A stretch of 64,000 nucleotides of DNA from Bacillota bacterium (GTDB lineage: Bacteria > Bacillota > Clostridia > Lachnospirales > Lachnospiraceae): assembly GCA_023386315.1 (NCBI GenBank), contig JAEWJZ010000028.1:62001-126000 (forward strand), in the 5' to 3' direction. The notes beneath the pieces were generated by a model. That model did not search any database. It saw only the letters and a program-made list of their open reading frames with translations, and had not been told where the DNA came from. Below, in pieces: positions 1 through 64,000 of this stretch. Each line of letters starts with the position of its first letter. The stretch's first letter is position 1. The position numbers were made by a program, and so were the translations under genes.

Positions 1-85
1 TAAAATGCATTGGTTCAACGGCATAATTGAGAGTACCGGTTAATAGTTCGATAACCGCCTTTAGTAATTCGTTTTCTTTTTCCAT
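1..85 (-). CDS. possible 5' end of an unidentified gene, cut by the window edge
   Basis: Reading the minus strand from an ATG at 85 gives 28 residues beginning MEKENELLKAVIELL that run off the window edge without a stop. The stretch is amphipathic and acidic/leucine-rich, compatible with the first helix of a small protein. No convincing ribosome binding site precedes the ATG, so this could be a chance reading frame. Function unknown. Confidence 0.25.
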   Translation of the reverse strand, partial: MEKENELLKAVIELLTGTLNYAVEPMHF

Positions 86-245
86 CTATGTTAGTAATGA
101 GCATTTTACTTCTATGCACTTGCATACATTTGTAAGCCTGATAAAATAAGGAAATACTTTATGAAAACGCTTTTGATCACACTTAGCATAACGTTTTGAG
201 GTATAATATGGTGTTTTTTTTCATATACATAACAGAGGTGATATT

Positions 246-464
246 ATGAGTTATTGTTGCGATTTATTATTCATTACTACGTTAGCTTGTCAAATAGCAG
301 ATTGCTTAAATGATAATGAATTATCGATATTAGCAGCAGATACTGAATTGTTAAGTGATTCACTAAGTGCAATTGCTGTTAGACGTTCAATTTCTAATAC
401 ATGTACAAACAATAACATCCCATTAAATACAACCGCATGTTCCGATGAAGCCAAAAACTACTAA
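246..464 (+). CDS. small hypothetical protein, DUF6774-like
   Basis: A 72-residue protein with a good ribosome binding site (GAGGTG, about 6 bases before the ATG). It starts MSYCCDLLFITTLACQIAD and has a short hydrophobic first half followed by LNDNELSILAADTELLSDSL. Small clostridial proteins of the DUF6774 type have this layout: an N-terminal Cys pair, a helix, then a 'DNELxxLAA' stretch. That assignment is from memory of the family pattern and not from a search. No partner gene is adjacent and function is unknown. The surrounding sequence is AT-rich. Confidence 0.55.
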   Translation: MSYCCDLLFITTLACQIADCLNDNELSILAADTELLSDSLSAIAVRRSISNTCTNNNIPLNTTACSDEAKNY

Positions 465-530
465 CTTAATATTTCATAGTCAGTAGTTCATTTATTTTCT
501 TTGTATTAACTTGGAATTTAAAAATATATT

Positions 531-690
531 TATTTAATTATTCCATGGCATTTCTGCGTATAATCAATAAAAACATTAACATCATTCAGTAACCCAGTTC
601 TAAGTTCATTACTTGTATTGATTGCTAGATTAAATTGTTCTTGAGTAATATCTTTTTGAAATAATGCTTCCTCAAGTTCATCGGATCGCT
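531..690 (-). pseudogene. C-terminal gene remnant (acidic helical tail)
   Basis: On the minus strand an open frame without a start reads SDELEEALFQKDITQEQFN, continues with a helical NTSNELRTGLLNDVN-like stretch and ends at a stop near 531. Tails with 'DELEEAL..ITxEqf..A..t..eL' are common at the C-terminus of DUF402-type proteins. There is no start codon or ribosome binding site, and the upstream frame is closed, so I read this as a decayed gene end. The parent family is a guess. Confidence 0.3.
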
Positions 691-702
691 TTTATGACAC
701 AG

Positions 703-933
703 TTATATAGTTCTTTCTAGGCCACATACACATGTCTTTTCATGACCTTCGTTTATCCTTTTGCAAATGGGGCATTTCCATGCATCATATAAATTCCATT
801 CATCTGACTCAGCATTTACATTAACAGATTCCTGACTGGTAATAGGAGCCTGAATCTTTGGGCTTAAAGGTAATGGGGATTGGGGTGGAGTAAGTGGAAG
901 GCTGGCGAAACAGAGAGACTTTGGGCGCATCAT
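703..933 (-). CDS. possible zinc-ribbon protein or remnant
   Basis: An open frame of up to 76 residues ends with a believable zinc ribbon: CPIC, ten residues, then CVC near the C-terminus, preceded by a Trp/Tyr-rich linker. The N-terminal half is Pro/Ser-rich low-complexity sequence. No clear ribosome binding site supports the first ATG. It lies directly downstream of the superoxide dismutase on the same strand, behind an AGGGAG...CTCCCT hairpin at about 934-968. It may be the end of a longer decayed gene. Function unknown. Confidence 0.3.
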   Translation of the reverse strand: MMRPKSLCFASLPLTPPQSPLPLSPKIQAPITSQESVNVNAESDEWNLYDAWKCPICKRINEGHEKTCVCGLERTI

Positions 934-974
934 TAGGGAGTAACCAAGTTAATGCCTGGTTCTCCCTTTTATTC

Positions 975-1616
975 TCATTGCTCTTCTTCAATTCCCATGC
1001 ATTGCTTATACCTTGCATCCGCCACCTGCCAGTTAATGACGTGAAACCAGTCTTCTATGTACGCAGCTCTGTCATTGAAACGCTGCAGAAAATAGGCGTG
1101 CTCCCAGACATCAATAGCGGAGATTACACAAAATCCAAATGAAATCGGTGTGTTCTGATTGGGTGTCGTTACAATTGTTAACGTACCATTCTGGTCAACA
1201 ACCAGCCATGCATACCCGGAGCCAAAAACAGAAAGTGCTTTTCTTTTATATTCGTTAAAGAATTCCTCCACTGTACCAAAATCTCTTAATATAATAGGAT
1301 AGAGTGTATCTGCCTGAGAGCGCTCCTGGGAATTAATCATACCATTAAAGTAGATAATATGATTGTAAACCCCGCCGCCGTAATTGATGATGGCCTGACG
1401 GATTTCTTCCGGCAGGCTTTCCGTGTTCGTCAGAAGCTCTTCCAGGGAAAGATTCTGCAGTTCCGGATAATCCCTAAGGATGGTATTTAATTCCACCACA
1501 TATCTTTGAAGCTGCCTGTCGTGGTGAATGTACATGGTCTGAGAATCAATATAAGGTTCAAGTGAGTCGTATGCATAGGGAAGCGGTGGATTCACAAATG
1601 GATAATGTTCGTTCAT
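975..1616 (-). CDS. superoxide dismutase, Fe/Mn family
   Basis: A 213-residue protein with the Fe/Mn superoxide dismutase pattern; it would dismutate superoxide to peroxide and oxygen. Visible features are the N-terminal LPYAYDSLEPYID block, the metal His in MYIHHD (His31), a second His in YNHIIYF and the Asp/His pair in DVWEHAYF, so all four metal ligands are present. The second-shell Tyr (Tyr39) is kept, but the usual KHH triplet after the first ligand is RQL, and the usual NHxxFW Trp is replaced (NHIIYF). The length is normal. It is transcribed away from the HIT gene; no operon partner is evident. Spore-forming clostridia often carry such divergent copies. Confidence 0.88.
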   Translation of the reverse strand: MNEHYPFVNPPLPYAYDSLEPYIDSQTMYIHHDRQLQRYVVELNTILRDYPELQNLSLEELLTNTESLPEEIRQAIINYGGGVYNHIIYFNGMINSQERSQADTLYPIILRDFGTVEEFFNEYKRKALSVFGSGYAWLVVDQNGTLTIVTTPNQNTPISFGFCVISAIDVWEHAYFLQRFNDRAAYIEDWFHVINWQVADARYKQCMGIEEEQ

Positions 1617-1773
1617 GGACAGATTTTTCCTTTTGCATTTTTGTATATATATATTCCAAAGCCAAAGAGATATGATGGATAAGCAAGGAATAAAAAAATA
1701 GTGTGCTGAAATAAAAACTGTTGTATAATAACAAAAGATGAATTGAAAAAGCGGATAAAGGAGAGGAGCAGCT

Positions 1774-2232
1774 ATGTGCGGTGTGTGCGAACGGATACAG
1801 CTTATTAAAGAAGGCAGAAACCCGTATTTTGTAAAGGAACTGGAAACAGGATATGTGGTGCTGGGGGATCATCAGAGATTTCAGGGTTATACTCTTTTTT
1901 TATGTAAGGTACATGCAACGGAGCTTCATTTTCTGGAAAAGGAATTTAAAAATCGTTTTCTGCAGGAAATGGCTTTGACAGCAGAGGCAGTTTATCGCGC
2001 CTTTGGGCCGGATAAACTAAATTATGAGCTATTAGGATGCGGTAATTTTACTCATATGCACTGGCATTTTTATCCAAGAACTCTTGGCGATACACCCACT
2101 CCCGGTCCGGTCTGGAAGTTGCCCATAGAAGAGCTTTATAATGATAAGTACCTGCCTGGAGATGAAACTCTCTTTATCATGAAAGAAAAGCTGAATGAGG
2201 AACTGGAAAAGCTTCTGGACCAGCAGGCCTGA
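1774..2232 (+). CDS. HIT family nucleotide hydrolase/transferase
   Basis: A 152-residue histidine-triad protein. The signature is HMHWHFYPR at residues 94-102, with the three His at 94, 96 and 98. An N-terminal CGVC (residues 2-5) followed by a second Cys at 44 may bind metal, as in some HIT hydrolases. The family hydrolyses nucleoside phosphoramidates or dinucleoside polyphosphates; the actual substrate here cannot be read from sequence. A GGAGAGGAGC ribosome binding site precedes the ATG. It is divergent from the superoxide dismutase gene and appears monocistronic. Confidence 0.85.
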   Translation: MCGVCERIQLIKEGRNPYFVKELETGYVVLGDHQRFQGYTLFLCKVHATELHFLEKEFKNRFLQEMALTAEAVYRAFGPDKLNYELLGCGNFTHMHWHFYPRTLGDTPTPGPVWKLPIEELYNDKYLPGDETLFIMKEKLNEELEKLLDQQA

Positions 2233-2315
2233 TTTTTAAATTATAAAGTTTGCTATAGATTTTACCTATAACCAGATAATAATTATAAATATTAACACAG
2301 AATCTGCAAATCCTG

Positions 2316-2321
2316 TATAAT
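2316..2321 (+). promoter_or_regulatory. putative -10 element of metY
   Basis: TATAAT preceded by TG (TGTATAAT), about 54 bases before the metY start. The -35 region is poor, fitting activator-dependent use. Upstream at about 2253-2290 is an AT-rich dyad-containing stretch (CTATAG...ACCTATAACC) that could hold LysR-type half-sites. No S-box or T-box structure is visible in the leader. Confidence 0.4.
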
Positions 2322-2374
2322 ACCACTTAACAGGAAAAGATGAAACAGCATTTTACCCATAGGAGGATACCAAT

Positions 2375-3682
2375 ATGAGCAAGAAAACCAGAGCAGAAAG
2401 AAATCTTAAATTTGAAACATTACAGTTACACGTTGGCCAGGAACAGGCAGATTCCGTGACAGATGCAAGGGCAGTACCCATTTATCAGAGCTCTTCCTAT
2501 GTGTTCCATAACAGCGATCATGCAGCTGCAAGATTTAATCTGACTGATGCGGGAAATATTTACGGCAGACTGACCAATCCGACCCAGGATGTATTTGAAC
2601 GGAGAATAGCAGCATTAGAGGGCGGTGTGGCAGCGCTGGCTACAGCTTCCGGAGCGGCGGCAGTCACTTATTCCATTGAGAACCTGGCAAAGAACGGAGA
2701 TCATGTTGTAGCAGCCAAGAACATCTATGGAGGCACTTACAACCTGCTGGAGCATACACTACCTGATTATGGCATCACCACAACGTTTGTGGATCCCTTT
2801 AATTATGAGGAAGTGGAAAATGCCATTAAAGAAAATACCAAGCTGGTCTTTATCGAGACACTGGGAAATCCCAATTCTGACGTGGTTGATATTGAACAGT
2901 TTGCAAAGATAGCACATGCACATAAAATCCCGCTGATTGTAGACAATACATTTGCAACCCCTTACCTGGTAAGACCCATCGAATATGGCGCGGATATCGT
3001 GGTGCATTCCGCAACAAAATTTATTGGCGGCCACGGAACCAGCATCGGCGGTGTGATTATAGACAGCGGAAAATTTGACTGGGAAGCATCTGGAAAATTC
3101 CCGTCACTGACTGAACCAAACCCAAGTTATCATGGAGTCAGCTTTACAAAGGCAGCCGGACCTGCCGCTTATGTGACAAAGATCCGTGCGATTTTACTGC
3201 GTGATACAGGAGCCTGCTTATCTCCAATCCATGCATTTGTCTTTTTACAGGGACTTGAGACCTTATCATTAAGAGTTGAGCGTCATGTAGAAAATGCGCT
3301 GAAGGTTGTGGAATATTTGAAAAATCACCCACAGGTTGAAAAGGTTCATCATCCATCTGTTTCAGATGATGAGAGCCAGAAGGAATTATATGCCAAATAT
3401 TTCCCCAATGGAGGCGGATCCATTTTCACCTTCGAAATCAAGGGAGATGCAAGAAAAGCCAAGGATTTTATTGACCAGCTGGAATTATTCTCACTTCTTG
3501 CAAATGTTGCAGATGTAAAGTCCTTAGTGATTCATCCGGCCTCCACCACTCATTCACAGATGACAGAAGAAGAGCTGGAGAATTCCGGAATAAAGCCCAA
3601 TACCATCCGTCTTTCTATCGGAACAGAACATGCATCAGATATTATCGAAGACTTGGAAGAAGCATTTCAGGCGGTAAAATAA
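2375..3682 (+). CDS. metY: O-acetylhomoserine aminocarboxypropyltransferase (sulfhydrylase)
   Basis: A 435-residue Cys/Met-metabolism PLP enzyme. The length and the long insertion between the PLP domain and the C-terminal domain fit O-acetylhomoserine sulfhydrylases, which make homocysteine from O-acetylhomoserine and sulfide, rather than the shorter (~380) trans-sulfuration enzymes. The PLP lysine is in [10 protein letters not shown] (Lys215), and the cofactor-binding [10 protein letters not shown] and SGAAAV blocks are present. AGGAGG precedes the ATG by a normal distance. A perfect hairpin terminator follows, then a LysR regulator. Together with cysK and the neighbouring lyases it forms a sulfur-assimilation block. 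Cytosolic. Confidence 0.9.
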
Positions 3683-3702
3683 CTGAATCAGATTATATGC
3701 AG

Positions 3703-3731
3703 GCTGCCATAGGTTCTATGGCAGCTTTTGC
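3703..3731 (+). terminator. rho-independent terminator after metY
   Basis: A perfect stem GCTGCCATA / TATGGCAGC with a 5-base loop, followed by TTTTG. It ends 24 bases before the LysR start codon, so the regulator has its own transcript or depends on read-through. Confidence 0.8.
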
Positions 3732-3754
3732 GCAGGCAGAAAAAAGGAGGATCT

Positions 3755-4663
3755 ATGACATTACAGCAGCTTCGTTATGCCATATGTATCGCAAACCAGA
3801 AATCCATGAATAAAGCGGCTGCGGAGTTATTTATTACTCAGCCCAGTTTATCCAGTACAATACGTGATTTAGAGGAAGAAATCGGTCTTCAGCTGTTTTT
3901 GCGGTCCAACCGGGGAATTGTGATCACGCCGGAGGGGGAAGAATTTTTAGGATACGCAAGACAAATGCTGGAGCAGTACCGTCAGATGGAAGAACGGTTT
4001 GTAAAAAAGGAGAAATTCAAGAAAAAATTCAGCGTGTCCATGCAGCATTATACCTTCGCAGTACAGGCATTTATTCACATGGCAAGAGAGTTTGGCATGG
4101 ATGATTATGAATTTGCGGTTCATGAAACCAGAACATACGATGTCATTGAGTATGTAAAAAATCAGAAGAGTGAATTGGGGATTCTTTATCTGAATGAATT
4201 TAATCAGAAATCCATGGAAAAGCTGTTCCATGACAGTGATCTTGAATTTACAGAGCTGTTCCAGTGCAAGATCTATGTTTATCTTTGGAAAGGAAATCCT
4301 CTGGCCAGGAAGGAACTGATCGAATTTGAGGATTTAAAAAATTATCCCTGTCTTTCCTTTGAACAGGGAACGAATAATGCGTTTTATCTTGCGGAAGAGG
4401 TATTCAGCACCTATGAATATAAGCAGATCATTAAGGCAGATGACAGAGCTACGCTGCTCAACTTGATGGTGGGACTAAACGGCTATACCCTTTGTTCCGG
4501 GATTATCTGCGAAGATCTAAATGGAGACGAATACTGTGCCATTCCTCTTAATACCAGCGACCGGATGCGGATTGGTTATATTAAAAAGAAAAAAATGCCT
4601 CTCAGCATTCTGGGAGAAAAGTATATAGCGGAATTGAAGAAATTCGAAAAACAGGTATTGTAG
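3755..4663 (+). CDS. LysR family transcriptional regulator of sulfur amino-acid genes
   Basis: A 302-residue LysR-type regulator: N-terminal winged helix (residues 1-60, TLQQLRYAICIANQKSMNKAA and QPSLSSTIRDLEEEIG) and a C-terminal effector domain. The start is placed at the ATG at 3755 because AAAAAGGAGG lies just upstream; an earlier in-frame start would overlap the metY terminator. Its position between metY and the metC/malY pair, all on the same strand, suggests control of these genes in response to a sulfur metabolite such as O-acetylserine or O-acetylhomoserine, as with CysB/CmbR/YtlI-type regulators. That target assignment is inference. Confidence 0.85.
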   Translation: MTLQQLRYAICIANQKSMNKAAAELFITQPSLSSTIRDLEEEIGLQLFLRSNRGIVITPEGEEFLGYARQMLEQYRQMEERFVKKEKFKKKFSVSMQHYTFAVQAFIHMAREFGMDDYEFAVHETRTYDVIEYVKNQKSELGILYLNEFNQKSMEKLFHDSDLEFTELFQCKIYVYLWKGNPLARKELIEFEDLKNYPCLSFEQGTNNAFYLAEEVFSTYEYKQIIKADDRATLLNLMVGLNGYTLCSGIICEDLNGDEYCAIPLNTSDRMRIGYIKKKKMPLSILGEKYIAELKKFEKQVL

Positions 4664-4792
4664 AAACCATTTTGTTGTTATAGAAATAATAAATAGCAGG
4701 CTATTGCTTTTCAATCATACCCCTTCTGCCTACTGGGATGGTATACTTATTCTATAGGGATCACGATAAAGAAAAGAAAGTGGTGACATAAT

Positions 4793-5947
4793 ATGGAATA
4801 TGGAATTTCTACAAAATGTTTATATGGTGACGGAGCGGAGATACCTGTGGATAATTCGGGAGCAATCAGCTTTCCCATTTATCAGACTGCCACATTTGCA
4901 CATAAAGGAGTGGGAGAAGGTACCGGCTACGACTACAGCCGTCTGCAAAACCCTACCAGAGAGCATTTGGAAAACATTGTAGCTTCTTTGGAAAGCGGCG
5001 TGGATGCCCTGGCTTTCTCCAGCGGAATGGCGGCAATTACAGCTCTTATGGAGCTTTTTGCACCTGGTGACCACATTATTACAGACTGCGACTTATATGG
5101 AGGCAGCATCCGGCTGTTTGATAACATCAGCAAAAAAAACGGTATCTTAATTGATTCCGCAGACTGTTCCGGTTTCTCGTATGAAAAAGTAGAAGAACTG
5201 ATCGGTGAAAACACAAAGGCTGTTTTTATTGAAACCCCTACCAATCCCATGATGAATGTAACCGATATTGAAGAGCTGGCTAAAATTACGAAAAAGCATG
5301 GGATTCTTCTGATTGTGGATAATACGTTTATGTCTCCTTATTTTCAGAACCCTTTAAAACTGGGCGCAGACCTGGTGGTTCACAGCGGAACCAAGTACCT
5401 GGGGGGACATAACGATACCATAGCCGGATTTCTTGTTACTTCTTCTGTTGAAATAGCAGAAAGACTCCGTTTCATCATAAAAACAGTGGGTTCCGGACTG
5501 GCTCCCTTTGACAGCTGGCTCATACTGCGGGGAATCAAGACACTGGCGATTCGTATGAATCAGGCAGAGAAGAATGCTGGAAATCTGGTGGACTGGCTGA
5601 AAAATGAGAAAAAGGTAAAGAAGATCTATTATCCTGGTCTTACGGACCATCCGGGACATGAAGTCTGTAAAAAACAGGCGAGAGGATTTGGCTGTATGGT
5701 GACCTTTGAAGTGGAATCAAAGGAGCTTGCCCATAGAATATTAAAGAATGTGAGACTGATCCGGTTTGCAGAGAGTCTTGGAGGAGTGGAAACGCTGATC
5801 ACGTATCCCATCACTCAGACTCATGCGGATGTGCCGGAGGATGTCCTGGCTGCCAATGGGATCACAGACCGGATCTTAAGACTTTCGGTGGGAATTGAGG
5901 ATGTACATGATTTAATAAATGAATTGGAGCGGGTATTTCATGAGTAA
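4793..5947 (+). CDS. trans-sulfuration PLP enzyme (cystathionine gamma-synthase/lyase type)
   Basis: A 384-residue Cys/Met-metabolism PLP enzyme. Lys201 in HSGTKYLGGH is the Schiff-base lysine; YDYSRLQNPTR is the N-terminal substrate/cofactor loop and FSSGMAAI the phosphate-binding block. Length and sequence fit cystathionine gamma-synthase, gamma-lyase or beta-lyase; these cannot be told apart safely by eye. The next gene begins inside its last codons (8-base overlap), so it is translationally coupled to the MalY-type lyase. Likely cytosolic and part of Met/Cys interconversion. Confidence 0.87.
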   Translation: MEYGISTKCLYGDGAEIPVDNSGAISFPIYQTATFAHKGVGEGTGYDYSRLQNPTREHLENIVASLESGVDALAFSSGMAAITALMELFAPGDHIITDCDLYGGSIRLFDNISKKNGILIDSADCSGFSYEKVEELIGENTKAVFIETPTNPMMNVTDIEELAKITKKHGILLIVDNTFMSPYFQNPLKLGADLVVHSGTKYLGGHNDTIAGFLVTSSVEIAERLRFIIKTVGSGLAPFDSWLILRGIKTLAIRMNQAEKNAGNLVDWLKNEKKVKKIYYPGLTDHPGHEVCKKQARGFGCMVTFEVESKELAHRILKNVRLIRFAESLGGVETLITYPITQTHADVPEDVLAANGITDRILRLSVGIEDVHDLINELERVFHE

Positions 5948-7124
5948 AGAACGAATTGATTTTGATGAACGGATAGAAAGAAAAAATACAAGCTGCATCA
6001 AGTATGATTTTGCAGTTCAAAGGGGGAAACCGGAAGGGATCCTGCCTCTATGGGTAGCTGATATGGATTTTAAAGCACCACAGCCTGTTCTCGATGCACT
6101 GAAAGCCCGTGTGGAGCATGGGATTTTCGGCTACAGTGAGGGAAAAGAGGAATACTTTGAGGCGGTGAAGGACTGGATGAAACGCCGCCATGGCTGGACA
6201 ATTGAGAGAAACTGGCTTGTAAAAACGCCGGGAGTGGTTTTCGCTCTTGCAATGGCGGTAAAAGCATATACAAAACCGGGAGACGGAGTCATGATTCAGC
6301 AGCCGGTTTATTATCCATTCAGTGAAGTAATAGAAGATAACGGAAGAAAGATTGTAGATAATACTTTATATCTGGGTGAAGATGGAATCTATCATATGGA
6401 TCTTGGGGATTTCGAAAAAAAGGCTGCAGAAAATCAGGTAAAACTGTTTTTCCTTTGCAGCCCTCATAATCCGGTGGGAAGAGTATGGACAAGAGAAGAA
6501 CTGATTCAGCTTGGTGAGATTTGTGAGCGCCTTGATATTATTGTTGTCAGTGATGAGATCCATCAGGATTTTGTGTTTAAGGGAGAGCATCAGGTGTTCG
6601 CAGCGATCAGCGAAACACTCAAAAATCGGACAATTACCTGTACTGCTCCAAGTAAGACGTTTAATGTTGCAGGACTTCAGATCTCAAATATTTTTATATC
6701 AAATCCGGAACTAAAACGTAAATTCAAAAAAGAAATCGCTGCCGCCGGTTACAGTCAGTTAAATGCATTGGGATTAACCGCCTGCGAAGCCGCATACAGG
6801 TATGGAGAAGACTGGCATGACCAGCTGATGGAGTATCTAAAAGAGAATATTCGGTGTGTCCGTACTTATTTAGAAGACAATTTGCCAGAAATTAAACTGA
6901 TTGAACCGGATGGGACTTATCTTATATGGCTGGACTTCCGGGGATTAGGGCTCAGTGAACAGGGACGAGAAGAGCTGATTGTGAAAAGAGCAGGTTTGTG
7001 GCTTGACAGCGGTGCCATGTTTGGCCCCATAGGAGAAGGTTTTGAACGGATCAACATAGCCTGTCCCCGCTCTTTTATCATGGAAGCGCTGGATAAACTA
7101 AGGACTGCAATTAAAAATTTATAG
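5940..7124 (+). CDS. MalY/PatB-type aminotransferase-fold cystathionine beta-lyase
   Basis: A 394-residue fold-type I PLP enzyme of the MalY/PatB family, which cleaves cystathionine or cysteine conjugates to give homocysteine or thiols. Diagnostic blocks are PLWVADMDFKAP near residue 35, SPHNPVGRVW, VVSDEIHQDF and the PLP lysine in PSKTFNVAGLQ (Lys239). The start ATG at 5940 overlaps the end of the preceding gene by 8 bases, with GGAGCGGG as ribosome binding site. Some MalY proteins also act as regulators, but nothing here suggests that. Operon with the upstream gene. Confidence 0.88.
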   Translation: MSKERIDFDERIERKNTSCIKYDFAVQRGKPEGILPLWVADMDFKAPQPVLDALKARVEHGIFGYSEGKEEYFEAVKDWMKRRHGWTIERNWLVKTPGVVFALAMAVKAYTKPGDGVMIQQPVYYPFSEVIEDNGRKIVDNTLYLGEDGIYHMDLGDFEKKAAENQVKLFFLCSPHNPVGRVWTREELIQLGEICERLDIIVVSDEIHQDFVFKGEHQVFAAISETLKNRTITCTAPSKTFNVAGLQISNIFISNPELKRKFKKEIAAAGYSQLNALGLTACEAAYRYGEDWHDQLMEYLKENIRCVRTYLEDNLPEIKLIEPDGTYLIWLDFRGLGLSEQGREELIVKRAGLWLDSGAMFGPIGEGFERINIACPRSFIMEALDKLRTAIKNL

Positions 7125-7141
7125 AATCTTTGAAAAAGGTA

Positions 7142-7170
7142 TTGACACATTCCTCTTTCTGCATTAATAT
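7142..7170 (+). promoter_or_regulatory. sigma-A promoter of the cysK leader transcript
   Basis: TTGACA (7142-7147), 17-base spacer, TAATAT (7165-7170). This places transcription start near 7177, about 290 bases before cysK and about 50 before the Cys-rich leader ORF. Confidence 0.7.
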
Positions 7171-7225
7171 ATTTATAACATATAAACATATTAATGTTGT
7201 AGGTAGAAAAAGGGGGCAGCTCAAT

Positions 7226-7330
7226 ATGAAAGATAACAGAGATCAGAAGAATCGTAAGTGGAATCAATATATATGTTGTTGCCAGGCTGTTTGTCATAAG
7301 AAAGAAACAGTTTTGTTGGAATGCTCATAA
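7226..7330 (+). CDS. Cys-rich leader peptide upstream of cysK
   Basis: A 34-codon ORF with its own ribosome binding site (AAAAAGGGGG, about 9 bases before the ATG) inside the untranslated leader of cysK. The peptide ends in a run of cysteines: ICCCQAVC at residues 15-22 and another Cys at 33, so 5 of 34 residues are Cys. Leader peptides rich in the regulated amino acid are the hallmark of ribosome-mediated attenuation. Hairpin-forming segments follow it before cysK. I infer a cysteine-sensing leader; the peptide itself probably has no other function. Confidence 0.6.
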   Translation: MKDNRDQKNRKWNQYICCCQAVCHKKETVLLECS

Positions 7331-7334
7331 TAAT

Positions 7335-7428
7335 GCCTTGCAGCATCAGGCGTGAGGATATCAATATATCCCTCGAAAGATGAAAGCAGGTGCCGAAAGA
7401 GCAGCTGCTTCTTTTCAATTTTAAAACA
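7335..7428 (+). promoter_or_regulatory. candidate attenuator hairpins of cysK
   Basis: After the leader peptide stop there are three potential stems: GCCT..AGGC (about 7334-7350), GAGGATAT caat ATATCCCTC (about 7353-7374) and AAGCAG..CTGCTT followed by CTTTTC (about 7385-7417). The last resembles a weak terminator. Which stems exclude each other when a ribosome stalls at the Cys codons cannot be decided without folding. Confidence 0.4.
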
Positions 7429-7464
7429 ATGATAGTGAATAATGACAATATGGAGGATAAGGAT

Positions 7465-8397
7465 ATGGGATCAATTAAAGAAAGCGCAGTAGAACTTATT
7501 GGAGGAACACCGATACTGAAGATCAGCCGTTACGGAGCAGTAGAGGGAGTAGAAGGGGTTACCCTTCTGGCGAAGCTGGAATATTTAAATCCAGCCGGAT
7601 CAGTAAAGGACCGGATTGCTTTAGCGATGATTGAAGATGCAGAGGAAAGAGGAATTTTAAAGCCGGGAGCTACCATTATTGAACCAACTTCCGGTAATAC
7701 GGGAATCGGCCTTGCAGCTGTAGCGGCAGCGAAGGGATACAAAACAATCCTGACACTTCCTGATACCATGAGTGTGGAAAGAAGAAATCTTTTAAAGGCC
7801 TATGGTGCAGAGCTGGTTCTTACGGATGGTGCCAGGGGTATGAGAGGCGCCATAGAAAAAGCAGATGAATTAAAGGCTTCCATTGAAGGCTCTGTAATAT
7901 TAGGGCAGTTCGTAAATCCTGCCAACCCCAAAGTGCATAAAGAAACAACAGGACCGGAGATCTGGGAACAGACAGACGGAACCGTTGACATTTTCATTGC
8001 AGGTGTAGGTACAGGCGGAACTGTGACTGGAGTCGGTGCATATTTAAAGGAAAAGAATCCGAATGTACAGATCGTGGCAGTGGAACCGGCAAGCAGCCCC
8101 GTGCTTAGCGGAGGCAAGCCTGGACCTCATAAGATCCAGGGAATTGGAGCCGGATTTGTACCAGAGGTATTAAATACAGCAATTTATGATGAAGTAATTA
8201 CTGTTGAAAATGAAGATGCTTTTAAAGAGGGCAAGTCATTTGCAGTCACAGAAGGAATTCTGGTTGGTATTTCATCAGGAGCTGCATTAAAGGCAGCTAA
8301 GCTTGTTGCAGAAAGACCTGAAAATAAGGGTAAGACCATTGTTGTATTGCTTCCTGATTCCGGTGACCGGTATTTATCAACACCCTTATTTGCATAA
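7465..8397 (+). CDS. cysK: cysteine synthase A (O-acetylserine sulfhydrylase)
   Basis: A 310-residue beta-family PLP enzyme making cysteine from O-acetylserine and sulfide. The PLP lysine is in [11 protein letters not shown] (Lys48); [11 protein letters not shown] and [12 protein letters not shown] are the substrate-loop and phosphate-binding blocks, and SSGAAL lies near the C-terminus. The start at 7465 is preceded by TGGAGGATAAGG; an upstream in-frame extension lacks a ribosome binding site. It is transcribed alone behind a ~290-base leader holding a Cys-rich peptide ORF, and is followed by a strong terminator. Completes the sulfur-assimilation block. Confidence 0.95.
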
Positions 8398-8423
8398 AAT
8401 ATAATAAGTTACCATGTTTAAAA

Positions 8424-8465
8424 AACGGCTGGTTATAAGATATTCTTATTGCCAGTTGTTTTTTG
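8424..8465 (+). terminator. rho-independent terminator after cysK
   Basis: Stem ACGGCTGG-ATAAG / CTTAT-CCAGTTGT with loop ATATT, then TTTTTTG. Confidence 0.75.
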
Positions 8466-8547
8466 TGGATATTAACTATATAATAAACACAAAATGTAAT
8501 TTAATAGACAGGAATCAGTGACAAAATAATTCCAGGCAGGTGATTGA

Positions 8548-9690
8548 ATGATTAACAGAAGCAGGCTGGTCAGCCAGTTTAAAAGAATGGTGGAATTTGA
8601 TTCAGAGACGTATCATGAGAGAGAAATTGCAGATTATTTAAAAGAAGAGATGAAACATCTGGGCTTTTCCGTGACAGAAGACAATGCTGGTTTCCTCCTG
8701 AAAGAACGGATAGCAGAATATGGTGACGCAATCCCCACAGGTAATCTGTACGGTTTTTTAAAAGGAAATACGGCTGGGACACCAGTTCTTTTATCCGCTC
8801 ATATGGATACGGTCAGGCCGGGGGTGGGGAAGCATGCTGCAGAGGATGGGAATGGTGTGATCACTTCCAGGGGAGATACGGTGCTGGGAGCAGATGATCT
8901 TTCTGGCATTGCAGCAATACTGGAAGCAGTTCATACCATAAGGGAACACAATATTCCCCATCCGGATATCGAAGTTTTATTTCCCGTTGCAGAAGAAAAT
9001 TACGGAAAAGGCAGTCAGCTTGCAGACTATTCTGCCATCCATTCCAGACAGGCGTATGTATTCGATCTAAGCGGTGAGATTGGCAATGCAGCGTTGGCAG
9101 CCCCCACCCTTTTGTCCTTTGAAATCAGGGTAAAGGGGAAAAATGCCCATGCAGGTTTCTGTCCCCAGCTTGGAATCAATGCCATAGAGATTGCAGCAAC
9201 AGCCATATCCCGCATAAAGCAGGGGTGGGCAGACAAAGAGACTACGGTTAACGTCGGAAAGATAAGTGGTGGAAAGCAGGGCAATATTGTTTCTGATGAG
9301 TGTATTTTAATCGGTGAGATCCGAAGCTTAAAGGACGATCGCGCCATGGAAGAATGGGAGAAGCTAAAAAAAGTCTTTGAAGAAGCAGCAGCCTGCCGGG
9401 GAGGAAGCATAGAGTTTTTGTTTGAGAAGCAGATTGAGGCCTATGAAATTGGTGAGGATGAAGAAGTGGTAAGGCGTTTTAAAAGGGTCTGTGATGACAT
9501 TGGCGTAGAGGCGATCACCCATAAGACATTGGGCGGCAGCGATAACAACCATTTTGTACGCAACGGAATCAGGGGCATTGTGGTCGCCTGCGGTATGAAT
9601 GAGGTGCATACCACAAGTGAATACACGACTGTAGATCAGCTGGAAAAAAGTACTCTTCTGGCTCTGGGACTTATGACAGACCAAAATTAA
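8548..9690 (+). CDS. M20/M25/M40 family metallopeptidase (peptidase T-like)
   Basis: A 380-residue two-zinc exopeptidase/deacylase. Visible zinc and catalytic residues are SAHMDTV (His and catalytic Asp), GADDLSG (bridging Asp), PVAEENYGKG (catalytic Glu and ligand), VFDLSGEIG, and a C-terminal His in GSDNNHF. The dimerisation lid sits between residues ~180 and 290. It most resembles PepT-like peptidases that trim small peptides in the cytosol; exact specificity is not visible. AGGTG ribosome binding site. It is probably co-transcribed with the pyridoxal kinase gene 34 bases downstream. Confidence 0.85.
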   Translation: MINRSRLVSQFKRMVEFDSETYHEREIADYLKEEMKHLGFSVTEDNAGFLLKERIAEYGDAIPTGNLYGFLKGNTAGTPVLLSAHMDTVRPGVGKHAAEDGNGVITSRGDTVLGADDLSGIAAILEAVHTIREHNIPHPDIEVLFPVAEENYGKGSQLADYSAIHSRQAYVFDLSGEIGNAALAAPTLLSFEIRVKGKNAHAGFCPQLGINAIEIAATAISRIKQGWADKETTVNVGKISGGKQGNIVSDECILIGEIRSLKDDRAMEEWEKLKKVFEEAAACRGGSIEFLFEKQIEAYEIGEDEEVVRRFKRVCDDIGVEAITHKTLGGSDNNHFVRNGIRGIVVACGMNEVHTTSEYTTVDQLEKSTLLALGLMTDQN

Positions 9691-9724
9691 AGCAGTTTAA
9701 TTCAAAAAACAGGAGAAAAGAAAT

Positions 9725-10561
9725 ATGAAACGAGTTGTAACAATTCAGGATATTTCATGTCTGGGAAAATGCTCATTGACAGTGGCTTTGCCCATCATAT
9801 CAGCCATGGGAGTTGAGACAGCTATAATACCGACGGCGGTTCTTTCCACCCACACCATGTTTCAGAACTTTACATTCCGGGATTTAACGGACGAGATCGT
9901 TCCTATATCCAATCACTGGAAACAGGAAAAGTTCCGGTTTGATGCCATTTATACCGGATACTTAGGTTCCATGGAGCAAATCGGAATTATAAAAGACTTT
10001 TTCAAAGATTATAAAACGGATGAAAATCTGATCTTTGTAGATCCGGTTATGGCGGATAACGGAAAGCTTTATCCTGCGTTTGATCTGGCATTTGCCAAAA
10101 AGATGGCAGGATTTTGCGGATATGCAGATGTTATTGTCCCCAATATTACAGAGGCCTGTCTGATGACGGGAACCCAGTATAAGACGGAGTATGATGAAGC
10201 ATATATCAGGGACCTTCTTCAGAAATTAAAAGCGCTTGGCACAAAAAAAGCGGTTGTCCTAACTGGAGTCAGCCTAAAAAATGGCAGAACCGGAATAGCC
10301 GGACTGTATGTGGAAAGCGGAGAATATTTTAGCTATGATCATGAAAAGATTGAGACCAGCTACCACGGAACAGGTGATATTTTTGCAAGCGCATGTGTAG
10401 GCGCTTTGATGAACGGGAAAAGTCTGCCGGATTCCTTAAAGATCGCAGCAGACTATACGCTGGAATGCATCCGTGAAACCTTAAACGATGGAAAAGAAAC
10501 CTGGTATGGTGTTAATTTTGAATCAGTCATTCCTCGTCTCATCGAAGCTATAAAAAAATAG
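9725..10561 (+). CDS. pdxY: pyridoxal/pyridoxamine kinase
   Basis: A 278-residue ribokinase-fold vitamin B6 kinase phosphorylating pyridoxal, pyridoxamine or pyridoxine. The N-terminal VVTIQDISCLGKCSLTVALP block, the VDPVMADNGKLY block, PNITEACLMTG and the anion-hole motif YHGTGDIFAS (catalytic Asp) are typical. It follows the peptidase gene by 34 bases with an AGGAG ribosome binding site. Its presence beside four or five PLP-dependent sulfur enzymes makes cofactor supply to that block a sensible guess. The pdxY-versus-pdxK choice is not certain. Confidence 0.88.
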   Translation: MKRVVTIQDISCLGKCSLTVALPIISAMGVETAIIPTAVLSTHTMFQNFTFRDLTDEIVPISNHWKQEKFRFDAIYTGYLGSMEQIGIIKDFFKDYKTDENLIFVDPVMADNGKLYPAFDLAFAKKMAGFCGYADVIVPNITEACLMTGTQYKTEYDEAYIRDLLQKLKALGTKKAVVLTGVSLKNGRTGIAGLYVESGEYFSYDHEKIETSYHGTGDIFASACVGALMNGKSLPDSLKIAADYTLECIRETLNDGKETWYGVNFESVIPRLIEAIKK

Positions 10562-10575
10562 GATCAATCCGGAGA

Positions 10576-11283
10576 TTAAACAGGATTGGCTCTGTCACGC
10601 AGAATGAGTTTTGCCAGATAGAACTGACTGTTATTGTCTATATCGATGGAATCAACAGGATCCATAAAATAGGGATAAGTTTTTCCGCTGTAAAAATTAC
10701 CGTATTTCAAATAACAGGGGACAGATGCAAGATAGATGGCGCCGTTAATCCGCCAACCGGACTTTGCATCCTGTCTCCTTATTGGTTTTTTTAAAGAGTC
10801 CGGCACTTTCATTTCACCAGTTTCAGTAATTTCAGCAGACAGATAACACATACAATCGTAAGGACAGACACTGATCACAGAATCTGCTTTTTTCTCAAAC
10901 AGAAGCTTCACACTTTCCAGGATATGTTCTTCATTTCTGAGCGGAGACGTAGGTTGAAGCAGCATAAAATAGTCATATTTTTTCCCAAACCTTTTCATTT
11001 CACTAAGTGCGTGAAGGATCACATCGCCAGAGGCTGCTTCATCACCGGAGAGCCGGTGCGGTCTTAAAAATGGAGCCGCGGCACCAAGACCCACAGCTAT
11101 CTCCTGATAAAGCTTTGAGTCTGTAGAAACAAGGATATCATCGAAAAATCCTGCTTTTTTACAGGCATCAACGGTATATCCCATCAATGGTTTCCCATTT
11201 ATATCTTTTATGTTTTTATCCAGGATTCCCTTTGATCCGCTTCTGGCCGGTATAATTGCAAGAAACCTTTTATTCTGAACCAT
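10576..11283 (-). CDS. CMP-nonulosonate cytidylyltransferase (NeuA/LegF type)
   Basis: A 235-residue acylneuraminate cytidylyltransferase, activating a nine-carbon sugar acid with CTP. The nucleotide-binding N-terminus AIIPARSGSKGILDKNI, then GKPLMGYTVD and LLQPTSPLR, is diagnostic. The start is set at the ATG at 11283, which overlaps the stop of the preceding gene (TAATG) and has TTGGAGA upstream. It is the last gene of the minus-strand cluster. Given the neighbours, the substrate is more likely legionaminic acid than sialic acid (inference). Convergent with the pyridoxal kinase gene. Confidence 0.88.
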   Translation of the reverse strand: MVQNKRFLAIIPARSGSKGILDKNIKDINGKPLMGYTVDACKKAGFFDDILVSTDSKLYQEIAVGLGAAAPFLRPHRLSGDEAASGDVILHALSEMKRFGKKYDYFMLLQPTSPLRNEEHILESVKLLFEKKADSVISVCPYDCMCYLSAEITETGEMKVPDSLKKPIRRQDAKSGWRINGAIYLASVPCYLKYGNFYSGKTYPYFMDPVDSIDIDNNSQFYLAKLILRDRANPV

Positions 11284-12446
11284 TACAGTCTCCAATCAAT
11301 ATCATAAAATTCTTTTTCTAAATGAATTCCTTTCTCAAACGTCTTTTTTATACAATTAAGGATTTTTTCGCTGGTACCCGGGCAATCATAGGGATTTTCG
11401 AATACATGGCATTTCATGTCCAGATTCATTGCCTGGGAGATTGCATTACGAATGCTTTCAGCTGAAGTTTCACAGCTGATGACAGAATCTGGCTTTATTC
11501 TGCCTTTTTGCCGAAGCCCGATATCGACTGTCGGCACATGGAAAGCGGGAGCCTCCAGGATTCCGCTGGAAGAGTTGCCGATTACAAGCCTGCTTAAGTT
11601 CATCAGGCTTAAATAACGAAGGGAGCCTAAAGAAGAAACGTATAACGCCCGTTCCGGATGCTGCCTGGCATAGGAGATTGCCATTTCATTGACCTGATTT
11701 CCCCCTGTATCGGAGTTGCTTCCGGTAAATACCGCAAAAAGCCCTGGAAATGAATCCAGAGCATCTAAAAGCGGCTGAAACTGATCCGCAGCACTGGAAG
11801 GATCCAGAGTCGCCGGGTGGTATGTGACCAGGGAAAGAGGGACTGGCAGAGCGATATTGAAAGACCTTTCCAGCTGCTGTTTCGTCAGAAGAGTGAGTCC
11901 TTTAAGCCGTTCAATACCCAGTGCGCCAACGTAAAAAACCCTGTCAGGCGATTCACCAAGCTGTATCACCCGTTTTCGGTACTCTGCTGTGCTTGTAAAA
12001 TGGAGATAGCTCATTTTTGTGATTCCGTGACGCATGCAGTCGTCGTAGGCTCCCTGGGTCAGTTCCCCTCCATGGATGTGGGCAATTGGGATCTTACAGA
12101 TAACGGCAGCGCTTGCTGCTGTGAAAATCTCATACCGGTCTCCAAGAATCAGTATCATATCCGGTTTTAACCGTTCAAAGGCACCGGAGATACCAATCAG
12201 CTCAAGTCCCATGGATCTGCAGATGCCATAGGAAGAATCGCTGGCCAGATTCATTTCCACAGTTTCATCAATTGCAATTCCGTCCTGTTCCATTTCCCGG
12301 TAATCAAGTCCGAACCTGGTATCCAGATGAGTTCCTGTGACCAGAATCTGGAGTTTAAAGTCACGGTCTTCCATAATACTGCGGATTAATGAATACAGCA
12401 GCCCGTATTCCGCCCGGCTGCCCGTTACCACACATAGTTTTATCAT
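11283..12446 (-). CDS. hydrolysing UDP-/GDP-N-acetylhexosamine 2-epimerase (NeuC/LegG)
   Basis: A 387-residue 2-epimerase of the NeuC/LegG/WecB fold (GT-B). Visible are the N-terminal VVTGSRAEYGLL block, ILGDRYE, AHIHGGE, VTYHPAT and GNSSSGILEAP. It releases nucleotide and epimerises C2 to produce the hexose precursor for condensation with pyruvate. Overlaps the upstream synthase gene by an ATGA junction and the downstream cytidylyltransferase by TAATG, so translation is coupled. In a legionaminic route the substrate would be GDP-2,4-diacetamido-trideoxyglucose. Confidence 0.88.
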   Translation of the reverse strand: MIKLCVVTGSRAEYGLLYSLIRSIMEDRDFKLQILVTGTHLDTRFGLDYREMEQDGIAIDETVEMNLASDSSYGICRSMGLELIGISGAFERLKPDMILILGDRYEIFTAASAAVICKIPIAHIHGGELTQGAYDDCMRHGITKMSYLHFTSTAEYRKRVIQLGESPDRVFYVGALGIERLKGLTLLTKQQLERSFNIALPVPLSLVTYHPATLDPSSAADQFQPLLDALDSFPGLFAVFTGSNSDTGGNQVNEMAISYARQHPERALYVSSLGSLRYLSLMNLSRLVIGNSSSGILEAPAFHVPTVDIGLRQKGRIKPDSVISCETSAESIRNAISQAMNLDMKCHVFENPYDCPGTSEKILNCIKKTFEKGIHLEKEFYDIDWRL

Positions 12447-13438
12447 TCCACTATTTTTTCATCCTTTCGATAGTCTCTGTCTGCGCAGGTGCCAAGTATC
12501 TGGGGAAGCTTCATGGGAGATATCCCGGGAGAGCAGCGTTTGGCACAGAGATTTTCCATGGTAAAGGGTTCACCCATCTGAATATCTCTTGCAGCTATCA
12601 GAAACTTTCTAACGTGATCCCGGTTTTTAAGTTCTTCACCAGCAGGAGCTTTTATCCCGCTTCCCATAGCCTTTTCGATATTTCTTATACTGTCAACCAT
12701 ACACTTGAATTCATCCGGCTCCAGGCTCATCCGGTGATCCGGCCCAGGCATGGTTTTATCAAGAGACATATGCTTTTCAATGACGCAGGCTCCAAGGGCA
12801 GCAGCAGCCACAGCCACCTCAATTCCGGCAGTGTGGTCAGAATACCCTGTCTTTTTGTGAAATGCTTCTCTCATGGTAAGCATGGCGTTTAAATTAACAT
12901 CCTCCAGGGGAGTGGGGTAAATACTGGAGCAGTGCAGAAGAGTAATATCCTGTCCGCCTGTATCAAGAAGATTCAGTGCTTCCCCGATTTCTTCCGGAGA
13001 GGACATTCCTGTGGACAGGATAACTGGCTTTTTTAATTCTGCCGCTTTTTTTAAATAGCAGTAGTTTGTAATCTCACCTGATGGAATCTTAATTATCTCC
13101 ATCCCCAGGCTGACTAAATACTCCATGCTTTCTTCATCAAAGGGGGAGGAGAGAAACTGGATACCACGAAAGGCACAGTACTGAGAGAGAACCTTAAAAT
13201 CCTTCCAGGACAGTTCCAGATCCTTTAACATCTCGTATTGGGAGTTATTATTTCCTGTATTGAGAGACTGATATTCTGCCTTTTTCGCGCTGGGGGCAGC
13301 CAGAAGTTCTGCGCGGAAGGTCTGGAATTTGACCGCATCTGCGCCTGCGGCCCATGCAGCATCAACTAACTGTCTGGCAATATTTAAATCTCCATTATGA
13401 TTTACCCCTGCTTCCGCGATTATCATAATCTTATTCAT
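12443..13438 (-). CDS. nonulosonic acid synthase (NeuB/LegI type)
   Basis: A 331-residue synthase condensing a six-carbon amino sugar with phosphoenolpyruvate. The TIM barrel shows IIAEAGVNHNGDL, DAVKFQTFR, IPSGEITNYCYL, LSTGMSS, LHCSSIYPTP, GYSDHTAGIEVAVAA, EKHMSLDK, followed by a C-terminal SAF domain (residues ~275-331, 'FLIAARDIQMGEPF'). It overlaps genes on both sides. The family includes sialic, legionaminic and pseudaminic acid synthases; the adjacent LegB/LegC/LegX-type genes favour legionaminic acid. Confidence 0.9.
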   Translation of the reverse strand: MNKIMIIAEAGVNHNGDLNIARQLVDAAWAAGADAVKFQTFRAELLAAPSAKKAEYQSLNTGNNNSQYEMLKDLELSWKDFKVLSQYCAFRGIQFLSSPFDEESMEYLVSLGMEIIKIPSGEITNYCYLKKAAELKKPVILSTGMSSPEEIGEALNLLDTGGQDITLLHCSSIYPTPLEDVNLNAMLTMREAFHKKTGYSDHTAGIEVAVAAAALGACVIEKHMSLDKTMPGPDHRMSLEPDEFKCMVDSIRNIEKAMGSGIKAPAGEELKNRDHVRKFLIAARDIQMGEPFTMENLCAKRCSPGISPMKLPQILGTCADRDYRKDEKIVE

Positions 13439-14078
13439 AACGACCTACCTCCCTTGCAGGGCTTCCATAAGCCAGCCTGTTTGAAGAAATATCAGACAGA
13501 ACCAGGCTCCCTGCTCCGATCATGGAATTGCTCCCTATGGTTCTGTTCTGGATCACAGTGCTTCCTGCGCCGATATGGGTATTATTTCCGATTTTTGAAT
13601 TTCCGCAGAGAATGCAGCCGGGGGCTGCGTGAACAAAACTGCCGATAACACAGCCGTGTTCCACGACCGCTCCGCTGTTAATAATGCAGCCGTCTCCCAG
13701 AGTGACTCCCGGACCTATGGAAGTTCCTCTTCCGATAAAAATCCCGTCCCCCATAAGAAGATTACCAGATAATGCAGAACTTTTATCAATGATGCACGGC
13801 ATATGAAAACCAATGGCTTTACATTCTTCAAAGAGCCGGATTCTCGTCTGGGGATTTCCAACGCTTCCGATTGCAATTGCGGCATACTTAACTCCTCTCC
13901 GGTAAATATCGGGCAGCAGCTCGTCAGACCCTAGCACCATGATGCCGGAGACAGTTATGCCCCGGCTTTTACTGCTGTCAAGGATGCCCATGATCTGGAA
14001 TTCCTCTTTTGAATGAATGGTATCAATCACACTTTCTGCATGACCGCCTCCTCCCAGGAGGATTAGCTTTTTTTTCAT
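13431..14078 (-). CDS. NeuD/PglD-type sugar O/N-acetyltransferase
   Basis: A 215-residue protein with an N-terminal Rossmann-like segment (LILLGGGGHAESVID) and a C-terminal left-handed beta-helix of hexapeptide repeats (residues ~95-205, e.g. IGPGVTLGDG, IGNNTHIGAG). This is the NeuD/PglD/LegH architecture, acetyl-CoA dependent. In a legionaminic route it would acetylate the 4-amino group made by the aminotransferase; O-acetylation of the final sugar is the alternative. Overlaps both neighbours by a few bases. Confidence 0.85.
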   Translation of the reverse strand: MKKKLILLGGGGHAESVIDTIHSKEEFQIMGILDSSKSRGITVSGIMVLGSDELLPDIYRRGVKYAAIAIGSVGNPQTRIRLFEECKAIGFHMPCIIDKSSALSGNLLMGDGIFIGRGTSIGPGVTLGDGCIINSGAVVEHGCVIGSFVHAAPGCILCGNSKIGNNTHIGAGSTVIQNRTIGSNSMIGAGSLVLSDISSNRLAYGSPAREVGRYE

Positions 14079-15121
14079 AGTTTCATTCTCTCAGCCATCT
14101 TTCTCATTTCACTGAACTCTCCCATATCAAGCCATGTGCTGTCCATAACCGGGTATGCACCCACTTTTTCTCTATTTTTCATGCACAGGCGGATTAAATC
14201 AGGCATATCAAACGGCAAATCCCGGGGAATATACTTTAATATATCTTTCTCCAGAACATAAAGCCCCGTGCTGACCAGAAATTCATACTTTGGTTTCTCA
14301 CTCAAGGAATGAATACAGCCGTTTTCATCTAAGGTGATCACACCGTATGGAATCTCGTAATTTTTCATGGCAGTCACAACCGTGATCTGATTCCTGTTTT
14401 TCTTATGATAAAGAAGAAGTTTTGTATAATTTACATCAACCAGGATATCACAGTTACTGACAAAAAAGCTTCCGGTGATCTGGTCTTTTAAAAGAGTCAG
14501 GGAACCTGCGGTTCCAAGCGGTTCCTTCTCATCAACAAAGTGAAGGTCATAGCGCCGGTCTCCGTTAAAATATGCTTTAATCAGTTCTTTTCTGTAATTA
14601 ACAGTTAAATAGAACTCTGTGAATCCATAGGAGATCATCTGATTCATGATCCGTTCCACAATCGGGGTATCGCCGATGGGAATTAATGGTTTTGGGATGA
14701 TCTTTGTATAAGGGTAAAGCCTGGAACCTTTCCCGCCTGCCATGATCACTACCGGAGTTTTCTTTTTTCTTAAAACCCGTTTTTTATCCGGCTCCAGCTC
14801 ATTCCAGAAGACAATATCAAGGACCTGGCCGTCATCATTTACGATGGGTAGACTTTCTATCTGCTTTTCCTTCATTATTTTCAACGCTTCTCGGACTTCC
14901 CCCTCTTTTATGACAATGGGGGAGGGGTTCATAATATGGTGCACCGGCATTGCCAGATCTTTATTTTGCAGAATCCATCGACGGATATCTCCGTCTGTAA
15001 TGACGCCTGCCAGCTTCCCGTCATTTACAACCATCAGTATTTTTTTTGCAGTCTCATCCAGCTGCCGGATTGCATCTCTGATTGGAAGGTCCGGTGCAAC
15101 AAAGAATTTTTCCACGTTCAA
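14075..15121 (-). CDS. CBS-domain nucleotidyltransferase (LegX/PtmE type)
   Basis: A 348-residue protein with two N-terminal CBS motifs (residues ~1-120) and a sugar-nucleotide transferase domain (from ~125: IMAGGKGSRLYPYTKIIPKPLIPIG). In Campylobacter the homologue PtmE makes GDP-glucosamine, the entry to the GDP-based legionaminic pathway. A TTG start at 15121 is chosen because AAGGAGGG precedes it by 7-8 bases; the longer ATG frame would read through that site. Overlaps the acetyltransferase gene (ATGA). The CBS pair suggests adenylate-responsive control, as inference. Confidence 0.85.
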   Translation of the reverse strand: MNVEKFFVAPDLPIRDAIRQLDETAKKILMVVNDGKLAGVITDGDIRRWILQNKDLAMPVHHIMNPSPIVIKEGEVREALKIMKEKQIESLPIVNDDGQVLDIVFWNELEPDKKRVLRKKKTPVVIMAGGKGSRLYPYTKIIPKPLIPIGDTPIVERIMNQMISYGFTEFYLTVNYRKELIKAYFNGDRRYDLHFVDEKEPLGTAGSLTLLKDQITGSFFVSNCDILVDVNYTKLLLYHKKNRNQITVVTAMKNYEIPYGVITLDENGCIHSLSEKPKYEFLVSTGLYVLEKDILKYIPRDLPFDMPDLIRLCMKNREKVGAYPVMDSTWLDMGEFSEMRKMAERMKL

Positions 15122-15142
15122 GCCAATCCCTCCTTCCATATG

Positions 15143-16291
15143 TCAGCTTTTCTTTAAAGCCTCTATCACAAAATCCATGTCAGCCTCGGATAAGTTAACG
15201 CTGCAGGGCAGGTTTATAATGCTGCTTTGATAGAAGGGCGCTTTTTCTATAAAATAGGTCTGGCAGTTCTGATACATGGTCTGGGTGTGGTTTAATTTCC
15301 AGATGGGTCTGGTCTCGATTCCGGCTTCTTTCAGCTGTCTGATAAGAGAATCTCTTTTTCCCGTTTTGCTTCTTAAAAGAAGAGAGTAGAACCAGTGATT
15401 ATTCCTGGCTTTTTCGTTAAAGGGCATAAGTGCGGCATCCTGAATTGTCTTCAGCCCTTCCCTGTAATAATTATAATTTTGTATCTTGATGCGGATATAA
15501 TCTTCCAGACATTCTAACTGCCCCACTCCGAGAGCGGCCTGCACATTGGTCATCCGGTAATTGTAACCAATGTGATTGTGGACATAGACAAGAGGATCAT
15601 CCTTTGCCTGGGCAGCCAGATAGGTGCATTTCTCCACGTCTGCAGCATTTTTTGCAGTCACCATTCCACCGCCGCCGGTTGTGATGATTTTATTGCCGTT
15701 AAAGGAATAAGCTCCGAAATCACCCATGGTACCCGCAAATTTCCCCTGATATATCCCATCTTTATATCTCGTTCCAAGCGCTTCCGTAGCATCTTCAATC
15801 AGCTTTAAGCCATACTCATCAGCCAGCCGGACAAGGGTTTCCATGTCTGCCATGTTTCCAAAGATATGAACGGCTATGATTGCCCTGATAATACGTTTTG
15901 ATTTATTATTTCTAAGGCCCAGAGTACTCTTCGTACATTCCTTTTTTAAGAAATCTTCCAGTTTTCTGCAGTCAATATTCAGGGAATCGCCACAATCCAT
16001 GAAAACAGGTTCTGCACCCAGATATTTTACTGGATTCACCGCTGCAATAAAAGTCAGGGCGGGAACGATCACTTCCTGGCCTGGTTTTACACCGGAAAGA
16101 AGCAAAGACAGGTGGAGAGCAGCCGTGCCGCTTTGAACCGCAGCCGTTTTTTCCACCTTTAAATAATCAGCCATTTCATTTTCAAATCTGGTCACATAAC
16201 TGCCCGAAGCAGAGACCCAGCCGCTTGAAATTGCTTCATCTGCATATTTTCTTTCATTGCCTTTTATAACAGGCACAGATAGGGGAATCAT
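15143..16291 (-). CDS. LegC-type PLP aminotransferase (DegT/DnrJ/EryC1 family)
   Basis: A 382-residue sugar aminotransferase. Visible motifs are VQSGTAALHLSLLLSG, EVIVPALTFIAAVNPVKYLGA, LIEDATEALGT and the PLP lysine in FNGNKIITTGGGGM. It would aminate the 4-keto sugar made by the downstream dehydratase. Sequence style (MIPLSVPVIKGNE start, AEPVFMDC) matches the LegC/PseC-like branch. It lies 23 bases after the dehydratase gene and 22 before the nucleotidyltransferase. Confidence 0.88.
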   Translation of the reverse strand: MIPLSVPVIKGNERKYADEAISSGWVSASGSYVTRFENEMADYLKVEKTAAVQSGTAALHLSLLLSGVKPGQEVIVPALTFIAAVNPVKYLGAEPVFMDCGDSLNIDCRKLEDFLKKECTKSTLGLRNNKSKRIIRAIIAVHIFGNMADMETLVRLADEYGLKLIEDATEALGTRYKDGIYQGKFAGTMGDFGAYSFNGNKIITTGGGGMVTAKNAADVEKCTYLAAQAKDDPLVYVHNHIGYNYRMTNVQAALGVGQLECLEDYIRIKIQNYNYYREGLKTIQDAALMPFNEKARNNHWFYSLLLRSKTGKRDSLIRQLKEAGIETRPIWKLNHTQTMYQNCQTYFIEKAPFYQSSIINLPCSVNLSEADMDFVIEALKKS

Positions 16292-16313
16292 GGGGCGCCT
16301 CCTGCCGTTTTTG

Positions 16314-17294
16314 TCAAATATTATACCGGTCCGTCCGATAGCGGTTCAAATTGTTTTCCATCCAGAGAATGGTTTCTTTAAGGCCCTGTGATAACGTATA
16401 TTGCTGCTTCCAGGAGGTTAAGGCTTTCAGCTTTTCATTTGATCCCAGAAGTCTTGTCACTTCGCTTTTTTCCGGACGCAGTCTCTCGTTTTCGCAAATG
16501 ATTTCTGCCTTTGGATTAATCTGACGGATCAGTTCTAAAGCAAGTTCGCCGATAGAAATTTCGGTTCCGCTGGCAATATTAATTTCCTCGCCTACGGTTT
16601 GTTCAGACGCCTCGATTTCAATAAAGCCATTGACGGTGTCTTTCACATAATTAAAATCTCTGGTCGGGATGAGGCTTCCCAGATGGATGTCTTCCTTACC
16701 CGCCAGGAGCTGACTGATGATGGTTGGAATGACTGCCCTTGCTGACTGCCTTGGACCATAGGTATTAAACGGCCGGACAATTGCAACAGGAAGAGAAAAA
16801 CTCCTGTAAAATGATTCCGCCAGGCGGTCTGCGCCTATTTTCGTGGCAGAATAAGGGGACTGGGCTTTAAACGGATGGGATTCATCAATGGGAACGTAGT
16901 CGGCACTTCCGTAGACTTCTGAAGTGGAGGTAATTAATACTTTGCCTGTTTCTAAGGCTCTTGCAGCCTGAAGGATATTTAAAGTCCCTTTCACATTGGT
17001 ATCAACATAAGAATCGGGAGATACATAACTGTATGGAATGGCAATCAGTGCTGCTAAATGAAAGATGGAATCTATACCGGCGGCAGCAGTTCTTACCCCA
17101 TTGGGGTCTCTGATGTCTCCGCTTTGTAATTCGATTTCTTGCTTTATGTGTTCCGGAAGAGTATCAAGCCAGCCAAAGGTACCAAAAGAGTTATAATAGA
17201 CAAATGCTCTCACCTGATATCCGCGCCTGACAAGCTCCTCTGTCAGATGGCTGCCGATAAAGCCGTCAGCTCCTGTGACCAATACCTTTTTCAT
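16314..17294 (-). CDS. LegB-type NAD-dependent sugar-nucleotide 4,6-dehydratase
   Basis: A 326-residue extended SDR with GADGFIGSHL near the N-terminus, TSTSEVYG with the catalytic Thr/Ser region and YSATK (YxxxK). The family removes water from GDP- or UDP-N-acetylglucosamine to give the 4-keto-6-deoxy sugar; context points to LegB. Its start overlaps the stop of the small upstream gene (ATGA), coupling the sugar genes to the small-protein genes. Signal-free and cytosolic. Confidence 0.87.
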   Translation of the reverse strand: MKKVLVTGADGFIGSHLTEELVRRGYQVRAFVYYNSFGTFGWLDTLPEHIKQEIELQSGDIRDPNGVRTAAAGIDSIFHLAALIAIPYSYVSPDSYVDTNVKGTLNILQAARALETGKVLITSTSEVYGSADYVPIDESHPFKAQSPYSATKIGADRLAESFYRSFSLPVAIVRPFNTYGPRQSARAVIPTIISQLLAGKEDIHLGSLIPTRDFNYVKDTVNGFIEIEASEQTVGEEINIASGTEISIGELALELIRQINPKAEIICENERLRPEKSEVTRLLGSNEKLKALTSWKQQYTLSQGLKETILWMENNLNRYRTDRYNI

Positions 17295-17524
17295 GATCTG
17301 CCCCCTTCATGATGATTATCAAAGACTTTTATATGGTAAGTTGCGGTAGTGTCAGAGACGGGAAAACAGAATTCTCCACACCTGTCTGTCTGGGTATAAT
17401 CCAGATAAACGCTTTTTAATTGCTCGCTGTCCATTTGTTCCAGAATAATGACAGCTCCTCCCACAGGGCCGCAGTTTTTGTAGCTGACTATTCCTTTTAT
17501 GATTCCATGTGCCATGATTTTCAC
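17291..17524 (-). CDS. small single-domain protein, carboxypeptidase-regulatory-like fold
   Basis: A 77-residue protein reading KGIVSYKNCGPVGGAVIILE, then a Tyr/Asp 'YTQTDRCGEFCFPV' turn and TYHIKVFDN. The pattern 'GxV...pv.gA.V.l...TD..GeF.f' is that of the carboxypeptidase regulatory-like (transthyretin-like) beta-sandwich. No signal peptide. One of four related tiny genes in this cluster and translationally coupled to LegB. A structural or surface-fibre role, possibly glycosylated by the adjacent Maf-type enzyme, is speculation. Confidence 0.65.
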   Translation of the reverse strand: MKIMAHGIIKGIVSYKNCGPVGGAVIILEQMDSEQLKSVYLDYTQTDRCGEFCFPVSDTTATYHIKVFDNHHEGGRS

Positions 17525-17530
17525 CTTTAC

Positions 17531-17827
17531 CTAACTGGTAAGAACCGGTTCATAGATATCGAACCGGTAATCGATCTCAGAATCTTTTTCTGCTACAATG
17601 GCAAATTCTCCATACTGATTGGTTATGACATAACCAAGGTCTTTTTCTCCCCAGGGGCCCGCTGCTGTAATTATGACGACGGCACCTTCCAGAGCTTCAT
17701 TGCGTGAATTAAAAACAGTGCCGGTGAGCAGAATCTCGAAAGAAGATTCCAGAGTGATGGCAGCCTGGGCTATATTCTGGTTATTAAAATCTTTTGGTCC
17801 AATCATAAGTTCCGTATAGCTGCTCAT
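17531..17827 (-). CDS. small single-domain protein, carboxypeptidase-regulatory-like fold
   Basis: A 98-residue protein with a ~30-residue N-terminal segment (MSSYTELMIGPKDFNNQN) and then a domain of the type TGTVFNSRNEALEGAVVII ... GYVITNQYGEFAIV. Excellent ribosome binding site (AAAGGAGG). Its ATG overlaps the stop of the upstream gene (ATGA). The same fold pattern occurs in the flanking genes, so this is a family expansion. No signal peptide or membrane segment is seen. Function unknown. Confidence 0.7.
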   Translation of the reverse strand: MSSYTELMIGPKDFNNQNIAQAAITLESSFEILLTGTVFNSRNEALEGAVVIITAAGPWGEKDLGYVITNQYGEFAIVAEKDSEIDYRFDIYEPVLTS

Positions 17828-18150
17828 ATACGATCCTCCTTTTTGCCGGTAATTAAGGGGGCGAAGACCGAAAGTTCATATTTCATATCAGGCTGTGCCT
17901 GAAGTGAAAAGACATAGCGTCCTGCCTTATCTGTAATCACATAGCCAAGAGGTGTTGCTGCGTGAGTTCCCATGTCCACTTGTGTAATCTGAATGACAGC
18001 ACCGCTGCAAGGGGTGTGATCAGGGCGGTAAACAGTCCCCTTTATGATTTGAAATTTCATTCGGCCAAGATGAAAATTAAAATGTTTTTTGCTGCAGGGC
18101 AGAAGCTTGGAACCGCTAATGGTAAAAGAGGACTTTTTATTACAGTTCAT
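17824..18150 (-). CDS. small single-domain protein, carboxypeptidase-regulatory-like fold
   Basis: A 108-residue protein with a basic N-terminus (MNCNKKSSFTISGSKLLPC) and then KGTVYRPDHTPCSGAVIQI ... GYVITDKAGRYVFSL ... YELSVFAPL, the same beta-sandwich pattern as its neighbours. The near-identical GYVIT(D/N)..G.(Y/F).(F/I) element shared with the adjacent gene shows they are paralogues. Coupled to the next gene by an ATGA overlap. No exported-protein signature. Role unknown. Confidence 0.7.
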   Translation of the reverse strand: MNCNKKSSFTISGSKLLPCSKKHFNFHLGRMKFQIIKGTVYRPDHTPCSGAVIQITQVDMGTHAATPLGYVITDKAGRYVFSLQAQPDMKYELSVFAPLITGKKEDRI

Positions 18151-18178
18151 GGTTTCAGTAACGCCCCCTTTTTTTACC

Positions 18179-18343
18179 TTAATCGTTCTGGGTATAAATG
18201 GTCACATTTAATTGCTGAGTGTCCTTTGTATCCTCAGAGCTGATAATATTCCCAGCCTGTTCTTTCCCGTTCACGATTATTCTGGATACTTTCATTTCCT
18301 TGTAATTGTTCTTGATTGCTTCAAATTTATTTTCGCCGTCCAT
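18179..18343 (-). CDS. 54-residue hypothetical protein
   Basis: A short ORF between the Maf-type gene and the small beta-sandwich genes, starting MDGENKFEAIKNNYKEMKVS and ending QLNVTIYTQND. A GAGGAA ribosome binding site lies 7-8 bases before the ATG. It is acidic and polar with an alternating beta-like C-terminus, and no family is recognised. Spacing to both neighbours (30-odd bases) fits one operon. Confidence 0.55.
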   Translation of the reverse strand: MDGENKFEAIKNNYKEMKVSRIIVNGKEQAGNIISSEDTKDTQQLNVTIYTQND

Positions 18344-18373
18344 TTTCAATTCCTCAAATTCCGTTTGGATTTA

Positions 18374-20104
18374 CTAAACTATATGCGATGGATAGAATTC
18401 TGATACCGTTGAACGAATCGTATCTCTTACCTCTGTAAGTATTTTATACAGCCGCTCTAAATACTCCATGAAAAAAGCTGCCTGGTATTGAAGATCAGAG
18501 GTCAGTTTTTCAAAATCCTTTGCAGACATTTGAGCGTTTCTTTCTTTCATTTCATAGAGAAATTCAGTAACATATCCTCCTAAATAGCGGCTCAGGGGGT
18601 CATTCTCAAAATTATTTACAATCTGCAGAATATATAGGATTCTCTGAAGATCAATATCATCTTCCTCAGCTTCCACAAGAGATTTTGTCTTATTTTCAGA
18701 AATAATGATTTGACACAATTCCAGCCCTTCACGTATTCGTAACAGGTATTCATTGAGGAATTCGATTATGATATTAATCGTCTCCTCTGGGTTCAGCCTC
18801 AGCTCATGATCTGGCAGGCAGGCATTTTTTTTGCCTGCACAGGAATCGTTTTTCAGTATTTCACTTAATTCCCGGTGAGGGGCCCCTTTTATCTCAGCTC
18901 CATAGGAACAGTTAATAAAACGAACGCGGGACCGGTCTTTATAACGGCTGATATAATATTCCAGATTCCGTCGGAAGGAATCCAGAGTAATGGAAGTTGC
19001 CGTCGGTTTGCCGTGAATATCTTTAATTAATATCTGAGTGTCATATTTGACACTGCTGTCATAAGGAAACAGTGCGCTGTCTGCATGATGCTTATTATTT
19101 GTGTGTGCAAAATCCTGTCCGGCCAGGAGAATAGGAGAGCAGCCAAGCATATTTGCAATGTCTATGCATGCGTGTGATACGGACCCTCCGCAGTACACCG
19201 CTTTTAAGTGCTCCATTCCCTTAATGGTATGGGAAAACAGGAGAGAGATAAATATTTTTTCTCCCTTATAATCCTTAATAAGATAACGGTTGCTGTATTC
19301 ATAAAAGGCCAGCGGCACGTTTAAATCCAAATGGTCTTTCATCATTTCATAATTGGCATTAACCGGGTCAACGGATACAATCATATCAGGCATGATACCG
19401 TTTTTGACGAGAGCATTCACCGTTCTGCTTCCTGTAATAATAAAGTAATCCTTCAGTTTGTCTTTGTACTTCAACATATCCTTTATATTCTGATCCAGTG
19501 ATGATCCGCCTGATACAATAATTGCAGGAACATCCGTGTTGGTTTTTATATACCGGTGAATGGGAGTGGTCTCTTCTATGATTTTCATGTTAGCAATCAT
19601 ATTTTTAATAAATATATTTTTAAACCGTTTTGCTAAATGGATCTGAGAAGCGGCATTCATAATCGTCCAGTCCAGGTGTTCAATCAGCCGGTCGTGTTCT
19701 TTTTTGTAAATCCTTTCGTAGTTTCCGAATGCATGAAAATAGATATTATTGATATTCTTATAAGTAATGGTTTCATCAAATATCTGTTTTATCAGTTCTT
19801 CGTTAAAAAAAACCAGGTGGATGTTATCGCCTAAATATGCAGGATACTGCTTAAAAACGGAACGGTTTGGTTCAAAGATAATGACCGTATTTCTGACGCA
19901 AATACATTTTTTTAATTGATCTAAATAAGCTCCTGTATCAATACCGAACAGAAATATCAGGGAATCAAATCTGATTCCCTCCAGTGTATCCATAAGCTTA
20001 TGGATTTGGTCTTCATAATGTATAAGGTCTGCAAGATACTCATATGTCCCGTCTTTTTTTATACGGCACACCTGGTATCCGTCAGAAGTTTTTATTTTTT
20101 TCAT
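18374..20104 (-). CDS. Maf/DUF115 family nonulosonic-acid glycosyltransferase
   Basis: A 576-residue protein of the motility-associated-factor (Maf, DUF115) family, which in flagellated bacteria transfers pseudaminic or legionaminic acid onto flagellin Ser/Thr. The central block PAIIVSGGSSLDQNIKDML ... ITGSRTVNALVKNGIMPDM ... SVDPVN is the DUF115/MptE-like core; LLAGQDFAHTNN follows at about residue 330. No flagellar gene is in the window, so the acceptor may be something else, possibly the tiny proteins in the same operon. It sits between those small genes and upstream of the sugar pathway. Confidence 0.82.
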   Translation of the reverse strand: MKKIKTSDGYQVCRIKKDGTYEYLADLIHYEDQIHKLMDTLEGIRFDSLIFLFGIDTGAYLDQLKKCICVRNTVIIFEPNRSVFKQYPAYLGDNIHLVFFNEELIKQIFDETITYKNINNIYFHAFGNYERIYKKEHDRLIEHLDWTIMNAASQIHLAKRFKNIFIKNMIANMKIIEETTPIHRYIKTNTDVPAIIVSGGSSLDQNIKDMLKYKDKLKDYFIITGSRTVNALVKNGIMPDMIVSVDPVNANYEMMKDHLDLNVPLAFYEYSNRYLIKDYKGEKIFISLLFSHTIKGMEHLKAVYCGGSVSHACIDIANMLGCSPILLAGQDFAHTNNKHHADSALFPYDSSVKYDTQILIKDIHGKPTATSITLDSFRRNLEYYISRYKDRSRVRFINCSYGAEIKGAPHRELSEILKNDSCAGKKNACLPDHELRLNPEETINIIIEFLNEYLLRIREGLELCQIIISENKTKSLVEAEEDDIDLQRILYILQIVNNFENDPLSRYLGGYVTEFLYEMKERNAQMSAKDFEKLTSDLQYQAAFFMEYLERLYKILTEVRDTIRSTVSEFYPSHIV

Positions 20105-20140
20105 GGTTTACTCCGGAAGAAGGTTGGTCTAAGCTTTTAC

Positions 20141-20431
20141 CTATAAAGGTGAAAAGGCAAGCAGCTGATATTGTTTGCCCTGGATTTTGGGCAAAGTAAA
20201 TCCATAGGTACCGTCAGAAAGAGAGAAGGTCACACCGATCCGGATAAACTGGGAGGGATCAGAAGCATCCAGGATACGGACCTCTACTGCTGCATTTGGG
20301 AAGGGGATTCCGTCCGGGCTGTACACGGTTCCTGTGATAACCAGAGATGAATCACAGGACAAAGTCACATCTGCAGTTACGATTTCGGAGCAGATCAGCT
20401 GGCAGCCGGTGAAACATAATTTAGATGACAT
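20141..20431 (-). CDS. small single-domain protein, carboxypeptidase-regulatory-like fold
   Basis: A 96-residue protein: a Cys-containing N-terminus (MSSKLCFTGCQLICSEIV), then VITGTVYSPDGIPFPNAAVEV ... GVTFSLSDGTYGFTLPKI ... YQLLAFSPL. This is again the regulatory-like beta-sandwich and the fourth paralogue in the cluster. Strong ribosome binding site (TAGGAGG). A GGAGGTG/CACCTCC hairpin just upstream could compete for it. Function unknown. Confidence 0.7.
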   Translation of the reverse strand: MSSKLCFTGCQLICSEIVTADVTLSCDSSLVITGTVYSPDGIPFPNAAVEVRILDASDPSQFIRIGVTFSLSDGTYGFTLPKIQGKQYQLLAFSPL

Positions 20432-20438
20432 ATTATCG

Positions 20439-20476
20439 CCTCCTAAGTAGGAGGTGCCCTAAAAACGAACACCTCC
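20439..20476 (-). promoter_or_regulatory. hairpin next to ribosome binding site
   Basis: On the minus strand GGAGGTG (20476-20470) can pair with CACCTCC (20456-20450); the latter could instead pair with the GGAGG ribosome binding site at 20443-20439. No T-run follows, so it is not a normal terminator. A possible translation or mRNA-processing control element; inference only. Confidence 0.35.
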
Positions 20477-20483
20477 GGAGTAT

Positions 20484-20768
20484 TTACTGAGCGTAGAATT
20501 TCAATGTCAGCTGGACATTAGCTCTGGTCGTAATACCGTAAACAGCATTTGCATCTGTAAATGTCAAACCGTTCGGCGTGGCAGTTGTGGGATTTGTACT
20601 CTCCCAGACAGCAACAGCGCCGCTTCTTAAGATGGTATTGCTAAATACTGCGGTACCTCTGGTTAAAAGCAGTCCCCAGCTTGTTGTTGACAGCTTAACA
20701 GGAAGAAGAATTCCTGAATCAGCAGAAGCCTGTGTGATTGTTTTGACAATCGGTTTATAGTTAGCCAT
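20484..20768 (-). CDS. 94-residue hypothetical structural-type protein, first gene of the cluster
   Basis: Begins MANYKPIVKTITQASADSG at the ATG at 20768, which has GAGGGGGCG just upstream; a longer upstream frame lacks a site. The sequence is rich in Ser, Thr, Ala and Val, with beta-type alternation (NTILRSGAVAVWES, TTRANVQLTLKFYAQ). It is predicted all-beta with no signal peptide. Ser/Thr richness would suit O-glycosylation by the Maf-type enzyme downstream. A spore-surface or fibre subunit is conceivable given the sigma-K-like promoter. No family recognised. Confidence 0.65.
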   Translation of the reverse strand: MANYKPIVKTITQASADSGILLPVKLSTTSWGLLLTRGTAVFSNTILRSGAVAVWESTNPTTATPNGLTFTDANAVYGITTRANVQLTLKFYAQ

Positions 20769-20813
20769 GAAAACGCCCCCTCTGCGTCTGATTAGAAATA
20801 CGTATTTCTCATA

Positions 20814-20840
20814 TATTATATGTACTTGTCTGAAAAGAGT
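20814..20840 (-). promoter_or_regulatory. sigma-K-like promoter of the glycosylation cluster
   Basis: On the minus strand CATATAATA (20822-20814) matches the sigma-K -10 consensus CATANNNTA, and an AC dinucleotide (20840-20839) lies 16 bases upstream, as sigma-K promoters require. The -35 region for sigma-A is poor. AT-richness makes chance matches possible. Confidence 0.4.
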
Positions 20841-20856
20841 GATAGCTGGAAATGGA

Positions 20857-20897
20857 AAAGACATGCGGATTAATAAATGCTTTTCCTGCATGTCTTT
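20857..20897 (-). terminator. terminator of the AraC-type regulator gene
   Basis: A perfect 10-bp stem AAAGACATGC / GCATGTCTTT, followed on the minus strand by TTCC. Separates the regulator from the glycosylation cluster. Confidence 0.6.
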
Positions 20898-20903
20898 GGT
20901 TGT

Positions 20904-23207
20904 TCATTTTGAAATAATCTTCTCAGATTTAAATTGTCCGGGTGTCATTCCTGTATGCTTTTTAAATACACGGATGAAGTTCTGCTGGGAATTAAAGCCA
21001 GTCGTGGAGGCAATCTCTTTTATCGGCTTACCGGCAGACAAAAGCAGTTCCTTTGCTTTTTCTATCCGGTATTGATTTAAATAGTCCACAAAATTGATCC
21101 CAAAGCTCTCTTTAAAAAGCCTGCTCAAATAGCTGGTGGTGGTTTTGCATTGGTCCGCCAGCAGATTCAAAGAAAGGTCTGGGTCTGCATAATTCTCTTC
21201 AATGCAGCGTTTTGCCCGTATTAAATACTTATGCTGCTGTTTTAAATATTTTTCCGACAGTAAATTCACAGCAGCCGTACAAAACGGCACCATAAATTCC
21301 TGCATACAGGAGGGATTTCCTGCGCATTTGTCCGGATAGGGTTCCGGATCGAAAAGAAATGCATATTCTTTTTCCTCGGAATCCGTGATGCGGTAAGAGG
21401 CAAGTGTACTTAAAAAAGCAAGGCGGTAATATTCAAAAGCTCTGCAGATTTCCTCGGGATTACCGTCATGAGGTAAGGTGTGGCAGATATGGAGAGCCTT
21501 TTTTAAAGCTGAATCAGTATCGCCTTTCATAATTAATTCGGAAATGGATTTCATCTGCAGCTGGAAGAAATGGTAGTTGTACTTCACAGAATCTTCTTCT
21601 GTACTCACAGATATCCCATCTGCATTTTCGGACGGGTATTTTTGTCTGGCAAGTCTTTCCAGGCTTTCCTGATAGGAAAAGGACACATTTTGAATGGAGC
21701 TGCATTTTGGGCCAATTTCCAGCAATATACCGTTTCTGCGATTATCTGCGGATTGAAAGAAGGACTGTTCCAGTTTAATTTCGAAATCCGTTATTTTATT
21801 ATATCCAAGGTCTGCATCGAACTGGATAATTACAGCATAAAGTGAATCGTCAATCTGCTGCAGTACATATCTGCAGATACCGTCAGAATCCAGCTGAAGG
21901 ATCTGCTTTAAACGGTCTGCCAGCTGGTGTCTTAACATTGGTTCAACAAAATCCCGGAATGTTAATGTGATCACTTTACAGGGATTTTCTGTATTTAAGG
22001 GACTGCTTATATTTGTAAGTATGTTTTGGATATAAGGAAGGTCCATAGGCTTTCCATTCAGGAGATCAAAATAAAATTCCTTTGATATTTTTGGAATCAT
22101 ATTACTTAAAATATAATCCAGCTGATATTTATGGTTGGATATCTTTAAAAAGCTTTCCGTCAGATAATCCCATTCATTTTTACTGTCAGTACTGTTTCCG
22201 CCGTTTTCCTTTGAAGAGATCATTTTCTTTAATTTCTGCACAGGCATATAGCTTAAGTAAAGGACACATACCGACAAAAGAGTGCTTAAAATCAAAATCA
22301 GGGCAAAATAGGGAAGAGAATTCATCAGCACTATGCGCAAGGAGGGCATGAAAGCCATGTCATCTACCAGCAGAATCAGATTAATACCGGTCTGATCAGA
22401 CTGACAGAAATAATAATGCTGATTTTCTGAATATACGGTATTTTTGCCCTCTTTTATATAGCCTGGTATCATCTCAATGAATCCTTCGGGCACCCTGTCA
22501 TAATCCAGCATTCCTGGAAAGAGAGGATGAAAGTCATTGTCATAGGCCAGGAGATGGCTGTAGGATGTCTGGGCGGCTTCCAATGCATTATAAAGGATAG
22601 AGGATTTCATCTTCATAAACAGCGTTCCCAGTCCCTTTTTTCCATTTAGGGGAAAGTCCCTCACCATATAGACTCTGCCATTATAAATCTCAATGGAGGT
22701 GGTGCGCCCGCTTTTAAGCAGAACCGTGGAGGGGCGGGAGGCAAAGTGCCTGTCCACCAGATCCCTTTCACGGAAAAAGTCCAGAGAGCACTTCTCATAG
22801 GTAGAAGTAAGAACCTGATTGGTTTCTCTTATGTAGAGATATATTTCTTCCATTCCTTCCGTTTCCTGACAGTAACCATTTAAAACAGACCATACCTGGT
22901 AATTTGCCACAGAGTCTAAAGGCTTCGGAGTCACGACGGAATCCACAATACTGGCATCATATGTAATATGAGTCAGTGAGTTATGGAATCCGGAAAACAA
23001 AGTGTCCAGTGTCTTTATGGATACCTCCAGGGTATTGTTGTAAATCAGGTTATTATTTTTAAAAAAGGTGGCCGTAGTCTGATGGTTGACTACCATGGAT
23101 ACCACTGTCATTAAAATTCCGCTGAAAGCCACCATCACAGTGAAGAGCTGTGTCAGAAGTTTTTTGTTCTGGAATTTACGTAAGATGTCTTTTAAATTAT
23201 GATTCAT
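20904..23207 (-). CDS. membrane-anchored AraC family regulator
   Basis: A 767-residue protein. The N-terminus is a membrane helix (about residues 18-40), followed by an extracytoplasmic sensor region, a second helix near 300-320 (FALILILSTLLSVCVLYLSY), a cytoplasmic linker, and a C-terminal AraC double helix-turn-helix (from ~665: LSLNLLADQCKTTTSYLSRLFKESF and IKEIASTTGFNSQQNFIRVFKKHTG). Such one-component membrane regulators usually sit divergent from an ABC transporter and sense its ligand outside the cell. Here the divergent transporter operon starts 265 bases away. Likely activator of that operon (inference). Confidence 0.88.
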   Translation of the reverse strand: MNHNLKDILRKFQNKKLLTQLFTVMVAFSGILMTVVSMVVNHQTTATFFKNNNLIYNNTLEVSIKTLDTLFSGFHNSLTHITYDASIVDSVVTPKPLDSVANYQVWSVLNGYCQETEGMEEIYLYIRETNQVLTSTYEKCSLDFFRERDLVDRHFASRPSTVLLKSGRTTSIEIYNGRVYMVRDFPLNGKKGLGTLFMKMKSSILYNALEAAQTSYSHLLAYDNDFHPLFPGMLDYDRVPEGFIEMIPGYIKEGKNTVYSENQHYYFCQSDQTGINLILLVDDMAFMPSLRIVLMNSLPYFALILILSTLLSVCVLYLSYMPVQKLKKMISSKENGGNSTDSKNEWDYLTESFLKISNHKYQLDYILSNMIPKISKEFYFDLLNGKPMDLPYIQNILTNISSPLNTENPCKVITLTFRDFVEPMLRHQLADRLKQILQLDSDGICRYVLQQIDDSLYAVIIQFDADLGYNKITDFEIKLEQSFFQSADNRRNGILLEIGPKCSSIQNVSFSYQESLERLARQKYPSENADGISVSTEEDSVKYNYHFFQLQMKSISELIMKGDTDSALKKALHICHTLPHDGNPEEICRAFEYYRLAFLSTLASYRITDSEEKEYAFLFDPEPYPDKCAGNPSCMQEFMVPFCTAAVNLLSEKYLKQQHKYLIRAKRCIEENYADPDLSLNLLADQCKTTTSYLSRLFKESFGINFVDYLNQYRIEKAKELLLSAGKPIKEIASTTGFNSQQNFIRVFKKHTGMTPGQFKSEKIISK

Positions 23208-23471
23208 GATTTATGGCCCCTCCCTGAAGAAAAATTATATAAATGTTACAAAAATAAGTATATAAGATTTGAAGATTGATAACAAGTGCTGAAAGAAGTG
23301 ATTCTTTTGATAAATTTTGTTCTATTAACAAATATTATCTTTTCAGGGCAAATAATGGAAATTAGTTGAAGAATGGGATATTTACAGCCTGCATACCGGT
23401 GGGCTATACTCAGGATACAAAAAACGAGCTCGGTTTGATGTGAATTTTTATGGAGAAAGGGAAAGAACATT

Positions 23472-25055
23472 ATGCAAAAAAGAATTATTTGCTGTCTGCT
23501 GGCGGCTGCCCTGGGGGTAGGCACGCTGTCGGGCTGCGGGGGCAGTGCTAATAGCAGTACCCCAGAGACGAAAGCGGCAGGCGGTGCAGAAAACTCTGCC
23601 GGTAAAAAAGAAGGCGGAGAAAATGTTGTAACGTTTTCTATGTCTGAGGATGTTTATACATGGGATCCCATGGGACAGCCGGTTGTTCCGTTTTACAGTA
23701 TTCAGCTTTTGATTTACGATATGCTGGTGCGCACGGACCACGCAGGTAATTATGAACCAGGTCTCGCCACAGAATGGAGCGTATCCGATGATGGTCTGGA
23801 CTGGACCTTCAAATTAAGACAGGGCGTTAAATTCCATAATGGAGAAGATTTTAATGCAGATTGTGTTAAGGCAACTCTGGAAAGAGGTGCGTTTAACAAT
23901 ACCTTAAATATGAACTTCCTCTGGTCTGATATTGAATCCGTGGAAGCAGCAGACGAATATACAGCTGTTGTACACTGTAAGAAGCCAATCGGAGATATGC
24001 TCAACCAGCTTACCTATATGCCCATGCTTCCGGCAAAGGCTCTGGCAGAGCAGGGAGAGGATATGTTTAAGACAAGCCCTGGTACAGGTCCATGGAAATT
24101 TGTCAGCTGGGACCCGGGTAATGAAGCGGTATTCGTAAGAAACGATGATTACTGGGATTGGGGTGATCAGAAATCCAATGTGGATAAGATCATTTACAAG
24201 CCAATCTCTGAGGATACCACCCGTGTATCCAGCATGAGAACCGGTGAATTTGATTTGATTTCCAATATTCCTCCGGATCAGGTGGATGTACTTTCCGGAA
24301 CAGATGGAGTCACAGTGGATTCCAAGCCTGGTACAACCATCAGCTGGATGGCTCTTCAGTGCGGACAGGGAAAACCTTTTGCGGATAAAAATGTGCGTCT
24401 CGCCCTGACCCATGCAATAGACCGGAAGCTGATCGTAGAGAGCATTCTTGGTTCCGGATCTCCGGCTTTCTGGCCTGTAATGGAGGGGGTTACAGGATAT
24501 GATAAGGACCTGGAAAGTAAGTACAATCAGTATGATCCCGAGCTTGCAAAGAAACTTCTGAAAGAAAGCAGCTACAAAGGAGAAGAAATCTACTTTATGG
24601 CCATTGACGGAAAAGTGCCGCGTACAAAAGAGGTCCTTCAGGCGGTGATGTCCATGATGACGGAAGCAGGATTTAACGTAAAACTGGAGATCATGGAAGG
24701 CGCTACTTTTGTAACCAAGCGCTCTGCCGGAGATTATGATATTGCATTCTCCAATGTATTTTACAACAACGGATCTCCATGGAGACATATGATTACTCAC
24801 TGGCTGTCCGATTCCTGTAATACCCAGCTTGAGAATCCTGAAATCACTTCTCTGTTAACAGAAGCCAGACAAACCATTGACAGAAGCAAACAGGATGAAC
24901 TGTTAAAGCAGGCGTTTACACTTATGATGGAGGATGGAGGCCGTATGTGCTACTTCATCAATCTGGATACCATCAATGCTTATTCCAATAAGCTGAGCGG
25001 AGTCAAGCTTTACAACGATACCATTATTGACCTTTCAAGAGTCATGAAAAACTAA
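23472..25055 (+). CDS. ABC transporter extracellular solute-binding lipoprotein, family 5
   Basis: A 527-residue lipoprotein. The lipobox LSGC is at residues 19-22 after a short basic/hydrophobic signal, followed by a Ser/Gly/Glu-rich linker. The SBP_bac_5 pattern is clear: YEPGLATEWSVSDDGLDWTFKLRQGVKFHNGEDF, then TGPWKFVSWDPG and VRLALTHAID. The family binds oligopeptides, nickel or oligosaccharides. The downstream sugar-acid enzymes make a glycoside or aldonate ligand plausible. First gene of an operon running to 31942; GGGAAAG ribosome binding site. Confidence 0.92.
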   Translation: MQKRIICCLLAAALGVGTLSGCGGSANSSTPETKAAGGAENSAGKKEGGENVVTFSMSEDVYTWDPMGQPVVPFYSIQLLIYDMLVRTDHAGNYEPGLATEWSVSDDGLDWTFKLRQGVKFHNGEDFNADCVKATLERGAFNNTLNMNFLWSDIESVEAADEYTAVVHCKKPIGDMLNQLTYMPMLPAKALAEQGEDMFKTSPGTGPWKFVSWDPGNEAVFVRNDDYWDWGDQKSNVDKIIYKPISEDTTRVSSMRTGEFDLISNIPPDQVDVLSGTDGVTVDSKPGTTISWMALQCGQGKPFADKNVRLALTHAIDRKLIVESILGSGSPAFWPVMEGVTGYDKDLESKYNQYDPELAKKLLKESSYKGEEIYFMAIDGKVPRTKEVLQAVMSMMTEAGFNVKLEIMEGATFVTKRSAGDYDIAFSNVFYNNGSPWRHMITHWLSDSCNTQLENPEITSLLTEARQTIDRSKQDELLKQAFTLMMEDGGRMCYFINLDTINAYSNKLSGVKLYNDTIIDLSRVMKN

Positions 25056-25077
25056 TCTATAACCAGGGGGTAATGAA

Positions 25078-26007
25078 ATGCAGAATTTCATGCAGTTTAT
25101 GGTAAAAAGACTGCTGTCAGCGGTTATCGTGCTTTTTGGCGTATCCATTGTAGCCTTTGGACTTATGCGTCTCGCCCCGGGCAATCCGGCAGCTCTCATG
25201 CTGCCGGATAATGCCACAGTGGAGCAGATCGCAGCCGTAGAAGCCAAAATGGGACTGAATAAACCGCTTATCCAGCAATACTTCATTTATATTGGAGATG
25301 TTCTCCACGGAAATCTGGGTACATCTATTTTTTTTAACCGTTCTTGCGGGGAACTGATATTCGGACGTCTTCCGGCTACTGGTTTACTGACCTTTGCTGC
25401 AGTAGTTGTGTCCATCTTAGTCAGCTTTCCCATGGGAATTATATCAGGAATCAAGAAGGGGTCAGCAATTGATTTTTTCTCCATGGTATTTGCTCTTTTA
25501 GGAATGTCCATGTCCCAGGTATGGCTGGGTCTGCTCTTTATCCTGTTTTTCGGAGTTTTTATGGGATTGCTTCCCACCCAGGGGTACGGTTCCTTCCGGA
25601 ATCTGATTCTTCCGGCACTAACCCTTGGACTTCCCCTTGCTGCTTTAGTCACAAGAATGCTTCGTTCCGGAATGTATGAGGTTCTGGAAGAGGATTACAT
25701 CACAGCGACAAAGGCAAGAGGAATCGGTAATTTTAAGATCTATACCAGATATGCTTTAAAAAATGCTCTGCTTCCCACCATTACCATCATCGGAATGCAG
25801 ATCGGACAGCTTCTTGCAGGGGCCATTATTGTGGAACAGGTATTTGGCTGGCCGGGACTTGGAAGTCTGACTGTAAAAGCCATTAACATGAGGGATTTTC
25901 CTCTGATTCAGTCCATCCTGCTTGTAACGGCTTCCCTGTTCGTAATCATCAATATTCTGGTGGATATCATCTATGTGGCTGTTGATCCGCGCATGAGCCT
26001 GAATTAG
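25078..26007 (+). CDS. ABC transporter permease, DppB/OppB type
   Basis: A 309-residue inner-membrane permease with six predicted membrane helices. It starts MQNFMQFMVKRLLSAVIVLFG, has the large first extracytoplasmic loop typical of OppB/DppB, and the ATPase-coupling EAA motif around residues 205-225 (EEDYITATKARGIGNFKIYTRYAL). Pairs with the next permease. AGGGGG ribosome binding site and 22-base spacing from the binding protein gene. Confidence 0.92.
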   Translation: MQNFMQFMVKRLLSAVIVLFGVSIVAFGLMRLAPGNPAALMLPDNATVEQIAAVEAKMGLNKPLIQQYFIYIGDVLHGNLGTSIFFNRSCGELIFGRLPATGLLTFAAVVVSILVSFPMGIISGIKKGSAIDFFSMVFALLGMSMSQVWLGLLFILFFGVFMGLLPTQGYGSFRNLILPALTLGLPLAALVTRMLRSGMYEVLEEDYITATKARGIGNFKIYTRYALKNALLPTITIIGMQIGQLLAGAIIVEQVFGWPGLGSLTVKAINMRDFPLIQSILLVTASLFVIINILVDIIYVAVDPRMSLN

Positions 26008-26019
26008 GGAGGAAACAAC

Positions 26020-26874
26020 ATGAAAAAAAGTGAATTGCTTCGAAGAATGAAAAAGTCGAAGTTTTTTGTTATCGGGCTGGTCATAGCTGTTTTTGTTACT
26101 CTGGCAGCCTTCACTTCACCGCTGTTTGTGGTTCATGATCCCATACAGTCGGATTTACGCAAACGTCTGATTTCACCGGAATTCCTTGGAAATGGAATAA
26201 ACGGATACATACTGGGCACAGATGCCCTTGGACAGGATATTTTTACAAGGCTGGTTACCGGCTGCCGTATTTCTTTATTAATAGCAGCAGCAGGGGTGCT
26301 GATTCCTGCCTTAATCGGAACTGCACTGGGAGCAATTGCAGGATTTTTCGGCGGCACCATCGATAACGTTATCATGCGTATCTGTGATATACAGCTCTCT
26401 ATTCCCACCATGGTTCTGGCAATTACCGTAATGGCAATTTTCGGCAACAGCGTACCCAATCTTTTGCTGGTTCTTGCCATTGTGGGCTGGACCTCTTACA
26501 CGAGGGTGGTGCGGGGAAGCGTAATGGGAATCCGCAACAGCGAATTTATCCAGGCATCAAGAGTACTTGGCGCTTCCAATGCCAGGATACTTATAACCCA
26601 GGTCCTTCCCTGCGTGCTTACTCCGCTCATTATCTTAATGAGCCAGCAGATCGGATTTGTCATTCTGACTGAGGCTAACTTAAGCTTCCTTGGCATGGGA
26701 GTTCCCCTTCCAAATCCGTCGCTGGGCTCCATGATTGCAGATGGCAGAGAGTATATCGCCACTGCCCCCTGGACGGTAGTCGTTCCGGGAGTGACGTTAA
26801 TGATCATTGTACTGGCATTTAACTTCCTTGGTGACGGAGTACGCGACATTCTGGATCCCAAAAACAAAGATTAA
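26020..26874 (+). CDS. ABC transporter permease, DppC/OppC type
   Basis: A 284-residue permease with an N-terminal OppC_N segment (one helix, ...FFVIGLVIAVFVTLAAFTSPLF), the HDPIQSD and GTDALGQDIFTRL blocks characteristic of DppC/OppC, and the EAA loop (EFIQASRVLGASNARILITQVLP). Starts 12 bases after the first permease. Together they form the heterodimeric channel. Confidence 0.92.
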   Translation: MKKSELLRRMKKSKFFVIGLVIAVFVTLAAFTSPLFVVHDPIQSDLRKRLISPEFLGNGINGYILGTDALGQDIFTRLVTGCRISLLIAAAGVLIPALIGTALGAIAGFFGGTIDNVIMRICDIQLSIPTMVLAITVMAIFGNSVPNLLLVLAIVGWTSYTRVVRGSVMGIRNSEFIQASRVLGASNARILITQVLPCVLTPLIILMSQQIGFVILTEANLSFLGMGVPLPNPSLGSMIADGREYIATAPWTVVVPGVTLMIIVLAFNFLGDGVRDILDPKNKD

Positions 26875-26890
26875 GGCTGGAGGCGACAAC

Positions 26891-27859
26891 ATGGCACCAT
26901 TGTTGGAAATAAAAGATTTGCATGTAGAATATAAAACTGGGCGGGCGACCGCAAAGGCGCTGAATGGAATTAATTTAACCATTGAGCGGGGAGAGGCGCT
27001 GGGGCTTGTGGGAGAGACTGGAGCCGGTAAGACAACCATTGCCTTATCCGCCTTAAAGCTTCTTCCCAGAGAAGTGGGCAACATAACCGGTGGTTCCATA
27101 CTTTTTGATGGAAAATCGGTTCTGGATATGAATAACAAAAGCTTAGAGGAGATGAGAGGAAATAAAATATCCATGATATTCCAGAATCCTCTAAGCTCCT
27201 TAAATCCATTATTTACCGTTGGAGAACAGATCTCCATGGTAATCAGAAAGCATGAAAAGCTAAGTAAAAAGGAGGCTGCAAAAAGAGCACAGGAACTTTT
27301 AGAACTGGTAGGAATTGCAAAATACCGCTTAGATGATTTTCCTCATCAGTTTTCCGGCGGTATGAGACAGAGAGTAGGAATTGCAGCAGCTCTTGCCTGC
27401 AATCCGGAGCTTTTAATTGCCGATGAGCCTACCACAGCTCTTGATGTGACCATTCAGGCACAGATTTTAGAACTGATGAAGGAGCTTCAGAGGAAGCGTT
27501 CCAGCTCGCTGTTAATGATCGCCCATAACCTGGGGATTATTGCGGAGCTTTGCCAGAAGGTTGCGGTCATTTATGCAGGAACCATCATTGAATATGGCAC
27601 TGTGGAAGAAGTCTTTACAAACCCAAGGCATTGGTATACAAAAGGGCTTTTGGGTGCCATTCCAAACTTAAGCGGTCCGAGAAACCGTCTGGCTTTCATT
27701 CCGGGAAATGTGGCCAATGCCTGTTTACTGCCTTCCGGCTGTAAATTCCATCCCCGCTGTACATCCTGTACAGACCGCTGCAGGAAGGAAGTGCCGCCGC
27801 TGCAGGAATATGGTACGGGTCATCTGGTGGCCTGCTTTGAAAGGGAGGAAGCAAATTAA
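26891..27859 (+). CDS. ABC transporter ATPase, DppD/OppD type
   Basis: A 322-residue ATPase. Walker A GETGAGKTT, Q-loop FQNPLSSLNPL, signature FSGGMRQRV, Walker B LLIADEPTTALD, and the C-terminal oligopeptide-transporter domain with Cys-rich HPRCTSCTDRCRKE. The start is at 26891 (MAPLLEIKDLH) behind GGAGGCG; an earlier frame overlaps the permease gene. Its stop overlaps the next ATPase start by one base. Confidence 0.92.
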   Translation: MAPLLEIKDLHVEYKTGRATAKALNGINLTIERGEALGLVGETGAGKTTIALSALKLLPREVGNITGGSILFDGKSVLDMNNKSLEEMRGNKISMIFQNPLSSLNPLFTVGEQISMVIRKHEKLSKKEAAKRAQELLELVGIAKYRLDDFPHQFSGGMRQRVGIAAALACNPELLIADEPTTALDVTIQAQILELMKELQRKRSSSLLMIAHNLGIIAELCQKVAVIYAGTIIEYGTVEEVFTNPRHWYTKGLLGAIPNLSGPRNRLAFIPGNVANACLLPSGCKFHPRCTSCTDRCRKEVPPLQEYGTGHLVACFEREEAN

Positions 27860-28860
27860 TGGAGAAGCAGAATCTTCCGGTCATTGAAGTCCGGAATTTA
27901 AAGAAGCATTTTAAAGTAAAAAACAAAGGAATCCTTCATGCGGTTGACGGTATCAGCTTTTCTGTCATGCCAGGAGAAACTCTGGGACTGGTTGGGGAAT
28001 CCGGCTGCGGAAAATCCACAGTGGGAAATGTAATCATGAGGCTTCATAAAGCAACAGACGGAGAGGTCCTTTATAAGGGAAGCAGTGTTCTGGACTCCAA
28101 GGGCAATGAAAGCATGGATTTCAGAAAGAAAATCCAGATTATTTTCCAGGATCCCTATTCCTCTTTAAACCCCAAAAAAACCATACAAAGCATAATGGAG
28201 GAGTCCTACCGGATCCATAACCTCTGTTCAGGAAATGAACGGCGGGAGCGGATTGAAGAAATCATTGAGCTTTGCGGACTGGAAAAATACGTACTGGATA
28301 AATATCCTCATGAGCTGGATGGCGGAAAGCGTCAGCTGGTTGGGATCGCCAGAGCATTATCCTTAGGACCGGAATTTATCGTCTGTGATGAACCGGTTTC
28401 CTCTCTGGATGTGTCTATTCAGGCCACAATCATTAATCTTCTGATGGATCTGCAGAAAAAAATGAATTTATCCTTCCTGTTTATTTCTCATGATTTAAGC
28501 GTGGTAAGGCATATCTCCCAGAAAGTGGCGGTGATGTATTTAGGGCAGATCATAGAGATGGCGCAGACAGACGAGATATTTGCCAATGCGCGTCACCCCT
28601 ATACCATCGCCTTACTGTCAGCAGTTCCCAAAATTAATTTTAAGGAGAAAACAAGCAGGATTGTACTGACCGGAGATGTGCCAAGTCCTATTAATCCGGG
28701 AGAAGGCTGCAGATTTGCACCCAGGTGCTTTTTATGCAGAGATATCTGTAAAACCCAGAAGCCGGATTTAAAAGAAGTGGAACCGGGCCATTTTGCAGCC
28801 TGCCATTTTTATGAAGAATCAAGGGAAAAAGCAAGAGAGATGGAAGCAGGGAGGACATGA
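27859..28860 (+). CDS. ABC transporter ATPase, DppF/OppF type
   Basis: A 333-residue ATPase with Walker A GESGCGKST, Q-loop FQDPYSSLNPK, Walker B FIVCDEPVSSLD and a C-terminal Cys cluster (FAPRCFLCRDICKTQ). The signature reads LDGGKRQLV rather than the usual LSGGQRQ, a mild departure in a normally strict motif. Translationally coupled on both sides. Confidence 0.91.
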   Translation: MEKQNLPVIEVRNLKKHFKVKNKGILHAVDGISFSVMPGETLGLVGESGCGKSTVGNVIMRLHKATDGEVLYKGSSVLDSKGNESMDFRKKIQIIFQDPYSSLNPKKTIQSIMEESYRIHNLCSGNERRERIEEIIELCGLEKYVLDKYPHELDGGKRQLVGIARALSLGPEFIVCDEPVSSLDVSIQATIINLLMDLQKKMNLSFLFISHDLSVVRHISQKVAVMYLGQIIEMAQTDEIFANARHPYTIALLSAVPKINFKEKTSRIVLTGDVPSPINPGEGCRFAPRCFLCRDICKTQKPDLKEVEPGHFAACHFYEESREKAREMEAGRT

Positions 28861-30107
28861 TGGATACAAAAATCAGTGACATTCAGGTAATACTTACGGC
28901 ACCGGAAGGAATTAATCTGGTGGTTGTAAAGGTGATAACCAACCAGCCGGGACTGTACGGGCTTGGCTGTGCGACATTTGCCTACCGCCATCTGGCAGTA
29001 AAGACGGTAGTGGAGGAATATTTAAAGCCCCTTCTCACAGGCAGAGAGGTGGACCGGATTGAAGATATCTGGCAGCTCATGCACCAGAACGGATATTGGA
29101 GAAACGGGCCAATTGAGAATAATGCGATTTCCGGAGTGGATATGGCATTGTGGGATATTAAAGGAAAGATGGCAGGCATGCCCGTATACCAGCTGTTTGG
29201 CGGAAAATGCAGGGAGGGAATTCCGGTTTACCGCCATGCAGACGGAAGGGATGCTGAGGAAGTCTGTGATAATATCCTGCGTTTTAAGGAAATGGGTATA
29301 ACCAATATCCGGTGCCAGTGCGGCGGTTATGGCGGAGACAGCTATGGGACCGTTCCGTCTACAGCTCCAAAGGGCGCATTAAGCGGTGTGTATCTTGATT
29401 CCAGGGAATATATCCAGAATACGGTCAAACTTTTTGAGAACATCAGGAACCGGATCGGATATGACATGAATCTGGTTCACGATGTTCATGAACGGATCGC
29501 TCCGGTAGATTCCATCAAGCTGGCAAGAGCACTGGAACCTTATGACTTATTTTTCCTTGAGGATCCGGTTCCCATTGAACAGCTTCCCTGGCTTAGAAAT
29601 TTGCGGCAGCAGACAAGTATTCCCATTGCAGAGGGAGAACTGTTTAATCATGCTGTGGAATGGAAGCAGATTATTGCGGAACACCTTATTGACTTTATCC
29701 GGGTTCATTTAAGTCAGATCGGTGGCATCACTCCGGCCAGAAAGCTTCAGATTTTTGCAGAGCAGTATGGGGTAAGAACGGCATGGCACGGACCTGGAGA
29801 CATGTCACCCATTGCCCATGCAGCCAATATTCATTTAGACCTTTCCTCACCGAATTTCGGTGTACAGGAGTGGTCGGGAATCGAACCGCCTAATTTTGTC
29901 ATCCAGGATTTAAAAGGTCCAAGAGGAGCGCTGTTAGAGGTATTCCCCGGACTTCCGGAATTTAGTGACGGTTATGTGTATGCCAATGACAAGCCAGGGC
30001 TTGGAGTTGATATCAATGAAAAAGAAGCCGCAAAATATCCATGCGAAAGTACCGTTGTCACCTGGACTCAGACCAGGCGCAGGGATGGAGCGCTTCAGAC
30101 CCCTTAA
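28857..30107 (+). CDS. enolase-superfamily sugar-acid dehydratase (ManD/RspA-like)
   Basis: A 416-residue enolase-superfamily protein of the ManD/RspA subgroup, which dehydrates D-mannonate or D-gluconate or has little activity. Visible are the N-terminal capping domain (VDRIEDIWQLMHQNGYWRNGP), AISGVDMALWDIKGK, the metal-ligand region DVHERI and FLEDPVP, AEGELFN, and the His-containing AWHGPGD. It overlaps the ATPase gene (ATGA). Adjacent zinc dehydrogenase and SDR match the rspA-rspB arrangement linked to L-gulonate or mannonate breakdown. Precise substrate unknown. Confidence 0.85.
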   Translation: MMDTKISDIQVILTAPEGINLVVVKVITNQPGLYGLGCATFAYRHLAVKTVVEEYLKPLLTGREVDRIEDIWQLMHQNGYWRNGPIENNAISGVDMALWDIKGKMAGMPVYQLFGGKCREGIPVYRHADGRDAEEVCDNILRFKEMGITNIRCQCGGYGGDSYGTVPSTAPKGALSGVYLDSREYIQNTVKLFENIRNRIGYDMNLVHDVHERIAPVDSIKLARALEPYDLFFLEDPVPIEQLPWLRNLRQQTSIPIAEGELFNHAVEWKQIIAEHLIDFIRVHLSQIGGITPARKLQIFAEQYGVRTAWHGPGDMSPIAHAANIHLDLSSPNFGVQEWSGIEPPNFVIQDLKGPRGALLEVFPGLPEFSDGYVYANDKPGLGVDINEKEAAKYPCESTVVTWTQTRRRDGALQTP

Positions 30108-30139
30108 TTAATCGTAGAAGAAACAAGGAGGAAATAACA

Positions 30140-31162
30140 ATGAAGTCTTGTGTAATTACCAGTCCGTTTCATTATGAGATACGTGAAATTCCCATACCGG
30201 AACCGAAAGATAATGAAGTGTTAATTCAGATGAAATCAGCCGGTGTATGCGGCAGCGATTTACATATCTACAGAGGTGAGAATCCCTGCTCCACCTATCC
30301 TCTGGTGCCTGGTCATGAAAATGCCGGAATTGTGGCAAAAACAGGTAAAAATGTTACAAATGTCAAAGTTGGAGACCACGTAGTAGTAGACTTAATTATC
30401 ACCTGCGGCGAATGCTATCAGTGCACCCATGGAAGAGAAGAAGTGTGCGAGCATGTGCTGGTGAGAGGAAGCGGTACTGACGGAGGGTGGAGAGAATATT
30501 TTACAGCACCCGAAGATGATGTATATAAAATAGAAGATTCCATTCCATGGAAAGACGCTGCCTTAATCGAGCCAATTGCCATTGGGGCCCACTGCACAAA
30601 ACGGGGCAGAATTCAGCCTGATGATACGGTATTTATCCTAGGAACAGGAACCATTGGAACCATTATTCTTCAGGCATGCAAGGTGATCGGCGCAAAGGTG
30701 GTCTGCTGTGATATTGACAACGAGTCTTTAAAACGGGCAAAATCCTTTGGAGCAGATGAAACCATTAACAGCAAAACAGAAAACATTGCCGAAAGAATAT
30801 CTCAGATTACCGGCGGACACGGCTGTACGGCTGCATTTGATTCCGCCTGCTTCCCGGGAAGTCTCACGCTCCTCTTACAGCCGGGAATCGTATGCAACGC
30901 AGGCAGAGTGATCCCCATGGGATTTTCAGATAAACCGGAAAGTTTCAGTCAGGCGGATATTAACAAGCGGGAACTTGATATTATAGGAAGCAGAATGAGC
31001 GCCTATCAGTTTCAGCCTGTAGCAAAGAACATGGCTGAGGCGAAATACCAGTTAGAAGGTCTTGCCACAACCTTTGTAAAATTCAGTGAAATTGAAAAGG
31101 TATTTAAGAATATGGAAAATCCGGATCCGGCAGTAAAAAAGACCGTAATATTATTTGATTAG
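30140..31162 (+). CDS. zinc-dependent sugar-acid/polyol dehydrogenase (MDR family)
   Basis: A 340-residue medium-chain dehydrogenase starting at the ATG at 30140 behind AAGGAGG. Catalytic zinc residues are in AGVCGSDLH and GHENAG; the structural zinc cysteines are in the CGECYQC...C stretch; the Rossmann motif is GTGTIGT. Resembles RspB and L-idonate/L-gulonate 5-dehydrogenases. It would oxidise the sugar acid before or in parallel with the dehydratase (inference from order). Confidence 0.87.
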   Translation: MKSCVITSPFHYEIREIPIPEPKDNEVLIQMKSAGVCGSDLHIYRGENPCSTYPLVPGHENAGIVAKTGKNVTNVKVGDHVVVDLIITCGECYQCTHGREEVCEHVLVRGSGTDGGWREYFTAPEDDVYKIEDSIPWKDAALIEPIAIGAHCTKRGRIQPDDTVFILGTGTIGTIILQACKVIGAKVVCCDIDNESLKRAKSFGADETINSKTENIAERISQITGGHGCTAAFDSACFPGSLTLLLQPGIVCNAGRVIPMGFSDKPESFSQADINKRELDIIGSRMSAYQFQPVAKNMAEAKYQLEGLATTFVKFSEIEKVFKNMENPDPAVKKTVILFD

Positions 31163-31177
31163 CAGGGAGGAACAGAC

Positions 31178-31942
31178 ATGATATCAAACAAATTTGATGT
31201 AACAGGAAAGCATTGTATTGTAACTGGAGGTGCTCAGGGGTTATCCAGAGGAATGGCAGAGGGTCTTTTGGAAGCCGGCTGTAAAGTAGTGCTGATTGAT
31301 GTACAGGAAGAAAAACTGAGACAGGTAGTAAAGGAATATCAGGATAAAGGCTATGAAGCCTACGGCGTAGCGGGGAATCTGGCAGACCGCGAGGATATAA
31401 AACGGATCTTTGATGAGTCCATGGATCTTTTAGAAGGAAAGCTTGATGTGCTGATTCCGGCAGCCGGAATTCAAAGAAGACATCTGCCTGAGGAATTCCC
31501 CATGGAAGAGTGGGATCTGGTCGTGGATATTAATTTAAACCACGTATTTATCATGATTCAGAAAGCGTTAAAGGTTATGCTTGCCCAGTCAACAGGAGGT
31601 AAGATCATCACCATCGGTTCCATGGTAACATGGTTTGGTGGCACCACCGTACCTGCTTATACCGCCACAAAAGGCGCAGTTTCTCAGCTGACCAAGAGTC
31701 TTGCCGTTGACTGTGCGGGACGGGGAATCAACATCAACTGCATCTGCCCCGGCTATATGGATACTGAGATGTGTGCAAATATGACTCAGTCCAGAAAAGA
31801 TGAATGCACCGTAAGAATACCAGCCGGCAGATGGGGAACACCGGAAGATTTAAAGGGACCCGTACTCTTCCTTGCATCTTCCGCTTCCGATTATTTAAAC
31901 GGAACTGCCATTCCGGTAGATGGCGGATATCTTGTAAAATAG
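31178..31942 (+). CDS. SDR family oxidoreductase (gluconate/deoxygluconate dehydrogenase-like)
   Basis: A 254-residue classical SDR: cofactor motif TGGAQGLSRG, NAG-equivalent PAAGIQRR, Ser in IGSMVT and YTATK as the catalytic Tyr/Lys, with CPGYMDTEM afterwards. Most like KduD or gluconate 5-dehydrogenase types. GGGAGG ribosome binding site, 15 bases after the zinc dehydrogenase. Last gene of the operon before a long hairpin. Confidence 0.87.
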   Translation: MISNKFDVTGKHCIVTGGAQGLSRGMAEGLLEAGCKVVLIDVQEEKLRQVVKEYQDKGYEAYGVAGNLADREDIKRIFDESMDLLEGKLDVLIPAAGIQRRHLPEEFPMEEWDLVVDINLNHVFIMIQKALKVMLAQSTGGKIITIGSMVTWFGGTTVPAYTATKGAVSQLTKSLAVDCAGRGININCICPGYMDTEMCANMTQSRKDECTVRIPAGRWGTPEDLKGPVLFLASSASDYLNGTAIPVDGGYLVK

Positions 31943-31956
31943 AGTAAGTCCATAAT

Positions 31957-32001
31957 AAAGAGGAAGCTGCAGACCATTACTGGCTGGAGCTTCCTCTTTA
32001 G
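31957..32001 (+). terminator. terminator of the sugar-acid operon
   Basis: Long stem AAAGAGGAAGCT / AGCTTCCTCTTT with a loop of about 19 bases, followed by an AT-rich stretch with a short T-run. Confidence 0.7.
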
Positions 32002-32160
32002 AATATATATATAAAATCCCTGGATTCAGGAATGCAATATTGACAAATTTTAATCACATTTTTTAGGTTGAGCCGGCAAAGAAGCTTTTCAGAGCAACTC
32101 TGCCGACTTAGAAAACATATGTAGAAAGCGCTCTGGCCACTTTGTGGGATCTTTCATGTT

Positions 32161-32293
32161 TATGATAGTATCATACATGGTAAATGTGAAGGAATTTTGA
32201 CCAGGATCTAAAAATAGTATGAAAACAATGAAGAAATTATGACAGAAATTGGTACAGTAACAAAATCCTCTCTGCAGATACTATCATATAGTA
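32161..32293. repeat. dyad repeats in the DUF3793 upstream region
   Basis: TATGATAGTATCATA at 32161-32175 is a 15-base palindrome. Its first 12 bases recur inverted as GATACTATCATA at 32277-32288, which also forms TACTAT-CAT-ATAGTA at 32279-32293. They lie in the 450-base gap upstream of DUF3793 and look like paired regulator sites. The rest of the gap (32002-32357) shows no convincing gene. Confidence 0.5.
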
Positions 32294-32357
32294 GAAAAAT
32301 TCCCATTAAGCAAAAACAGTATTGCCTGGCAGTTCAAAATATGGTATTTATATAGTT

Positions 32358-32373
32358 GTTAGTTAAAACTAAC
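32358..32373 (+). promoter_or_regulatory. candidate metal-regulator (DtxR/Fur-like) box
   Basis: GTTAGTT-AA-AACTAAC is a 7-bp-arm dyad about 80 bases before the DUF3793/flavodoxin start. It resembles the TTAGxTxAxxCTAA boxes of DtxR/IdeR-type metal regulators. Flavodoxin induction under iron limitation makes this sensible, but the regulator is not identified. Confidence 0.45.
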
Positions 32374-32451
32374 CAATGCGCCGTACTAAACAGGCGGTTT
32401 ACAGTTTTTAAATGATAAGTGGGAAACAAATTTCAAGATGGAGGTATGGAT

Positions 32452-33006
32452 ATGTTACTGGAAAAGCGCTTAATTGAACATTGTTCCCCAACCCTGGCTT
32501 CTTTAAAAACCGCAAATCTGTTCAATCATTCCTTTACAACGGAAGAGGAACTGAACCACCAGCTGGAATATTTAAACCTGCAGCTGGGAGAAAAAGGAAT
32601 ATCCCTGATTGAATTATACAGACGCGGAAATAAGGCTCTGATTTATGTATATAGAAAGTCCTATTTAATGAAGGATTTAAACCGGCCGGGAGTAAGCAGA
32701 TTTTTAAAAAATTACGGATATGAAACGATGGATGTGGACCTTGCCCTTGCCAGATTAAAAATCCGTCTGAAAGAGGAGGAAGGTTTCCCTCATGAAATCG
32801 GGTTATTTCTTGGATATCCACTTGGAGACGTAATTGGATTTATCCGCAATTCAGGAAAAAACTGTAAGTGCTTAGGCTGCTGGAAAGTTTATTGCAATGA
32901 ATGTGAAGCGGTGAAAACCTTTGCCAGATATCAAAAATGCAGGACCATATATTCGCGGCTCTGGAGAAATGGAAGGACGGTCTGGCAGCTTACAGTAGCT
33001 GCTTAA
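32452..33006 (+). CDS. DUF3793 family protein
   Basis: A 184-residue protein beginning MLLEKRLIEHCSPTLASLKTANLF, the usual DUF3793 N-terminus. It contains HEIGLFLGYPLGDVIGFI and a Cys-containing NCKCLGCWKVYCNECEA stretch, also typical. The ATG at 32452 is preferred over one two codons earlier because of spacing from ATGGAGG. DUF3793 genes commonly sit next to a flavodoxin in clostridia, as here. Biochemical role unknown; haem/iron-related roles have been suggested only by context. Confidence 0.85.
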   Translation: MLLEKRLIEHCSPTLASLKTANLFNHSFTTEEELNHQLEYLNLQLGEKGISLIELYRRGNKALIYVYRKSYLMKDLNRPGVSRFLKNYGYETMDVDLALARLKIRLKEEEGFPHEIGLFLGYPLGDVIGFIRNSGKNCKCLGCWKVYCNECEAVKTFARYQKCRTIYSRLWRNGRTVWQLTVAA

Positions 33007-33038
33007 GCAAATAAAAGGAAAGAAAGAGGTAGGATAAG

Positions 33039-33461
33039 ATGAGTAAAGTCGCAGTTGTATATTGGAGCGGAACCGGTAATACGGAAGCTATGGCAAATAA
33101 GGTGCTGGAAGGTGCTAAGGCAGCCGGTGCAGATGCAGCTTTGTTTACAGCTTCTGATTTTAGTGCAGATCAGATGGATGAATACGATGCTGTTTCTTTT
33201 GGCTGCCCTTCCATGGGAAGTGAAGAATTAGAAGATGGCGAATTTGAGCCGATGTTTAAGAGCTGTGAATCGAAACTGAATGGAAAGAAGATCGCTTTAT
33301 TTGGCTCTTATGGCTGGGGAGACGGTGAATGGATGCGCAATTGGGAAGATTCTGTGAAATCCCTGGGTGCAGTACTGGTGCATGACAGCGTGATCTGTAA
33401 TAATGAGCCTGATGAGGACGGGGCTGCCCAGTGTATTGAACTTGGAAAGGCTCTTGCATAA
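33039..33461 (+). CDS. flavodoxin
   Basis: A 140-residue short-chain flavodoxin. The FMN phosphate loop is WSGTGNTEAMA near the N-terminus; SFGCPSMGSEELE and FGSYGWGDGEWM are the two isoalloxazine-contacting loops. It carries electrons in place of ferredoxin, typically under iron shortage. Co-transcribed with DUF3793 (32-base gap, AAAGAGGTAGG site). Confidence 0.93.
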   Translation: MSKVAVVYWSGTGNTEAMANKVLEGAKAAGADAALFTASDFSADQMDEYDAVSFGCPSMGSEELEDGEFEPMFKSCESKLNGKKIALFGSYGWGDGEWMRNWEDSVKSLGAVLVHDSVICNNEPDEDGAAQCIELGKALA

Positions 33462-33470
33462 TCAATGAAA

Positions 33471-33514
33471 ACATGGGTATGAGACGTTTAAAAATGTCCT
33501 GCCCATGTTTTTTT
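33471..33514 (+). terminator. terminator after flavodoxin
   Basis: Stem ACATGGG / CCCATGT followed by a run of T residues. Confidence 0.75.
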
Positions 33515-33536
33515 GAGAAAATTATAGTTTAAAATA

Positions 33537-33574
33537 AAAAAGCAGAGTTTTCTAATCGAAAACTCTGCTTTTTT
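33537..33574. terminator. bidirectional terminator beside tRNA-Glu
   Basis: Stem AAGCAGAGTTTTC / GAAAACTCTGCTT with flanking A- and T-runs, so it can stop transcription in both directions; on the minus strand it directly follows the tRNA. Confidence 0.8.
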
Positions 33575-33578
33575 ACTA

Positions 33579-33650
33579 TGACCTATCCGGGAATCGAACC
33601 CGGGTTTCCGCCGTGAGAGGGCGGCGTCTTGACCGCTTGACCAATAGGCC
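33579..33650 (-). tRNA. tRNA-Glu (anticodon CTC)
   Basis: On the minus strand the acceptor stem GGCCTAT pairs with ATAGGTC (one G-T). The anticodon loop is CCCTCTCAC with CTC, and the T arm is CCGGGTTCGATTCCCGG. The D loop contains TTGGTCAAGCGGT. The 3' CCA is not encoded. It is followed by a strong terminator. Confidence 0.92.
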
Positions 33651-33795
33651 GTTGCCTGTCATCTCTGACAGCTCCATTATAATATCACAGGTATCCCCGT
33701 TTGTCTACTATTTTTTTGTAAAAATAAAAAAATTGTCAAAAGCAGATTTTTTATGATATACTTTGCAATAGAAAAAAGGAGGCTTAAGGTGACGT

Positions 33796-34854
33796 ATGGA
33801 ACGGAAAAATCGGGAAGTACAGTTTGATTATCTGCGGGTAATTGCAGTTATTGCAATTATTATGGTGCATTCCATTCCGGCTGAAGCAGCCAATGACAAA
33901 CAGTGGTTTTTTTCTGCTGCTTTCATGCCTGTGCTTTTGTCCTTTGTAGGTATCTATTTTATGCTCAGCGGTTTGTTTATCCTTGATCATGGCACAGAGA
34001 ACATTCTGGCATTTTATAAAAACAGGTTTCGCACCATTGTCGTACCATTTGGTTTCTATACCGGGATTTATTACTTCTATTATAACGTATATCTGGGGCA
34101 GGAAAAACTCACTGCCTTTGAACATATGAAAGCCTGGTTTTTGGGATGGCTGACGGAAACCACACCTATGGCTCCCCATATGTGGTTTATGTATGTGATT
34201 CTTGCGTTATATATATGCGCACCATTTTTGGCACGTATGCTCCGTGCCATGAATGACCATGAGCTAAAGATTTTTCTGGCCGTGATGCTGATTATTCAAA
34301 GCCTTTTTGTCTATCTGGGTCCGTTTGGGCTTTTCGCGGAAGAGTCTTTTCAGTACATGATATTTAAAGGCTGGCTGATATACTTTGTGCTGGGGTATTC
34401 CTTAAAGCGATTATATCATAACAGCAGCTATCTGCCTTTTGCAGCAGCAGGTCTTGCAGGATTTGCGCTGACGATGTTTCAGAAGTGTTTTACGCCTTCC
34501 TATACGCCGGGAATTCATGATCTGGCTCTTACTGTGATAGCCATGGCTTCATCCATCTTTCTGTTTTTTGAGTTTTATGGAAACGTATCATTTCCATTCA
34601 TAACAAAAGCATGCGGATTTATCAGCAGACACAGTTACTCCGTGTATTTAATCCATTATCTGGTATTGGGACAATTCTCCGCTGTAATGATAGAAAAAAC
34701 CTGGATCAGACATTTTTATATTCCTAAAATCCTATGCCTGACAGCGCTGACATTTTTCATTTCTCTGTTCGTGGCCTGGTTACTGGATGAAACGGTTCTG
34801 AAACTGTTAAAAAGGATTCCAAAACTGAGATGGAAACGGGAAAATGACAGATAA
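33796..34854 (+). CDS. acyltransferase family 3 membrane protein
   Basis: A 352-residue polytopic protein with about ten predicted helices. The start FDYLRVIAVIAIIMVHSIP carries the conserved early His, and the R/Y-rich loop NRFRTIVVPFGFYT and 'SVYLIHYLV' near residue 285 match the acyltransferase-3 (OafA/WecH-like) fold. The family O-acylates cell-surface sugars or lipids; the substrate is not visible. AAAAAGGAGG site. Possibly co-transcribed with the small gene 12 bases downstream. Confidence 0.85.
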   Translation: MERKNREVQFDYLRVIAVIAIIMVHSIPAEAANDKQWFFSAAFMPVLLSFVGIYFMLSGLFILDHGTENILAFYKNRFRTIVVPFGFYTGIYYFYYNVYLGQEKLTAFEHMKAWFLGWLTETTPMAPHMWFMYVILALYICAPFLARMLRAMNDHELKIFLAVMLIIQSLFVYLGPFGLFAEESFQYMIFKGWLIYFVLGYSLKRLYHNSSYLPFAAAGLAGFALTMFQKCFTPSYTPGIHDLALTVIAMASSIFLFFEFYGNVSFPFITKACGFISRHSYSVYLIHYLVLGQFSAVMIEKTWIRHFYIPKILCLTALTFFISLFVAWLLDETVLKLLKRIPKLRWKRENDR

Positions 34855-34866
34855 AGGAGAAAAATA

Positions 34867-35049
34867 ATGGCAAAGAAAAGCAGTTGTGAATATTGTATGT
34901 ATTATCAATACAATGAAGACTATGAATATTACGAGTGTGCAATAAATTTAGACGAGGATGAAATGATGCGTTTTCTAAGTGATTCCCATCAAAGCTGTCC
35001 TCACTTTAAATATGGTGACGATTATTCTGTAGTGAAGAAGCAGATGTAA
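34867..35049 (+). CDS. small Cys-rich protein, DUF6472-like
   Basis: A 60-residue acidic protein with the pattern CEYCMYYQYNEDYEYYEC..NLDEDEMMRFL and CPHFKYGDDY, giving four Cys that could bind metal. This resembles the small clostridial DUF6472 proteins. AAAGGAG precedes the ATG. No known function. Confidence 0.7.
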   Translation: MAKKSSCEYCMYYQYNEDYEYYECAINLDEDEMMRFLSDSHQSCPHFKYGDDYSVVKKQM

Positions 35050-35077
35050 AAAATAAATACCCCTTAAAAAGGGAGGA

Positions 35078-35105
35078 GCCGGTATCCCTTACGAGGAATA
35101 CCGGC
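35078..35105. other. stable hairpin without T-run
   Basis: GCCGGTAT / ATACCGGC stem, 12-base loop, directly after the small Cys-rich gene; no T-run on the plus strand. The remaining gap to 35240 shows nothing recognisable. Confidence 0.4.
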
Positions 35106-35243
35106 AATTATGAAAAAAATTCTTATCTCAAAGTATGTTGGCAACATCTTTTTCTGATGATTTCAGTATATCGGTAAAATATGAAGAGAGTTTGTCCGGC
35201 TTGTAACAATATTGTGACCAGAATGTGAACAATAAAAGGAAAA

Positions 35244-35273
35244 CGGCAGTCTGTAGAGGACCGCCGCTTTTTG
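35244..35273 (+). terminator. rho-independent terminator
   Basis: Stem CGGCAGTC / GACCGCCG (one mismatch) followed by CTTTTTG; ends plus-strand transcription before the convergent pncB gene. Confidence 0.6.
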
Positions 35274-35286
35274 TGTCTGAATAAAA

Positions 35287-36750
35287 TCAGGATTCCTGAA
35301 AATGATAATTGTCCAGCAGCTGGTTTTTCATGTTCCAGAGCGGCTTTGATAAGTCAACGTGGACCTCATGAGGATTTACCAGACGCCTGGATTCATCCCA
35401 GAGCGTATCAAGCTCTTTTTTACAATAAGCCTTGATATCCATAACGGCAGGAGACTCGTAGACACATTTTCCACCCTGGAATACAGGAATCAGTAAATCC
35501 CTCATGGTATAAGTATTTGGGGCAAGGTGTGTTTTTTTCCAGGTCTCAATGGGATCAAAGAGAAGCAGAGAGTGGTTTTCATCATATACTTCGCCCTCCA
35601 GACAGATTAAATCAGCAATAATCTTGCCGGTCTCTCTGCTGTAAATACGTTTGATGGCTTTATTGCCCGGATTAGTAATCTTTTCAGCATTTTCTGAAAG
35701 CTTTATTTTCGGATTAAACTCTCCGGTTTTACGATCCAGTACAGCTGCCAGTTTATAGACTCCTCCAAAAGAAGGACAATCCTTGGAAGTAATTAAATTT
35801 GTCCCCACTCCCCAGGAGTTGATGGCTGCTCCCTGGATTTTTAAGCTGTTGATCAGGGTTTCGTCAAGGTCGTTGGAGGCAGAAATAATGGCATCAGGAA
35901 AACCTGCTTCCGTAAGCATTTTCTTGGCTTTTTTAGAAAGATAGGCAAGGTCTCCGCTGTCTAACCGGATTCCGTAGCTGGTCAGAGGAATATTCGCTTC
36001 TTTCATCTCTTTGAATACTTTAATGGCATTTGGAACACCGGATTTAAGCGTATCATACGTATCCACTAGCAGAATGCATGCTTTTGGATATAGCTTCGCA
36101 TAGCTGCGGAATGCAGTCAGTTCATCAGGAAAGCTCATAATCCAGCTGTGGGCATGTGTACCCTTAACCGGAACGTTAAACATCTTTCCTGCGAGGACAT
36201 TGGAAGTTCCCACACAGCCTCCGATCATGGCGGCACGGGCACCATAGATTCCCGCATCAGGACCCTGAGCGCGGCGCAGACCGAACTCCATAACCCCGTC
36301 ACCTTCAGCGGCATACACCACACGGGCAGTCTTTGTAGCAATTAAGCTTTGATGGTTAATGATAGTGAGAAGTGCCGTCTCGACTAACTGTGCTTCCATA
36401 ATGGGAGCGATGACTTTTACCAGGGGTTCCCGGGGAAATATGACGGTTCCTTCCGGTATGGCATAGATATCGCCTGAAAATCTAAAATGAAGCAGATATT
36501 CTAAAAAGTCTTCCTCAAACAGTCCGGTAGATCTTAAGTAGTCCACATCCTCACTGTTAAATTCCAGTTCTTTAATATATTCAATTACCTGTTCCAGACC
36601 AGCGCAGATTGCGTAACCGTTTCCGCCGGGATTACTGCGGTAAAAAGCATCGAAGATTACGGTCTCGTTGGCATCTTTCTCTTTGAAGTAACCCTGCATC
36701 ATGGTTAACTCATAGAGATCTGTTAATAAAGTTAAATTGCGCTGGCTCAT
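35287..36750 (-). CDS. pncB: nicotinate phosphoribosyltransferase
   Basis: A 487-residue enzyme converting nicotinate and PRPP to nicotinate mononucleotide for NAD salvage. It starts MSQRNLTLLTDLYELTMMQGYF at 36750 behind AAAAGGAG; an upstream extension lacks a ribosome binding site and is hydrophobic junk. Core blocks are EFGLRRAQGPDAG, GTHAHSWIMSF, GIRLDSGDLAYLS and SNDLDETLI. Monocistronic. The upstream region has repeated TTGACAAAA/TCGACAAAA elements (around 36818-36845) that could be regulator sites. Confidence 0.93.
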   Translation of the reverse strand: MSQRNLTLLTDLYELTMMQGYFKEKDANETVIFDAFYRSNPGGNGYAICAGLEQVIEYIKELEFNSEDVDYLRSTGLFEEDFLEYLLHFRFSGDIYAIPEGTVIFPREPLVKVIAPIMEAQLVETALLTIINHQSLIATKTARVVYAAEGDGVMEFGLRRAQGPDAGIYGARAAMIGGCVGTSNVLAGKMFNVPVKGTHAHSWIMSFPDELTAFRSYAKLYPKACILLVDTYDTLKSGVPNAIKVFKEMKEANIPLTSYGIRLDSGDLAYLSKKAKKMLTEAGFPDAIISASNDLDETLINSLKIQGAAINSWGVGTNLITSKDCPSFGGVYKLAAVLDRKTGEFNPKIKLSENAEKITNPGNKAIKRIYSRETGKIIADLICLEGEVYDENHSLLLFDPIETWKKTHLAPNTYTMRDLLIPVFQGGKCVYESPAVMDIKAYCKKELDTLWDESRRLVNPHEVHVDLSKPLWNMKNQLLDNYHFQES

Positions 36751-36783
36751 AGTTTTTCTCCTTTTTACAAATCCTTTTCGCAC

Positions 36784-36811
36784 ATTATACCATATGTTTA
36801 CAAAAATACAA
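36784..36811 (-). promoter_or_regulatory. promoter of pncB
   Basis: On the minus strand TTGTAT (36811-36806), 16-base spacer, TATAAT (36789-36784). The start codon is about 34 bases downstream of the -10. Confidence 0.55.
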
Positions 36812-36946
36812 TTACATTGACAAAAAAATAACAATATCGACAAAATAAGAATAAACAATTAAAATGTTTTAAAAAACATAATTATCAGAATAAACATATA
36901 CAATTTAATAATTGAAAAATAAATAATAAATATTATCTAAAATATA

Positions 36947-36975
36947 TTGCAAAATTCAGCGTTATGTTTTATAAT
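36947..36975 (+). promoter_or_regulatory. sigma-A promoter of an orphan transcript
   Basis: TTGCAA (36947-36952), 17-base spacer, TATAAT (36970-36975). Predicted start about 36982. It faces a 450-base stretch with no credible ORF that ends in a strong terminator. Confidence 0.55.
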
Positions 36976-36981
36976 AATATC

Positions 36982-37477
36982 ATCTACAAAAGATATTCAG
37001 TTACACCTGATTTTTAAAAATAATTCATAAGAAAGAGCCAAAGGAGGTCGATTCCACCAAAAACAGTTGGTTCGCCTGTTGACTGACAAAGCGCTCAGGC
37101 AAAAGATAAGACGTTTTCCCACATTATAATCAGCCAGACGATTCCAGCAGATTCACTGACGTGGAACATGGCAGAACGATCCGGCAATTCATTGATGTGC
37201 CTATGATTGGTCAGGACAATATTAAGAATTATTCGCTGGTTCTTTCCAGTGATTGAAACCCAATGGTTCCATGACAGCATAGAAGAATGAAAATAAGATG
37301 CAGAATAATTGATATTGCACAAGGGATCAGCAAGGGAAGCGAAAACAAGTTCATATAGAGAATCATCCAGAAAAGCATCACCAAAAATCTAAAGAGAGGT
37401 ATCAAGTAACGAATGGATGAAAACGTGTAGAGCGGGTATCGAATTGAGGAAAGGATTCGGTACCCGCTCTGTTTTTG
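36982..37477 (+). ncRNA. candidate large non-coding RNA, family not recognised
   Basis: A ~495-base unit bounded by a good promoter and a strong terminator, containing no ORF with a ribosome binding site. Many local stems are possible, for example CGCTGG-TTCTTT-CCAGTG near 37232-37251, CAGT..GG-TTCG-CC..ACTG near 37064-37086, and TGGAAC (37172) with GTTCCA (37266). AAAGGAGG at 37040 is followed by no sensible coding frame. It is not tmRNA, RNase P, SRP or 6S by eye. It sits directly upstream of the Agr regulator genes. It may be a known large clostridial RNA such as raiA, ROOL or OLE, which I cannot decide. Confidence 0.45.
37429..37477 (+). terminator. strong rho-independent terminator of the orphan transcript
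   Basis: Stem AGAGCGGGTATCGAAT / GATTCGGTACCCGCTCT (about 15 bp, one G-T), followed by GTTTTTG. Confidence 0.85.
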
Positions 37478-37577
37478 CTTTATAGAAGTTACGATTTAAA
37501 GGTGAATGTGCAAATATTAGTACTCAGTATGTACAATTTTGGCAGTTGGGTTGTAATACACATAAAAAGGATATAGA

Positions 37578-37591
37578 ATGAAAGCGTTTTA
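37578..37591 (+). promoter_or_regulatory. cre-like site in front of the agrA-like gene
   Basis: ATGAAAGCGTTTTA matches 13 of 15 positions of the CcpA cre consensus WTGNAANCGNWNNCW when one flanking base is included. It lies 16 bases before the start codon. A match of this quality can occur by chance. Confidence 0.35.
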
Positions 37592-37606
37592 GAGAGGAGG
37601 GTATTA

Positions 37607-38350
37607 ATGCTTTTTATCGCCATTTGTGATGATAATAAAAAAGATTCTGCCAGAATTGCGAAATTTGTTAAAAGTTACATGAAATCAGGATCTATTCCAT
37701 TTCAGATCAATATTTTTAAGTCAGGAGAAGAGTTACTCCGTTTTGAGAGAAAGTTTGATTTGATATTTCTTGATATTGCCTTAACCGGAATCAATGGAAT
37801 TCAGGTTGGTAAGACGATATGGGAGATGAACAGAAATGTCAAAGTCATCTATACGACCAGTTACAAACAATTTTGCAGACAAGCCGTCAATTATGTTCAT
37901 GCATTTGCTTTTTTGGAAAAACCTGTTACAAAAAACAATGTGGAACGTCAGCTTCAGGAAATTATACAATATATTCAGGAAGAACATGGCAAAATAGAGG
38001 TTGTAAATTTTGAGATTATAGAAGTCACAGAAGCAGGAGAATTGGAAAGCAGAATAAAAAGTTTTGAAGTAAATGATATTTTTTACTTCGAATATATAAA
38101 TAGAAAAATAAAAATTAAACTTTTAAATGAAGAATATTTTTTTATAGATAAAATGAAAAATCTGGCAGAAAGGATGCAAAAGTATAATTTTGAAGCCTGC
38201 CATCAAAGTGTTCTGGTGAATTTAAGACATATAAAAAATATAAAAGGTTACGAAGTTTTGTTAAATAATAATGATAAGCTTCCTGTCTCCCAGAAAAAAT
38301 CAGCGGATTTCAGGAAAAAACTGAATAAATTCATACAGAGTAATGTATAG
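37607..38350 (+). CDS. AgrA-like LytTR response regulator
   Basis: A 247-residue response regulator. The receiver domain (1-~120) has ICDDN near the N-terminus, the phospho-acceptor Asp in DLIFLDIALTG and the KPVTKN lysine. The LytTR DNA-binding domain occupies ~140-245 (INRKIKIKLLNEEYFFIDKM, FEACHQSVLVNLRHIKNIKG, LPVSQKK). Pairs with the kinase 8 bases downstream. In Agr systems this regulator activates the agr operon and output genes; the acetone genes and agrDB lie directly downstream. Confidence 0.88.
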   Translation: MLFIAICDDNKKDSARIAKFVKSYMKSGSIPFQINIFKSGEELLRFERKFDLIFLDIALTGINGIQVGKTIWEMNRNVKVIYTTSYKQFCRQAVNYVHAFAFLEKPVTKNNVERQLQEIIQYIQEEHGKIEVVNFEIIEVTEAGELESRIKSFEVNDIFYFEYINRKIKIKLLNEEYFFIDKMKNLAERMQKYNFEACHQSVLVNLRHIKNIKGYEVLLNNNDKLPVSQKKSADFRKKLNKFIQSNV

Positions 38351-38358
38351 GAGAAAAA

Positions 38359-39666
38359 ATGGAAAATTATATGATTCTTACATTCGGAACCTTCATTTCA
38401 TGTATGATTAATATCATTATTCTATTTCAATTTATAGAAGAAAGAAATGAACCGAAATTTAATAACCGCTTTTTTTACAAGTTAATGAAAACAGCCGCAT
38501 TTCTTATGGTTGTAATGGTAAATGGATTGGGGCAGCCAGTTCTTAATATAGTGATCTGGATTGTACTGTTTAGTTTAATAAATAATATTTTATATCGAAA
38601 TAACAATAAAAAATTAATATACCGGTTGTTTGAAATACCGGTTTTGATCTTAATATTATCTGTCTGCGAAACTGTGGGCGTGGAAATGCTGGAATACATA
38701 CTTCTGAAATTTCAGATTCACAACATTCAGCCAATTATGATAAAAAGTATGGAAATTACTTTTTCAAAGTTAGTTGTTCTTATTTTTTATTATCTGGTCA
38801 TTACGAGACTCTGGCGGGAGGATTTCACCGTAAAGTACACAATTAACCAATGCTTAATACAAATAATAATTATATTGTTCAGTATGGCCAATTTAGCCGT
38901 AATTATTGTGATAATACCGAAAATAACAAGTAAAACAGAACATATACTGATACTCATAAATATAGGGTGTATCTTATTTGCAGATCTGTATTTTTTATAT
39001 CTGGCAAGATTTGTAGAAGAAAACAACCAGTTAAAAGTGAAATTAAAATTACTGGAGCAGCAGTCTTTGCTGCAGTATGAGTTTTATGATGAGCAGAAAG
39101 AAAAGTATAATGAGTCAATTAAAATACTGCATGATGTATATAAGCATCTGAATATGATCGAGGTGATGTATCAGGCAAATGAGCATAAAACAGCACTTAC
39201 TTACGCAAAGGAAATAGGAAAAATGCTGATTCCGCTGTCTTTGGAGGAATATACCAATAATCCTATTTTAAATGTCATATTAAATGATAAGAAGAGAATA
39301 GCCATTTACCATAAAATAGAATTCAATCTGGAAATAGGTATTGTCGATCTTTCCTTTATGGAGCCAATTGAAGTGACAACAATATTTGGAAATCTGCTGG
39401 ATAACGCCATTGATGCATGCGATCTGGTACCCAGGGACAGATTTATTAAAATGAAACTTGATAAGTATCATGATTTTACAGTTATAAATATTTCCAACAG
39501 CACTGCTCCCATAGAAAAGTGGCATCATGGCAAGCCGGTATCAAAGAAAGGCAAAAATCATGGAATTGGTCTTTTGAATGTGGAAAATGTAATTAAAAAG
39601 TATAATGGAAGTATGGTATTGGAAGAAGAAAACAGGATATTTTCCTGTAAAATAATTTTCAATTAA
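38359..39666 (+). CDS. AgrC-like GHKL sensor histidine kinase
   Basis: A 435-residue membrane kinase: six or so hydrophobic segments in residues 1-215, a coiled linker (VEENNQLKVKLKLLEQQ), the phospho-acceptor region KILHDVYKHLNMIE (His in LHD), and an ATPase domain with FGNLLDNAIDAC and KNHGIGLLNVENV. This is the AgrC/ComD architecture for sensing cyclic peptides at the membrane. Likely sensor for the AgrD peptide encoded 3.6 kb downstream. Strong convergent-type terminator follows. Confidence 0.87.
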   Translation: MENYMILTFGTFISCMINIIILFQFIEERNEPKFNNRFFYKLMKTAAFLMVVMVNGLGQPVLNIVIWIVLFSLINNILYRNNNKKLIYRLFEIPVLILILSVCETVGVEMLEYILLKFQIHNIQPIMIKSMEITFSKLVVLIFYYLVITRLWREDFTVKYTINQCLIQIIIILFSMANLAVIIVIIPKITSKTEHILILINIGCILFADLYFLYLARFVEENNQLKVKLKLLEQQSLLQYEFYDEQKEKYNESIKILHDVYKHLNMIEVMYQANEHKTALTYAKEIGKMLIPLSLEEYTNNPILNVILNDKKRIAIYHKIEFNLEIGIVDLSFMEPIEVTTIFGNLLDNAIDACDLVPRDRFIKMKLDKYHDFTVINISNSTAPIEKWHHGKPVSKKGKNHGIGLLNVENVIKKYNGSMVLEEENRIFSCKIIFN

Positions 39667-39681
39667 ATTTTATCATCTGAT

Positions 39682-39736
39682 GAAAAGAAAGCACCCTGAC
39701 TGGTTTATAAAAATCAATTGGGAGTGCTTTCTTTTC
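39682..39736. terminator. strong terminator between agrC-like gene and thiolase
   Basis: A 15-bp stem GAAAAGAAAGCACCC / GGAGTGCTTTCTTTTC with a 24-base loop; A-run and T-run arms make it work in both directions. The thiolase operon therefore needs its own promoter. Confidence 0.8.
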
Positions 39737-39876
39737 GTGTTTCATTATTGAAACACTCAAAATTTTGTAGATTATACATAAAAACTGTAAGTTGTGCGAC
39801 TTTTGTTGAAAATCAGAAGAAGAAGTAGGAGAATGTGGCTGTAAACAAGAAATGAGAACAGAAAGGAGCAAATAAT

Positions 39877-41061
39877 ATGAAAAAAATAGCTTTAGTAAGC
39901 CCCGTAAGAACTGCTGTCGGTTCCTTTAACGGTACTCTTTCAACCTTAAGTGCTTCGGAATTGGGAACAGCCGTCACTCAGTCCTGTCTTGAGCAAAGTA
40001 AATTAGACAGCTCTCTTATTGATGCGGTATATCTGGGTAATGTGCTTCAGGCAGGAATTGGACAAAACCCTGCCAGACAGGCTGCATTAAACGCGGGTAT
40101 TCCGGTTGAGATACCTGCATCTACCGTGAACACAGTCTGCGGCTCCGGACTTCATACGGTTGCGCTGGCTTACGATTCTATTCTGGCGGAACAAAACAGC
40201 ATCATTTTAGCTGGTGGAATGGAGAGTATGTCAAATGCACCTTATCTTCTGAAGAAAGCAAGAAATGGTTACCGAATGGGAAATGGAGAGCTGGTGGACA
40301 GTCTGGTTACGGATGCTCTCACCTGTGCCATGAATCATTATCATATGGGAATTACGGCAGAAAATATAGCAGAAAAATACAGGGTGACCAGGAAAGAGCA
40401 GGATGAGTTTTCCTATAACAGCCATATGAAGGCAGCAGAAGCAAAAAAAGCAAAGATTTTTGATAATCAGATTGTCCCGGTAACGGTCAAAAAGAAGAAG
40501 GAAGAAATCTGTTTCTCAGAAGATGAACATATCAAAGCAGATACCACAATGGAAAAGCTTTCCGGGTTAAGAACTGTATTTAAAACAGACGGAACAGTCA
40601 CTGCCGGAAATGCTTCCCCGATCAGTGATGGTGCGGCAGCAGTGCTTGTGGTCTCAGAAGATAAATGCAGAGAGTATGATTTAAAACCAATGGCTTATAT
40701 AAAAGGTTATTCGCTGGTGGGCGTTGATCCTGCATACATGGGAATTGGACCGGTGAAGGCAGTTTCCACACTTTTGGAAAAACAGGGATTAACCATTCAT
40801 GATATCGATTTACTGGAGTTAAATGAAGCATTTGCGGCACAGTCCGTGGCAGTAACAAAGGAGCTTGGTGTTGACAAATCAAAGGTGAATGTGAACGGCG
40901 GGGCAATTGCCATCGGACACCCTCTTGGAGCAAGCGGTGCCCGGATACTGGTTACCCTGGTCCATGAGATGGTGCGCAGATCCGCCCATTTGGGTGTGGC
41001 ATCGTTATGCATCGGCGGAGGTATGGGAATTGCCATGCTGGTTGAGAATGCTTACTTATAA
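39877..41061 (+). CDS. thlA: acetyl-CoA C-acetyltransferase (thiolase)
   Basis: A 394-residue biosynthetic thiolase joining two acetyl-CoA to acetoacetyl-CoA. The active-site residues are all visible: Cys88 in [11 protein letters not shown], His348 in [10 protein letters not shown] and Cys378 in CIGGGMG. GAAAGGAGC precedes the ATG. First gene of a tight operon with acetoacetate decarboxylase and both CoA-transferase subunits, which together convert acetyl-CoA to acetone. Confidence 0.93.
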
Positions 41062-41084
41062 ACAATTTTTACATAGAAAGGAAG

Positions 41085-41834
41085 ATGTTCATGAAATCAG
41101 AAACGATTATTTCCCTGCAGTCCATGCCTGCAGCAAGCGCCAGTTATGGACGCCCTCCGTGCCGTTTTATAAACAGGCAATATTTTACAGTCAGCTATGA
41201 ATCAGACCCGGATCTGATTAAAGCGGCCGTGCCGGAACCATTGGAACCAGATGGCAGCAATCTTGTTTTATACGAATGGATCCAGATGCCTGATTCCTCA
41301 GGTCTGGGAGCCTATGAAGAAAGCGGGATTGTAATTCCCTGTACGTTCCATGGGGAAGCCTGTAATTTTACCGCACAAATGTATTTAAATAACGGTCCTG
41401 CCATTCTTGCAGGACGTGAAATCTGGGGATTTCCAAAGAAGTGGGGACAGCCCTGTCTCAGGGTTGAAGATACTGAGACATTAACCGGCACCTTAATTTA
41501 TAATAACATCCTTGTGGCAATGGGAACCATGCCTTTTAAATATAATGTTCTTGATAAAAAGGCAGTTGCACAGAATCTGGGAAAAATGCAGGTTAATTTA
41601 AAACTGATTCCGGATGCAGACGGCAGTCCGAAGATTGCCCAGCTGGTGGCTTACAATCTGGAGGACATTCTGGTAAAAGAGGCATGGTCCGGGCCTGCAA
41701 GACTTCATCTGGTTCCCCATGTCAATGCCCCTGTGGCAGATTTACCCGTTAGAGCCTGCATGGGCGGAACTCATATCATTTCAGATTTAACCTTACCGTA
41801 TGGACGCGTGATCCACGACTACCTGAGTGAATAA
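41085..41834 (+). CDS. adc: acetoacetate decarboxylase
   Basis: A 249-residue enzyme decarboxylating acetoacetate to acetone and CO2. The Schiff-base lysine pair is Lys118-Lys119 in GREIWGFPKKWG, matching the KK pair of the classical clostridial enzyme. The length is normal. GAAAGGAAG ribosome binding site, 23 bases after the thiolase gene. Its presence makes the operon an acetone pathway rather than butyrate or lysine degradation. Confidence 0.93.
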   Translation: MFMKSETIISLQSMPAASASYGRPPCRFINRQYFTVSYESDPDLIKAAVPEPLEPDGSNLVLYEWIQMPDSSGLGAYEESGIVIPCTFHGEACNFTAQMYLNNGPAILAGREIWGFPKKWGQPCLRVEDTETLTGTLIYNNILVAMGTMPFKYNVLDKKAVAQNLGKMQVNLKLIPDADGSPKIAQLVAYNLEDILVKEAWSGPARLHLVPHVNAPVADLPVRACMGGTHIISDLTLPYGRVIHDYLSE

Positions 41835-41852
41835 GAAAGGAGGCTATCTTAT

Positions 41853-42509
41853 ATGAACAAATTAATATCAGCCGGGGAAGCGGTGAAAAAAGTAAAAGAT
41901 GGGGATACAATTATGATTGGGGGATTTCTTGCGGGAGGCCATCCTGAAAAACTGGTAAATGCACTTTTAAATACCAGTACGGCCAGTGACCTTGCCATTA
42001 TATCCAATGATACAGGAACAAAGGAGCTTTCTATCTATCAACTGATAAAGAGCGGAAGAGTAAAGCGGATTTTTGCCTCCTACATCGGTTCCAATCCGGA
42101 AACCGGAAGGCTTCTCATGACGGGAGAAGCAAAGGTCCAGCTGTTTCCACAGGGCACTCTTGCCGAAAAAATACGTGCAGGCGGCGCCGGTCTGGGAGGG
42201 GTTTTAACGCCGGTTGGCTTAGGTACCGTTGTTGAGGAAGGAAAGAGAAAAATAGAGATCGGCGAGAAGAATTATCTGCTTGAAATGCCGCTCAAGGCAA
42301 ATGTGGCATTTATTAAAGCCCAAAAAGCGGATGAAACAGGAAATCTGATCATTAACGGCTCCTCCCGCAACTTTAATGTGGTGATGGCTACCGCCGCGGA
42401 TTATGTCGTAGCAGAGGTGGATGAATACGTAAAGGCTGGGGAAATTGATCCCAATGACGTGACGGTTCCCGGAATTTTTATTGATAAAATTGTAAAGGTG
42501 GGCCATTAA
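41853..42509 (+). CDS. ctfA: acetoacetyl-CoA:acetate/butyrate CoA-transferase, subunit alpha
   Basis: A 218-residue class I CoA-transferase alpha subunit, starting MNKLISAGEAVKKVKDGDTIMIGGFLAGGHPE, with FPQGTLAEKIRAGGAGLGG and KANVAFIKAQKADETGNL. It moves CoA from acetoacetyl-CoA to acetate or butyrate, freeing acetoacetate for the decarboxylase. AGAAAGGAGG site. Ends 2 bases before the beta subunit. Confidence 0.92.
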   Translation: MNKLISAGEAVKKVKDGDTIMIGGFLAGGHPEKLVNALLNTSTASDLAIISNDTGTKELSIYQLIKSGRVKRIFASYIGSNPETGRLLMTGEAKVQLFPQGTLAEKIRAGGAGLGGVLTPVGLGTVVEEGKRKIEIGEKNYLLEMPLKANVAFIKAQKADETGNLIINGSSRNFNVVMATAADYVVAEVDEYVKAGEIDPNDVTVPGIFIDKIVKVGH

Positions 42510-42511
42510 GT

Positions 42512-43168
42512 ATGAATAAGAGAGAATCCATTGTAAGAAGAATTGCGAAGGAACTAAAAGACGGGGATGTTGTAAATCTTGGAGTCGGTATGCCTACTAT
42601 GGTTGCAAACTACATTCCGGACAATATACATATTATGCTGCAGGCTGAAAATGGAATTCTGGGAGTAGGACCAAATGCAGATCAGAAGGAGGAAACCCTT
42701 GACTGTATTGACGCAGGAGGAAACTACGTCACAACCGTAAAAGGCGCAAGCTATTTTGACAGCTCATTTTCATTCTGCATTATCCGCGGAGGCCACGTAG
42801 ATGTTACCGTTTTGGGGGCTCTGGAGGTTGATGAGAAAGGTGACGTGGCCAACTGGATGATTCCGGGCAAAAAGGTACCTGGAATGGGAGGCGCCATGGA
42901 CCTGGTGGTTGGAGCGAAAAAGGTGATTTTAGCCATGGAACATGTAAACAAAGACGGGGCTCCGAAAATACTGAAAAAATGTAAGCTTCCGCTGACTGCA
43001 GTGAATGTGGTGAAGACCATTGTCACGGATATGGCAGTGATCGATGTGGTTCCGGACAAGGGTCTGTTGTTAAAGGAAATTGCCCCGGGTCTGACAGTAG
43101 AAGATGTCCAGAATGCAACAGAAGCCCATTTAAACGTATCCCCGGATTTAAAGGTGATTCATGTATAA
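42512..43168 (+). CDS. ctfB: acetoacetyl-CoA:acetate/butyrate CoA-transferase, subunit beta
   Basis: A 218-residue beta subunit with VVNLGVGMPTMVANYIP and the catalytic Glu in LQAENGILGVGP (about residue 46), followed by CIIRGGHVDVTVLGALEVDEKGDVANWMIPGK. Forms the heteromer with ctfA. Followed after 87 bases by agrD on the same strand; a TATAAT at 43194-43199 could start a separate agrDB transcript. Confidence 0.92.
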   Translation: MNKRESIVRRIAKELKDGDVVNLGVGMPTMVANYIPDNIHIMLQAENGILGVGPNADQKEETLDCIDAGGNYVTTVKGASYFDSSFSFCIIRGGHVDVTVLGALEVDEKGDVANWMIPGKKVPGMGGAMDLVVGAKKVILAMEHVNKDGAPKILKKCKLPLTAVNVVKTIVTDMAVIDVVPDKGLLLKEIAPGLTVEDVQNATEAHLNVSPDLKVIHV

Positions 43169-43193
43169 AATCCTGTAACGGTCTAAAAAACCG

Positions 43194-43199
43194 TATAAT
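43194..43199 (+). promoter_or_regulatory. putative -10 of the agrDB promoter
   Basis: TATAAT about 57 bases before agrD. The -35 region is weak, fitting an activator (AgrA-like) requirement. A small dyad ACGGT-N7-ACCGT overlaps it. Confidence 0.4.
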
Positions 43200-43255
43200 A
43201 CAGAAAAACAAGTCATATAGTAATAAAAATAAAAGAATAGAAAGAAGGTATTCCT

Positions 43256-43402
43256 ATGAGATCCGAATTGAAAAAATTATCATTTAAAATAGCATCAAAG
43301 GCCATTTTAAATTCCGCAAAAACAGAGGTTAACAGTTCCTGCTTTTTTATCGGTTACCAGCCTAAACTACCGGACAACGCGAGAAAGTTAAGAAAATTCT
43401 AG
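43256..43402 (+). CDS. agrD: AgrD-type cyclic lactone autoinducer peptide precursor
   Basis: A 48-residue precursor. An amphipathic basic leader (MRSELKKLSFKIASKAILNS) is followed by a core around VNSSCFFIGY and the charged tail QPKLPDNARKLRKF. The Cys29 thiolactone position, the Tyr before a QPxxP motif and the basic C-terminus are the hallmarks of Lachnospiraceae-type AgrD peptides. The ring would run from Cys29 to Tyr34 or nearby; processing is by the AgrB encoded next. GAAAGAAGG ribosome binding site. Secreted signal sensed by the AgrC-like kinase (inference). Confidence 0.85.
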   Translation: MRSELKKLSFKIASKAILNSAKTEVNSSCFFIGYQPKLPDNARKLRKF

Positions 43403-43403
43403 G

Positions 43404-43961
43404 ATGAAAATCCAGATGATAAGATGGGAAGAAACATTTGTAGAAAAACTGGTATCCAATGAAATGATCAATGCGAAAGAGGCAGATCTATATAAGTTCG
43501 GAATAGAGTGTCTGGCTTTAAAAACAGTCCACTGTATTTCCTATTTATGCATTGCTGCCTGCTTTAAAATGGTGCCGGAATTAATCGTCATTGGCTGTAT
43601 TCTTATACCGCTTAGAAGAAGTGCAGGCGGTTATCATGCGAAGACTAAAATGGGATGTTACATATTTTCCTGTTGCTATATAGCCATAATTCTTTTTATA
43701 TCAAAAGCTGAAATCGACCAGGTCCTCTGGTGGGGAGCATTCGCTTTATCTGATGCGGTTATATTTTTTAAGAGTCCGGTAGATAATGAAAATAAAAAGC
43801 TGGACCGGGAAGAAGTGGTACATTTCAGAAGAAAAGCAAGATATTTGCTGCTTCTGGCCAATGCAGGCTGCCTGGCACTGACTGCGGTGCATTTCTATTA
43901 TATGGGAAATCTTATCAGATGCGGGGTCCTGGCGGCGGCATTTTTACTGGTACTTTCATAA
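43404..43961 (+). CDS. agrB: AgrB-type accessory gene regulator protease
   Basis: A 185-residue membrane endopeptidase that trims and cyclises AgrD. The catalytic pair is His78 and Cys85 in RRSAGGYHAKTKMGC, the spacing seen in AgrB. About five hydrophobic segments flank it. The ATG at 43404 lies one base after the agrD stop (coupling); a second ATG at 43416 (MIRWEETF) fits the family N-terminus equally well. Together with agrA/agrC-like genes 4-6 kb upstream it completes an Agr circuit around the acetone genes. Confidence 0.88.
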   Translation: MKIQMIRWEETFVEKLVSNEMINAKEADLYKFGIECLALKTVHCISYLCIAACFKMVPELIVIGCILIPLRRSAGGYHAKTKMGCYIFSCCYIAIILFISKAEIDQVLWWGAFALSDAVIFFKSPVDNENKKLDREEVVHFRRKARYLLLLANAGCLALTAVHFYYMGNLIRCGVLAAAFLLVLS

Positions 43962-44003
43962 TGCAGGAGGGGCCGTTGCAAAATAAGTGATTCTGTCACT
44001 TGT

Positions 44004-44020
44004 GGAGCAATGGCTCCTTT
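44004..44020 (+). terminator. weak hairpin terminator after agrB
   Basis: GGAGC-AATG-GCTCC followed by TTT; short, so termination may be partial. Confidence 0.35.
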
Positions 44021-44077
44021 AAATATAGAAGGAACGCTGATAAAAGGAGCCTGCGGCAGCGGAATACAAAAATAACC

Positions 44078-44106
44078 TTGACATTTCTTTTTTTGATCCC
44101 TATAAT
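44078..44106 (+). promoter_or_regulatory. sigma-A promoter of ileS
   Basis: TTGACA (44078-44083), exact 17-base spacer, TATAAT (44101-44106): a consensus promoter in front of the T-box leader. Confidence 0.85.
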
Positions 44107-44117
44107 TAGTAGACATA

Positions 44118-44387
44118 TAAGGTGTTAACCTCCTTATAATAAGAAGAAAGACTTTGATGGAGACAGTAGAACCATATGAAATCTACAGAGAGCCGGGGAG
44201 GGTGGAAACCTGGTGAGAGTATGATGGATTCGAACATCACTCCGGAGTTTCCGGCTGAATACATTTAGTAGGTCAGGACGTAATTTCTGCGTTAAAGAAC
44301 AGCATATGATAGTATGCGGTATTAGGTGGTATAACGAAGAATGAGAGCAGCCTTCGTCCTGATTACAGGATGGAGGTTTTTTTGATT
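44118..44387 (+). ncRNA. T-box riboswitch (isoleucine)
   Basis: A ~270-base leader with a long stem I containing the specifier loop ...GAACATCACTCC (Ile codon ATC at about 44236) and a T-box segment TTAGGTGGTATAACG whose TGGT can pair with the ACCA end of uncharged tRNA-Ile. It ends in a terminator, CCTTCGTCCTG / CAGGATGGAGG plus seven T (44351-44383). Uncharged tRNA-Ile would favour the antiterminator and turn on ileS. Confidence 0.92.
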
Positions 44388-44412
44388 AAAAATTTAAATG
44401 GAGGTTATAAAG

Positions 44413-47400
44413 ATGTACAGAAAAGTCCCTACAGATTTAAATTTTGTGGAGAGAGAAAAAGAGATTGAAAAGTTTTGGGAAGAAAATGACGTGTTTCAGA
44501 AGAGCATGGATAACCGGAAGGAAGCAGAAACCTATACCTTCTATGACGGACCGCCTACCGCCAACGGGAAGCCTCACATCGGCCACGTTTTAACCCGCGT
44601 TATAAAAGATATGATTCCCAGATACCGTACCATGAAAGGGTATGATGTTCCCCGTAAAGCAGGCTGGGATACCCACGGACTGCCGGTAGAACTGGAAGTT
44701 GAAAAGAAGCTGGGACTTGACGGCAAGGAGCAGATTGAGGAATATGGTCTGGAACCATTTATCAAATACTGTAAGGAAAGTGTCTGGCAGTACAAAGGCA
44801 TGTGGGAAGATTTTTCAAAGACAGTCGGCTTCTGGGCAGACATGGACGATCCCTATGTTACCTATGATAACAATTTTATTGAATCCGAATGGTGGGCATT
44901 AAAGCAGATCTGGGAGAAAGGACTTTTATACAAAGGCTTTAAAATCGTACCCTATTGCCCCCGCTGCGGAACTCCTTTATCCAGCCATGAGGTTGCGCAG
45001 GGATATAAAGATGTAAAAGAACGTTCCGCCATTGTAAGATTTAAAGTGAAAAATGAAGATGCCTATATTCTTGCATGGACCACAACTCCGTGGACGCTTC
45101 CTTCCAACGTAGGACTTTGTGTCAATCCGTCGGAAACCTATGTTAAGGTACAAAGCGGTGTTTATACCTATTATATGGCAGAGGCTCTCTGTGAGAAGGT
45201 ATTGGGAGAAGAATTTAAGGTTTTGGAGAAGTTTGTGGGTAAAGATCTGGAATTTAAGGAATATGAGCCTCTCTTTGATTTTGTAAAACCAAACAAGAAG
45301 GCGTTCTATGTTACCTGCGACAATTACGTTACCTTAACAGACGGTACCGGTGTCGTTCATATTGCCCCTGCTTTCGGTGAAGATGACTCCAAGGTCGGAA
45401 GAAAATACGATCTTCCTTTCGTTCAGCTGGTAAACGGCGCAGGAGAGATGACAGAAGAAACCAAATGGGCAGGAACGTTCTGCAAGAAAGCGGATCCGCT
45501 GATTTTGACAGATTTGGAAGAGAGAGGACTGTTATTTTCAGCTCCTGTATTTGAACACAGCTACCCTCACTGCTGGAGATGTGATACTCCTCTCATCTAC
45601 TATGCAAGAGAATCCTGGTTTATTAAGATGACGGCTGTAAAAGATGATTTAATCCGCAACAACAATACCATTAACTGGATTCCTGAGAGCATTGGAAAAG
45701 GCCGTTTCGGCGACTGGCTGGAGAATGTTCAGGACTGGGGTGTCAGCAGAAACCGTTACTGGGGAACTCCTTTAAATGTATGGGAATGTGAGTGCGGTCA
45801 TCAGCATTCCATCGGCAGCATCGAAGAATTAAAGAGTATGTCTGACAACTGTCCGGATGAAATTGAGCTTCACCGTCCATATATCGACGCAGTTACCATT
45901 ACCTGTCCAAAGTGCGGGAAACAGATGAAGAGAGTACCGGAAGTAATAGACTGCTGGTTCGATTCCGGATCTATGCCATTTGCACAGCATCACTATCCAT
46001 TCGAAAACAAGGATTTATTTGAGAAGCAGTTCCCGGCAGATTTTATCTCGGAAGCGGTTGATCAGACAAGAGGATGGTTTTACTCCCTTCTTGCCATCTC
46101 AACTCTGATTTTTAATCAGGCACCTTATAAGAATGTTATCGTACTTGGTCATGTGCAGGATGAAAACGGACAGAAGATGAGTAAATCCAAGGGCAATGCG
46201 GTAGATCCGTTTGAAGCACTGGAGACTTACGGAGCCGATGCCATCCGCTGGTATTTTTATGTGAACAGCGCTCCCTGGCTTCCTAACCGGTTCCATGGAA
46301 AAGCGGTCATGGAAGGACAGCGCAAATTCATGGGTACTTTATGGAATACTTATGCATTCTTTGTTCTCTACGGGAATATTGATGAATTTGACCCCACAAA
46401 ATACGAACTGGATTATGAGAAGCTGCCGGTTATGGATAAATGGCTGTTATCCAAATTAAACACATTAATAAAGCAGGTGGATTCTTATCTTGGCAATTAT
46501 CAGATTCCGGAATCAGCAAGAGCGCTGCAGGAATTTGTAGATGATATGAGCAACTGGTATGTGCGCAGAAGCAGAGAGCGTTTTTGGGCAAAGGGAATGG
46601 AGCAGGATAAGATCAACGCCTATATGACACTTTATACTGCCCTTGTGGATGTGAGCAAGATTGCCGCTCCTCTTATTCCGTTTATGACAGAACAGATTTA
46701 TCAGAATCTGGTCTGCAGTGTTGATTCCTCTGCACCGGAAAGCATTCATCTGTGCGACTATCCGGTGGCCAGAGAAAACTTCATTGACAAACAGTTAGAA
46801 GAAGATATGGATGAAGTTTTAAAAATCGTAGTCATGGGCCGTGCAGCCAGAAATACTGCAAATATCAAGAACCGCCAGCCAATCGGCCAGATGTTTGTAA
46901 AAGCTCCTCATGGGCTTCCTGTCTTCTATCAGGAAATCATTGAAGAAGAGCTGAATGTGAAAAAGGTGGTATTTAAAGATGATGTAAGAGACTTCACTTC
47001 TTACAGCTTTAAACCTCAGTTAAAGACGGTTGGTCCGAAGTACGGAAAGCAGTTAGGCAGCATTAAAAATGCCCTGGCAGAAATAAACGGCAATGAGGCC
47101 ATGGATACCCTGAATGAAAAAGGTGCTCTTACCTTTGATTTTGACGGAACAGAAGTGGTGCTTACCAAAGAAGATTTACTCATTGACACAGCGCAGACAG
47201 AAGGATATGTATCAGAGGGAGACAACAGCATTACCGTTGTTCTGGATACCAATTTAACTCCGGAGCTTTTAGCAGAAGGATTTGTCCGCGAGCTGATCAG
47301 TAAGATTCAGACCATGCGTAAAGAAGCCGGTTTTGAGGTCGTTGACCATATCATTGTATACAGCAAAGACAATGAGAAAATCGAGAGCATTTTAAAGGCT

Positions 47401-47526
47401 CATGAAAATGACGTTAAGAACGAGGTCCTTGCAGACGATATCATATTAAACAAAGCGGCCGGCTATGTGAAGGAATGGAATATTAACGGCGAGAATGTAA
47501 CCTTAGGCGTGGAGAAAATCCAGTAA
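44413..47526 (+). CDS. ileS: isoleucine--tRNA ligase
   Basis: A 1037-residue class I synthetase. HIGH at residues 55-58 (NGKPHIGHVL) and KMSKS at 588-592; the CP1 editing domain lies between, and the C-terminal anticodon-binding domain follows. The eukaryote-like length and organisation (no C-terminal Zn finger of the E. coli type; start VPTDLNFVEREKEIEKFW) match the IleS2-like type common in clostridia, which is often mupirocin-tolerant (family knowledge). The start is at 44413 behind GGAGG. Controlled by the T-box. Confidence 0.95.
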   Translation: MYRKVPTDLNFVEREKEIEKFWEENDVFQKSMDNRKEAETYTFYDGPPTANGKPHIGHVLTRVIKDMIPRYRTMKGYDVPRKAGWDTHGLPVELEVEKKLGLDGKEQIEEYGLEPFIKYCKESVWQYKGMWEDFSKTVGFWADMDDPYVTYDNNFIESEWWALKQIWEKGLLYKGFKIVPYCPRCGTPLSSHEVAQGYKDVKERSAIVRFKVKNEDAYILAWTTTPWTLPSNVGLCVNPSETYVKVQSGVYTYYMAEALCEKVLGEEFKVLEKFVGKDLEFKEYEPLFDFVKPNKKAFYVTCDNYVTLTDGTGVVHIAPAFGEDDSKVGRKYDLPFVQLVNGAGEMTEETKWAGTFCKKADPLILTDLEERGLLFSAPVFEHSYPHCWRCDTPLIYYARESWFIKMTAVKDDLIRNNNTINWIPESIGKGRFGDWLENVQDWGVSRNRYWGTPLNVWECECGHQHSIGSIEELKSMSDNCPDEIELHRPYIDAVTITCPKCGKQMKRVPEVIDCWFDSGSMPFAQHHYPFENKDLFEKQFPADFISEAVDQTRGWFYSLLAISTLIFNQAPYKNVIVLGHVQDENGQKMSKSKGNAVDPFEALETYGADAIRWYFYVNSAPWLPNRFHGKAVMEGQRKFMGTLWNTYAFFVLYGNIDEFDPTKYELDYEKLPVMDKWLLSKLNTLIKQVDSYLGNYQIPESARALQEFVDDMSNWYVRRSRERFWAKGMEQDKINAYMTLYTALVDVSKIAAPLIPFMTEQIYQNLVCSVDSSAPESIHLCDYPVARENFIDKQLEEDMDEVLKIVVMGRAARNTANIKNRQPIGQMFVKAPHGLPVFYQEIIEEELNVKKVVFKDDVRDFTSYSFKPQLKTVGPKYGKQLGSIKNALAEINGNEAMDTLNEKGALTFDFDGTEVVLTKEDLLIDTAQTEGYVSEGDNSITVVLDTNLTPELLAEGFVRELISKIQTMRKEAGFEVVDHIIVYSKDNEKIESILKAHENDVKNEVLADDIILNKAAGYVKEWNINGENVTLGVEKIQ

Positions 47527-47547
47527 ACAGTCAGGAGGTCTTGTGAA

Positions 47548-50001
47548 ATGAGTATGGGATTTGATAAGGAAACCTTTAAAAAGAGTGTCTTGTTTAATAT
47601 GAAGAACGTGTTTCGTAAGACAGTAGATGAGGCAACGAAAGAGCAGATGTACCAGGCAGTCGCCTATGCAGTAAAGGATGTGATCATTGATGAATGGATC
47701 GCAACCCACAAAGAGTACGAGAAGCAGGACGTGAAAACCCTGTATTATTTATCCATGGAGTTTTTAATGGGCCGTGCTCTGGGCAACAGCATCATAAGTT
47801 TCATGGCACAGCCGGATGTGAAGGAAGTGTTAGAGGAACTTGGGTTTGACTTAAATGCAATTGAAGACCAGGAGCCGGATCCGGCTCTTGGAAACGGAGG
47901 GCTTGGCCGCCTTGCGGCATGCTTTCTCGATTCACTGGCGACACTGGGATATCCGGCTTACGGCTGCGGAATCCGCTATCGTTACGGTATGTTCAAACAG
48001 AAGATCGAAAATGGTTACCAGATTGAGATTCCTGATGACTGGCTGAAAAACGGATATCCCTTTGAAATCCGCAGGGCAGAGTATGCCACAGAGGTTAAGT
48101 TCGGGGGATACGTAAAGGTGGTTCGTGAGAATGGAAAGGAACGTTTTGTACAGGAGGGTTATCAGTCCGTCCTTGCAGTTCCTTACGACATGCCCATTAT
48201 AGGATATGGAAATAATGTGGTAAATACCCTGCGCATCTGGGATGCACAGGCCATTAATACCTTCAGTCTGGATTCCTTTGATAAAGGGGACTACCAAAAA
48301 GCAGTGGAACAGGAGAACCTGGCAAAAACCATTGTTGAAGTCCTCTATCCCAATGACAACCATTATGCAGGCAAGGAGCTGCGCTTGAAGCAGCAGTACT
48401 TCTTTATCTCGGCCAGTGTGCAGAGAGCAGTCTTAAAGTATATGGAAAACCACGATGACATTCATAAATTCTATGAGAAAAACGTATTTCAGTTAAATGA
48501 TACCCACCCGACGGTGGCTGTTCCGGAGCTGATGCGGATTCTTCTTGATAACTATGGATTAAGCTGGGATGAAGCCTGGGAGATTACCACGAAGACCTGT
48601 GCCTATACCAACCACACCATTATGTCAGAGGCTCTGGAAAAATGGCCCATCGAGCTGTTTTCCAGACTCCTGCCAAGAATTTATCAGATTGTGGAAGAGA
48701 TCAACCGCCGTTTTCAGCAGAAGATCGGTGAGATGTATCCGGGAAATCAGGAAAAGGTGCGCAAAATGGCCATTGTCTATGACGGTCAGGTGCGGATGGC
48801 CAATCTTGCCATTGTGGGTGGTTTTTCTGTCAACGGTGTAGCCAGACTTCATACGGAGATCTTAAAGAATCAGGAACTTAAGGATTTCTATGAGATGATG
48901 CCGGAGAAATTCAATAACAAGACCAACGGTATTACCCAGAGACGTTTTCTCTTACATGGGAATCCCCTTTTGTCAGAGTGGGTGACGAAGAAAATCGGAA
49001 ATGAATGGATTACCAATCTGCCTCATATTCACCGACTTGCTGTTTACGCAGATGATCCCAGATGCCAGCAGGAATTTATGGATATCAAATACCAGAACAA
49101 GGTCCGTCTGGCGAAATATATGAAGGAACATAACGGCATAGAGGTGGACCCCAGATCCATATTTGATGTACAGGTGAAGCGTCTTCACGAGTATAAACGC
49201 CAGCTGATGAATATTCTTCATGTGATGTATCTGTATAATCAGCTGAAGGATAATCCTAATTTAGATATGGTTCCCAGAACATTTATCTTTGGAGCCAAGG
49301 CTGCTGCCGGATACCGCCGGGCAAAGCTTACCATCAAGCTGATTAATTCCGTGGCAGAGGTGATCAACCAGGACAGAAGCATCGGCGGAAAAATAAAGGT
49401 TGTATTTATTGAAGATTACAAAGTATCCAATGCAGAAATCATTTTTGCTGCGGCGGATGTCAGTGAGCAGATATCCACAGCCAGCAAGGAGGCTTCCGGA
49501 ACCGGCAACATGAAATTCATGTTAAATGGTGCTTTGACTCTTGGAACCATGGATGGCGCCAATGTGGAGATCGTTGAGGAAGTGGGAGCGGAGAATGCAT
49601 TTATTTTCGGCATGACTTCTGATGAGGTAATCCGTTACGAGCGGGAAGGCGGATACGATCCTATGGAGATTTTCAACAATAATTATGAAATCCGCAGAGT
49701 TTTGATGCAGCTGATCAACGGTTATTATTCGCCCCAGGATCCGGAGCTGTTCCGCGATATCTATAATTCCCTGCTTAATACCATGAGCAGTGACCGGGCC
49801 GATACGTATTTTATCTTAAAGGACCTTCCTTCTTATGGGGAAGCCCAGAAGCGGATCGATCAGGCATACAGGGATGAGTCCTGGTGGGCAAAAGCGGCCA
49901 TTTTAAATGTGGCAAACAGCGGTAAATTTACCTCAGACCGTACCATTCTTGAATATGTCCGGGATATCTGGCATTTAGAAAAGGTAAAAGTAGAACTATA
50001 G
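47548..50001 (+). CDS. glgP: glycogen/starch/alpha-glucan phosphorylase
   Basis: An 817-residue GT35 phosphorylase releasing glucose-1-phosphate from alpha-1,4-glucans. Lys656 in SGTGNMKFMLNGALTLGTMDGANVEI binds PLP; other family blocks are DPALGNGGLGRLAACFLDS, YRYGMFKQ and RRFLLHGNP. The length is normal. It follows ileS by 21 bases with an AGGAGG site and could be partly co-transcribed. A strong terminator follows. In spore-formers it mobilises granulose. Confidence 0.95.
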   Translation: MSMGFDKETFKKSVLFNMKNVFRKTVDEATKEQMYQAVAYAVKDVIIDEWIATHKEYEKQDVKTLYYLSMEFLMGRALGNSIISFMAQPDVKEVLEELGFDLNAIEDQEPDPALGNGGLGRLAACFLDSLATLGYPAYGCGIRYRYGMFKQKIENGYQIEIPDDWLKNGYPFEIRRAEYATEVKFGGYVKVVRENGKERFVQEGYQSVLAVPYDMPIIGYGNNVVNTLRIWDAQAINTFSLDSFDKGDYQKAVEQENLAKTIVEVLYPNDNHYAGKELRLKQQYFFISASVQRAVLKYMENHDDIHKFYEKNVFQLNDTHPTVAVPELMRILLDNYGLSWDEAWEITTKTCAYTNHTIMSEALEKWPIELFSRLLPRIYQIVEEINRRFQQKIGEMYPGNQEKVRKMAIVYDGQVRMANLAIVGGFSVNGVARLHTEILKNQELKDFYEMMPEKFNNKTNGITQRRFLLHGNPLLSEWVTKKIGNEWITNLPHIHRLAVYADDPRCQQEFMDIKYQNKVRLAKYMKEHNGIEVDPRSIFDVQVKRLHEYKRQLMNILHVMYLYNQLKDNPNLDMVPRTFIFGAKAAAGYRRAKLTIKLINSVAEVINQDRSIGGKIKVVFIEDYKVSNAEIIFAAADVSEQISTASKEASGTGNMKFMLNGALTLGTMDGANVEIVEEVGAENAFIFGMTSDEVIRYEREGGYDPMEIFNNNYEIRRVLMQLINGYYSPQDPELFRDIYNSLLNTMSSDRADTYFILKDLPSYGEAQKRIDQAYRDESWWAKAAILNVANSGKFTSDRTILEYVRDIWHLEKVKVEL

Positions 50002-50020
50002 AATAGATGAACGTTACAGG

Positions 50021-50055
50021 AAAAGCGTTCCGGAAGTGATTCCGGGGCGCTTTTT
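50021..50055 (+). terminator. terminator after glgP
   Basis: AAAAGCG-TTCCGG(AA) / TTCCGG-GG-CGCTTTTT stem with a short loop and T-run. Confidence 0.75.
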
Positions 50056-50103
50056 CGCATATATTGAACAAGGATTTGAGACAAGAAGAAAGGCGGCGGG
50101 AAC

Positions 50104-51024
50104 ATGGGAAAGAAGATTTTAATGGCATGCATACTGGCATTTTTATTTCCATATATCATTACTCTGGCGTGGACAGGGAAAGTGGAGGAGAAAAAAGAAA
50201 TGCCCATGACACCCAGCGGAAAACGTGTGATACTGGACAGAAAGGGCGGGGAGACAGCCATGGATGTTGAGGAGTATCTTCCTGGTGTGGTTGCAAAGCA
50301 GATGCCGGCTGATTACGGAAAAGAAGCGCTCCGGGCCCAGGCGATTATAGCGAGGACCTACATTTACGGAAAAATGAATGGCCAGAAGGAAGTGAAGGAA
50401 TCTGATCTCCATATGGATTATTTAGAGCAGAAGCAGATGGAAAAGATGTGGGGAAGCGAAGCCTTTGTCACCAGCTATCAGGCGGTTGAGGAAGCGGTGC
50501 GTTCCACCGCAGGCACTGTTATTACCTGCAACGGAAACTTAATTGAGCCGCTGTTTCACCGTGCCAGCAGCGGAATGACAAGGGCAGGAGATGAAAATCA
50601 TCCATACTTACAGCCCGTGGAATGCAAAAAAGATGTGGAAGCAGAGGGCTTTTTAACAATTGTCCAGTTCAGCAAAGATGATTTTGCAGATAAAATCAAT
50701 CAGATTTCAGGAGATGGTTCTGTAAAGGCAGATCAGATTCCCCAAAGCATTCAGATTGCTCAAAGAGATGATTCCGGGTACGTGGTACAAATCCAGATCG
50801 GCACCCGCACGTTCACCGGAGATGAAGTTCAGTATGCTCTTTCCTTGCCGTCTCCTTCCTATGAATTTGAGGATTATGAAGGCGGAGTAAGAGCTGTCTG
50901 CCGGGGAATCGGACATGGATACGGCTTCAGCCAGTACGGGGCAAAATGTAAAAGTGAGGAAGGATGGACGGCTGAAAAAATTCTTGCTTATTTTTATAAA
51001 AATATTGTTTTGAAATCTGAATAA
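50104..51024 (+). CDS. spoIID: stage II sporulation protein D (SpoIID)
   Basis: A 306-residue lytic transglycosylase of the engulfment machinery. One N-terminal membrane helix (MACILAFLFPYIITLAW) anchors it in the mother-cell membrane. The SpoIID domain follows: DVEEYLPGVVAKQMPADYGKEALRAQAIIARTY with catalytic Glu/Gln-type residues, FHRASSGMTRAG, and the C-terminal GHGYGFSQYGAK. It thins peptidoglycan with SpoIIP and SpoIIM during engulfment. Followed by a SpoIIQ-like gene, as in clostridia. Expected sigma-E control. Confidence 0.93.
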   Translation: MGKKILMACILAFLFPYIITLAWTGKVEEKKEMPMTPSGKRVILDRKGGETAMDVEEYLPGVVAKQMPADYGKEALRAQAIIARTYIYGKMNGQKEVKESDLHMDYLEQKQMEKMWGSEAFVTSYQAVEEAVRSTAGTVITCNGNLIEPLFHRASSGMTRAGDENHPYLQPVECKKDVEAEGFLTIVQFSKDDFADKINQISGDGSVKADQIPQSIQIAQRDDSGYVVQIQIGTRTFTGDEVQYALSLPSPSYEFEDYEGGVRAVCRGIGHGYGFSQYGAKCKSEEGWTAEKILAYFYKNIVLKSE

Positions 51025-51064
51025 CTCTTTCACTCTTGGTAAGAATATTATCGAGGTGATAAAC

Positions 51065-51820
51065 GTGAAGGAGAAAATAAGTCAATTGTTCAAGGATAAA
51101 GTATTCCTTGTCCTGTTGGTTCTAGGCCTGCTGACTATAGTAGCTGCAGCAGGAGTCATTACCGTTCAAAGAGGAAATGGTGGAGGAGAAAGCCCTTATC
51201 TGAAAGTACCGGATCAGAGCGATATGATTGTTGAAGAATCAGTCCCCCAGGATACACAGGTAGCTGTTGCAGGAGATTCCAATGCGACAAAAAATGTTGA
51301 AGATGAAATGCAGGCTGTTGATTCAGCCAAAGCCACAGCCGAAAGAGAAACACAGGCAGCAAAAGCCGCAGCAGACAAAAATGCAGCTAAGTCACTGGCA
51401 CTTAATTTTAACGACTCCACCAGAATGACCTGGCCGGTACGCGGAAACGTTATTTTGGACTACAGCATGGATACAACCATCTACTTCCCAACCCTGGATC
51501 AGTATAAATGTAATCCGGGCGTGGTAATTCAGGGAGATGTAAGTACACCGGTAGTCGCACCTGCCAATGCAAAAGTGCAGGAAATCGGTTCCAATGAAGA
51601 AATTGGCAACTACGTTGTTTTGAACATGGGCAACAAGTACACTGCTGTCTGCGGTCAGTTAAAAGAACTGAAAGTAACAGCCAATGAATATGTGAAAGAA
51701 GGCCAGGTACTGGGTTATATTGCAGAACCCACAAAGTATTATTCCGTAGAAGGAGCCAACATATTCTTTGAATTGACCCATGAAGACAAGGCCATTGATC
51801 CTCTTGATTATATGCAGTGA
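51065..51820 (+). CDS. SpoIIQ-like M23 (LytM) domain protein, degenerate active site
   Basis: A 251-residue forespore-type membrane protein: GTG start at 51065 (GAGGTG 6 bases upstream), helix FLVLLVLGLLTIVAAAGVI, an Ala/Glu-rich linker, then an M23 domain from ~125. The zinc motif HxxxD is lost: the site reads CNPGVVIQGD, and the usual GHL/HxH part is CGQLKEL...FFELTHED, so enzymatic activity is unlikely. B. subtilis SpoIIQ is also degenerate, whereas some clostridial SpoIIQ keep the site. Probably the channel partner of SpoIIIAH. Named by context and layout. Confidence 0.82.
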   Translation: MKEKISQLFKDKVFLVLLVLGLLTIVAAAGVITVQRGNGGGESPYLKVPDQSDMIVEESVPQDTQVAVAGDSNATKNVEDEMQAVDSAKATAERETQAAKAAADKNAAKSLALNFNDSTRMTWPVRGNVILDYSMDTTIYFPTLDQYKCNPGVVIQGDVSTPVVAPANAKVQEIGSNEEIGNYVVLNMGNKYTAVCGQLKELKVTANEYVKEGQVLGYIAEPTKYYSVEGANIFFELTHEDKAIDPLDYMQ

Positions 51821-51930
51821 TCATACTCATGAAATATTAGGAAAAAGTTATAAAAAAATAATAATTTGTTCATACGTCATTAAGAGTCATCTGCTATACT
51901 AAGTCCGTACATCAAACGGGGAGTGTGGCT

Positions 51931-52380
51931 ATGAACATATTGTTTTTTTTAACACCTAAGAATGAAGTGGCTTATATTTACGAAGATGATTCTCTGCGTC
52001 AGGCGCTGGAGAAGATGGAGTATCACAAATACTCCGCCATACCTGTAATCAACAGGAACGGCAAATATGTTGGAACCATAACCGAAGGGGACATGCTCTG
52101 GGGAATAAAGAATAAATTCAATTTAAGTCTTAAGGAAGCGGAGAATGTGACGGTAGCCGCTATTGACAGAAGATCGGATAACCGCCCCGTTTTTGCAGAC
52201 TCCACGATGGAAGACCTGGTTGATATGGCTTTGAACCAGAATTTTGTACCGGTAGTGGATGATCAGAAGAATTTTATTGGGTTAGTAACCCGTAAGGATA
52301 TCATACGCTACTTTTACAAGAAGTCCCAGGAAGTGAAAAAGTCCGACGAGATCAAGGTCAGGACTATAGTAAGTAATTAA
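51931..52380 (+). CDS. CBS-domain pair protein
   Basis: A 149-residue protein of two CBS motifs: FFLTPKNEVAYIYEDDSLRQALEKMEYHKYSAIPVINRNGKYVG and the second from ~85 (VFADSTMEDLVDMALNQNFVPVVDDQKNFIGLVTRKDIIRYF). Stand-alone CBS pairs bind adenine nucleotides and regulate partners. No obvious partner gene. The ATG at 51931 follows GGGGAGTG. Strong bidirectional terminator after. Confidence 0.85.
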   Translation: MNILFFLTPKNEVAYIYEDDSLRQALEKMEYHKYSAIPVINRNGKYVGTITEGDMLWGIKNKFNLSLKEAENVTVAAIDRRSDNRPVFADSTMEDLVDMALNQNFVPVVDDQKNFIGLVTRKDIIRYFYKKSQEVKKSDEIKVRTIVSN

Positions 52381-52393
52381 GCAGATGTAAAGT

Positions 52394-52431
52394 AAAAGCG
52401 TTTCCGGTTTATTGACCGGAAACGCTTTTTT
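52394..52431. terminator. bidirectional terminator
   Basis: A perfect 15-bp stem AAAAGCGTTTCCGGT / ACCGGAAACGCTTTT between two convergent genes. Confidence 0.85.
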
Positions 52432-52444
52432 CATCCCCAAATAT

Positions 52445-53797
52445 CTATTGTTCAGAAAGGTAAGAAGCGGATTCCTCCCTGTTTTTACCCAAAATCCGGA
52501 TCAGGTTTTCCTGCTTTAATGGATGAGAATAATAAAATCCCTGCTGGCAGCTGCATCCGGCTGCTGTTAAGACAGAAACCTGGTTTTCCGTTTCCACGCC
52601 TTCTGCAATTATGGACAGATTAAGATCGTTCGCTATCCGAATCAGACCCTGTATGATATGTCTGGATTTCTCATTGGTTTCCAGCTGCCAGATAAAGAGG
52701 CGCTCCAGCTTCACTGTGTGAACGGGAAGATCCAGGCTGGCTGAAATACTGGAACATCCGGAGCCGAATTCACTCAGTATCAGTTCCACTCCCATATCTG
52801 CCAGCTTCTGAAGCATGATGTTGAAGTTTAAATATCCCATAGTCAGTGCGCTTTCTTTCAGTTCTAAAGCCAGCTTCCCCTGGGGAATACGGTAAGCCTT
52901 TATAACCCGTGTAACCTCGTCAATAAAGTCCTCCTGTAAAAAAAGAACGGGAGATACGGGAAGTGTAATGGATTGAAATTCGCAGCCGGCATCTTCCGCC
53001 TGCCTGATGCACTGGCAGACCTTTTCCAGGGCATAATAAAGCAAAGCCCGGATCTGCCCGGAATCCTCTGCCACAGACATAAATTCACCGGCTCCGATTA
53101 ACCCCAGGCCCTTAATAAAAATACGCATGGATAGTTCTGCCCTTGTAAATGTATCCGCCTCAGTGGAGAAGGTGGGCCGGTAAAGGATCTCCACTTCTTC
53201 TTTTTCAAGGGCGGTCTTTAAATACAGAGCGATGGCCTGGCGCCGCAGAAGCTGGTTCTGTAAGCTGCTGTCAAAAATCACTGCCTGATTGGGGCCGCCC
53301 TCACCGGCTTTTGTCACTGCCAGATCCAGGCACTTGAGCATCTGCTCAGAAGTAACTGCATGACCTGGATATGCACACAGTCCCATCTGCACGGAACATA
53401 AGCAGTCTGTCCCGTCAATCTTCCATGCACGATCAAATCTTCCCGCGATCTCTTCCGCCAGAGACATGGCCTGACCCTGGGAAAGATGGTCTAAAATGAT
53501 CATATATTCCACACCGATATAATGATATACGTTGTTCCCGCAGGTTTCCTTCAAATAGGCAAGAATCTGATTCAGGAGATTTTCGCAGTATTCGTAGCCC
53601 AACAACTGGTTGAGCTGTTTAAAATTCTCTATGTATAGTTTTAAAACAACACCCCGTTCATTCGAGCCGAGTGCATGACTGAGATGTTTTAAGCAGGCAT
53701 CTCGTTCCAGTTTAACCGTAAAATCACGATTCTGTTCCGGCTTAAGCGCCAGATTATCATCTGGAATTTTAATATCTTTTTTTTGAAACCAGTGCAT
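52445..53797 (-). CDS. degenerate GGDEF-EAL domain protein
   Basis: A 450-residue cytosolic protein starting MHWFQKKDIKIP at 53797 behind GGAGG. Residues ~40-190 have the GGDEF fold, but the active loop reads YIGVEYMII. Residues ~200-445 are an EAL domain: the EAL motif reads RAELSMR, the usual DDFG metal motif is SEFGSG, and KxDR is KLER, while LELKES and AEGVET are kept. Both activities look lost, suggesting a c-di-GMP or protein-binding effector. A longer frame exists but has no ribosome binding site. Confidence 0.82.
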   Translation of the reverse strand: MHWFQKKDIKIPDDNLALKPEQNRDFTVKLERDACLKHLSHALGSNERGVVLKLYIENFKQLNQLLGYEYCENLLNQILAYLKETCGNNVYHYIGVEYMIILDHLSQGQAMSLAEEIAGRFDRAWKIDGTDCLCSVQMGLCAYPGHAVTSEQMLKCLDLAVTKAGEGGPNQAVIFDSSLQNQLLRRQAIALYLKTALEKEEVEILYRPTFSTEADTFTRAELSMRIFIKGLGLIGAGEFMSVAEDSGQIRALLYYALEKVCQCIRQAEDAGCEFQSITLPVSPVLFLQEDFIDEVTRVIKAYRIPQGKLALELKESALTMGYLNFNIMLQKLADMGVELILSEFGSGCSSISASLDLPVHTVKLERLFIWQLETNEKSRHIIQGLIRIANDLNLSIIAEGVETENQVSVLTAAGCSCQQGFYYSHPLKQENLIRILGKNREESASYLSEQ

Positions 53798-53907
53798 TGG
53801 GCTTGCCTCCTGTTCTTGGCTGTCTGGTATTATTTTATTATATATAAGGTAGGAAAGCAAGAAATAATTGGAAACAAAAAAACAGGCATTACTTCTGTCA
53901 ATTGTGA

Positions 53908-53938
53908 GAATAATAGGAAATATGTATACAGATACAGC
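53908..53938 (+). promoter_or_regulatory. possible sigma-E promoter of the Rieske-cotJ operon
   Basis: GAATAAT (53908-53914), 16-base spacer, GATACAGC (53931-53938) loosely match the sigma-E -35/-10 elements. cotJ operons are sigma-E-controlled in Bacillus. The match is weak. Confidence 0.25.
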
Positions 53939-53970
53939 GATGGAAAGGCAAATAACAGAGGTGAAAATCA

Positions 53971-55305
53971 ATGAATTCAATATGGACGGAAACAGCCCGC
54001 ATACCGGGAAGAAATCCTCTGCCTGGAAACAGGCGGACAGAAGTGGTGGTGATCGGGGCAGGAATGGCAGGGATATTAACTGCCTTTTATTTACAGAGGC
54101 ATGGTGTTCATGTGATGGTACTGGAGGCAGACCGGATCGGAAGCGGTCAGACTGGATTTACCACAGCAAAGATCACGTCCCAGCATAATCTGATTTATGG
54201 AAAACTGGTAAAAACAGTGGGGGAAGAGACTGCAAGACTTTACGGAAGAGCCAATCAGCTGGCAGTAGAGGAGTATGGAAAGCTGATCAGACGTTATGGC
54301 ATTGATTGTCATTATGAAGAAACAGATGCCTATCTTTATTCTGTACAGGAATCAGAAAAGCTCTTAAAAGAAGCGGAATGCGCAAAACGGCTTGGCCTTC
54401 CGGCATCATTTGTAAGAGAAACCAGTCTTCCTTTTCCAGTTTTTGGAGCAGTCCGGTTTACAGGACAGGCACAGTTTCATCCTCTGGAATTTTTAAGAGA
54501 TATTTCCTCAGGACTTCCAATTTATGAACGGACCAGAGTTTTGAAGGTACAGGGACACGAAGTCGTGACTGACAGAGGAGTGGTCAAAGCGGAAAAGGTT
54601 GTATTTGCAACTCATTATCCATTTATCAATGTTCCGGGATTTTATTTTGCAAAAATGTACCAGGAGAAAAGCTATGTAATGGAATTGGGTTCTGCTCCAT
54701 CGGTTCACGGAATGTATCTGGGAGTTGATTCCAAATCCTATTCCTTCCGGAATGCAGGAGACAAGCTGCTTATGGGATATGGAAGCCACAGAACCGGAAG
54801 TATTCCAAAGGAAAATCCATATATGGTCATGAAGCAGACAGCAAAGCATCTGTTCCCCGGGGCAGAGGAAGTTAAAAAATGGTCTGCCCAGGACTGCATG
54901 ACTCTTGATGGAATCCCCTATATAGGAACTTATTCCGTTTTCAAGCCTGACTGGTATGTGGCGACAGGATTCGGCAAATGGGGCATGAGCACTTCCATGG
55001 CTGCAGCAAAAATACTCAGCATGCAGATTCTGGGTAAGAAAACTCCTTTTGATGAGGTTTTTACGCCCCGGAGGCATCACATCAGGGCTGGAGCAGGTAC
55101 GCTGGTTTCTCATAGCCTTAAGTCTGTAAAGGGACTTTCCGGCGGAGTTTTAAAAGGCGCCGTTAACTGTCCTCATATGGGCTGCCGTTTAGTCTGGAAC
55201 CGGCATGACAAGCGCTGGGAATGTCCATGTCATGGATCTTCTTTTGAAATAAACGGAAAAATATCTTCTAATCCTGCACAACAGAGTATTCCATTCATAG
55301 ATTGA
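53971..55305 (+). CDS. FAD-dependent oxidoreductase with C-terminal Rieske domain
   Basis: A 444-residue protein. The N-terminus holds a DAO-type FAD fold (VVVIGAGMAGILTAFYLQRHG, VLEADRIGSGQTGFTTAKIT), followed by a C-terminal Rieske [2Fe-2S] domain with CPHMGCRL...CPCHGS at ~398-422 (two Cys-His pairs). This fusion is common in Firmicutes and its substrate is unknown. It ends 40 bases before cotJA, suggesting an operon and a possible role in the spore coat or mother cell (inference). Confidence 0.85.
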   Translation: MNSIWTETARIPGRNPLPGNRRTEVVVIGAGMAGILTAFYLQRHGVHVMVLEADRIGSGQTGFTTAKITSQHNLIYGKLVKTVGEETARLYGRANQLAVEEYGKLIRRYGIDCHYEETDAYLYSVQESEKLLKEAECAKRLGLPASFVRETSLPFPVFGAVRFTGQAQFHPLEFLRDISSGLPIYERTRVLKVQGHEVVTDRGVVKAEKVVFATHYPFINVPGFYFAKMYQEKSYVMELGSAPSVHGMYLGVDSKSYSFRNAGDKLLMGYGSHRTGSIPKENPYMVMKQTAKHLFPGAEEVKKWSAQDCMTLDGIPYIGTYSVFKPDWYVATGFGKWGMSTSMAAAKILSMQILGKKTPFDEVFTPRRHHIRAGAGTLVSHSLKSVKGLSGGVLKGAVNCPHMGCRLVWNRHDKRWECPCHGSSFEINGKISSNPAQQSIPFID

Positions 55306-55345
55306 TATTAGAAACTTTTCAAGTATGAAAGGAGTCAAACATCCT

Positions 55346-56488
55346 ATGGATGGTAATACGAAACAACGGTGTTCCGGCTGGTCTTCCCCGATGGAACTTG
55401 ATATGTCCGTGTGTCCGGGTACAGTGATTCGTCCGGATATGCCTCTGGGTTCCGGTCCTGCAAAGAACTTACAAAACCCGTCAGCACCGATTCCAATGAC
55501 ACAGCAGGATTTATCCAGATGTCCCTCTTACTATGGATCCATGAAATGCCCGGATAAACACTGCCCGGAGCCCGTAAAATGTCCGGAGAGGGCGGCTGCT
55601 TCCGCGCCAATGAAATGTCCGGAAAAACCGGTATGCCAGATGCCGGTAAAATGTCCTCAGCAGGGCGTTTCTCCTGCGATGATGAAATGTCCGGAGATGC
55701 CTCCCAAGCCAATGAAATGCCCGGAACAGGCAGTCTCTCCTGCAGTAATGAAATGTCCGGAGATGCCTCCCAAGCCGATGAAATGTCCGGAACAGGCAGT
55801 CTCCCCTGCAGTAATGAGATACCCGGAGATGCCTCCGTGCCGAATGAAATGCCCGGAACAGGCAGTTTCCCCCGCAGTAATGAGACGTCCTGAGATGCCT
55901 CCCAAGCCGATGAAATGTCCGGAACAGGCAGTCTCTCCCGCAGTAATGAGATACCCGGAGATGCCCCCGTGCCGAATGAAATGTCCGGAACAGGCAGTCT
56001 CTCCCGCAGTAATGAAATGCCCGGAGATGCCTCATAAGCCAATGAAATGCCCGGAGCACGCAGTCTCTCCTGCAGTAATGAGATGTCCGGAGATGCCTCA
56101 TAAGCCAATGAAATGCCCGGAGCAGGCGGTCTCCCCCGCAGTAATGAAATGCCCGGAGATGCTTCATAAGCCAATGAAATGTCCGGAACAGGCAGTCTCT
56201 CCTGCAGTAATGAGATACCCGGATATGCCTCCATGCCCGAGAATGTATCCGGATATGCCCCCATGCTGCATGAAACCGAATATGCCGATGGGTATGGCTC
56301 CCGGCATGTATACCGGTTCAAAGCCAGCTGAATGTTCAGGTGCTGAGAACATTGACCGGTATCCTGTTGCCATGGCCTATGTTCCATGGCAGAGATGGCA
56401 GGAACTTTATTCTGTAGATACAGCAATTGAAATGGGAACTATTTTCCCGGATTTATTTAAACCATTTTTGATGGGAGGGTGCAAGTGA
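55346..56488 (+). CDS. cotJA: CotJA-type spore coat protein with long Cys/Pro repeat region
   Basis: A 380-residue protein. The C-terminal ~65 residues (YPVAMAYVPWQRWQELY, AIEMGTIFPDLFKPF) are the CotJA domain, which is normally nearly the whole ~80-residue protein. Before it lie nine tandem 22-residue repeats (residues ~101-298) of the type MKCPEQAVSPAVMKCPEMPP, rich in Cys, Pro and Met, after a looser MKCPE-rich section. The ATG at 55346 follows AAAGGAG; an ATG at 55325 also exists. Cys density suggests disulfide cross-linking in the coat. Stop overlaps cotJB start. Confidence 0.85.
   Translation: MDGNTKQRCSGWSSPMELDMSVCPGTVIRPDMPLGSGPAKNLQNPSAPIPMTQQDLSRCPSYYGSMKCPDKHCPEPVKCPERAAASAPMKCPEKPVCQMPVKCPQQGVSPAMMKCPEMPPKPMKCPEQAVSPAVMKCPEMPPKPMKCPEQAVSPAVMRYPEMPPCRMKCPEQAVSPAVMRRPEMPPKPMKCPEQAVSPAVMRYPEMPPCRMKCPEQAVSPAVMKCPEMPHKPMKCPEHAVSPAVMRCPEMPHKPMKCPEQAVSPAVMKCPEMLHKPMKCPEQAVSPAVMRYPDMPPCPRMYPDMPPCCMKPNMPMGMAPGMYTGSKPAECSGAENIDRYPVAMAYVPWQRWQELYSVDTAIEMGTIFPDLFKPFLMGGCK
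55646..56239 (+). repeat. nine 66-bp tandem repeats inside cotJA
   Basis: Nine in-frame 66-bp units encode 22-residue repeats with a constant PEQAVSPAVM core and a variable end (KCPEMPPKP, RYPEMPPCR, RRPEMPPKP, KCPEMPHKP and so on). Units with RYPEMPPCR alternate with PPKP units, suggesting block duplication. Likely prone to copy-number change. Confidence 0.9.
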
Positions 56489-56754
56489 TGGCAAATTGTA
56501 ATGTTGATTGCGATATGTTATTAATGCAGATATTCCAGTCCTGTTTTGCAATGGACGATGTAATTCTGTATCTTGATACCCATCCATGTGATCAGGCTGC
56601 ATTGAATTATTATCATTATGTTGCAAATATGCGGGAACAGGCTGTGCATGCCTATGAGGAGTATTGTGGTCCGTTAATGTCAAATCATGTTATGGACGAA
56701 AATTACTGGTCCTGGGTAAATGATCCATGGCCATGGGAAGGAGTGTGCGGCTAA
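56488..56754 (+). CDS. cotJB: CotJB-type spore coat protein
   Basis: An 88-residue protein with the CotJB pattern: LLMQIFQSCFAMDDVILYLDTHPCDQAALNYYHYV near the N-terminus and a Trp-rich end (YWSWVNDPWPWEGVCG). The ATG at 56488 overlaps the cotJA stop (TGATG) and has GGGAGGG 7 bases upstream. Its stop overlaps the cotJC start (TAATG). Inner coat component together with CotJA and CotJC. Confidence 0.9.
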   Translation: MANCNVDCDMLLMQIFQSCFAMDDVILYLDTHPCDQAALNYYHYVANMREQAVHAYEEYCGPLMSNHVMDENYWSWVNDPWPWEGVCG

Positions 56755-56852
56755 TGTGGAGATATGAGAAACGGTTGCAGTATCCTGTAAATATTAAAAC
56801 ACCTAATCCCAAAATAGCTACCTTCATTATGAGTCAGTATGGCGGACCTTAA
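56754..56852 (+). pseudogene. cotJC: cotJC 5' part, interrupted by a recombinase element
   Basis: The ATG at 56754 overlaps the cotJB stop and opens MWRYEKRLQYPVNIKTPNPK, the N-terminus of the manganese-catalase-like coat protein CotJC. After Tyr29 and GGP the frame meets a TAA inside the element (56850-56852), leaving a 32-residue stub. The break falls at TGGCGGACC (56840-56848), in the codons for the conserved Q-Y-G-G motif. The rest of the gene continues at 59640. Read as a functional split gene rather than dead, because both halves are intact up to the repeat. Confidence 0.92.
56840..56848 (+). repeat. left attachment site core of the cotJC element
   Basis: TGGCGGACC, repeated exactly at 59639-59647 in direct orientation; one base further out AGTA versus AGTT also nearly agree (12 of 13). 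Recombination between the two removes 2,799 bp. The recombinase stop codon begins at 56851/56849, directly against this site. Confidence 0.88.
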
Positions 56853-58306
56853 GGCAAATGTATATAATAAATGAACTTCATTTCTCCGGATTTCTTATCA
56901 TAAATAATCTTTTTTACCACACTGCGCAGCGCCCTTCCTTTGGCTTCGCTGCTGACCGACTGATCTGTCAGTATATCGCAGACGCTGCTTATTCTGCACA
57001 AAGATACGTCCCTGCTGTGAGAGTCCACAGCGCTTTTTGAAGCCTCAATGGAATTCATCCTGATTTTCAACTCTGTTTCTGTCTTCTTTAAGCGTTCTTT
57101 TCCAGCGCGGTACTCTTCCAGGTCATCAATTCCGTTTTCATAAGCTGCTTTTATTTTACTTTTCCTGGCACGGAGCTTTTCCAGTGCTGATTCTAACTGC
57201 TGCTTTTCCAGATATTGATCAAATGCATCCCGTTTGGTGTATTCACACGTTCTGGCTTCAGCGGTGACCTGTTGTAAAGATTCAATAATGAGAGACTCCG
57301 CCTTTTTATCAGAAATACAGCAGGATTCCTTATGAAGCCCTTTTGCATAGCGCCAGCACTGAAAGTAGCCGGACTGATGTCCGGTTTTGCTTCCAGCATT
57401 ATATCCTAAGCTGGCTCCGCAATAGCCGCAGACTAAAAGTCCTGAAGCCCAATGCCTGCAGGCTGAGACTTCCCTGCGGTTTCTGGGTCTGTATTCCTGT
57501 TTCAGCCGCTGCTGGTTTGCCTTAAACACAGAAGTGACTTCCTTCCTTGTTTCATGAGAACCCTGAAACGAGATATTGTTCCAGGTAACGGTTCCTTCAT
57601 AGAATTTATTTTTTAATATCCGTTCCACCGATCTTCTGTCAAATGAATTGCCACGTTTGGTACAATATCCCTGATTGTTTGCCTCTTTTGCAATAGAAGC
57701 CAGATCCATCCCGTTGAAAAAAGACTGATGTATAAATATAACGGCTTCATATTCCTTTTCTTCTATAATAAAAGGTTTTCCTTCCCCCACTGCGCGGTAG
57801 CCAAGACAGGGAGCGGCCTGATAGCCGTTTCTCAGCGCTTTTTCCGTCATTCCCCGTGTGACTTCCCCGGATAAGTTAATGGAATAGTATTCGTCAAACC
57901 ATTCAATGATACTTTCGATCAGTCGTCCGAACATGCCTTCCATGATCGGTTCTGAAACACTTTTTATAGTGATTCCGCATTTCTTTCGAAGTACGCTTTT
58001 GTAAAACATGCTTTCTTCCTGATTTCGTGCAAAACGTGAAAATTTCCATAAATAGAGATATTGAAAAGGACATGGATGTGTTTTTGCAATGGAAATCATC
58101 CGCTGAAACTCTTTTCGGTTATCAGCCCGGCGTCCGCTGATACCTTTTTCTTCTATAAAAATGTACTCGTCAGGGATCAGTACGCCATCAGCACCTGCTG
58201 AATTTTTAATCTCCCGAAGCTGTGCAGCAGGAGAAAGTTCAGTCTGATCGTTTGTGCTAACCCGGACATAAGCTGCGCCAATGGGCTTTTTTACATTTTT
58301 AACCAA
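56849..58306 (-). CDS. large serine recombinase (SpoIVCA-like size) of the cotJC element
   Basis: A 485-residue serine integrase. TTG start at 58306 with AAGAAGGGA 7 bases upstream; a longer frame to 58360 has no site. Catalytic Ser17 in AAYVRVSTNDQ, then the resolvase domain to ~155 (FIEEKGISGRRADNRKEFQRM, WKFSRFARN), a recombinase DNA-binding domain (~165-265), a zinc ribbon (CGYCG...C..CC around 300-345) and a coiled coil (~365-430). Size and layout match SpoIVCA, which excises skin from sigK. Its stop abuts the att core. Likely excises this element from cotJC during sporulation. Confidence 0.92.
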   Translation of the reverse strand: MVKNVKKPIGAAYVRVSTNDQTELSPAAQLREIKNSAGADGVLIPDEYIFIEEKGISGRRADNRKEFQRMISIAKTHPCPFQYLYLWKFSRFARNQEESMFYKSVLRKKCGITIKSVSEPIMEGMFGRLIESIIEWFDEYYSINLSGEVTRGMTEKALRNGYQAAPCLGYRAVGEGKPFIIEEKEYEAVIFIHQSFFNGMDLASIAKEANNQGYCTKRGNSFDRRSVERILKNKFYEGTVTWNNISFQGSHETRKEVTSVFKANQQRLKQEYRPRNRREVSACRHWASGLLVCGYCGASLGYNAGSKTGHQSGYFQCWRYAKGLHKESCCISDKKAESLIIESLQQVTAEARTCEYTKRDAFDQYLEKQQLESALEKLRARKSKIKAAYENGIDDLEEYRAGKERLKKTETELKIRMNSIEASKSAVDSHSRDVSLCRISSVCDILTDQSVSSEAKGRALRSVVKKIIYDKKSGEMKFIYYIHLP

Positions 58307-58341
58307 TGAGTTCCCTTCTTTCCGATAATTAAAAGAGAAGA

Positions 58342-58357
58342 TACCTGGAAACAGGTA
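58342..58357. promoter_or_regulatory. operator-like palindrome between divergent element genes
   Basis: TACCTG-GAAA-CAGGTA, a perfect 6-bp-arm dyad between the recombinase and the 65-residue ORF; a likely regulator site for both. Confidence 0.45.
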
Positions 58358-58369
58358 CAATCTGTGTCA

Positions 58370-58377
58370 CATACATT
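58370..58377 (+). promoter_or_regulatory. sigma-E-like -10 element
   Basis: CATACATT equals the sigma-E -10 consensus CATACAHT, about 23 bases before the 65-residue ORF. The -35 region (GGAAACA) is poor. Confidence 0.35.
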
Positions 58378-58399
58378 TTACAGGGAAGGAGATGGAAAT

Positions 58400-58597
58400 A
58401 TGAGTAAAAACATTCAGATTGAAAATTACATAGATTTTAACGGGGAAATGATTTTATTTGATATTCTGCCGGAGGAGAAGCAAAAGCAAGCTGGTGAAAG
58501 GATCCGGGATCTGATAATGGAGCATGCTGGCTACGATTTAATAAGGACATCAGAAAAAAGCCGGCCATCTGTATCGATGACCGGGCCATTCGTTTAG
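58400..58597 (+). CDS. 65-residue hypothetical protein of the cotJC element
   Basis: Starts MSKNIQIENYIDFNGEMILF behind AAGGAGATG and continues DILPEEKQKQAGERIRDLIMEHAGYDLI, a mixed acidic/helical small protein, ending with a less ordered RTSEKSRPSVSMTGPFV tail. No family recognised. Divergent from the recombinase and sharing its control region, it is a candidate recombination directionality factor, by analogy with SprB; that is inference only. The final ~15 codons may be frame-shifted sequence. Confidence 0.6.
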   Translation: MSKNIQIENYIDFNGEMILFDILPEEKQKQAGERIRDLIMEHAGYDLIRTSEKSRPSVSMTGPFV

Positions 58598-58616
58598 CCG
58601 GGGCTGAGCAGGCAGC

Positions 58617-59282
58617 TCAGGAACTGGCATCTTCTTTGCATCCTTCAAAAGGAAAGAAAAATTCCGGAATACCGGAGGCATATGGAGCAATATCGTACTG
58701 CTGGTAGTAGATGACAAGGTCGCAGGGCTTTAAGAAAAAGGCGTTCATATCAAAGTTCCCCCGGATCAGATGGGAATAATCGTCAAAGTAGGAGGCAGGA
58801 GCATCTTTCATGCGAGCTGTGATTTCATTTTCAATCACCTGAAAGATGGTATTATTTAGTGTTTTCACGTCAGGGAAAAAATCTGTCAGATGAAGCTGAT
58901 TCCCTGTCTGGAAGTCCCAGGTCTGAGACTGTCTCAGTGTATTACCGTGGGCTCCGCCCAAATAAGAATATTGGTCGATATAGAGGCTTGTAATGCAATC
59001 CTCGTTATATGTCACCACATAATCAGACAAGAATTCATAGCTGTGAAAGGGAAAATCATTGTCTTTTGCATACATGGCATTTTCAACAGCCTGAGGGTAT
59101 AAAATCTCACGACAGTATTTTTCTGCCTGCTGGGACTGTATCTCATAGAACTGGCTGATGGCGAGGGCAGTATCAGAACTGCAGGTTGATGTAAAAGAAG
59201 GATAATGAATGGTATAGGTAAGTACAGGTACGTTGTTATGAAGGAGGACATCTGACTTCGTTTTCTTATAGATTGTCTGCAT
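58617..59282 (-). CDS. DUF3298/RsiV-like protein
   Basis: A 221-residue protein without signal peptide: PVLTYTIHYPSF, then a central helical QFYEIQSQQAEKYCREILYPQA, and the DUF3298-type core GGAHGNTLRQSQTWDFQTGNQLHLTDFFPD ... LVIYYQQYDIAPYASGIPEFFFPF. DUF3298 occurs at the C-terminus of RsiV anti-sigma factors and in lysozyme-binding proteins. Its presence as cargo in a recombinase element is unexpected. Alternatively it was the original neighbour captured with the element. Confidence 0.8.
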   Translation of the reverse strand: MQTIYKKTKSDVLLHNNVPVLTYTIHYPSFTSTCSSDTALAISQFYEIQSQQAEKYCREILYPQAVENAMYAKDNDFPFHSYEFLSDYVVTYNEDCITSLYIDQYSYLGGAHGNTLRQSQTWDFQTGNQLHLTDFFPDVKTLNNTIFQVIENEITARMKDAPASYFDDYSHLIRGNFDMNAFFLKPCDLVIYYQQYDIAPYASGIPEFFFPFEGCKEDASS

Positions 59283-59369
59283 GTGAACCTCAGGAAAGAA
59301 AGCTTTTTATATTATATGAATACTCAGCTTCTTTATTGCGGGAAAATGAACGAATCAGGGATATGATAT

Positions 59370-59399
59370 GTATATTCAAAGCTGTTTATACCATACTAT
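59370..59399 (+). promoter_or_regulatory. sigma-E-like promoter in the cotJC element
   Basis: GTATATT (59370-59376), 15-base spacer, CATACTAT (59392-59399): 7 of 8 at the -10 and a good ATATT -35 for the mother-cell sigma factor E. It would start transcription just at the ribosome binding site of the 53-residue ORF, which is tight. Confidence 0.45.
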
Positions 59400-59415
59400 C
59401 TTTGAGGTGAACAAT

Positions 59416-59577
59416 ATGAAAAACAATAAAAAAGATAATTACAGCTCCAGTGCAAAGGAAGATAACAAAAAGCCTGAAACGTTTCAGGATCACTGGGAGA
59501 CAGGGAAATTCTTAGGTCCCAATACTTTGAGACATGAAGAAAGCATTAAAGTGTATGAAGATAAGGAAGAGGAGTGA
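59416..59577 (+). CDS. 53-residue acidic protein at the right end of the element
   Basis: Starts MKNNKKDNYSSSAKEDNKKP at the ATG at 59416, with TTTGAGGTG 7 bases upstream, and continues ETFQDHWETGKFLGPNTLRHEES. Highly polar with no hydrophobic core; no family recognised. It could be a recombination factor, a small spore protein, or a passenger. It ends 62 bases before the right att core. Confidence 0.6.
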   Translation: MKNNKKDNYSSSAKEDNKKPETFQDHWETGKFLGPNTLRHEESIKVYEDKEEE

Positions 59578-59638
59578 TAAAACACTTCTTTTCCTTATTT
59601 GCGGCATTAAGTGAATAAAATAATCTGTTTTTGAAGTT

Positions 59639-59647
59639 TGGCGGACC
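59639..59647 (+). repeat. right attachment site core of the cotJC element
   Basis: TGGCGGACC, identical to and in the same orientation as 56840-56848. Direct orientation predicts excision, not inversion. Confidence 0.88.
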
Positions 59648-60161
59648 AGATGGAGAAATGGGCGCTTCCATGCGTTATCTTTCCCAGCGATATGCTATGC
59701 CATATAAGGAAGGAAAGGCGGTATTAACTGACATTGGAACGGAAGAACTGGCCCATCTTGAAATCGTGGCAACCATTGTTCATCAACTGACCAGAAACTT
59801 AACTCCGGAGCAGGTTGTAGAATCAGGGTTTGGTCCTTATTATATTGACCATACCACAGGTATCTGGCCTCAGGCAGCGGGCGGAGTTCCTTTTAATGCA
59901 TGTGAATTCCAGTCCAAAGGTGACCCAATCACCGACCTTGTAGAGGATATGGCAGCAGAACAAAAAGCCAGGAGTACTTACGACAACATTTTGCGTGTTA
60001 TCACGGACCCTGATGTCTGTGATCCCATCCGGTTCTTACGGATGCGTGAAATAGTTCATTTCCAGAGATTCGGTGAAGCACTTAGAATCACCCAGGATAA
60101 TCTGGACAGCAAAAACTTTTATGCATTTAATCCCAGCTTTGATGTCAAAACAAAATGTTAA
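59640..60161 (+). pseudogene. cotJC: cotJC 3' part (residues 30-202 of the joined protein)
   Basis: From GGC at 59640 the frame reads GGPDGEMGASMRYLSQRY and runs to a normal stop, 173 residues. Manganese-catalase ligand positions are all here: Glu35 (joined numbering), Glu65 and His68 in TEELAHLE, a Glu in DMAAEQKARSTY and Glu/His in REIVHFQRF. An open frame extends back to a TTG at 59631 but has no ribosome binding site, so this half is silent until joined to 56754-56840. Terminator downstream. Confidence 0.92.
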
Positions 60162-60187
60162 CAGGGGTAATTTTTATACAGACATAA

Positions 60188-60230
60188 TAAAAAAGGCGTT
60201 GATTCACTTCTCGTGGATCAGCGCTTTTTT
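60188..60230 (+). terminator. terminator of the cotJ operon
   Basis: AAAAAGGCGTTGAT / ATCAGCGCTTTTTT stem with G-T pairs, T-run. Confidence 0.8.
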
Positions 60231-60301
60231 AGATAACAAATTAATGTGCACAAAAGGATTATTGCTATTTTTTAATAGCCTCCTTATTTAGTGTAAACGG
60301 G

Positions 60302-60439
60302 GCTATGTGTCAGTCACAGCTGATTGAAAATTCCGGGAAGATCTATGCCGTGGACGCTGATGATAAGATGATAACGGAGCCAGTGACGCTCACGCCGGAT
60401 CAGGATGGGACGCTGCAGTATCCTGGATTAGTGAAATAG
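60302..60439 (+). pseudogene. C-terminal remnant of a wall-binding-repeat-like protein
   Basis: An open frame without a start reads SQLIENSGKIYAVDADDKMI, continues TEPVTLTPDQDGTLQYPGLVK and stops at 60439. The 'GKiYxxDaDgKM' phrase resembles the end of cell-wall/choline-binding repeats. Nothing upstream in frame, so a fragment. The remaining gap to 60660 is AT-rich with no gene seen. Confidence 0.4.
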
Positions 60440-60675
60440 TGCTGAATTTGTTTGGTAAGGTTACCAATTGTTTGGATTGACATAAGATGATAATATAAAT
60501 GCATTCTATATCATAAATGAAAAAGCTGAAATCCCAGAATACTATAATCGATTATAATAAAAATTTACAAGTCATTTGTTACATTCAGATGGCTTTCTTT
60601 TCTGTACTTTATTTATTGATTTAGAATATTTATAACAACAATAATTACAAAAGATAAACTTTGGAGGTACATTGT

Positions 60676-62178
60676 ATGAGTAAGAGAGCATTGCTAAGAT
60701 TGGCAACGAGTATTTGTTTTATGCTTTGTGTACTGTTTTTTGGACAGATTACTGTTTTTGCTGAAGATAGTAAACCATTACATGAGTATAAATTTGACGG
60801 AGAAAGTGATATAACGGTTATTGATACAGGAACGCAAAGGCAAATTGGAACCTCATATGGTGAAAACCGTGATAAGTTTTATACTGGCTATAATGGTATA
60901 GGTAGGTCAAGGTTTTTTAATGGAAATGATGATTATATAGCTTTGGGAAATTATTATTTACATGCAGGAGCAAAATCTATTAGATTTAAGTTCAAAAAAG
61001 ATACTTTACCAGCTTCTAATAAAGCTGAGCATATTATAAGAACCTCTGGTGATAATTATAATTATGGATATTTTATTGGTATAGGTTCTGATATCCTAAA
61101 TCAAACAATAGGCAATTATGGCTTTTCATCAACACCTGGTAGTCTTTATATTTCACATGTTACTGGAGAACGTCAAATGAACTTTGAAATTCAGACACCA
61201 GAAAATGTATGTGATGGACAGTGGCATGATGCTTTATTTACATGGGATGGTACAATGGAAGTTAATTCAATCAAGCTGTATTTAGATGATATGCAGACTC
61301 CTGTGGCTCAGACAACACCTAAATATAATTCCGAAAGAAGTGGAGCGCCCGCAACTATTGGTAAAGGATATCAGGGTTATTTAGACGATATCCAAATTTA
61401 CAATGCTGTAATAATACCAGATGTATCAACTCCTGTTACACCATTGAACTTAAAAGCTACAGCCGGGAAATCTAAAATAGATCTAACTTGGGAAGCAGTA
61501 GAAAAAGCAGCAAGTTACACTGTTAAACGTGCCACAACTACAGGAGGTCCATACACAGCAATTGCAGCGGATCTAACTAATACCTCTTATACAGATACTG
61601 ATGTAAAAAACGGAACTACCTATTATTATATTGTAAGTGCCATAAATACAGGCGCTGAAATAGGAAATTCAAACGAAGCTTCTGCACAGCCTACTGAGTC
61701 TCAAACGCCCCCTATAATCGACTCTAAATTAAAAGTGGTATTAGAGGTATCTGAATCACTCCGATTAAGCGTAGATGATGATCTAAATGTCAATGCACAA
61801 ATGTCCTGGTCTTCTTCAGATCCAACGGTTGCAACAGTAAATGAAAAGGGAATCGTAACAGCTCTGACCCCTGGTAATACTATTATAACAGTAAAGAGTG
61901 TGGACGGCTCCTATACAGATTACATAAACGTATTAGTTGTAGAGAATGCAGACGATTACAGACTTGCAATTGATTTAAAAATTGGAGAAACAGCCAGATT
62001 GACAGCAGATGATTTTACTAACACAGCTAATATTACATGGGCTCCGATGGATTCATCAATAGCAAATGTAACCAGTAAAGGAAAAGTCACAGCACTGAGC
62101 AAAGGATTGGTTTTAATTAGTGCAAAAGATGCAGAAGGAAACATCATTGGCCGTGTTTATGTAAGAGTTAGGGAATAA
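60676..62178 (+). CDS. secreted LamG/FN3/Ig-like multidomain protein
   Basis: A 500-residue exported protein. The signal peptide (residues 1-~31) ends near VFAED. A LamG/concanavalin-like domain (~35-250: EYKFDGESDITVIDTG, WHDALFTWDG, LYLDDMQTPVAQ, YQGYLDDIQIYN) is followed by FN3 (~258-340, VTPLNLKATAGKSKIDLTWEAVEKA) and two bacterial Ig-like (Big_2) domains (~350-500, SSDPTVATVNEKGIVTALTPG). No anchor is visible, so secreted or wall-associated; likely carbohydrate or surface binding. Start at 60676 behind GGAGG. Markedly AT-rich against the neighbouring housekeeping genes. Confidence 0.85.
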   Translation: MSKRALLRLATSICFMLCVLFFGQITVFAEDSKPLHEYKFDGESDITVIDTGTQRQIGTSYGENRDKFYTGYNGIGRSRFFNGNDDYIALGNYYLHAGAKSIRFKFKKDTLPASNKAEHIIRTSGDNYNYGYFIGIGSDILNQTIGNYGFSSTPGSLYISHVTGERQMNFEIQTPENVCDGQWHDALFTWDGTMEVNSIKLYLDDMQTPVAQTTPKYNSERSGAPATIGKGYQGYLDDIQIYNAVIIPDVSTPVTPLNLKATAGKSKIDLTWEAVEKAASYTVKRATTTGGPYTAIAADLTNTSYTDTDVKNGTTYYYIVSAINTGAEIGNSNEASAQPTESQTPPIIDSKLKVVLEVSESLRLSVDDDLNVNAQMSWSSSDPTVATVNEKGIVTALTPGNTIITVKSVDGSYTDYINVLVVENADDYRLAIDLKIGETARLTADDFTNTANITWAPMDSSIANVTSKGKVTALSKGLVLISAKDAEGNIIGRVYVRVRE

Positions 62179-62217
62179 TCTGAATTACTCCTATTTAACA
62201 GTACAATATTATTCTTT

Positions 62218-62330
62218 TAAGCAGGGAGCGGGTACTCCGCTCCCCTACCAATATCACAGATACCTACTAAGTCTAGATTAAAGGGTTATACCCTTTTCAC
62301 AAGCCACCCATTACGGGTGGTCTTGACTTA
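62218..62330. mobile_element. hairpin array resembling an IS200/IS605-type end
   Basis: Three hairpins in a row: GGGAGCGG-GTAC-TCCGCTCCC (near 62224), AAAGGGT-TA-TACCCTTT (near 62280) and CCACCC-ATTAC-GGGTGG (near 62305). Subterminal imperfect hairpins like the last are typical of IS200/IS605 ends, so this may be a transposase-less remnant. It may also serve as terminator of the LamG gene. Confidence 0.4.
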
Positions 62331-62342
62331 TATTAACAACTT

Positions 62343-63221
62343 TTATTTAGAAGAGGATTCTGAATCTGGTGAAATTATTTTCATTGCTTCATCATCACTA
62401 TATCCGGAGCCTGTTAAAAACTTTAAGCGCTCATCTACTACTAGAAGAGCATAGTTTTGAGAATCGGTCATAAATGCTTTTGCATCAGATAGATCTTGTA
62501 CATTCTGTTTGTCAGCATACTTTTCTATTGAGGAGGCGATACCTTGCATATTTAAAATATAGAATTTTGCCGCTTTCTTATATTCGTCTATTCCATCACA
62601 GTTAACGTTATCAATATTATTCCAATATACTTCAAAATTCTTTTCAGCAGCTCTAGCTGAATCATACATATCGACCATTGATATTCCATCAGTACTTATA
62701 AGGTTAGCCATGTTTTCATATTCAGCTTCCGCAGACTTCAAAAGGTCATATATTTGTTTATCTGCTTCTTCAGCCATTTTTTTACTATCTGGAGCTGTAA
62801 CGGTTTCTGTTTCTTTTATCGGAGAATCTGTTTCGTTTGTTTCATAGATTCTCGAGTAAATTGTGTTAGAATAAATATTAGTAGTAGCATTCATCGTAGA
62901 GTTTCCAATGTGTGCAACTGCAAAGATAAAGCAAATTGTAAAAAAAGAAGTTATAATAATTCTGGTGGGCTTATTAAACTTTTTGTATTTCCACATCAAA
63001 AAGACTCCAAAAGGAAAACAGCAGAAAAGCATCATAAGAAGAACAAACCAAGTTTTGGATATAACAGATTCTTTTTTTTGTGTGGTAGATGATGAACTAT
63101 CCAAAATAACGCCATTTATGACAGTTGAAGTTTGCATATTTTCTTTTAATGGTGCTGCCGGTTCTCCGCAAATTGGGCAAAAATTCCCATTAAATTCAGT
63201 TCCACATTTTGTACAAAACAT
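62343..63221 (-). CDS. zinc-ribbon membrane protein
   Basis: About 292 residues. An N-terminal zinc ribbon (CTKCGTEF...FCPICGEP, two CxxC) is followed by two membrane helices (~55-75, TWFVLLMMLFCCFPFGVFLMW, and ~88-108, IIITSFFTICFIFAVA), then a Ser/Thr/Glu linker and a helical C-terminal domain outside the membrane. The start MFCTKCG at 63221 is preferred (8 bases after AAGGGG); an ATG two codons earlier also exists. Common architecture in clostridia, with unknown function. Confidence 0.75.
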   Translation of the reverse strand: MFCTKCGTEFNGNFCPICGEPAAPLKENMQTSTVINGVILDSSSSTTQKKESVISKTWFVLLMMLFCCFPFGVFLMWKYKKFNKPTRIIITSFFTICFIFAVAHIGNSTMNATTNIYSNTIYSRIYETNETDSPIKETETVTAPDSKKMAEEADKQIYDLLKSAEAEYENMANLISTDGISMVDMYDSARAAEKNFEVYWNNIDNVNCDGIDEYKKAAKFYILNMQGIASSIEKYADKQNVQDLSDAKAFMTDSQNYALLVVDERLKFLTGSGYSDDEAMKIISPDSESSSK

Positions 63222-63307
63222 TTTCATTTCCCCTTAAGCTTTAGATTACTTATTTATAGTAATATTCCGTTTCCTAAGCTTTATATTAAGAATATTGGGT
63301 ATTTAAT

Positions 63308-63463
63308 TTATTCATCAAAGAAAGTATCATCATATTTTTTCATATCTTCGGTCACTTCTATATCTGTACGTTCGTGAGCAGCCACCGGTTTGAGAAGAGA
63401 TTTATCATTTGCTTTTTTGGCTTCTACATTCGTTATATTGTCCGGTCGGCACTGACAAGCCAT
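63308..63463 (-). pseudogene. 51-codon remnant without ribosome binding site
   Basis: The frame reads MACQCRPDNITNVEAKKAND, then KSLLKPVAAHERTDIEVTED and KKYDDTFFDE, and stops. Pyrimidine-rich sequence precedes the ATG, so translation is unlikely. Probably the tail of a lost gene; family not recognised. Confidence 0.35.
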
Positions 63464-63565
63464 AAGGAAAGGAGGAGGTATGGCTTAAAAAAGAACTCCA
63501 TGAGGCTAGAGTATCATAGAGTTCAATTTTGTATATTTACTTGTTTCTATTGTAATTACATGAAG

Positions 63566-63742
63566 CTATTTTTCGAGAAGTTTTGAAAGTTTTTGATCAA
63601 TGCTTGCTAAAATTTTTATTTTTTGAATTTCACTAATTTCACAAGCGGAATAGATATTTAAGTCAAGGTCTTGTTCGCAATCTGTACCATATGTGCCATA
63701 TTGTTTGCATACGTCATAATTAATACATTTAGTATCTGACAT
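63566..63742 (-). CDS. 58-residue hypothetical protein
   Basis: Starts MSDTKCINYDVCKQYGTYGT and continues DCEQDLDLNIYSACEISEIQ, KIKILASIDQKLSKLLEK. AAAAGGAG lies about 10 bases before the ATG. Four Cys in the N-terminal half suggest a metal-binding knuckle, then a C-terminal helix. No family recognised. Confidence 0.5.
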   Translation of the reverse strand: MSDTKCINYDVCKQYGTYGTDCEQDLDLNIYSACEISEIQKIKILASIDQKLSKLLEK

Positions 63743-63844
63743 CTTAGGTTTCTCCTTTTATTTATACTCGGTTCTGATAGGAACCTATCCATAGATTATA
63801 AAATAAATGGAAAATTTTTACAAGAAAGAAGATGAAGAAATCAT

Positions 63845-63975
63845 GATGGACTGCATGGAAACTCAGAAGGCAGTATGATGCCATTTTTCTGGTTAAGAGA
63901 GAATTTGGAAACTATCTGAATCGGCAAAATGATGATCCGAAACCAAAATATTACCTCATGGGGGTGAAGGCATAA
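63845..63975 (+). pseudogene. gene remnant
   Basis: An open frame without a start reads WTAWKLRRQYDAIFLVKREF, then GNYLNRQNDDPKPKYYLMGVKA and a stop at about 63975. Earlier codons are in another frame (MDCMETQKAV), suggesting a frameshifted fragment. The last 25 bases of the window show nothing further. Confidence 0.3.
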
Positions 63976-64000
63976 ACCCATCCGCTCTGGTGGAATATTT

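What the first reader, a model, noticed from the sequence alone, without database searches (positions are those of the whole stretch)
56754..60161. cotJC split by a 2.8-kb serine-recombinase element: a skin-like switch in a spore coat catalase gene
Seen directly: cotJB is followed by the first 29 codons of cotJC, then a 2,799-bp insert, then the remaining 173 codons. A 9-bp direct repeat (TGGCGGACC) lies exactly at both junctions, and joining at the repeat restores ...QYGGPDGEMGASMRYL, the normal CotJC sequence, with no lost or extra base. Known: in Bacillus the sigK gene (skin, SpoIVCA) and spsM (SPbeta, SprA) are restored by serine-recombinase excision in the mother cell. Inference: here the same logic controls a manganese-catalase-like coat protein, with one of the smallest possible elements. 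Excision would be terminal and harmless because the mother cell dies.
Basis: partly seen in the sequence, partly recalled or inferred. Interest (0 to 1): 0.95.

Follow-up and report, generated by a model that had tools for sequence, protein, structure and literature searches.

The report
Excisable insert splitting spore-coat gene cotJC
In most of the Lacrimispora genomes examined, a bacterial spore-coat gene is cut in two by a small DNA element carrying its own recombinase gene, which is predicted to cut the element out precisely in the dying mother cell and so restore the gene; similar splits recur across the family at four points of this gene and in at least one other spore gene.

Summary
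cotJC is split after codon 29 by 2,799 bp, with TGGCGGACC at both junctions (56840-56848, 59639-59647); joining gives an open 202-codon CotJC. The element encodes a large serine recombinase, a 65-aa acidic protein (candidate directionality factor), an RsiV-like protein and a 53-aa ORF; no phage structural gene was recognised. It is not a one-off: the insert is seen or implied at the same codon in 18 of 25 Lacrimispora genomes, with both gene halves and the recombinase under purifying selection. Five genomes have the site empty; in two of these an intact cotJC is followed by relics of the element and a decayed 3' half. In 17 of 17 elements tested the reconstructed attP is a dyad centred on the GG of Gly31, and one genome carries that attP junction. 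Across Lachnospiraceae CotJC is split at four points, each near a metal-ligand motif, sometimes twice in one gene; related recombinases also split a SleC-type gene. A sigmaE-like -10 box precedes the candidate directionality factor. Excision itself is not shown. The skin-like interpretation is supported: an unusually widespread, domesticated variant of known sporulation-gene intervening elements. The paper searches showed no report of cotJC as a target.

The parts
55325..56488 (+). cotJA, with an unusually long KCPE-repeat-rich N-terminal region
   Evidence: Pfam CotJA PF11007 at residues 347-381
56488..56754 (+). cotJB
   Evidence: Pfam CotJB PF12652
56754..56852 (+). cotJC 5' piece (32 codons and TAA; 29 codons before the Gly-Gly-Pro repeat)
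56840..56848 (+). left junction repeat TGGCGGACC; predicted crossover at GG 56844-56845 (Gly31 codon)
56849..58306 (-). large serine recombinase (485 aa, TTG start assumed)
   Evidence: Pfam Resolvase, Recombinase, Zn_ribbon_recom above cut-off; PHROG 95 integrase; serine motif kept in 17 of 17
58349..58377 (+). conserved promoter-like block AAACAGGTACAATCTGTGTCACATACATT: sigmaE-type -10 CATACATT with ACAR motifs upstream
58400..58597 (+). ORF65, 65-aa acidic protein, candidate recombination directionality factor
   Evidence: family member found in 49 of 79 loci of this recombinase clade; no Pfam match above cut-off, no convincing PDB match; two strands and a helix predicted
58617..59282 (-). 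RsiV-like cargo protein (PdaC + DUF3298 domains)
   Evidence: Pfam
59416..59577 (+). ORF53, small conserved cargo protein
   Evidence: dN/dS 0.04-0.13 against the window where dS could be estimated
59639..59647 (+). right junction repeat TGGCGGACC; predicted crossover at GG 59643-59644
59640..60161 (+). cotJC 3' piece (173 codons)
   Evidence: Pfam Mn_catalase PF05067

Best explanation
[quoted passage not shown] The small acidic protein ORF65 likely acts as the recombination directionality factor, and a sigmaE-type (probably SpoIIID-assisted) promoter in front of it likely confines excision to the mother cell; both are inferred from conservation. Comparison indicates that the element is old and mostly vertically inherited in Lacrimispora, so it behaves as a domesticated remnant of an integrating element rather than a recent invader.
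For: Same-site insert in the window and 15 Lacrimispora relatives; joined at the GG, all 16 read through the junction, 13 of them to 202-203 aa, while the other 3 stop at 72-76 aa at a second insert. attP dyad centred on the same GG in 17 of 17 elements, some of them near-identical; summed symmetry 214 there against 118 or less at the 17 other centres tried. attP junction present in G002. Purifying selection against the window, where dS could be estimated: cotJC halves dN/dS 0-0.07, recombinase 0.066-0.147. 17 of 17 recombinases open with the serine motif. Recombinase and host-gene distances correlate (Mantel r 0.77, p 1e-4, 16 taxa). In G008 and G012, where cotJC is whole, the old 3' half is decayed. 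CATACA in 16 of 16 upstream regions; GTACAA-N8-10-CATA upstream of 16 of 42 non-Lacrimispora ORF65-like genes against 46 of 30,000 random stretches. The recombinase clade sits beside truncated sporulation-type genes in 67 of 79 loci.
Against: No excision has been observed. No full-length protein more than 91% identical to the joined product at full coverage is among the 120 hits listed of 1,503. An attP pattern was found in 0 viral contigs and a looser one in only 1 of 25 genus genomes. No clear sigmaE -35 box was recognised. ORF65 has no detectable relation to a solved directionality factor, and no ORF65 relative was detected in 30 of 79 loci. An intact CotJC paralog makes the restored protein possibly dispensable.
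Confidence: 0.82

Rival explanations
1. A selfish integrative element uses cotJC as a safe harbour and excises by its own rules (stress, transfer), with no programmed developmental timing; the gene is restored only incidentally.
For: Recombinases of the same clade beside cotJ pieces occur on IMG/VR contigs of up to 41 kb; G009 carries a divergent, apparently independent element; a large insert exists at the second site in G011 (about 41 kb between the pieces).
Against: Mostly vertical inheritance, no phage structural gene recognised in the window's element, purifying selection on the gene to be restored, and a conserved sigmaE-like block before the candidate directionality factor, also in some elements with a different recombinase.
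Confidence: 0.12
2. The split cotJC is a dead gene: the element is stuck and the intact paralog has taken over.
For: An intact paralog (68-70% identity) is present in 24 of 25 genomes.
Against: Against the window the split 3' half has dN/dS 0.011-0.066, no higher than the flanking gene (0.048-0.101); the intact orthologs give 0.031-0.032 where dS could be estimated. Recombinases are open in 17 of 17. Where the 3' half is redundant, in G008 and G012, it has decayed.
Confidence: 0.03
3. Heritable on/off phase variation: excision and reintegration in growing cells gives a mixed population.
For: Empty sites exist in 5 of 25 genomes; an attP junction is assembled in G002.
Against: Empty sites fall in two clusters of relatives, G007/G015/G016 and G008/G012, not scattered (G008 was left out of the tree and its kinship to G012 rests); two L. 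xylanisolvens strains both keep the insert.
Confidence: 0.03

Closest known systems
skin element in sigK (B. subtilis, C. difficile)
   Same: serine recombinase element inside a mother-cell sporulation gene, precise frame restoration; in C. difficile a small acidic directionality factor, CD1234, under sigmaE and SpoIIID (PMC5025042, passages read)
   Different: target is a structural coat gene, not a sigma factor; 2.8 kb with four ORFs instead of 19 genes (C. difficile skin); kept across a genus
SPbeta in spsM with SprA/SprB
   Same: restores a spore-envelope gene (PMC4191935, passages read); SPbeta integrase YokA is the best PDB match of the recombinase profile
   Different: SPbeta is an active prophage; the ORF65 profile does not match the PDB chains fused to YotN (equated with SprB from recall) at E 5 or better
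gin in gerE (B. cereus ATCC10987)
   Same: non-phage element, 9-bp repeat at the junction, recombinase GirC plus factor GirX (PMC5595907, passages read)
   Different: 28.6 kb with three recombinases
yin in yabG (C. botulinum V73)
   Same: serine recombinase element in a sporulation gene of a clostridium (PMC10747680, passages read)
   Different: prophage-like and reported as unique to one strain, whereas this one is genus-wide
vfbin in spoVFB and vrin in spoVR
   Same: intervening elements in mother-cell genes (mentioned in PMC4191935, passages read)
   Different: described there as carrying phage-related genes; other targets

Membership tests
Sporulation-gene intervening elements | Insertion inside the coding region of a mother-cell sporulation gene | tested here: met
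   cotJC, Pfam PF05067 in a cotJA-cotJB-cotJC row; mother-cell expression of cotJ is recalled from B. subtilis, not tested
Sporulation-gene intervening elements | Short direct repeat at both ends; joining restores the frame | tested here: met
   9-bp repeat, 202 codons, no stop
Sporulation-gene intervening elements | Element encodes an intact large serine recombinase | tested here: met
Sporulation-gene intervening elements | Directionality factor under mother-cell control | tested here: inconclusive
   ORF65 and its conserved upstream block are candidates only
Sporulation-gene intervening elements | Excision and circle formation during sporulation | not testable with these tools
   only an indirect trace: attP junction in G002
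skin (sigK) element | Interrupts sigK | tested here: not met
   interrupts cotJC
Prophage | Phage structural genes in the element | tested here: not met
   of the four ORFs only the recombinase has PHROG matches
Large serine recombinases | Resolvase, Recombinase and zinc-ribbon domains | tested here: met
   PF00239, PF07508, PF13408 above cut-off
Self-splicing introns | Intron RNA family in the insert | tested here: not met
   no Rfam match at gathering score in 55300-60700

The most novel reading that the evidence does not exclude
In Lachnospiraceae, late mother-cell genes are genes in pieces at the DNA level: several different branches of large serine recombinases have converged on cotJC, at each of its four metal-ligand motifs, and one branch also on SleC-type, CwlD-like and PdaB-like genes. 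They share a sigmaE/SpoIIID-type promoter in front of a small acidic directionality factor, so a mother cell must carry out one, two or more programmed excisions to assemble its coat and cortex genes. The Lacrimispora element is a domesticated, host-maintained form of this system.
Probability: 0.6. Interest if true: 0.93.

Novelty: new variant of a known kind. Interest (0 to 1): 0.87.

Why it matters
Sporulation-specific rearrangements have been described case by case (sigK, spsM, spoVFB, spoVR, gerE, yabG). Here one gene, cotJC, appears cut in 39 of the 104 family genomes that have it, one genome per genus (my reading), sometimes at two points, and a 2.8-kb version has been kept under selection through most of a genus. 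That makes it possible to ask, by comparison and in tractable anaerobes, why cells keep such inserts, how excision is confined to a doomed cell, and how a phage-type integrase becomes host property. It also adds a candidate directionality-factor family and many recombinase/att pairs, and warns annotators that split cotJC and sleC genes in Clostridia are likely not pseudogenes.

Tried and rejected
Assembly artefact: rejected, since the same split is in many independent assemblies, including genomes held as one contig. Intron: no Rfam match. Dead gene: rejected by selection and by the decayed 3' half in G008 and G012. ORF65 as a known directionality factor: Pfam DUF5720 only at E 0.14, best of 23 weak PDB sequence matches E 0.012 to an adenylate kinase, taken as chance, no fold match at E 0.001; its model has mean pLDDT 79 but pTM 0.48. 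Excised circle in viral contigs: 0 matches. Full-length natural allele of this lineage: none above 91% identity at full coverage in the 120 listed. A clear sigmaE -35 box was not recognised; the sigmaE -10 and SpoIIID (WWRRACARNY) consensus are recalled, and a paper search for them returned no paper.

Weak points of my own tests. The repeat finder gave no usable repeat for L022/L037, L024/L025/L100, L042, L043, L091, L116, L117 and L121, because alignment ends or gaps shifted the register; L022, L024, L042, L043, L091, L116, L117 and L121 were printed and read by eye, L025 is covered, and at the second-site junctions of L116 and L117 only 2-3 bases are shared. My strict promoter pattern with the SpoIIID core matched only 3 of 42 non-Lacrimispora upstream regions; the GTACAA-N8-10-CATA pattern was chosen after looking at those regions, so its enrichment is descriptive. 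In one search that loose pattern had 14 matches in the window and 20 loci; only 6 have ACAA or ACAG directly before it, and none was found in L118, L119 and L121-L124, which hold other second- or third-site elements in whole or part. The 32-codon 5' piece reaches dN/dS 0.12 in two pairs not involving the window, and an intact pair (G015/G007) gives 0.14 for the 3' part at very low divergence. The CwlD-like and PdaB-like queries and three of the four SleC-type queries were cut from loci that are themselves among the 79, so these score themselves.

Counts that I made by reading listings: occupancy in 25 Lacrimispora genomes and break points in 160 family genomes (whose listing ends 'more matches are not listed' and leaves out 36 genomes without a match). 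Rows G079, G121, G076, G176 and G180 were left out of the split count as ambiguous. Only 5 of the 39 (G171, G144, G028, G152, G123) were checked with both pieces in one fetched stretch.
Full report
What is there. The window holds cotJA (55325-56488), cotJB (56488-56754) and a cotJC cut in two: 56754-56852 and 59640-60161. TGGCGGACC stands at both junctions, 2,799 bp apart; joining restores a 202-codon Mn-catalase-family protein with no stop. In the integrated state the 5' frame ends at TAA directly after Gly-Gly-Pro. The insert encodes, from left to right, a 485-aa large serine recombinase (minus strand), ORF65 (plus), an RsiV-like protein (minus) and ORF53 (plus). Rfam finds no intron or other RNA family at gathering score, and of the four ORFs only the recombinase has a PHROG match.

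Whose genome. The window's own assembly is not held. The nearest held genome is G001, whose contig length and place agree with a Lacrimispora amygdalina PI-S10-A1B record, so the window is a Lacrimispora (Lachnospiraceae).

Genus-wide conservation. Recombinase relatives (E 0.001 or better, distant ones included) were found in 38 of 61 genomes. Flanks of 20 places were fetched. In 15 Lacrimispora relatives the recombinase lies between the 5' and 3' pieces of cotJC (L013-L025, L027, L028). L026 (G022) is a short contig with the element alone, and in G020 and G021 the pieces break at or near contig ends in the matching place. My count is 18 of 25 occupied, 5 empty at this codon (G007, G008, G012, G015, G016) and 2 (G006, G019) with no cotJC of this type found. 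Joined at the GG, the window and 15 relatives all read through the junction; 13 of 16 give 202-203 aa, and L014, L018 and L028 stop at 72-76 aa because a second insert follows. Insert sizes are 2,470-3,413 bp, except 5,058 bp in G009 and 6,498 bp in G002, where two copies lie in tandem. The five empty sites read CAGTAYGGYGGNCCNGATGGAGA in an open frame.

The crossover point. Reconstructed attP sites (right end of the element joined to its left end) were tested for dyad symmetry about 18 centres. In 17 of 17 (window, 15 Lacrimispora relatives and Blautia parvula L073) the best centre is the GG of the Gly31 codon; summed symmetry is 214 there and at most 118 elsewhere. Several of the 17 are close relatives, so they are not 17 independent cases. 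A crossover at GG explains why wobble positions on either side may differ between the two copies (L013, L020, L022); in L022 the left copy even reads Leu instead of Pro just after the GG, which excision would discard. G002 (L023; the Marseille-P2415 record) carries an array in which one element's right end is fused to another's left end exactly at this core, that is, an attP junction. A degenerate attP pattern finds it in 1 of 25 genus genomes and the reversed control in none. Such tandem copies can come from integration of a circle or from recombination between sister chromosomes; an assembly error around real circles is also possible, since an N lies nearby.

Selection. Pairwise against the window, where dS could be estimated, the 5' piece has dN/dS 0-0.014, the 3' piece 0.011-0.066, the recombinase 0.066-0.147 and the flanking oxidoreductase gene 0.048-0.101; many values rest on dS above 1 and others are saturated. 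In nine other pairs the 3' piece gives 0-0.136, the highest in an intact pair at very low divergence, and the 32-codon 5' piece up to 0.124. ORF65 evolves faster (0.18-0.62 against the window). All 17 recombinases examined are open with the VRVST/IRVST motif; one search had flagged single stops for G018, G022, G023 and G025, but none lies inside the residues aligned. Recombinase and host-gene distances correlate (Mantel r 0.77, p 0.0001, 16 taxa), and the two trees share most clades; G009 is the main exception, its recombinase and cargo being divergent, which suggests an independent insertion. G008 was left out of the host-gene tree because its gene is cut by the fetched stretch, and L026 because it lacks that gene.

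An internal control. G008 and G012 have an intact cotJC followed by an ORF65 homolog (frame-broken in G012), an RsiV-like gene, ORF53 and then, in G008, a 3' cotJC piece only 79% identical over 52 codons and cut short; in G012 only a weak trace of 12-18 codons remains. No recombinase of this family is found in either genome. So when the 3' half is not needed it decays, whereas in split genomes it does not.

The switch. ORF65 and the recombinase are divergent genes. In 16 aligned upstream regions the most conserved block is GAAACARGTACAATC..TGTCACATACATTTTA; CATACA is invariant. CATACA-T is the sigmaE -10 consensus (recalled), and AAACARGT fits the recalled SpoIIID core in 15 of 16, failing in the G012 relic. 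An iterated profile of ORF65 collects 75 ORFs in the loci held, many of them duplicates; 58 are distinct, 42 of them outside Lacrimispora. A member is found in 49 of the 79 loci; the other 30 have none detected. Upstream of the 42, GTACAA-N8-10-CATA occurs in 16, against 46 of 30,000 random stretches and 6 of 3,209 other small ORFs; a relaxed form occurs in 25 of 42 against 169 of 30,000 and 15 of 3,209. These genes share ancestry, so the numbers show conservation, not independent events. In C. difficile the directionality factor CD1234 is a 72-aa acidic protein under sigmaE and SpoIIID (PMC5025042, passages read), the same logic. ORF65 has no Pfam match above cut-off, no PHROG match and no convincing PDB match; 54 database relatives were found, named, where a name is given, only 'hypothetical protein'.

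Beyond the genus. cotJ pieces were found in 53 of 79 or, with other queries and cut-offs, 52 cotJ, 20 SleC-type, 1 CwlD-like, 1 PdaB-like and 5 none. A fragment of such a gene lies within 301 bp of the recombinase's 3' end in 67 of 79: cotJC 46, SleC-type 19, CwlD-like 1, PdaB-like 1. In 4 more a cotJC piece lies farther downstream, and in 8 none was found downstream. Pieces on both sides of the recombinase are held in 16 cotJ and 6 SleC-type loci. The SleC-type name rests on SpoIID-like and PG_binding_1 domains and on my recall of SleC; the CwlD-like and PdaB-like names rest on one locus each, with best NCBIfam matches below the whole-protein cut-off, as expected for fragments. In IMG/VR, 80 loci of the clade include 19 with cotJ, 8 with SleC-type and 3 with CwlD-like pieces and 50 with none.

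Four break points. Among 160 family genomes, one per genus, 104 have CotJC matches. Reading the listed matches, 39 have a copy cut near residue 32 (12), 57-72 (15), 132-138 (7) or 178 (5); some have a second cut, and some also have an intact copy. Exact frame-restoring repeats were found for the second site in L120 (12 bp), L122 (14 bp) and L123 (9 bp), for the third in L124 (8 bp) and for the fourth in L077 (14 bp) and L103 (9 bp). Aligned with solved Mn catalases (alignments shown for 6j42 and 4r42), the ligand residues, identified from recall, fall at E35, E65/H68, E136 and H169, so each break point lies within about seven codons of a metal-ligand motif; conserved DNA would make a stable integration target. 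Lacrimispora G009, G011 and G017 have cotJC in three pieces, and G016 is split only at the second site. The second-site element of G016 has its own, different serine recombinase (G016 has no match to the window's), and that of G144 (L121) another. The elements at the second site of G016, G009 and G156 carry the ACAAGTACAA...CATA block before a 50-57-aa ORF (the G156 recombinase was not examined), which hints at convergence on one mother-cell control; other second- and third-site elements fetched (L118, L119, L121-L124) do not show it.

Known or new. Searches of the paper library (also 64 and 68) returned sporulation-gene intervening elements, and the passages read name sigK, spsM, spoVFB, spoVR, gerE and yabG; none reported cotJC or sleC as a target in what I saw. 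Opened by passages only: PMC4191935, PMC5595907, PMC10747680, PMC5025042, PMC10083194, PMC8987985; the seven papers that hold the word cotJC were seen as listing only. The library lacks most subscription journals. I file this as a new variant of a known kind: same principle, new target gene, very small size, genus-wide vertical maintenance, multiple insertions per gene and a candidate shared control module.

Shown versus inferred. Shown: split, repeat, restored frame, genus-wide presence, empty sites, selection, attP dyad, one attP junction, family-wide recurrence. Inferred: that the recombinase excises the element, that ORF65 is its directionality factor, that sigmaE and SpoIIID time it, and that the restored protein matters despite the intact paralog.

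Noticed in passing
window 58555-58640: Read by eye, one frame here encodes PAICIDDRAIRLAGAE..., matching the end of a phosphatase-like ORF (PAICYIDDRAICFDGDASSLL) seen in G002 and, in similar form, G008; the window's element seems to have lost most of that gene, and ORF65 now runs into the remnant.
   Followed up: partly
window 58617-59282: RsiV-like cargo (PdaC + DUF3298 domains), present in 15 of the 16 Lacrimispora loci L013-L028 as well as the window (absent from L028); its role in the element is unknown.
   Followed up: no
L023 (G002) 6583-16940: Amplified array: three recombinase copies, two cotJA-cotJB-cotJC 5' ends and one 3' end, with an element-to-element junction.
   Followed up: partly
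L082, L085, L093, L096, L108, L110 and others: Related recombinases split a SpoIID-like/PG-binding (SleC-type) gene; pieces on both sides of the recombinase are held in 6 loci.
   Followed up: partly
L041, L057, L060-L062, L073 and others versus Lacrimispora: The recombinase gene is at the opposite end of the insert (next to the 3' half, parallel to cotJC) in 24 of the 46 cotJC loci, although the target GG is the same in L073; element orientation seems to have flipped more than once.
   Followed up: no
window 56849-58306: NCBIfam best matches of the recombinase are CcrB (E 1e-25) and the fdxN-element excision recombinase XisF (E 1e-15), both far below the curated cut-offs.
   Followed up: no
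window 55325-56488: CotJA has an unusual long N-terminal extension of KCPE/AVSPAVM repeats.
   Followed up: no
window 53971-55305: A DAO/Rieske oxidoreductase gene directly upstream of cotJA is kept at the locus in the 15 split and 5 empty-site Lacrimispora loci compared and might belong to the same operon.
   Followed up: no
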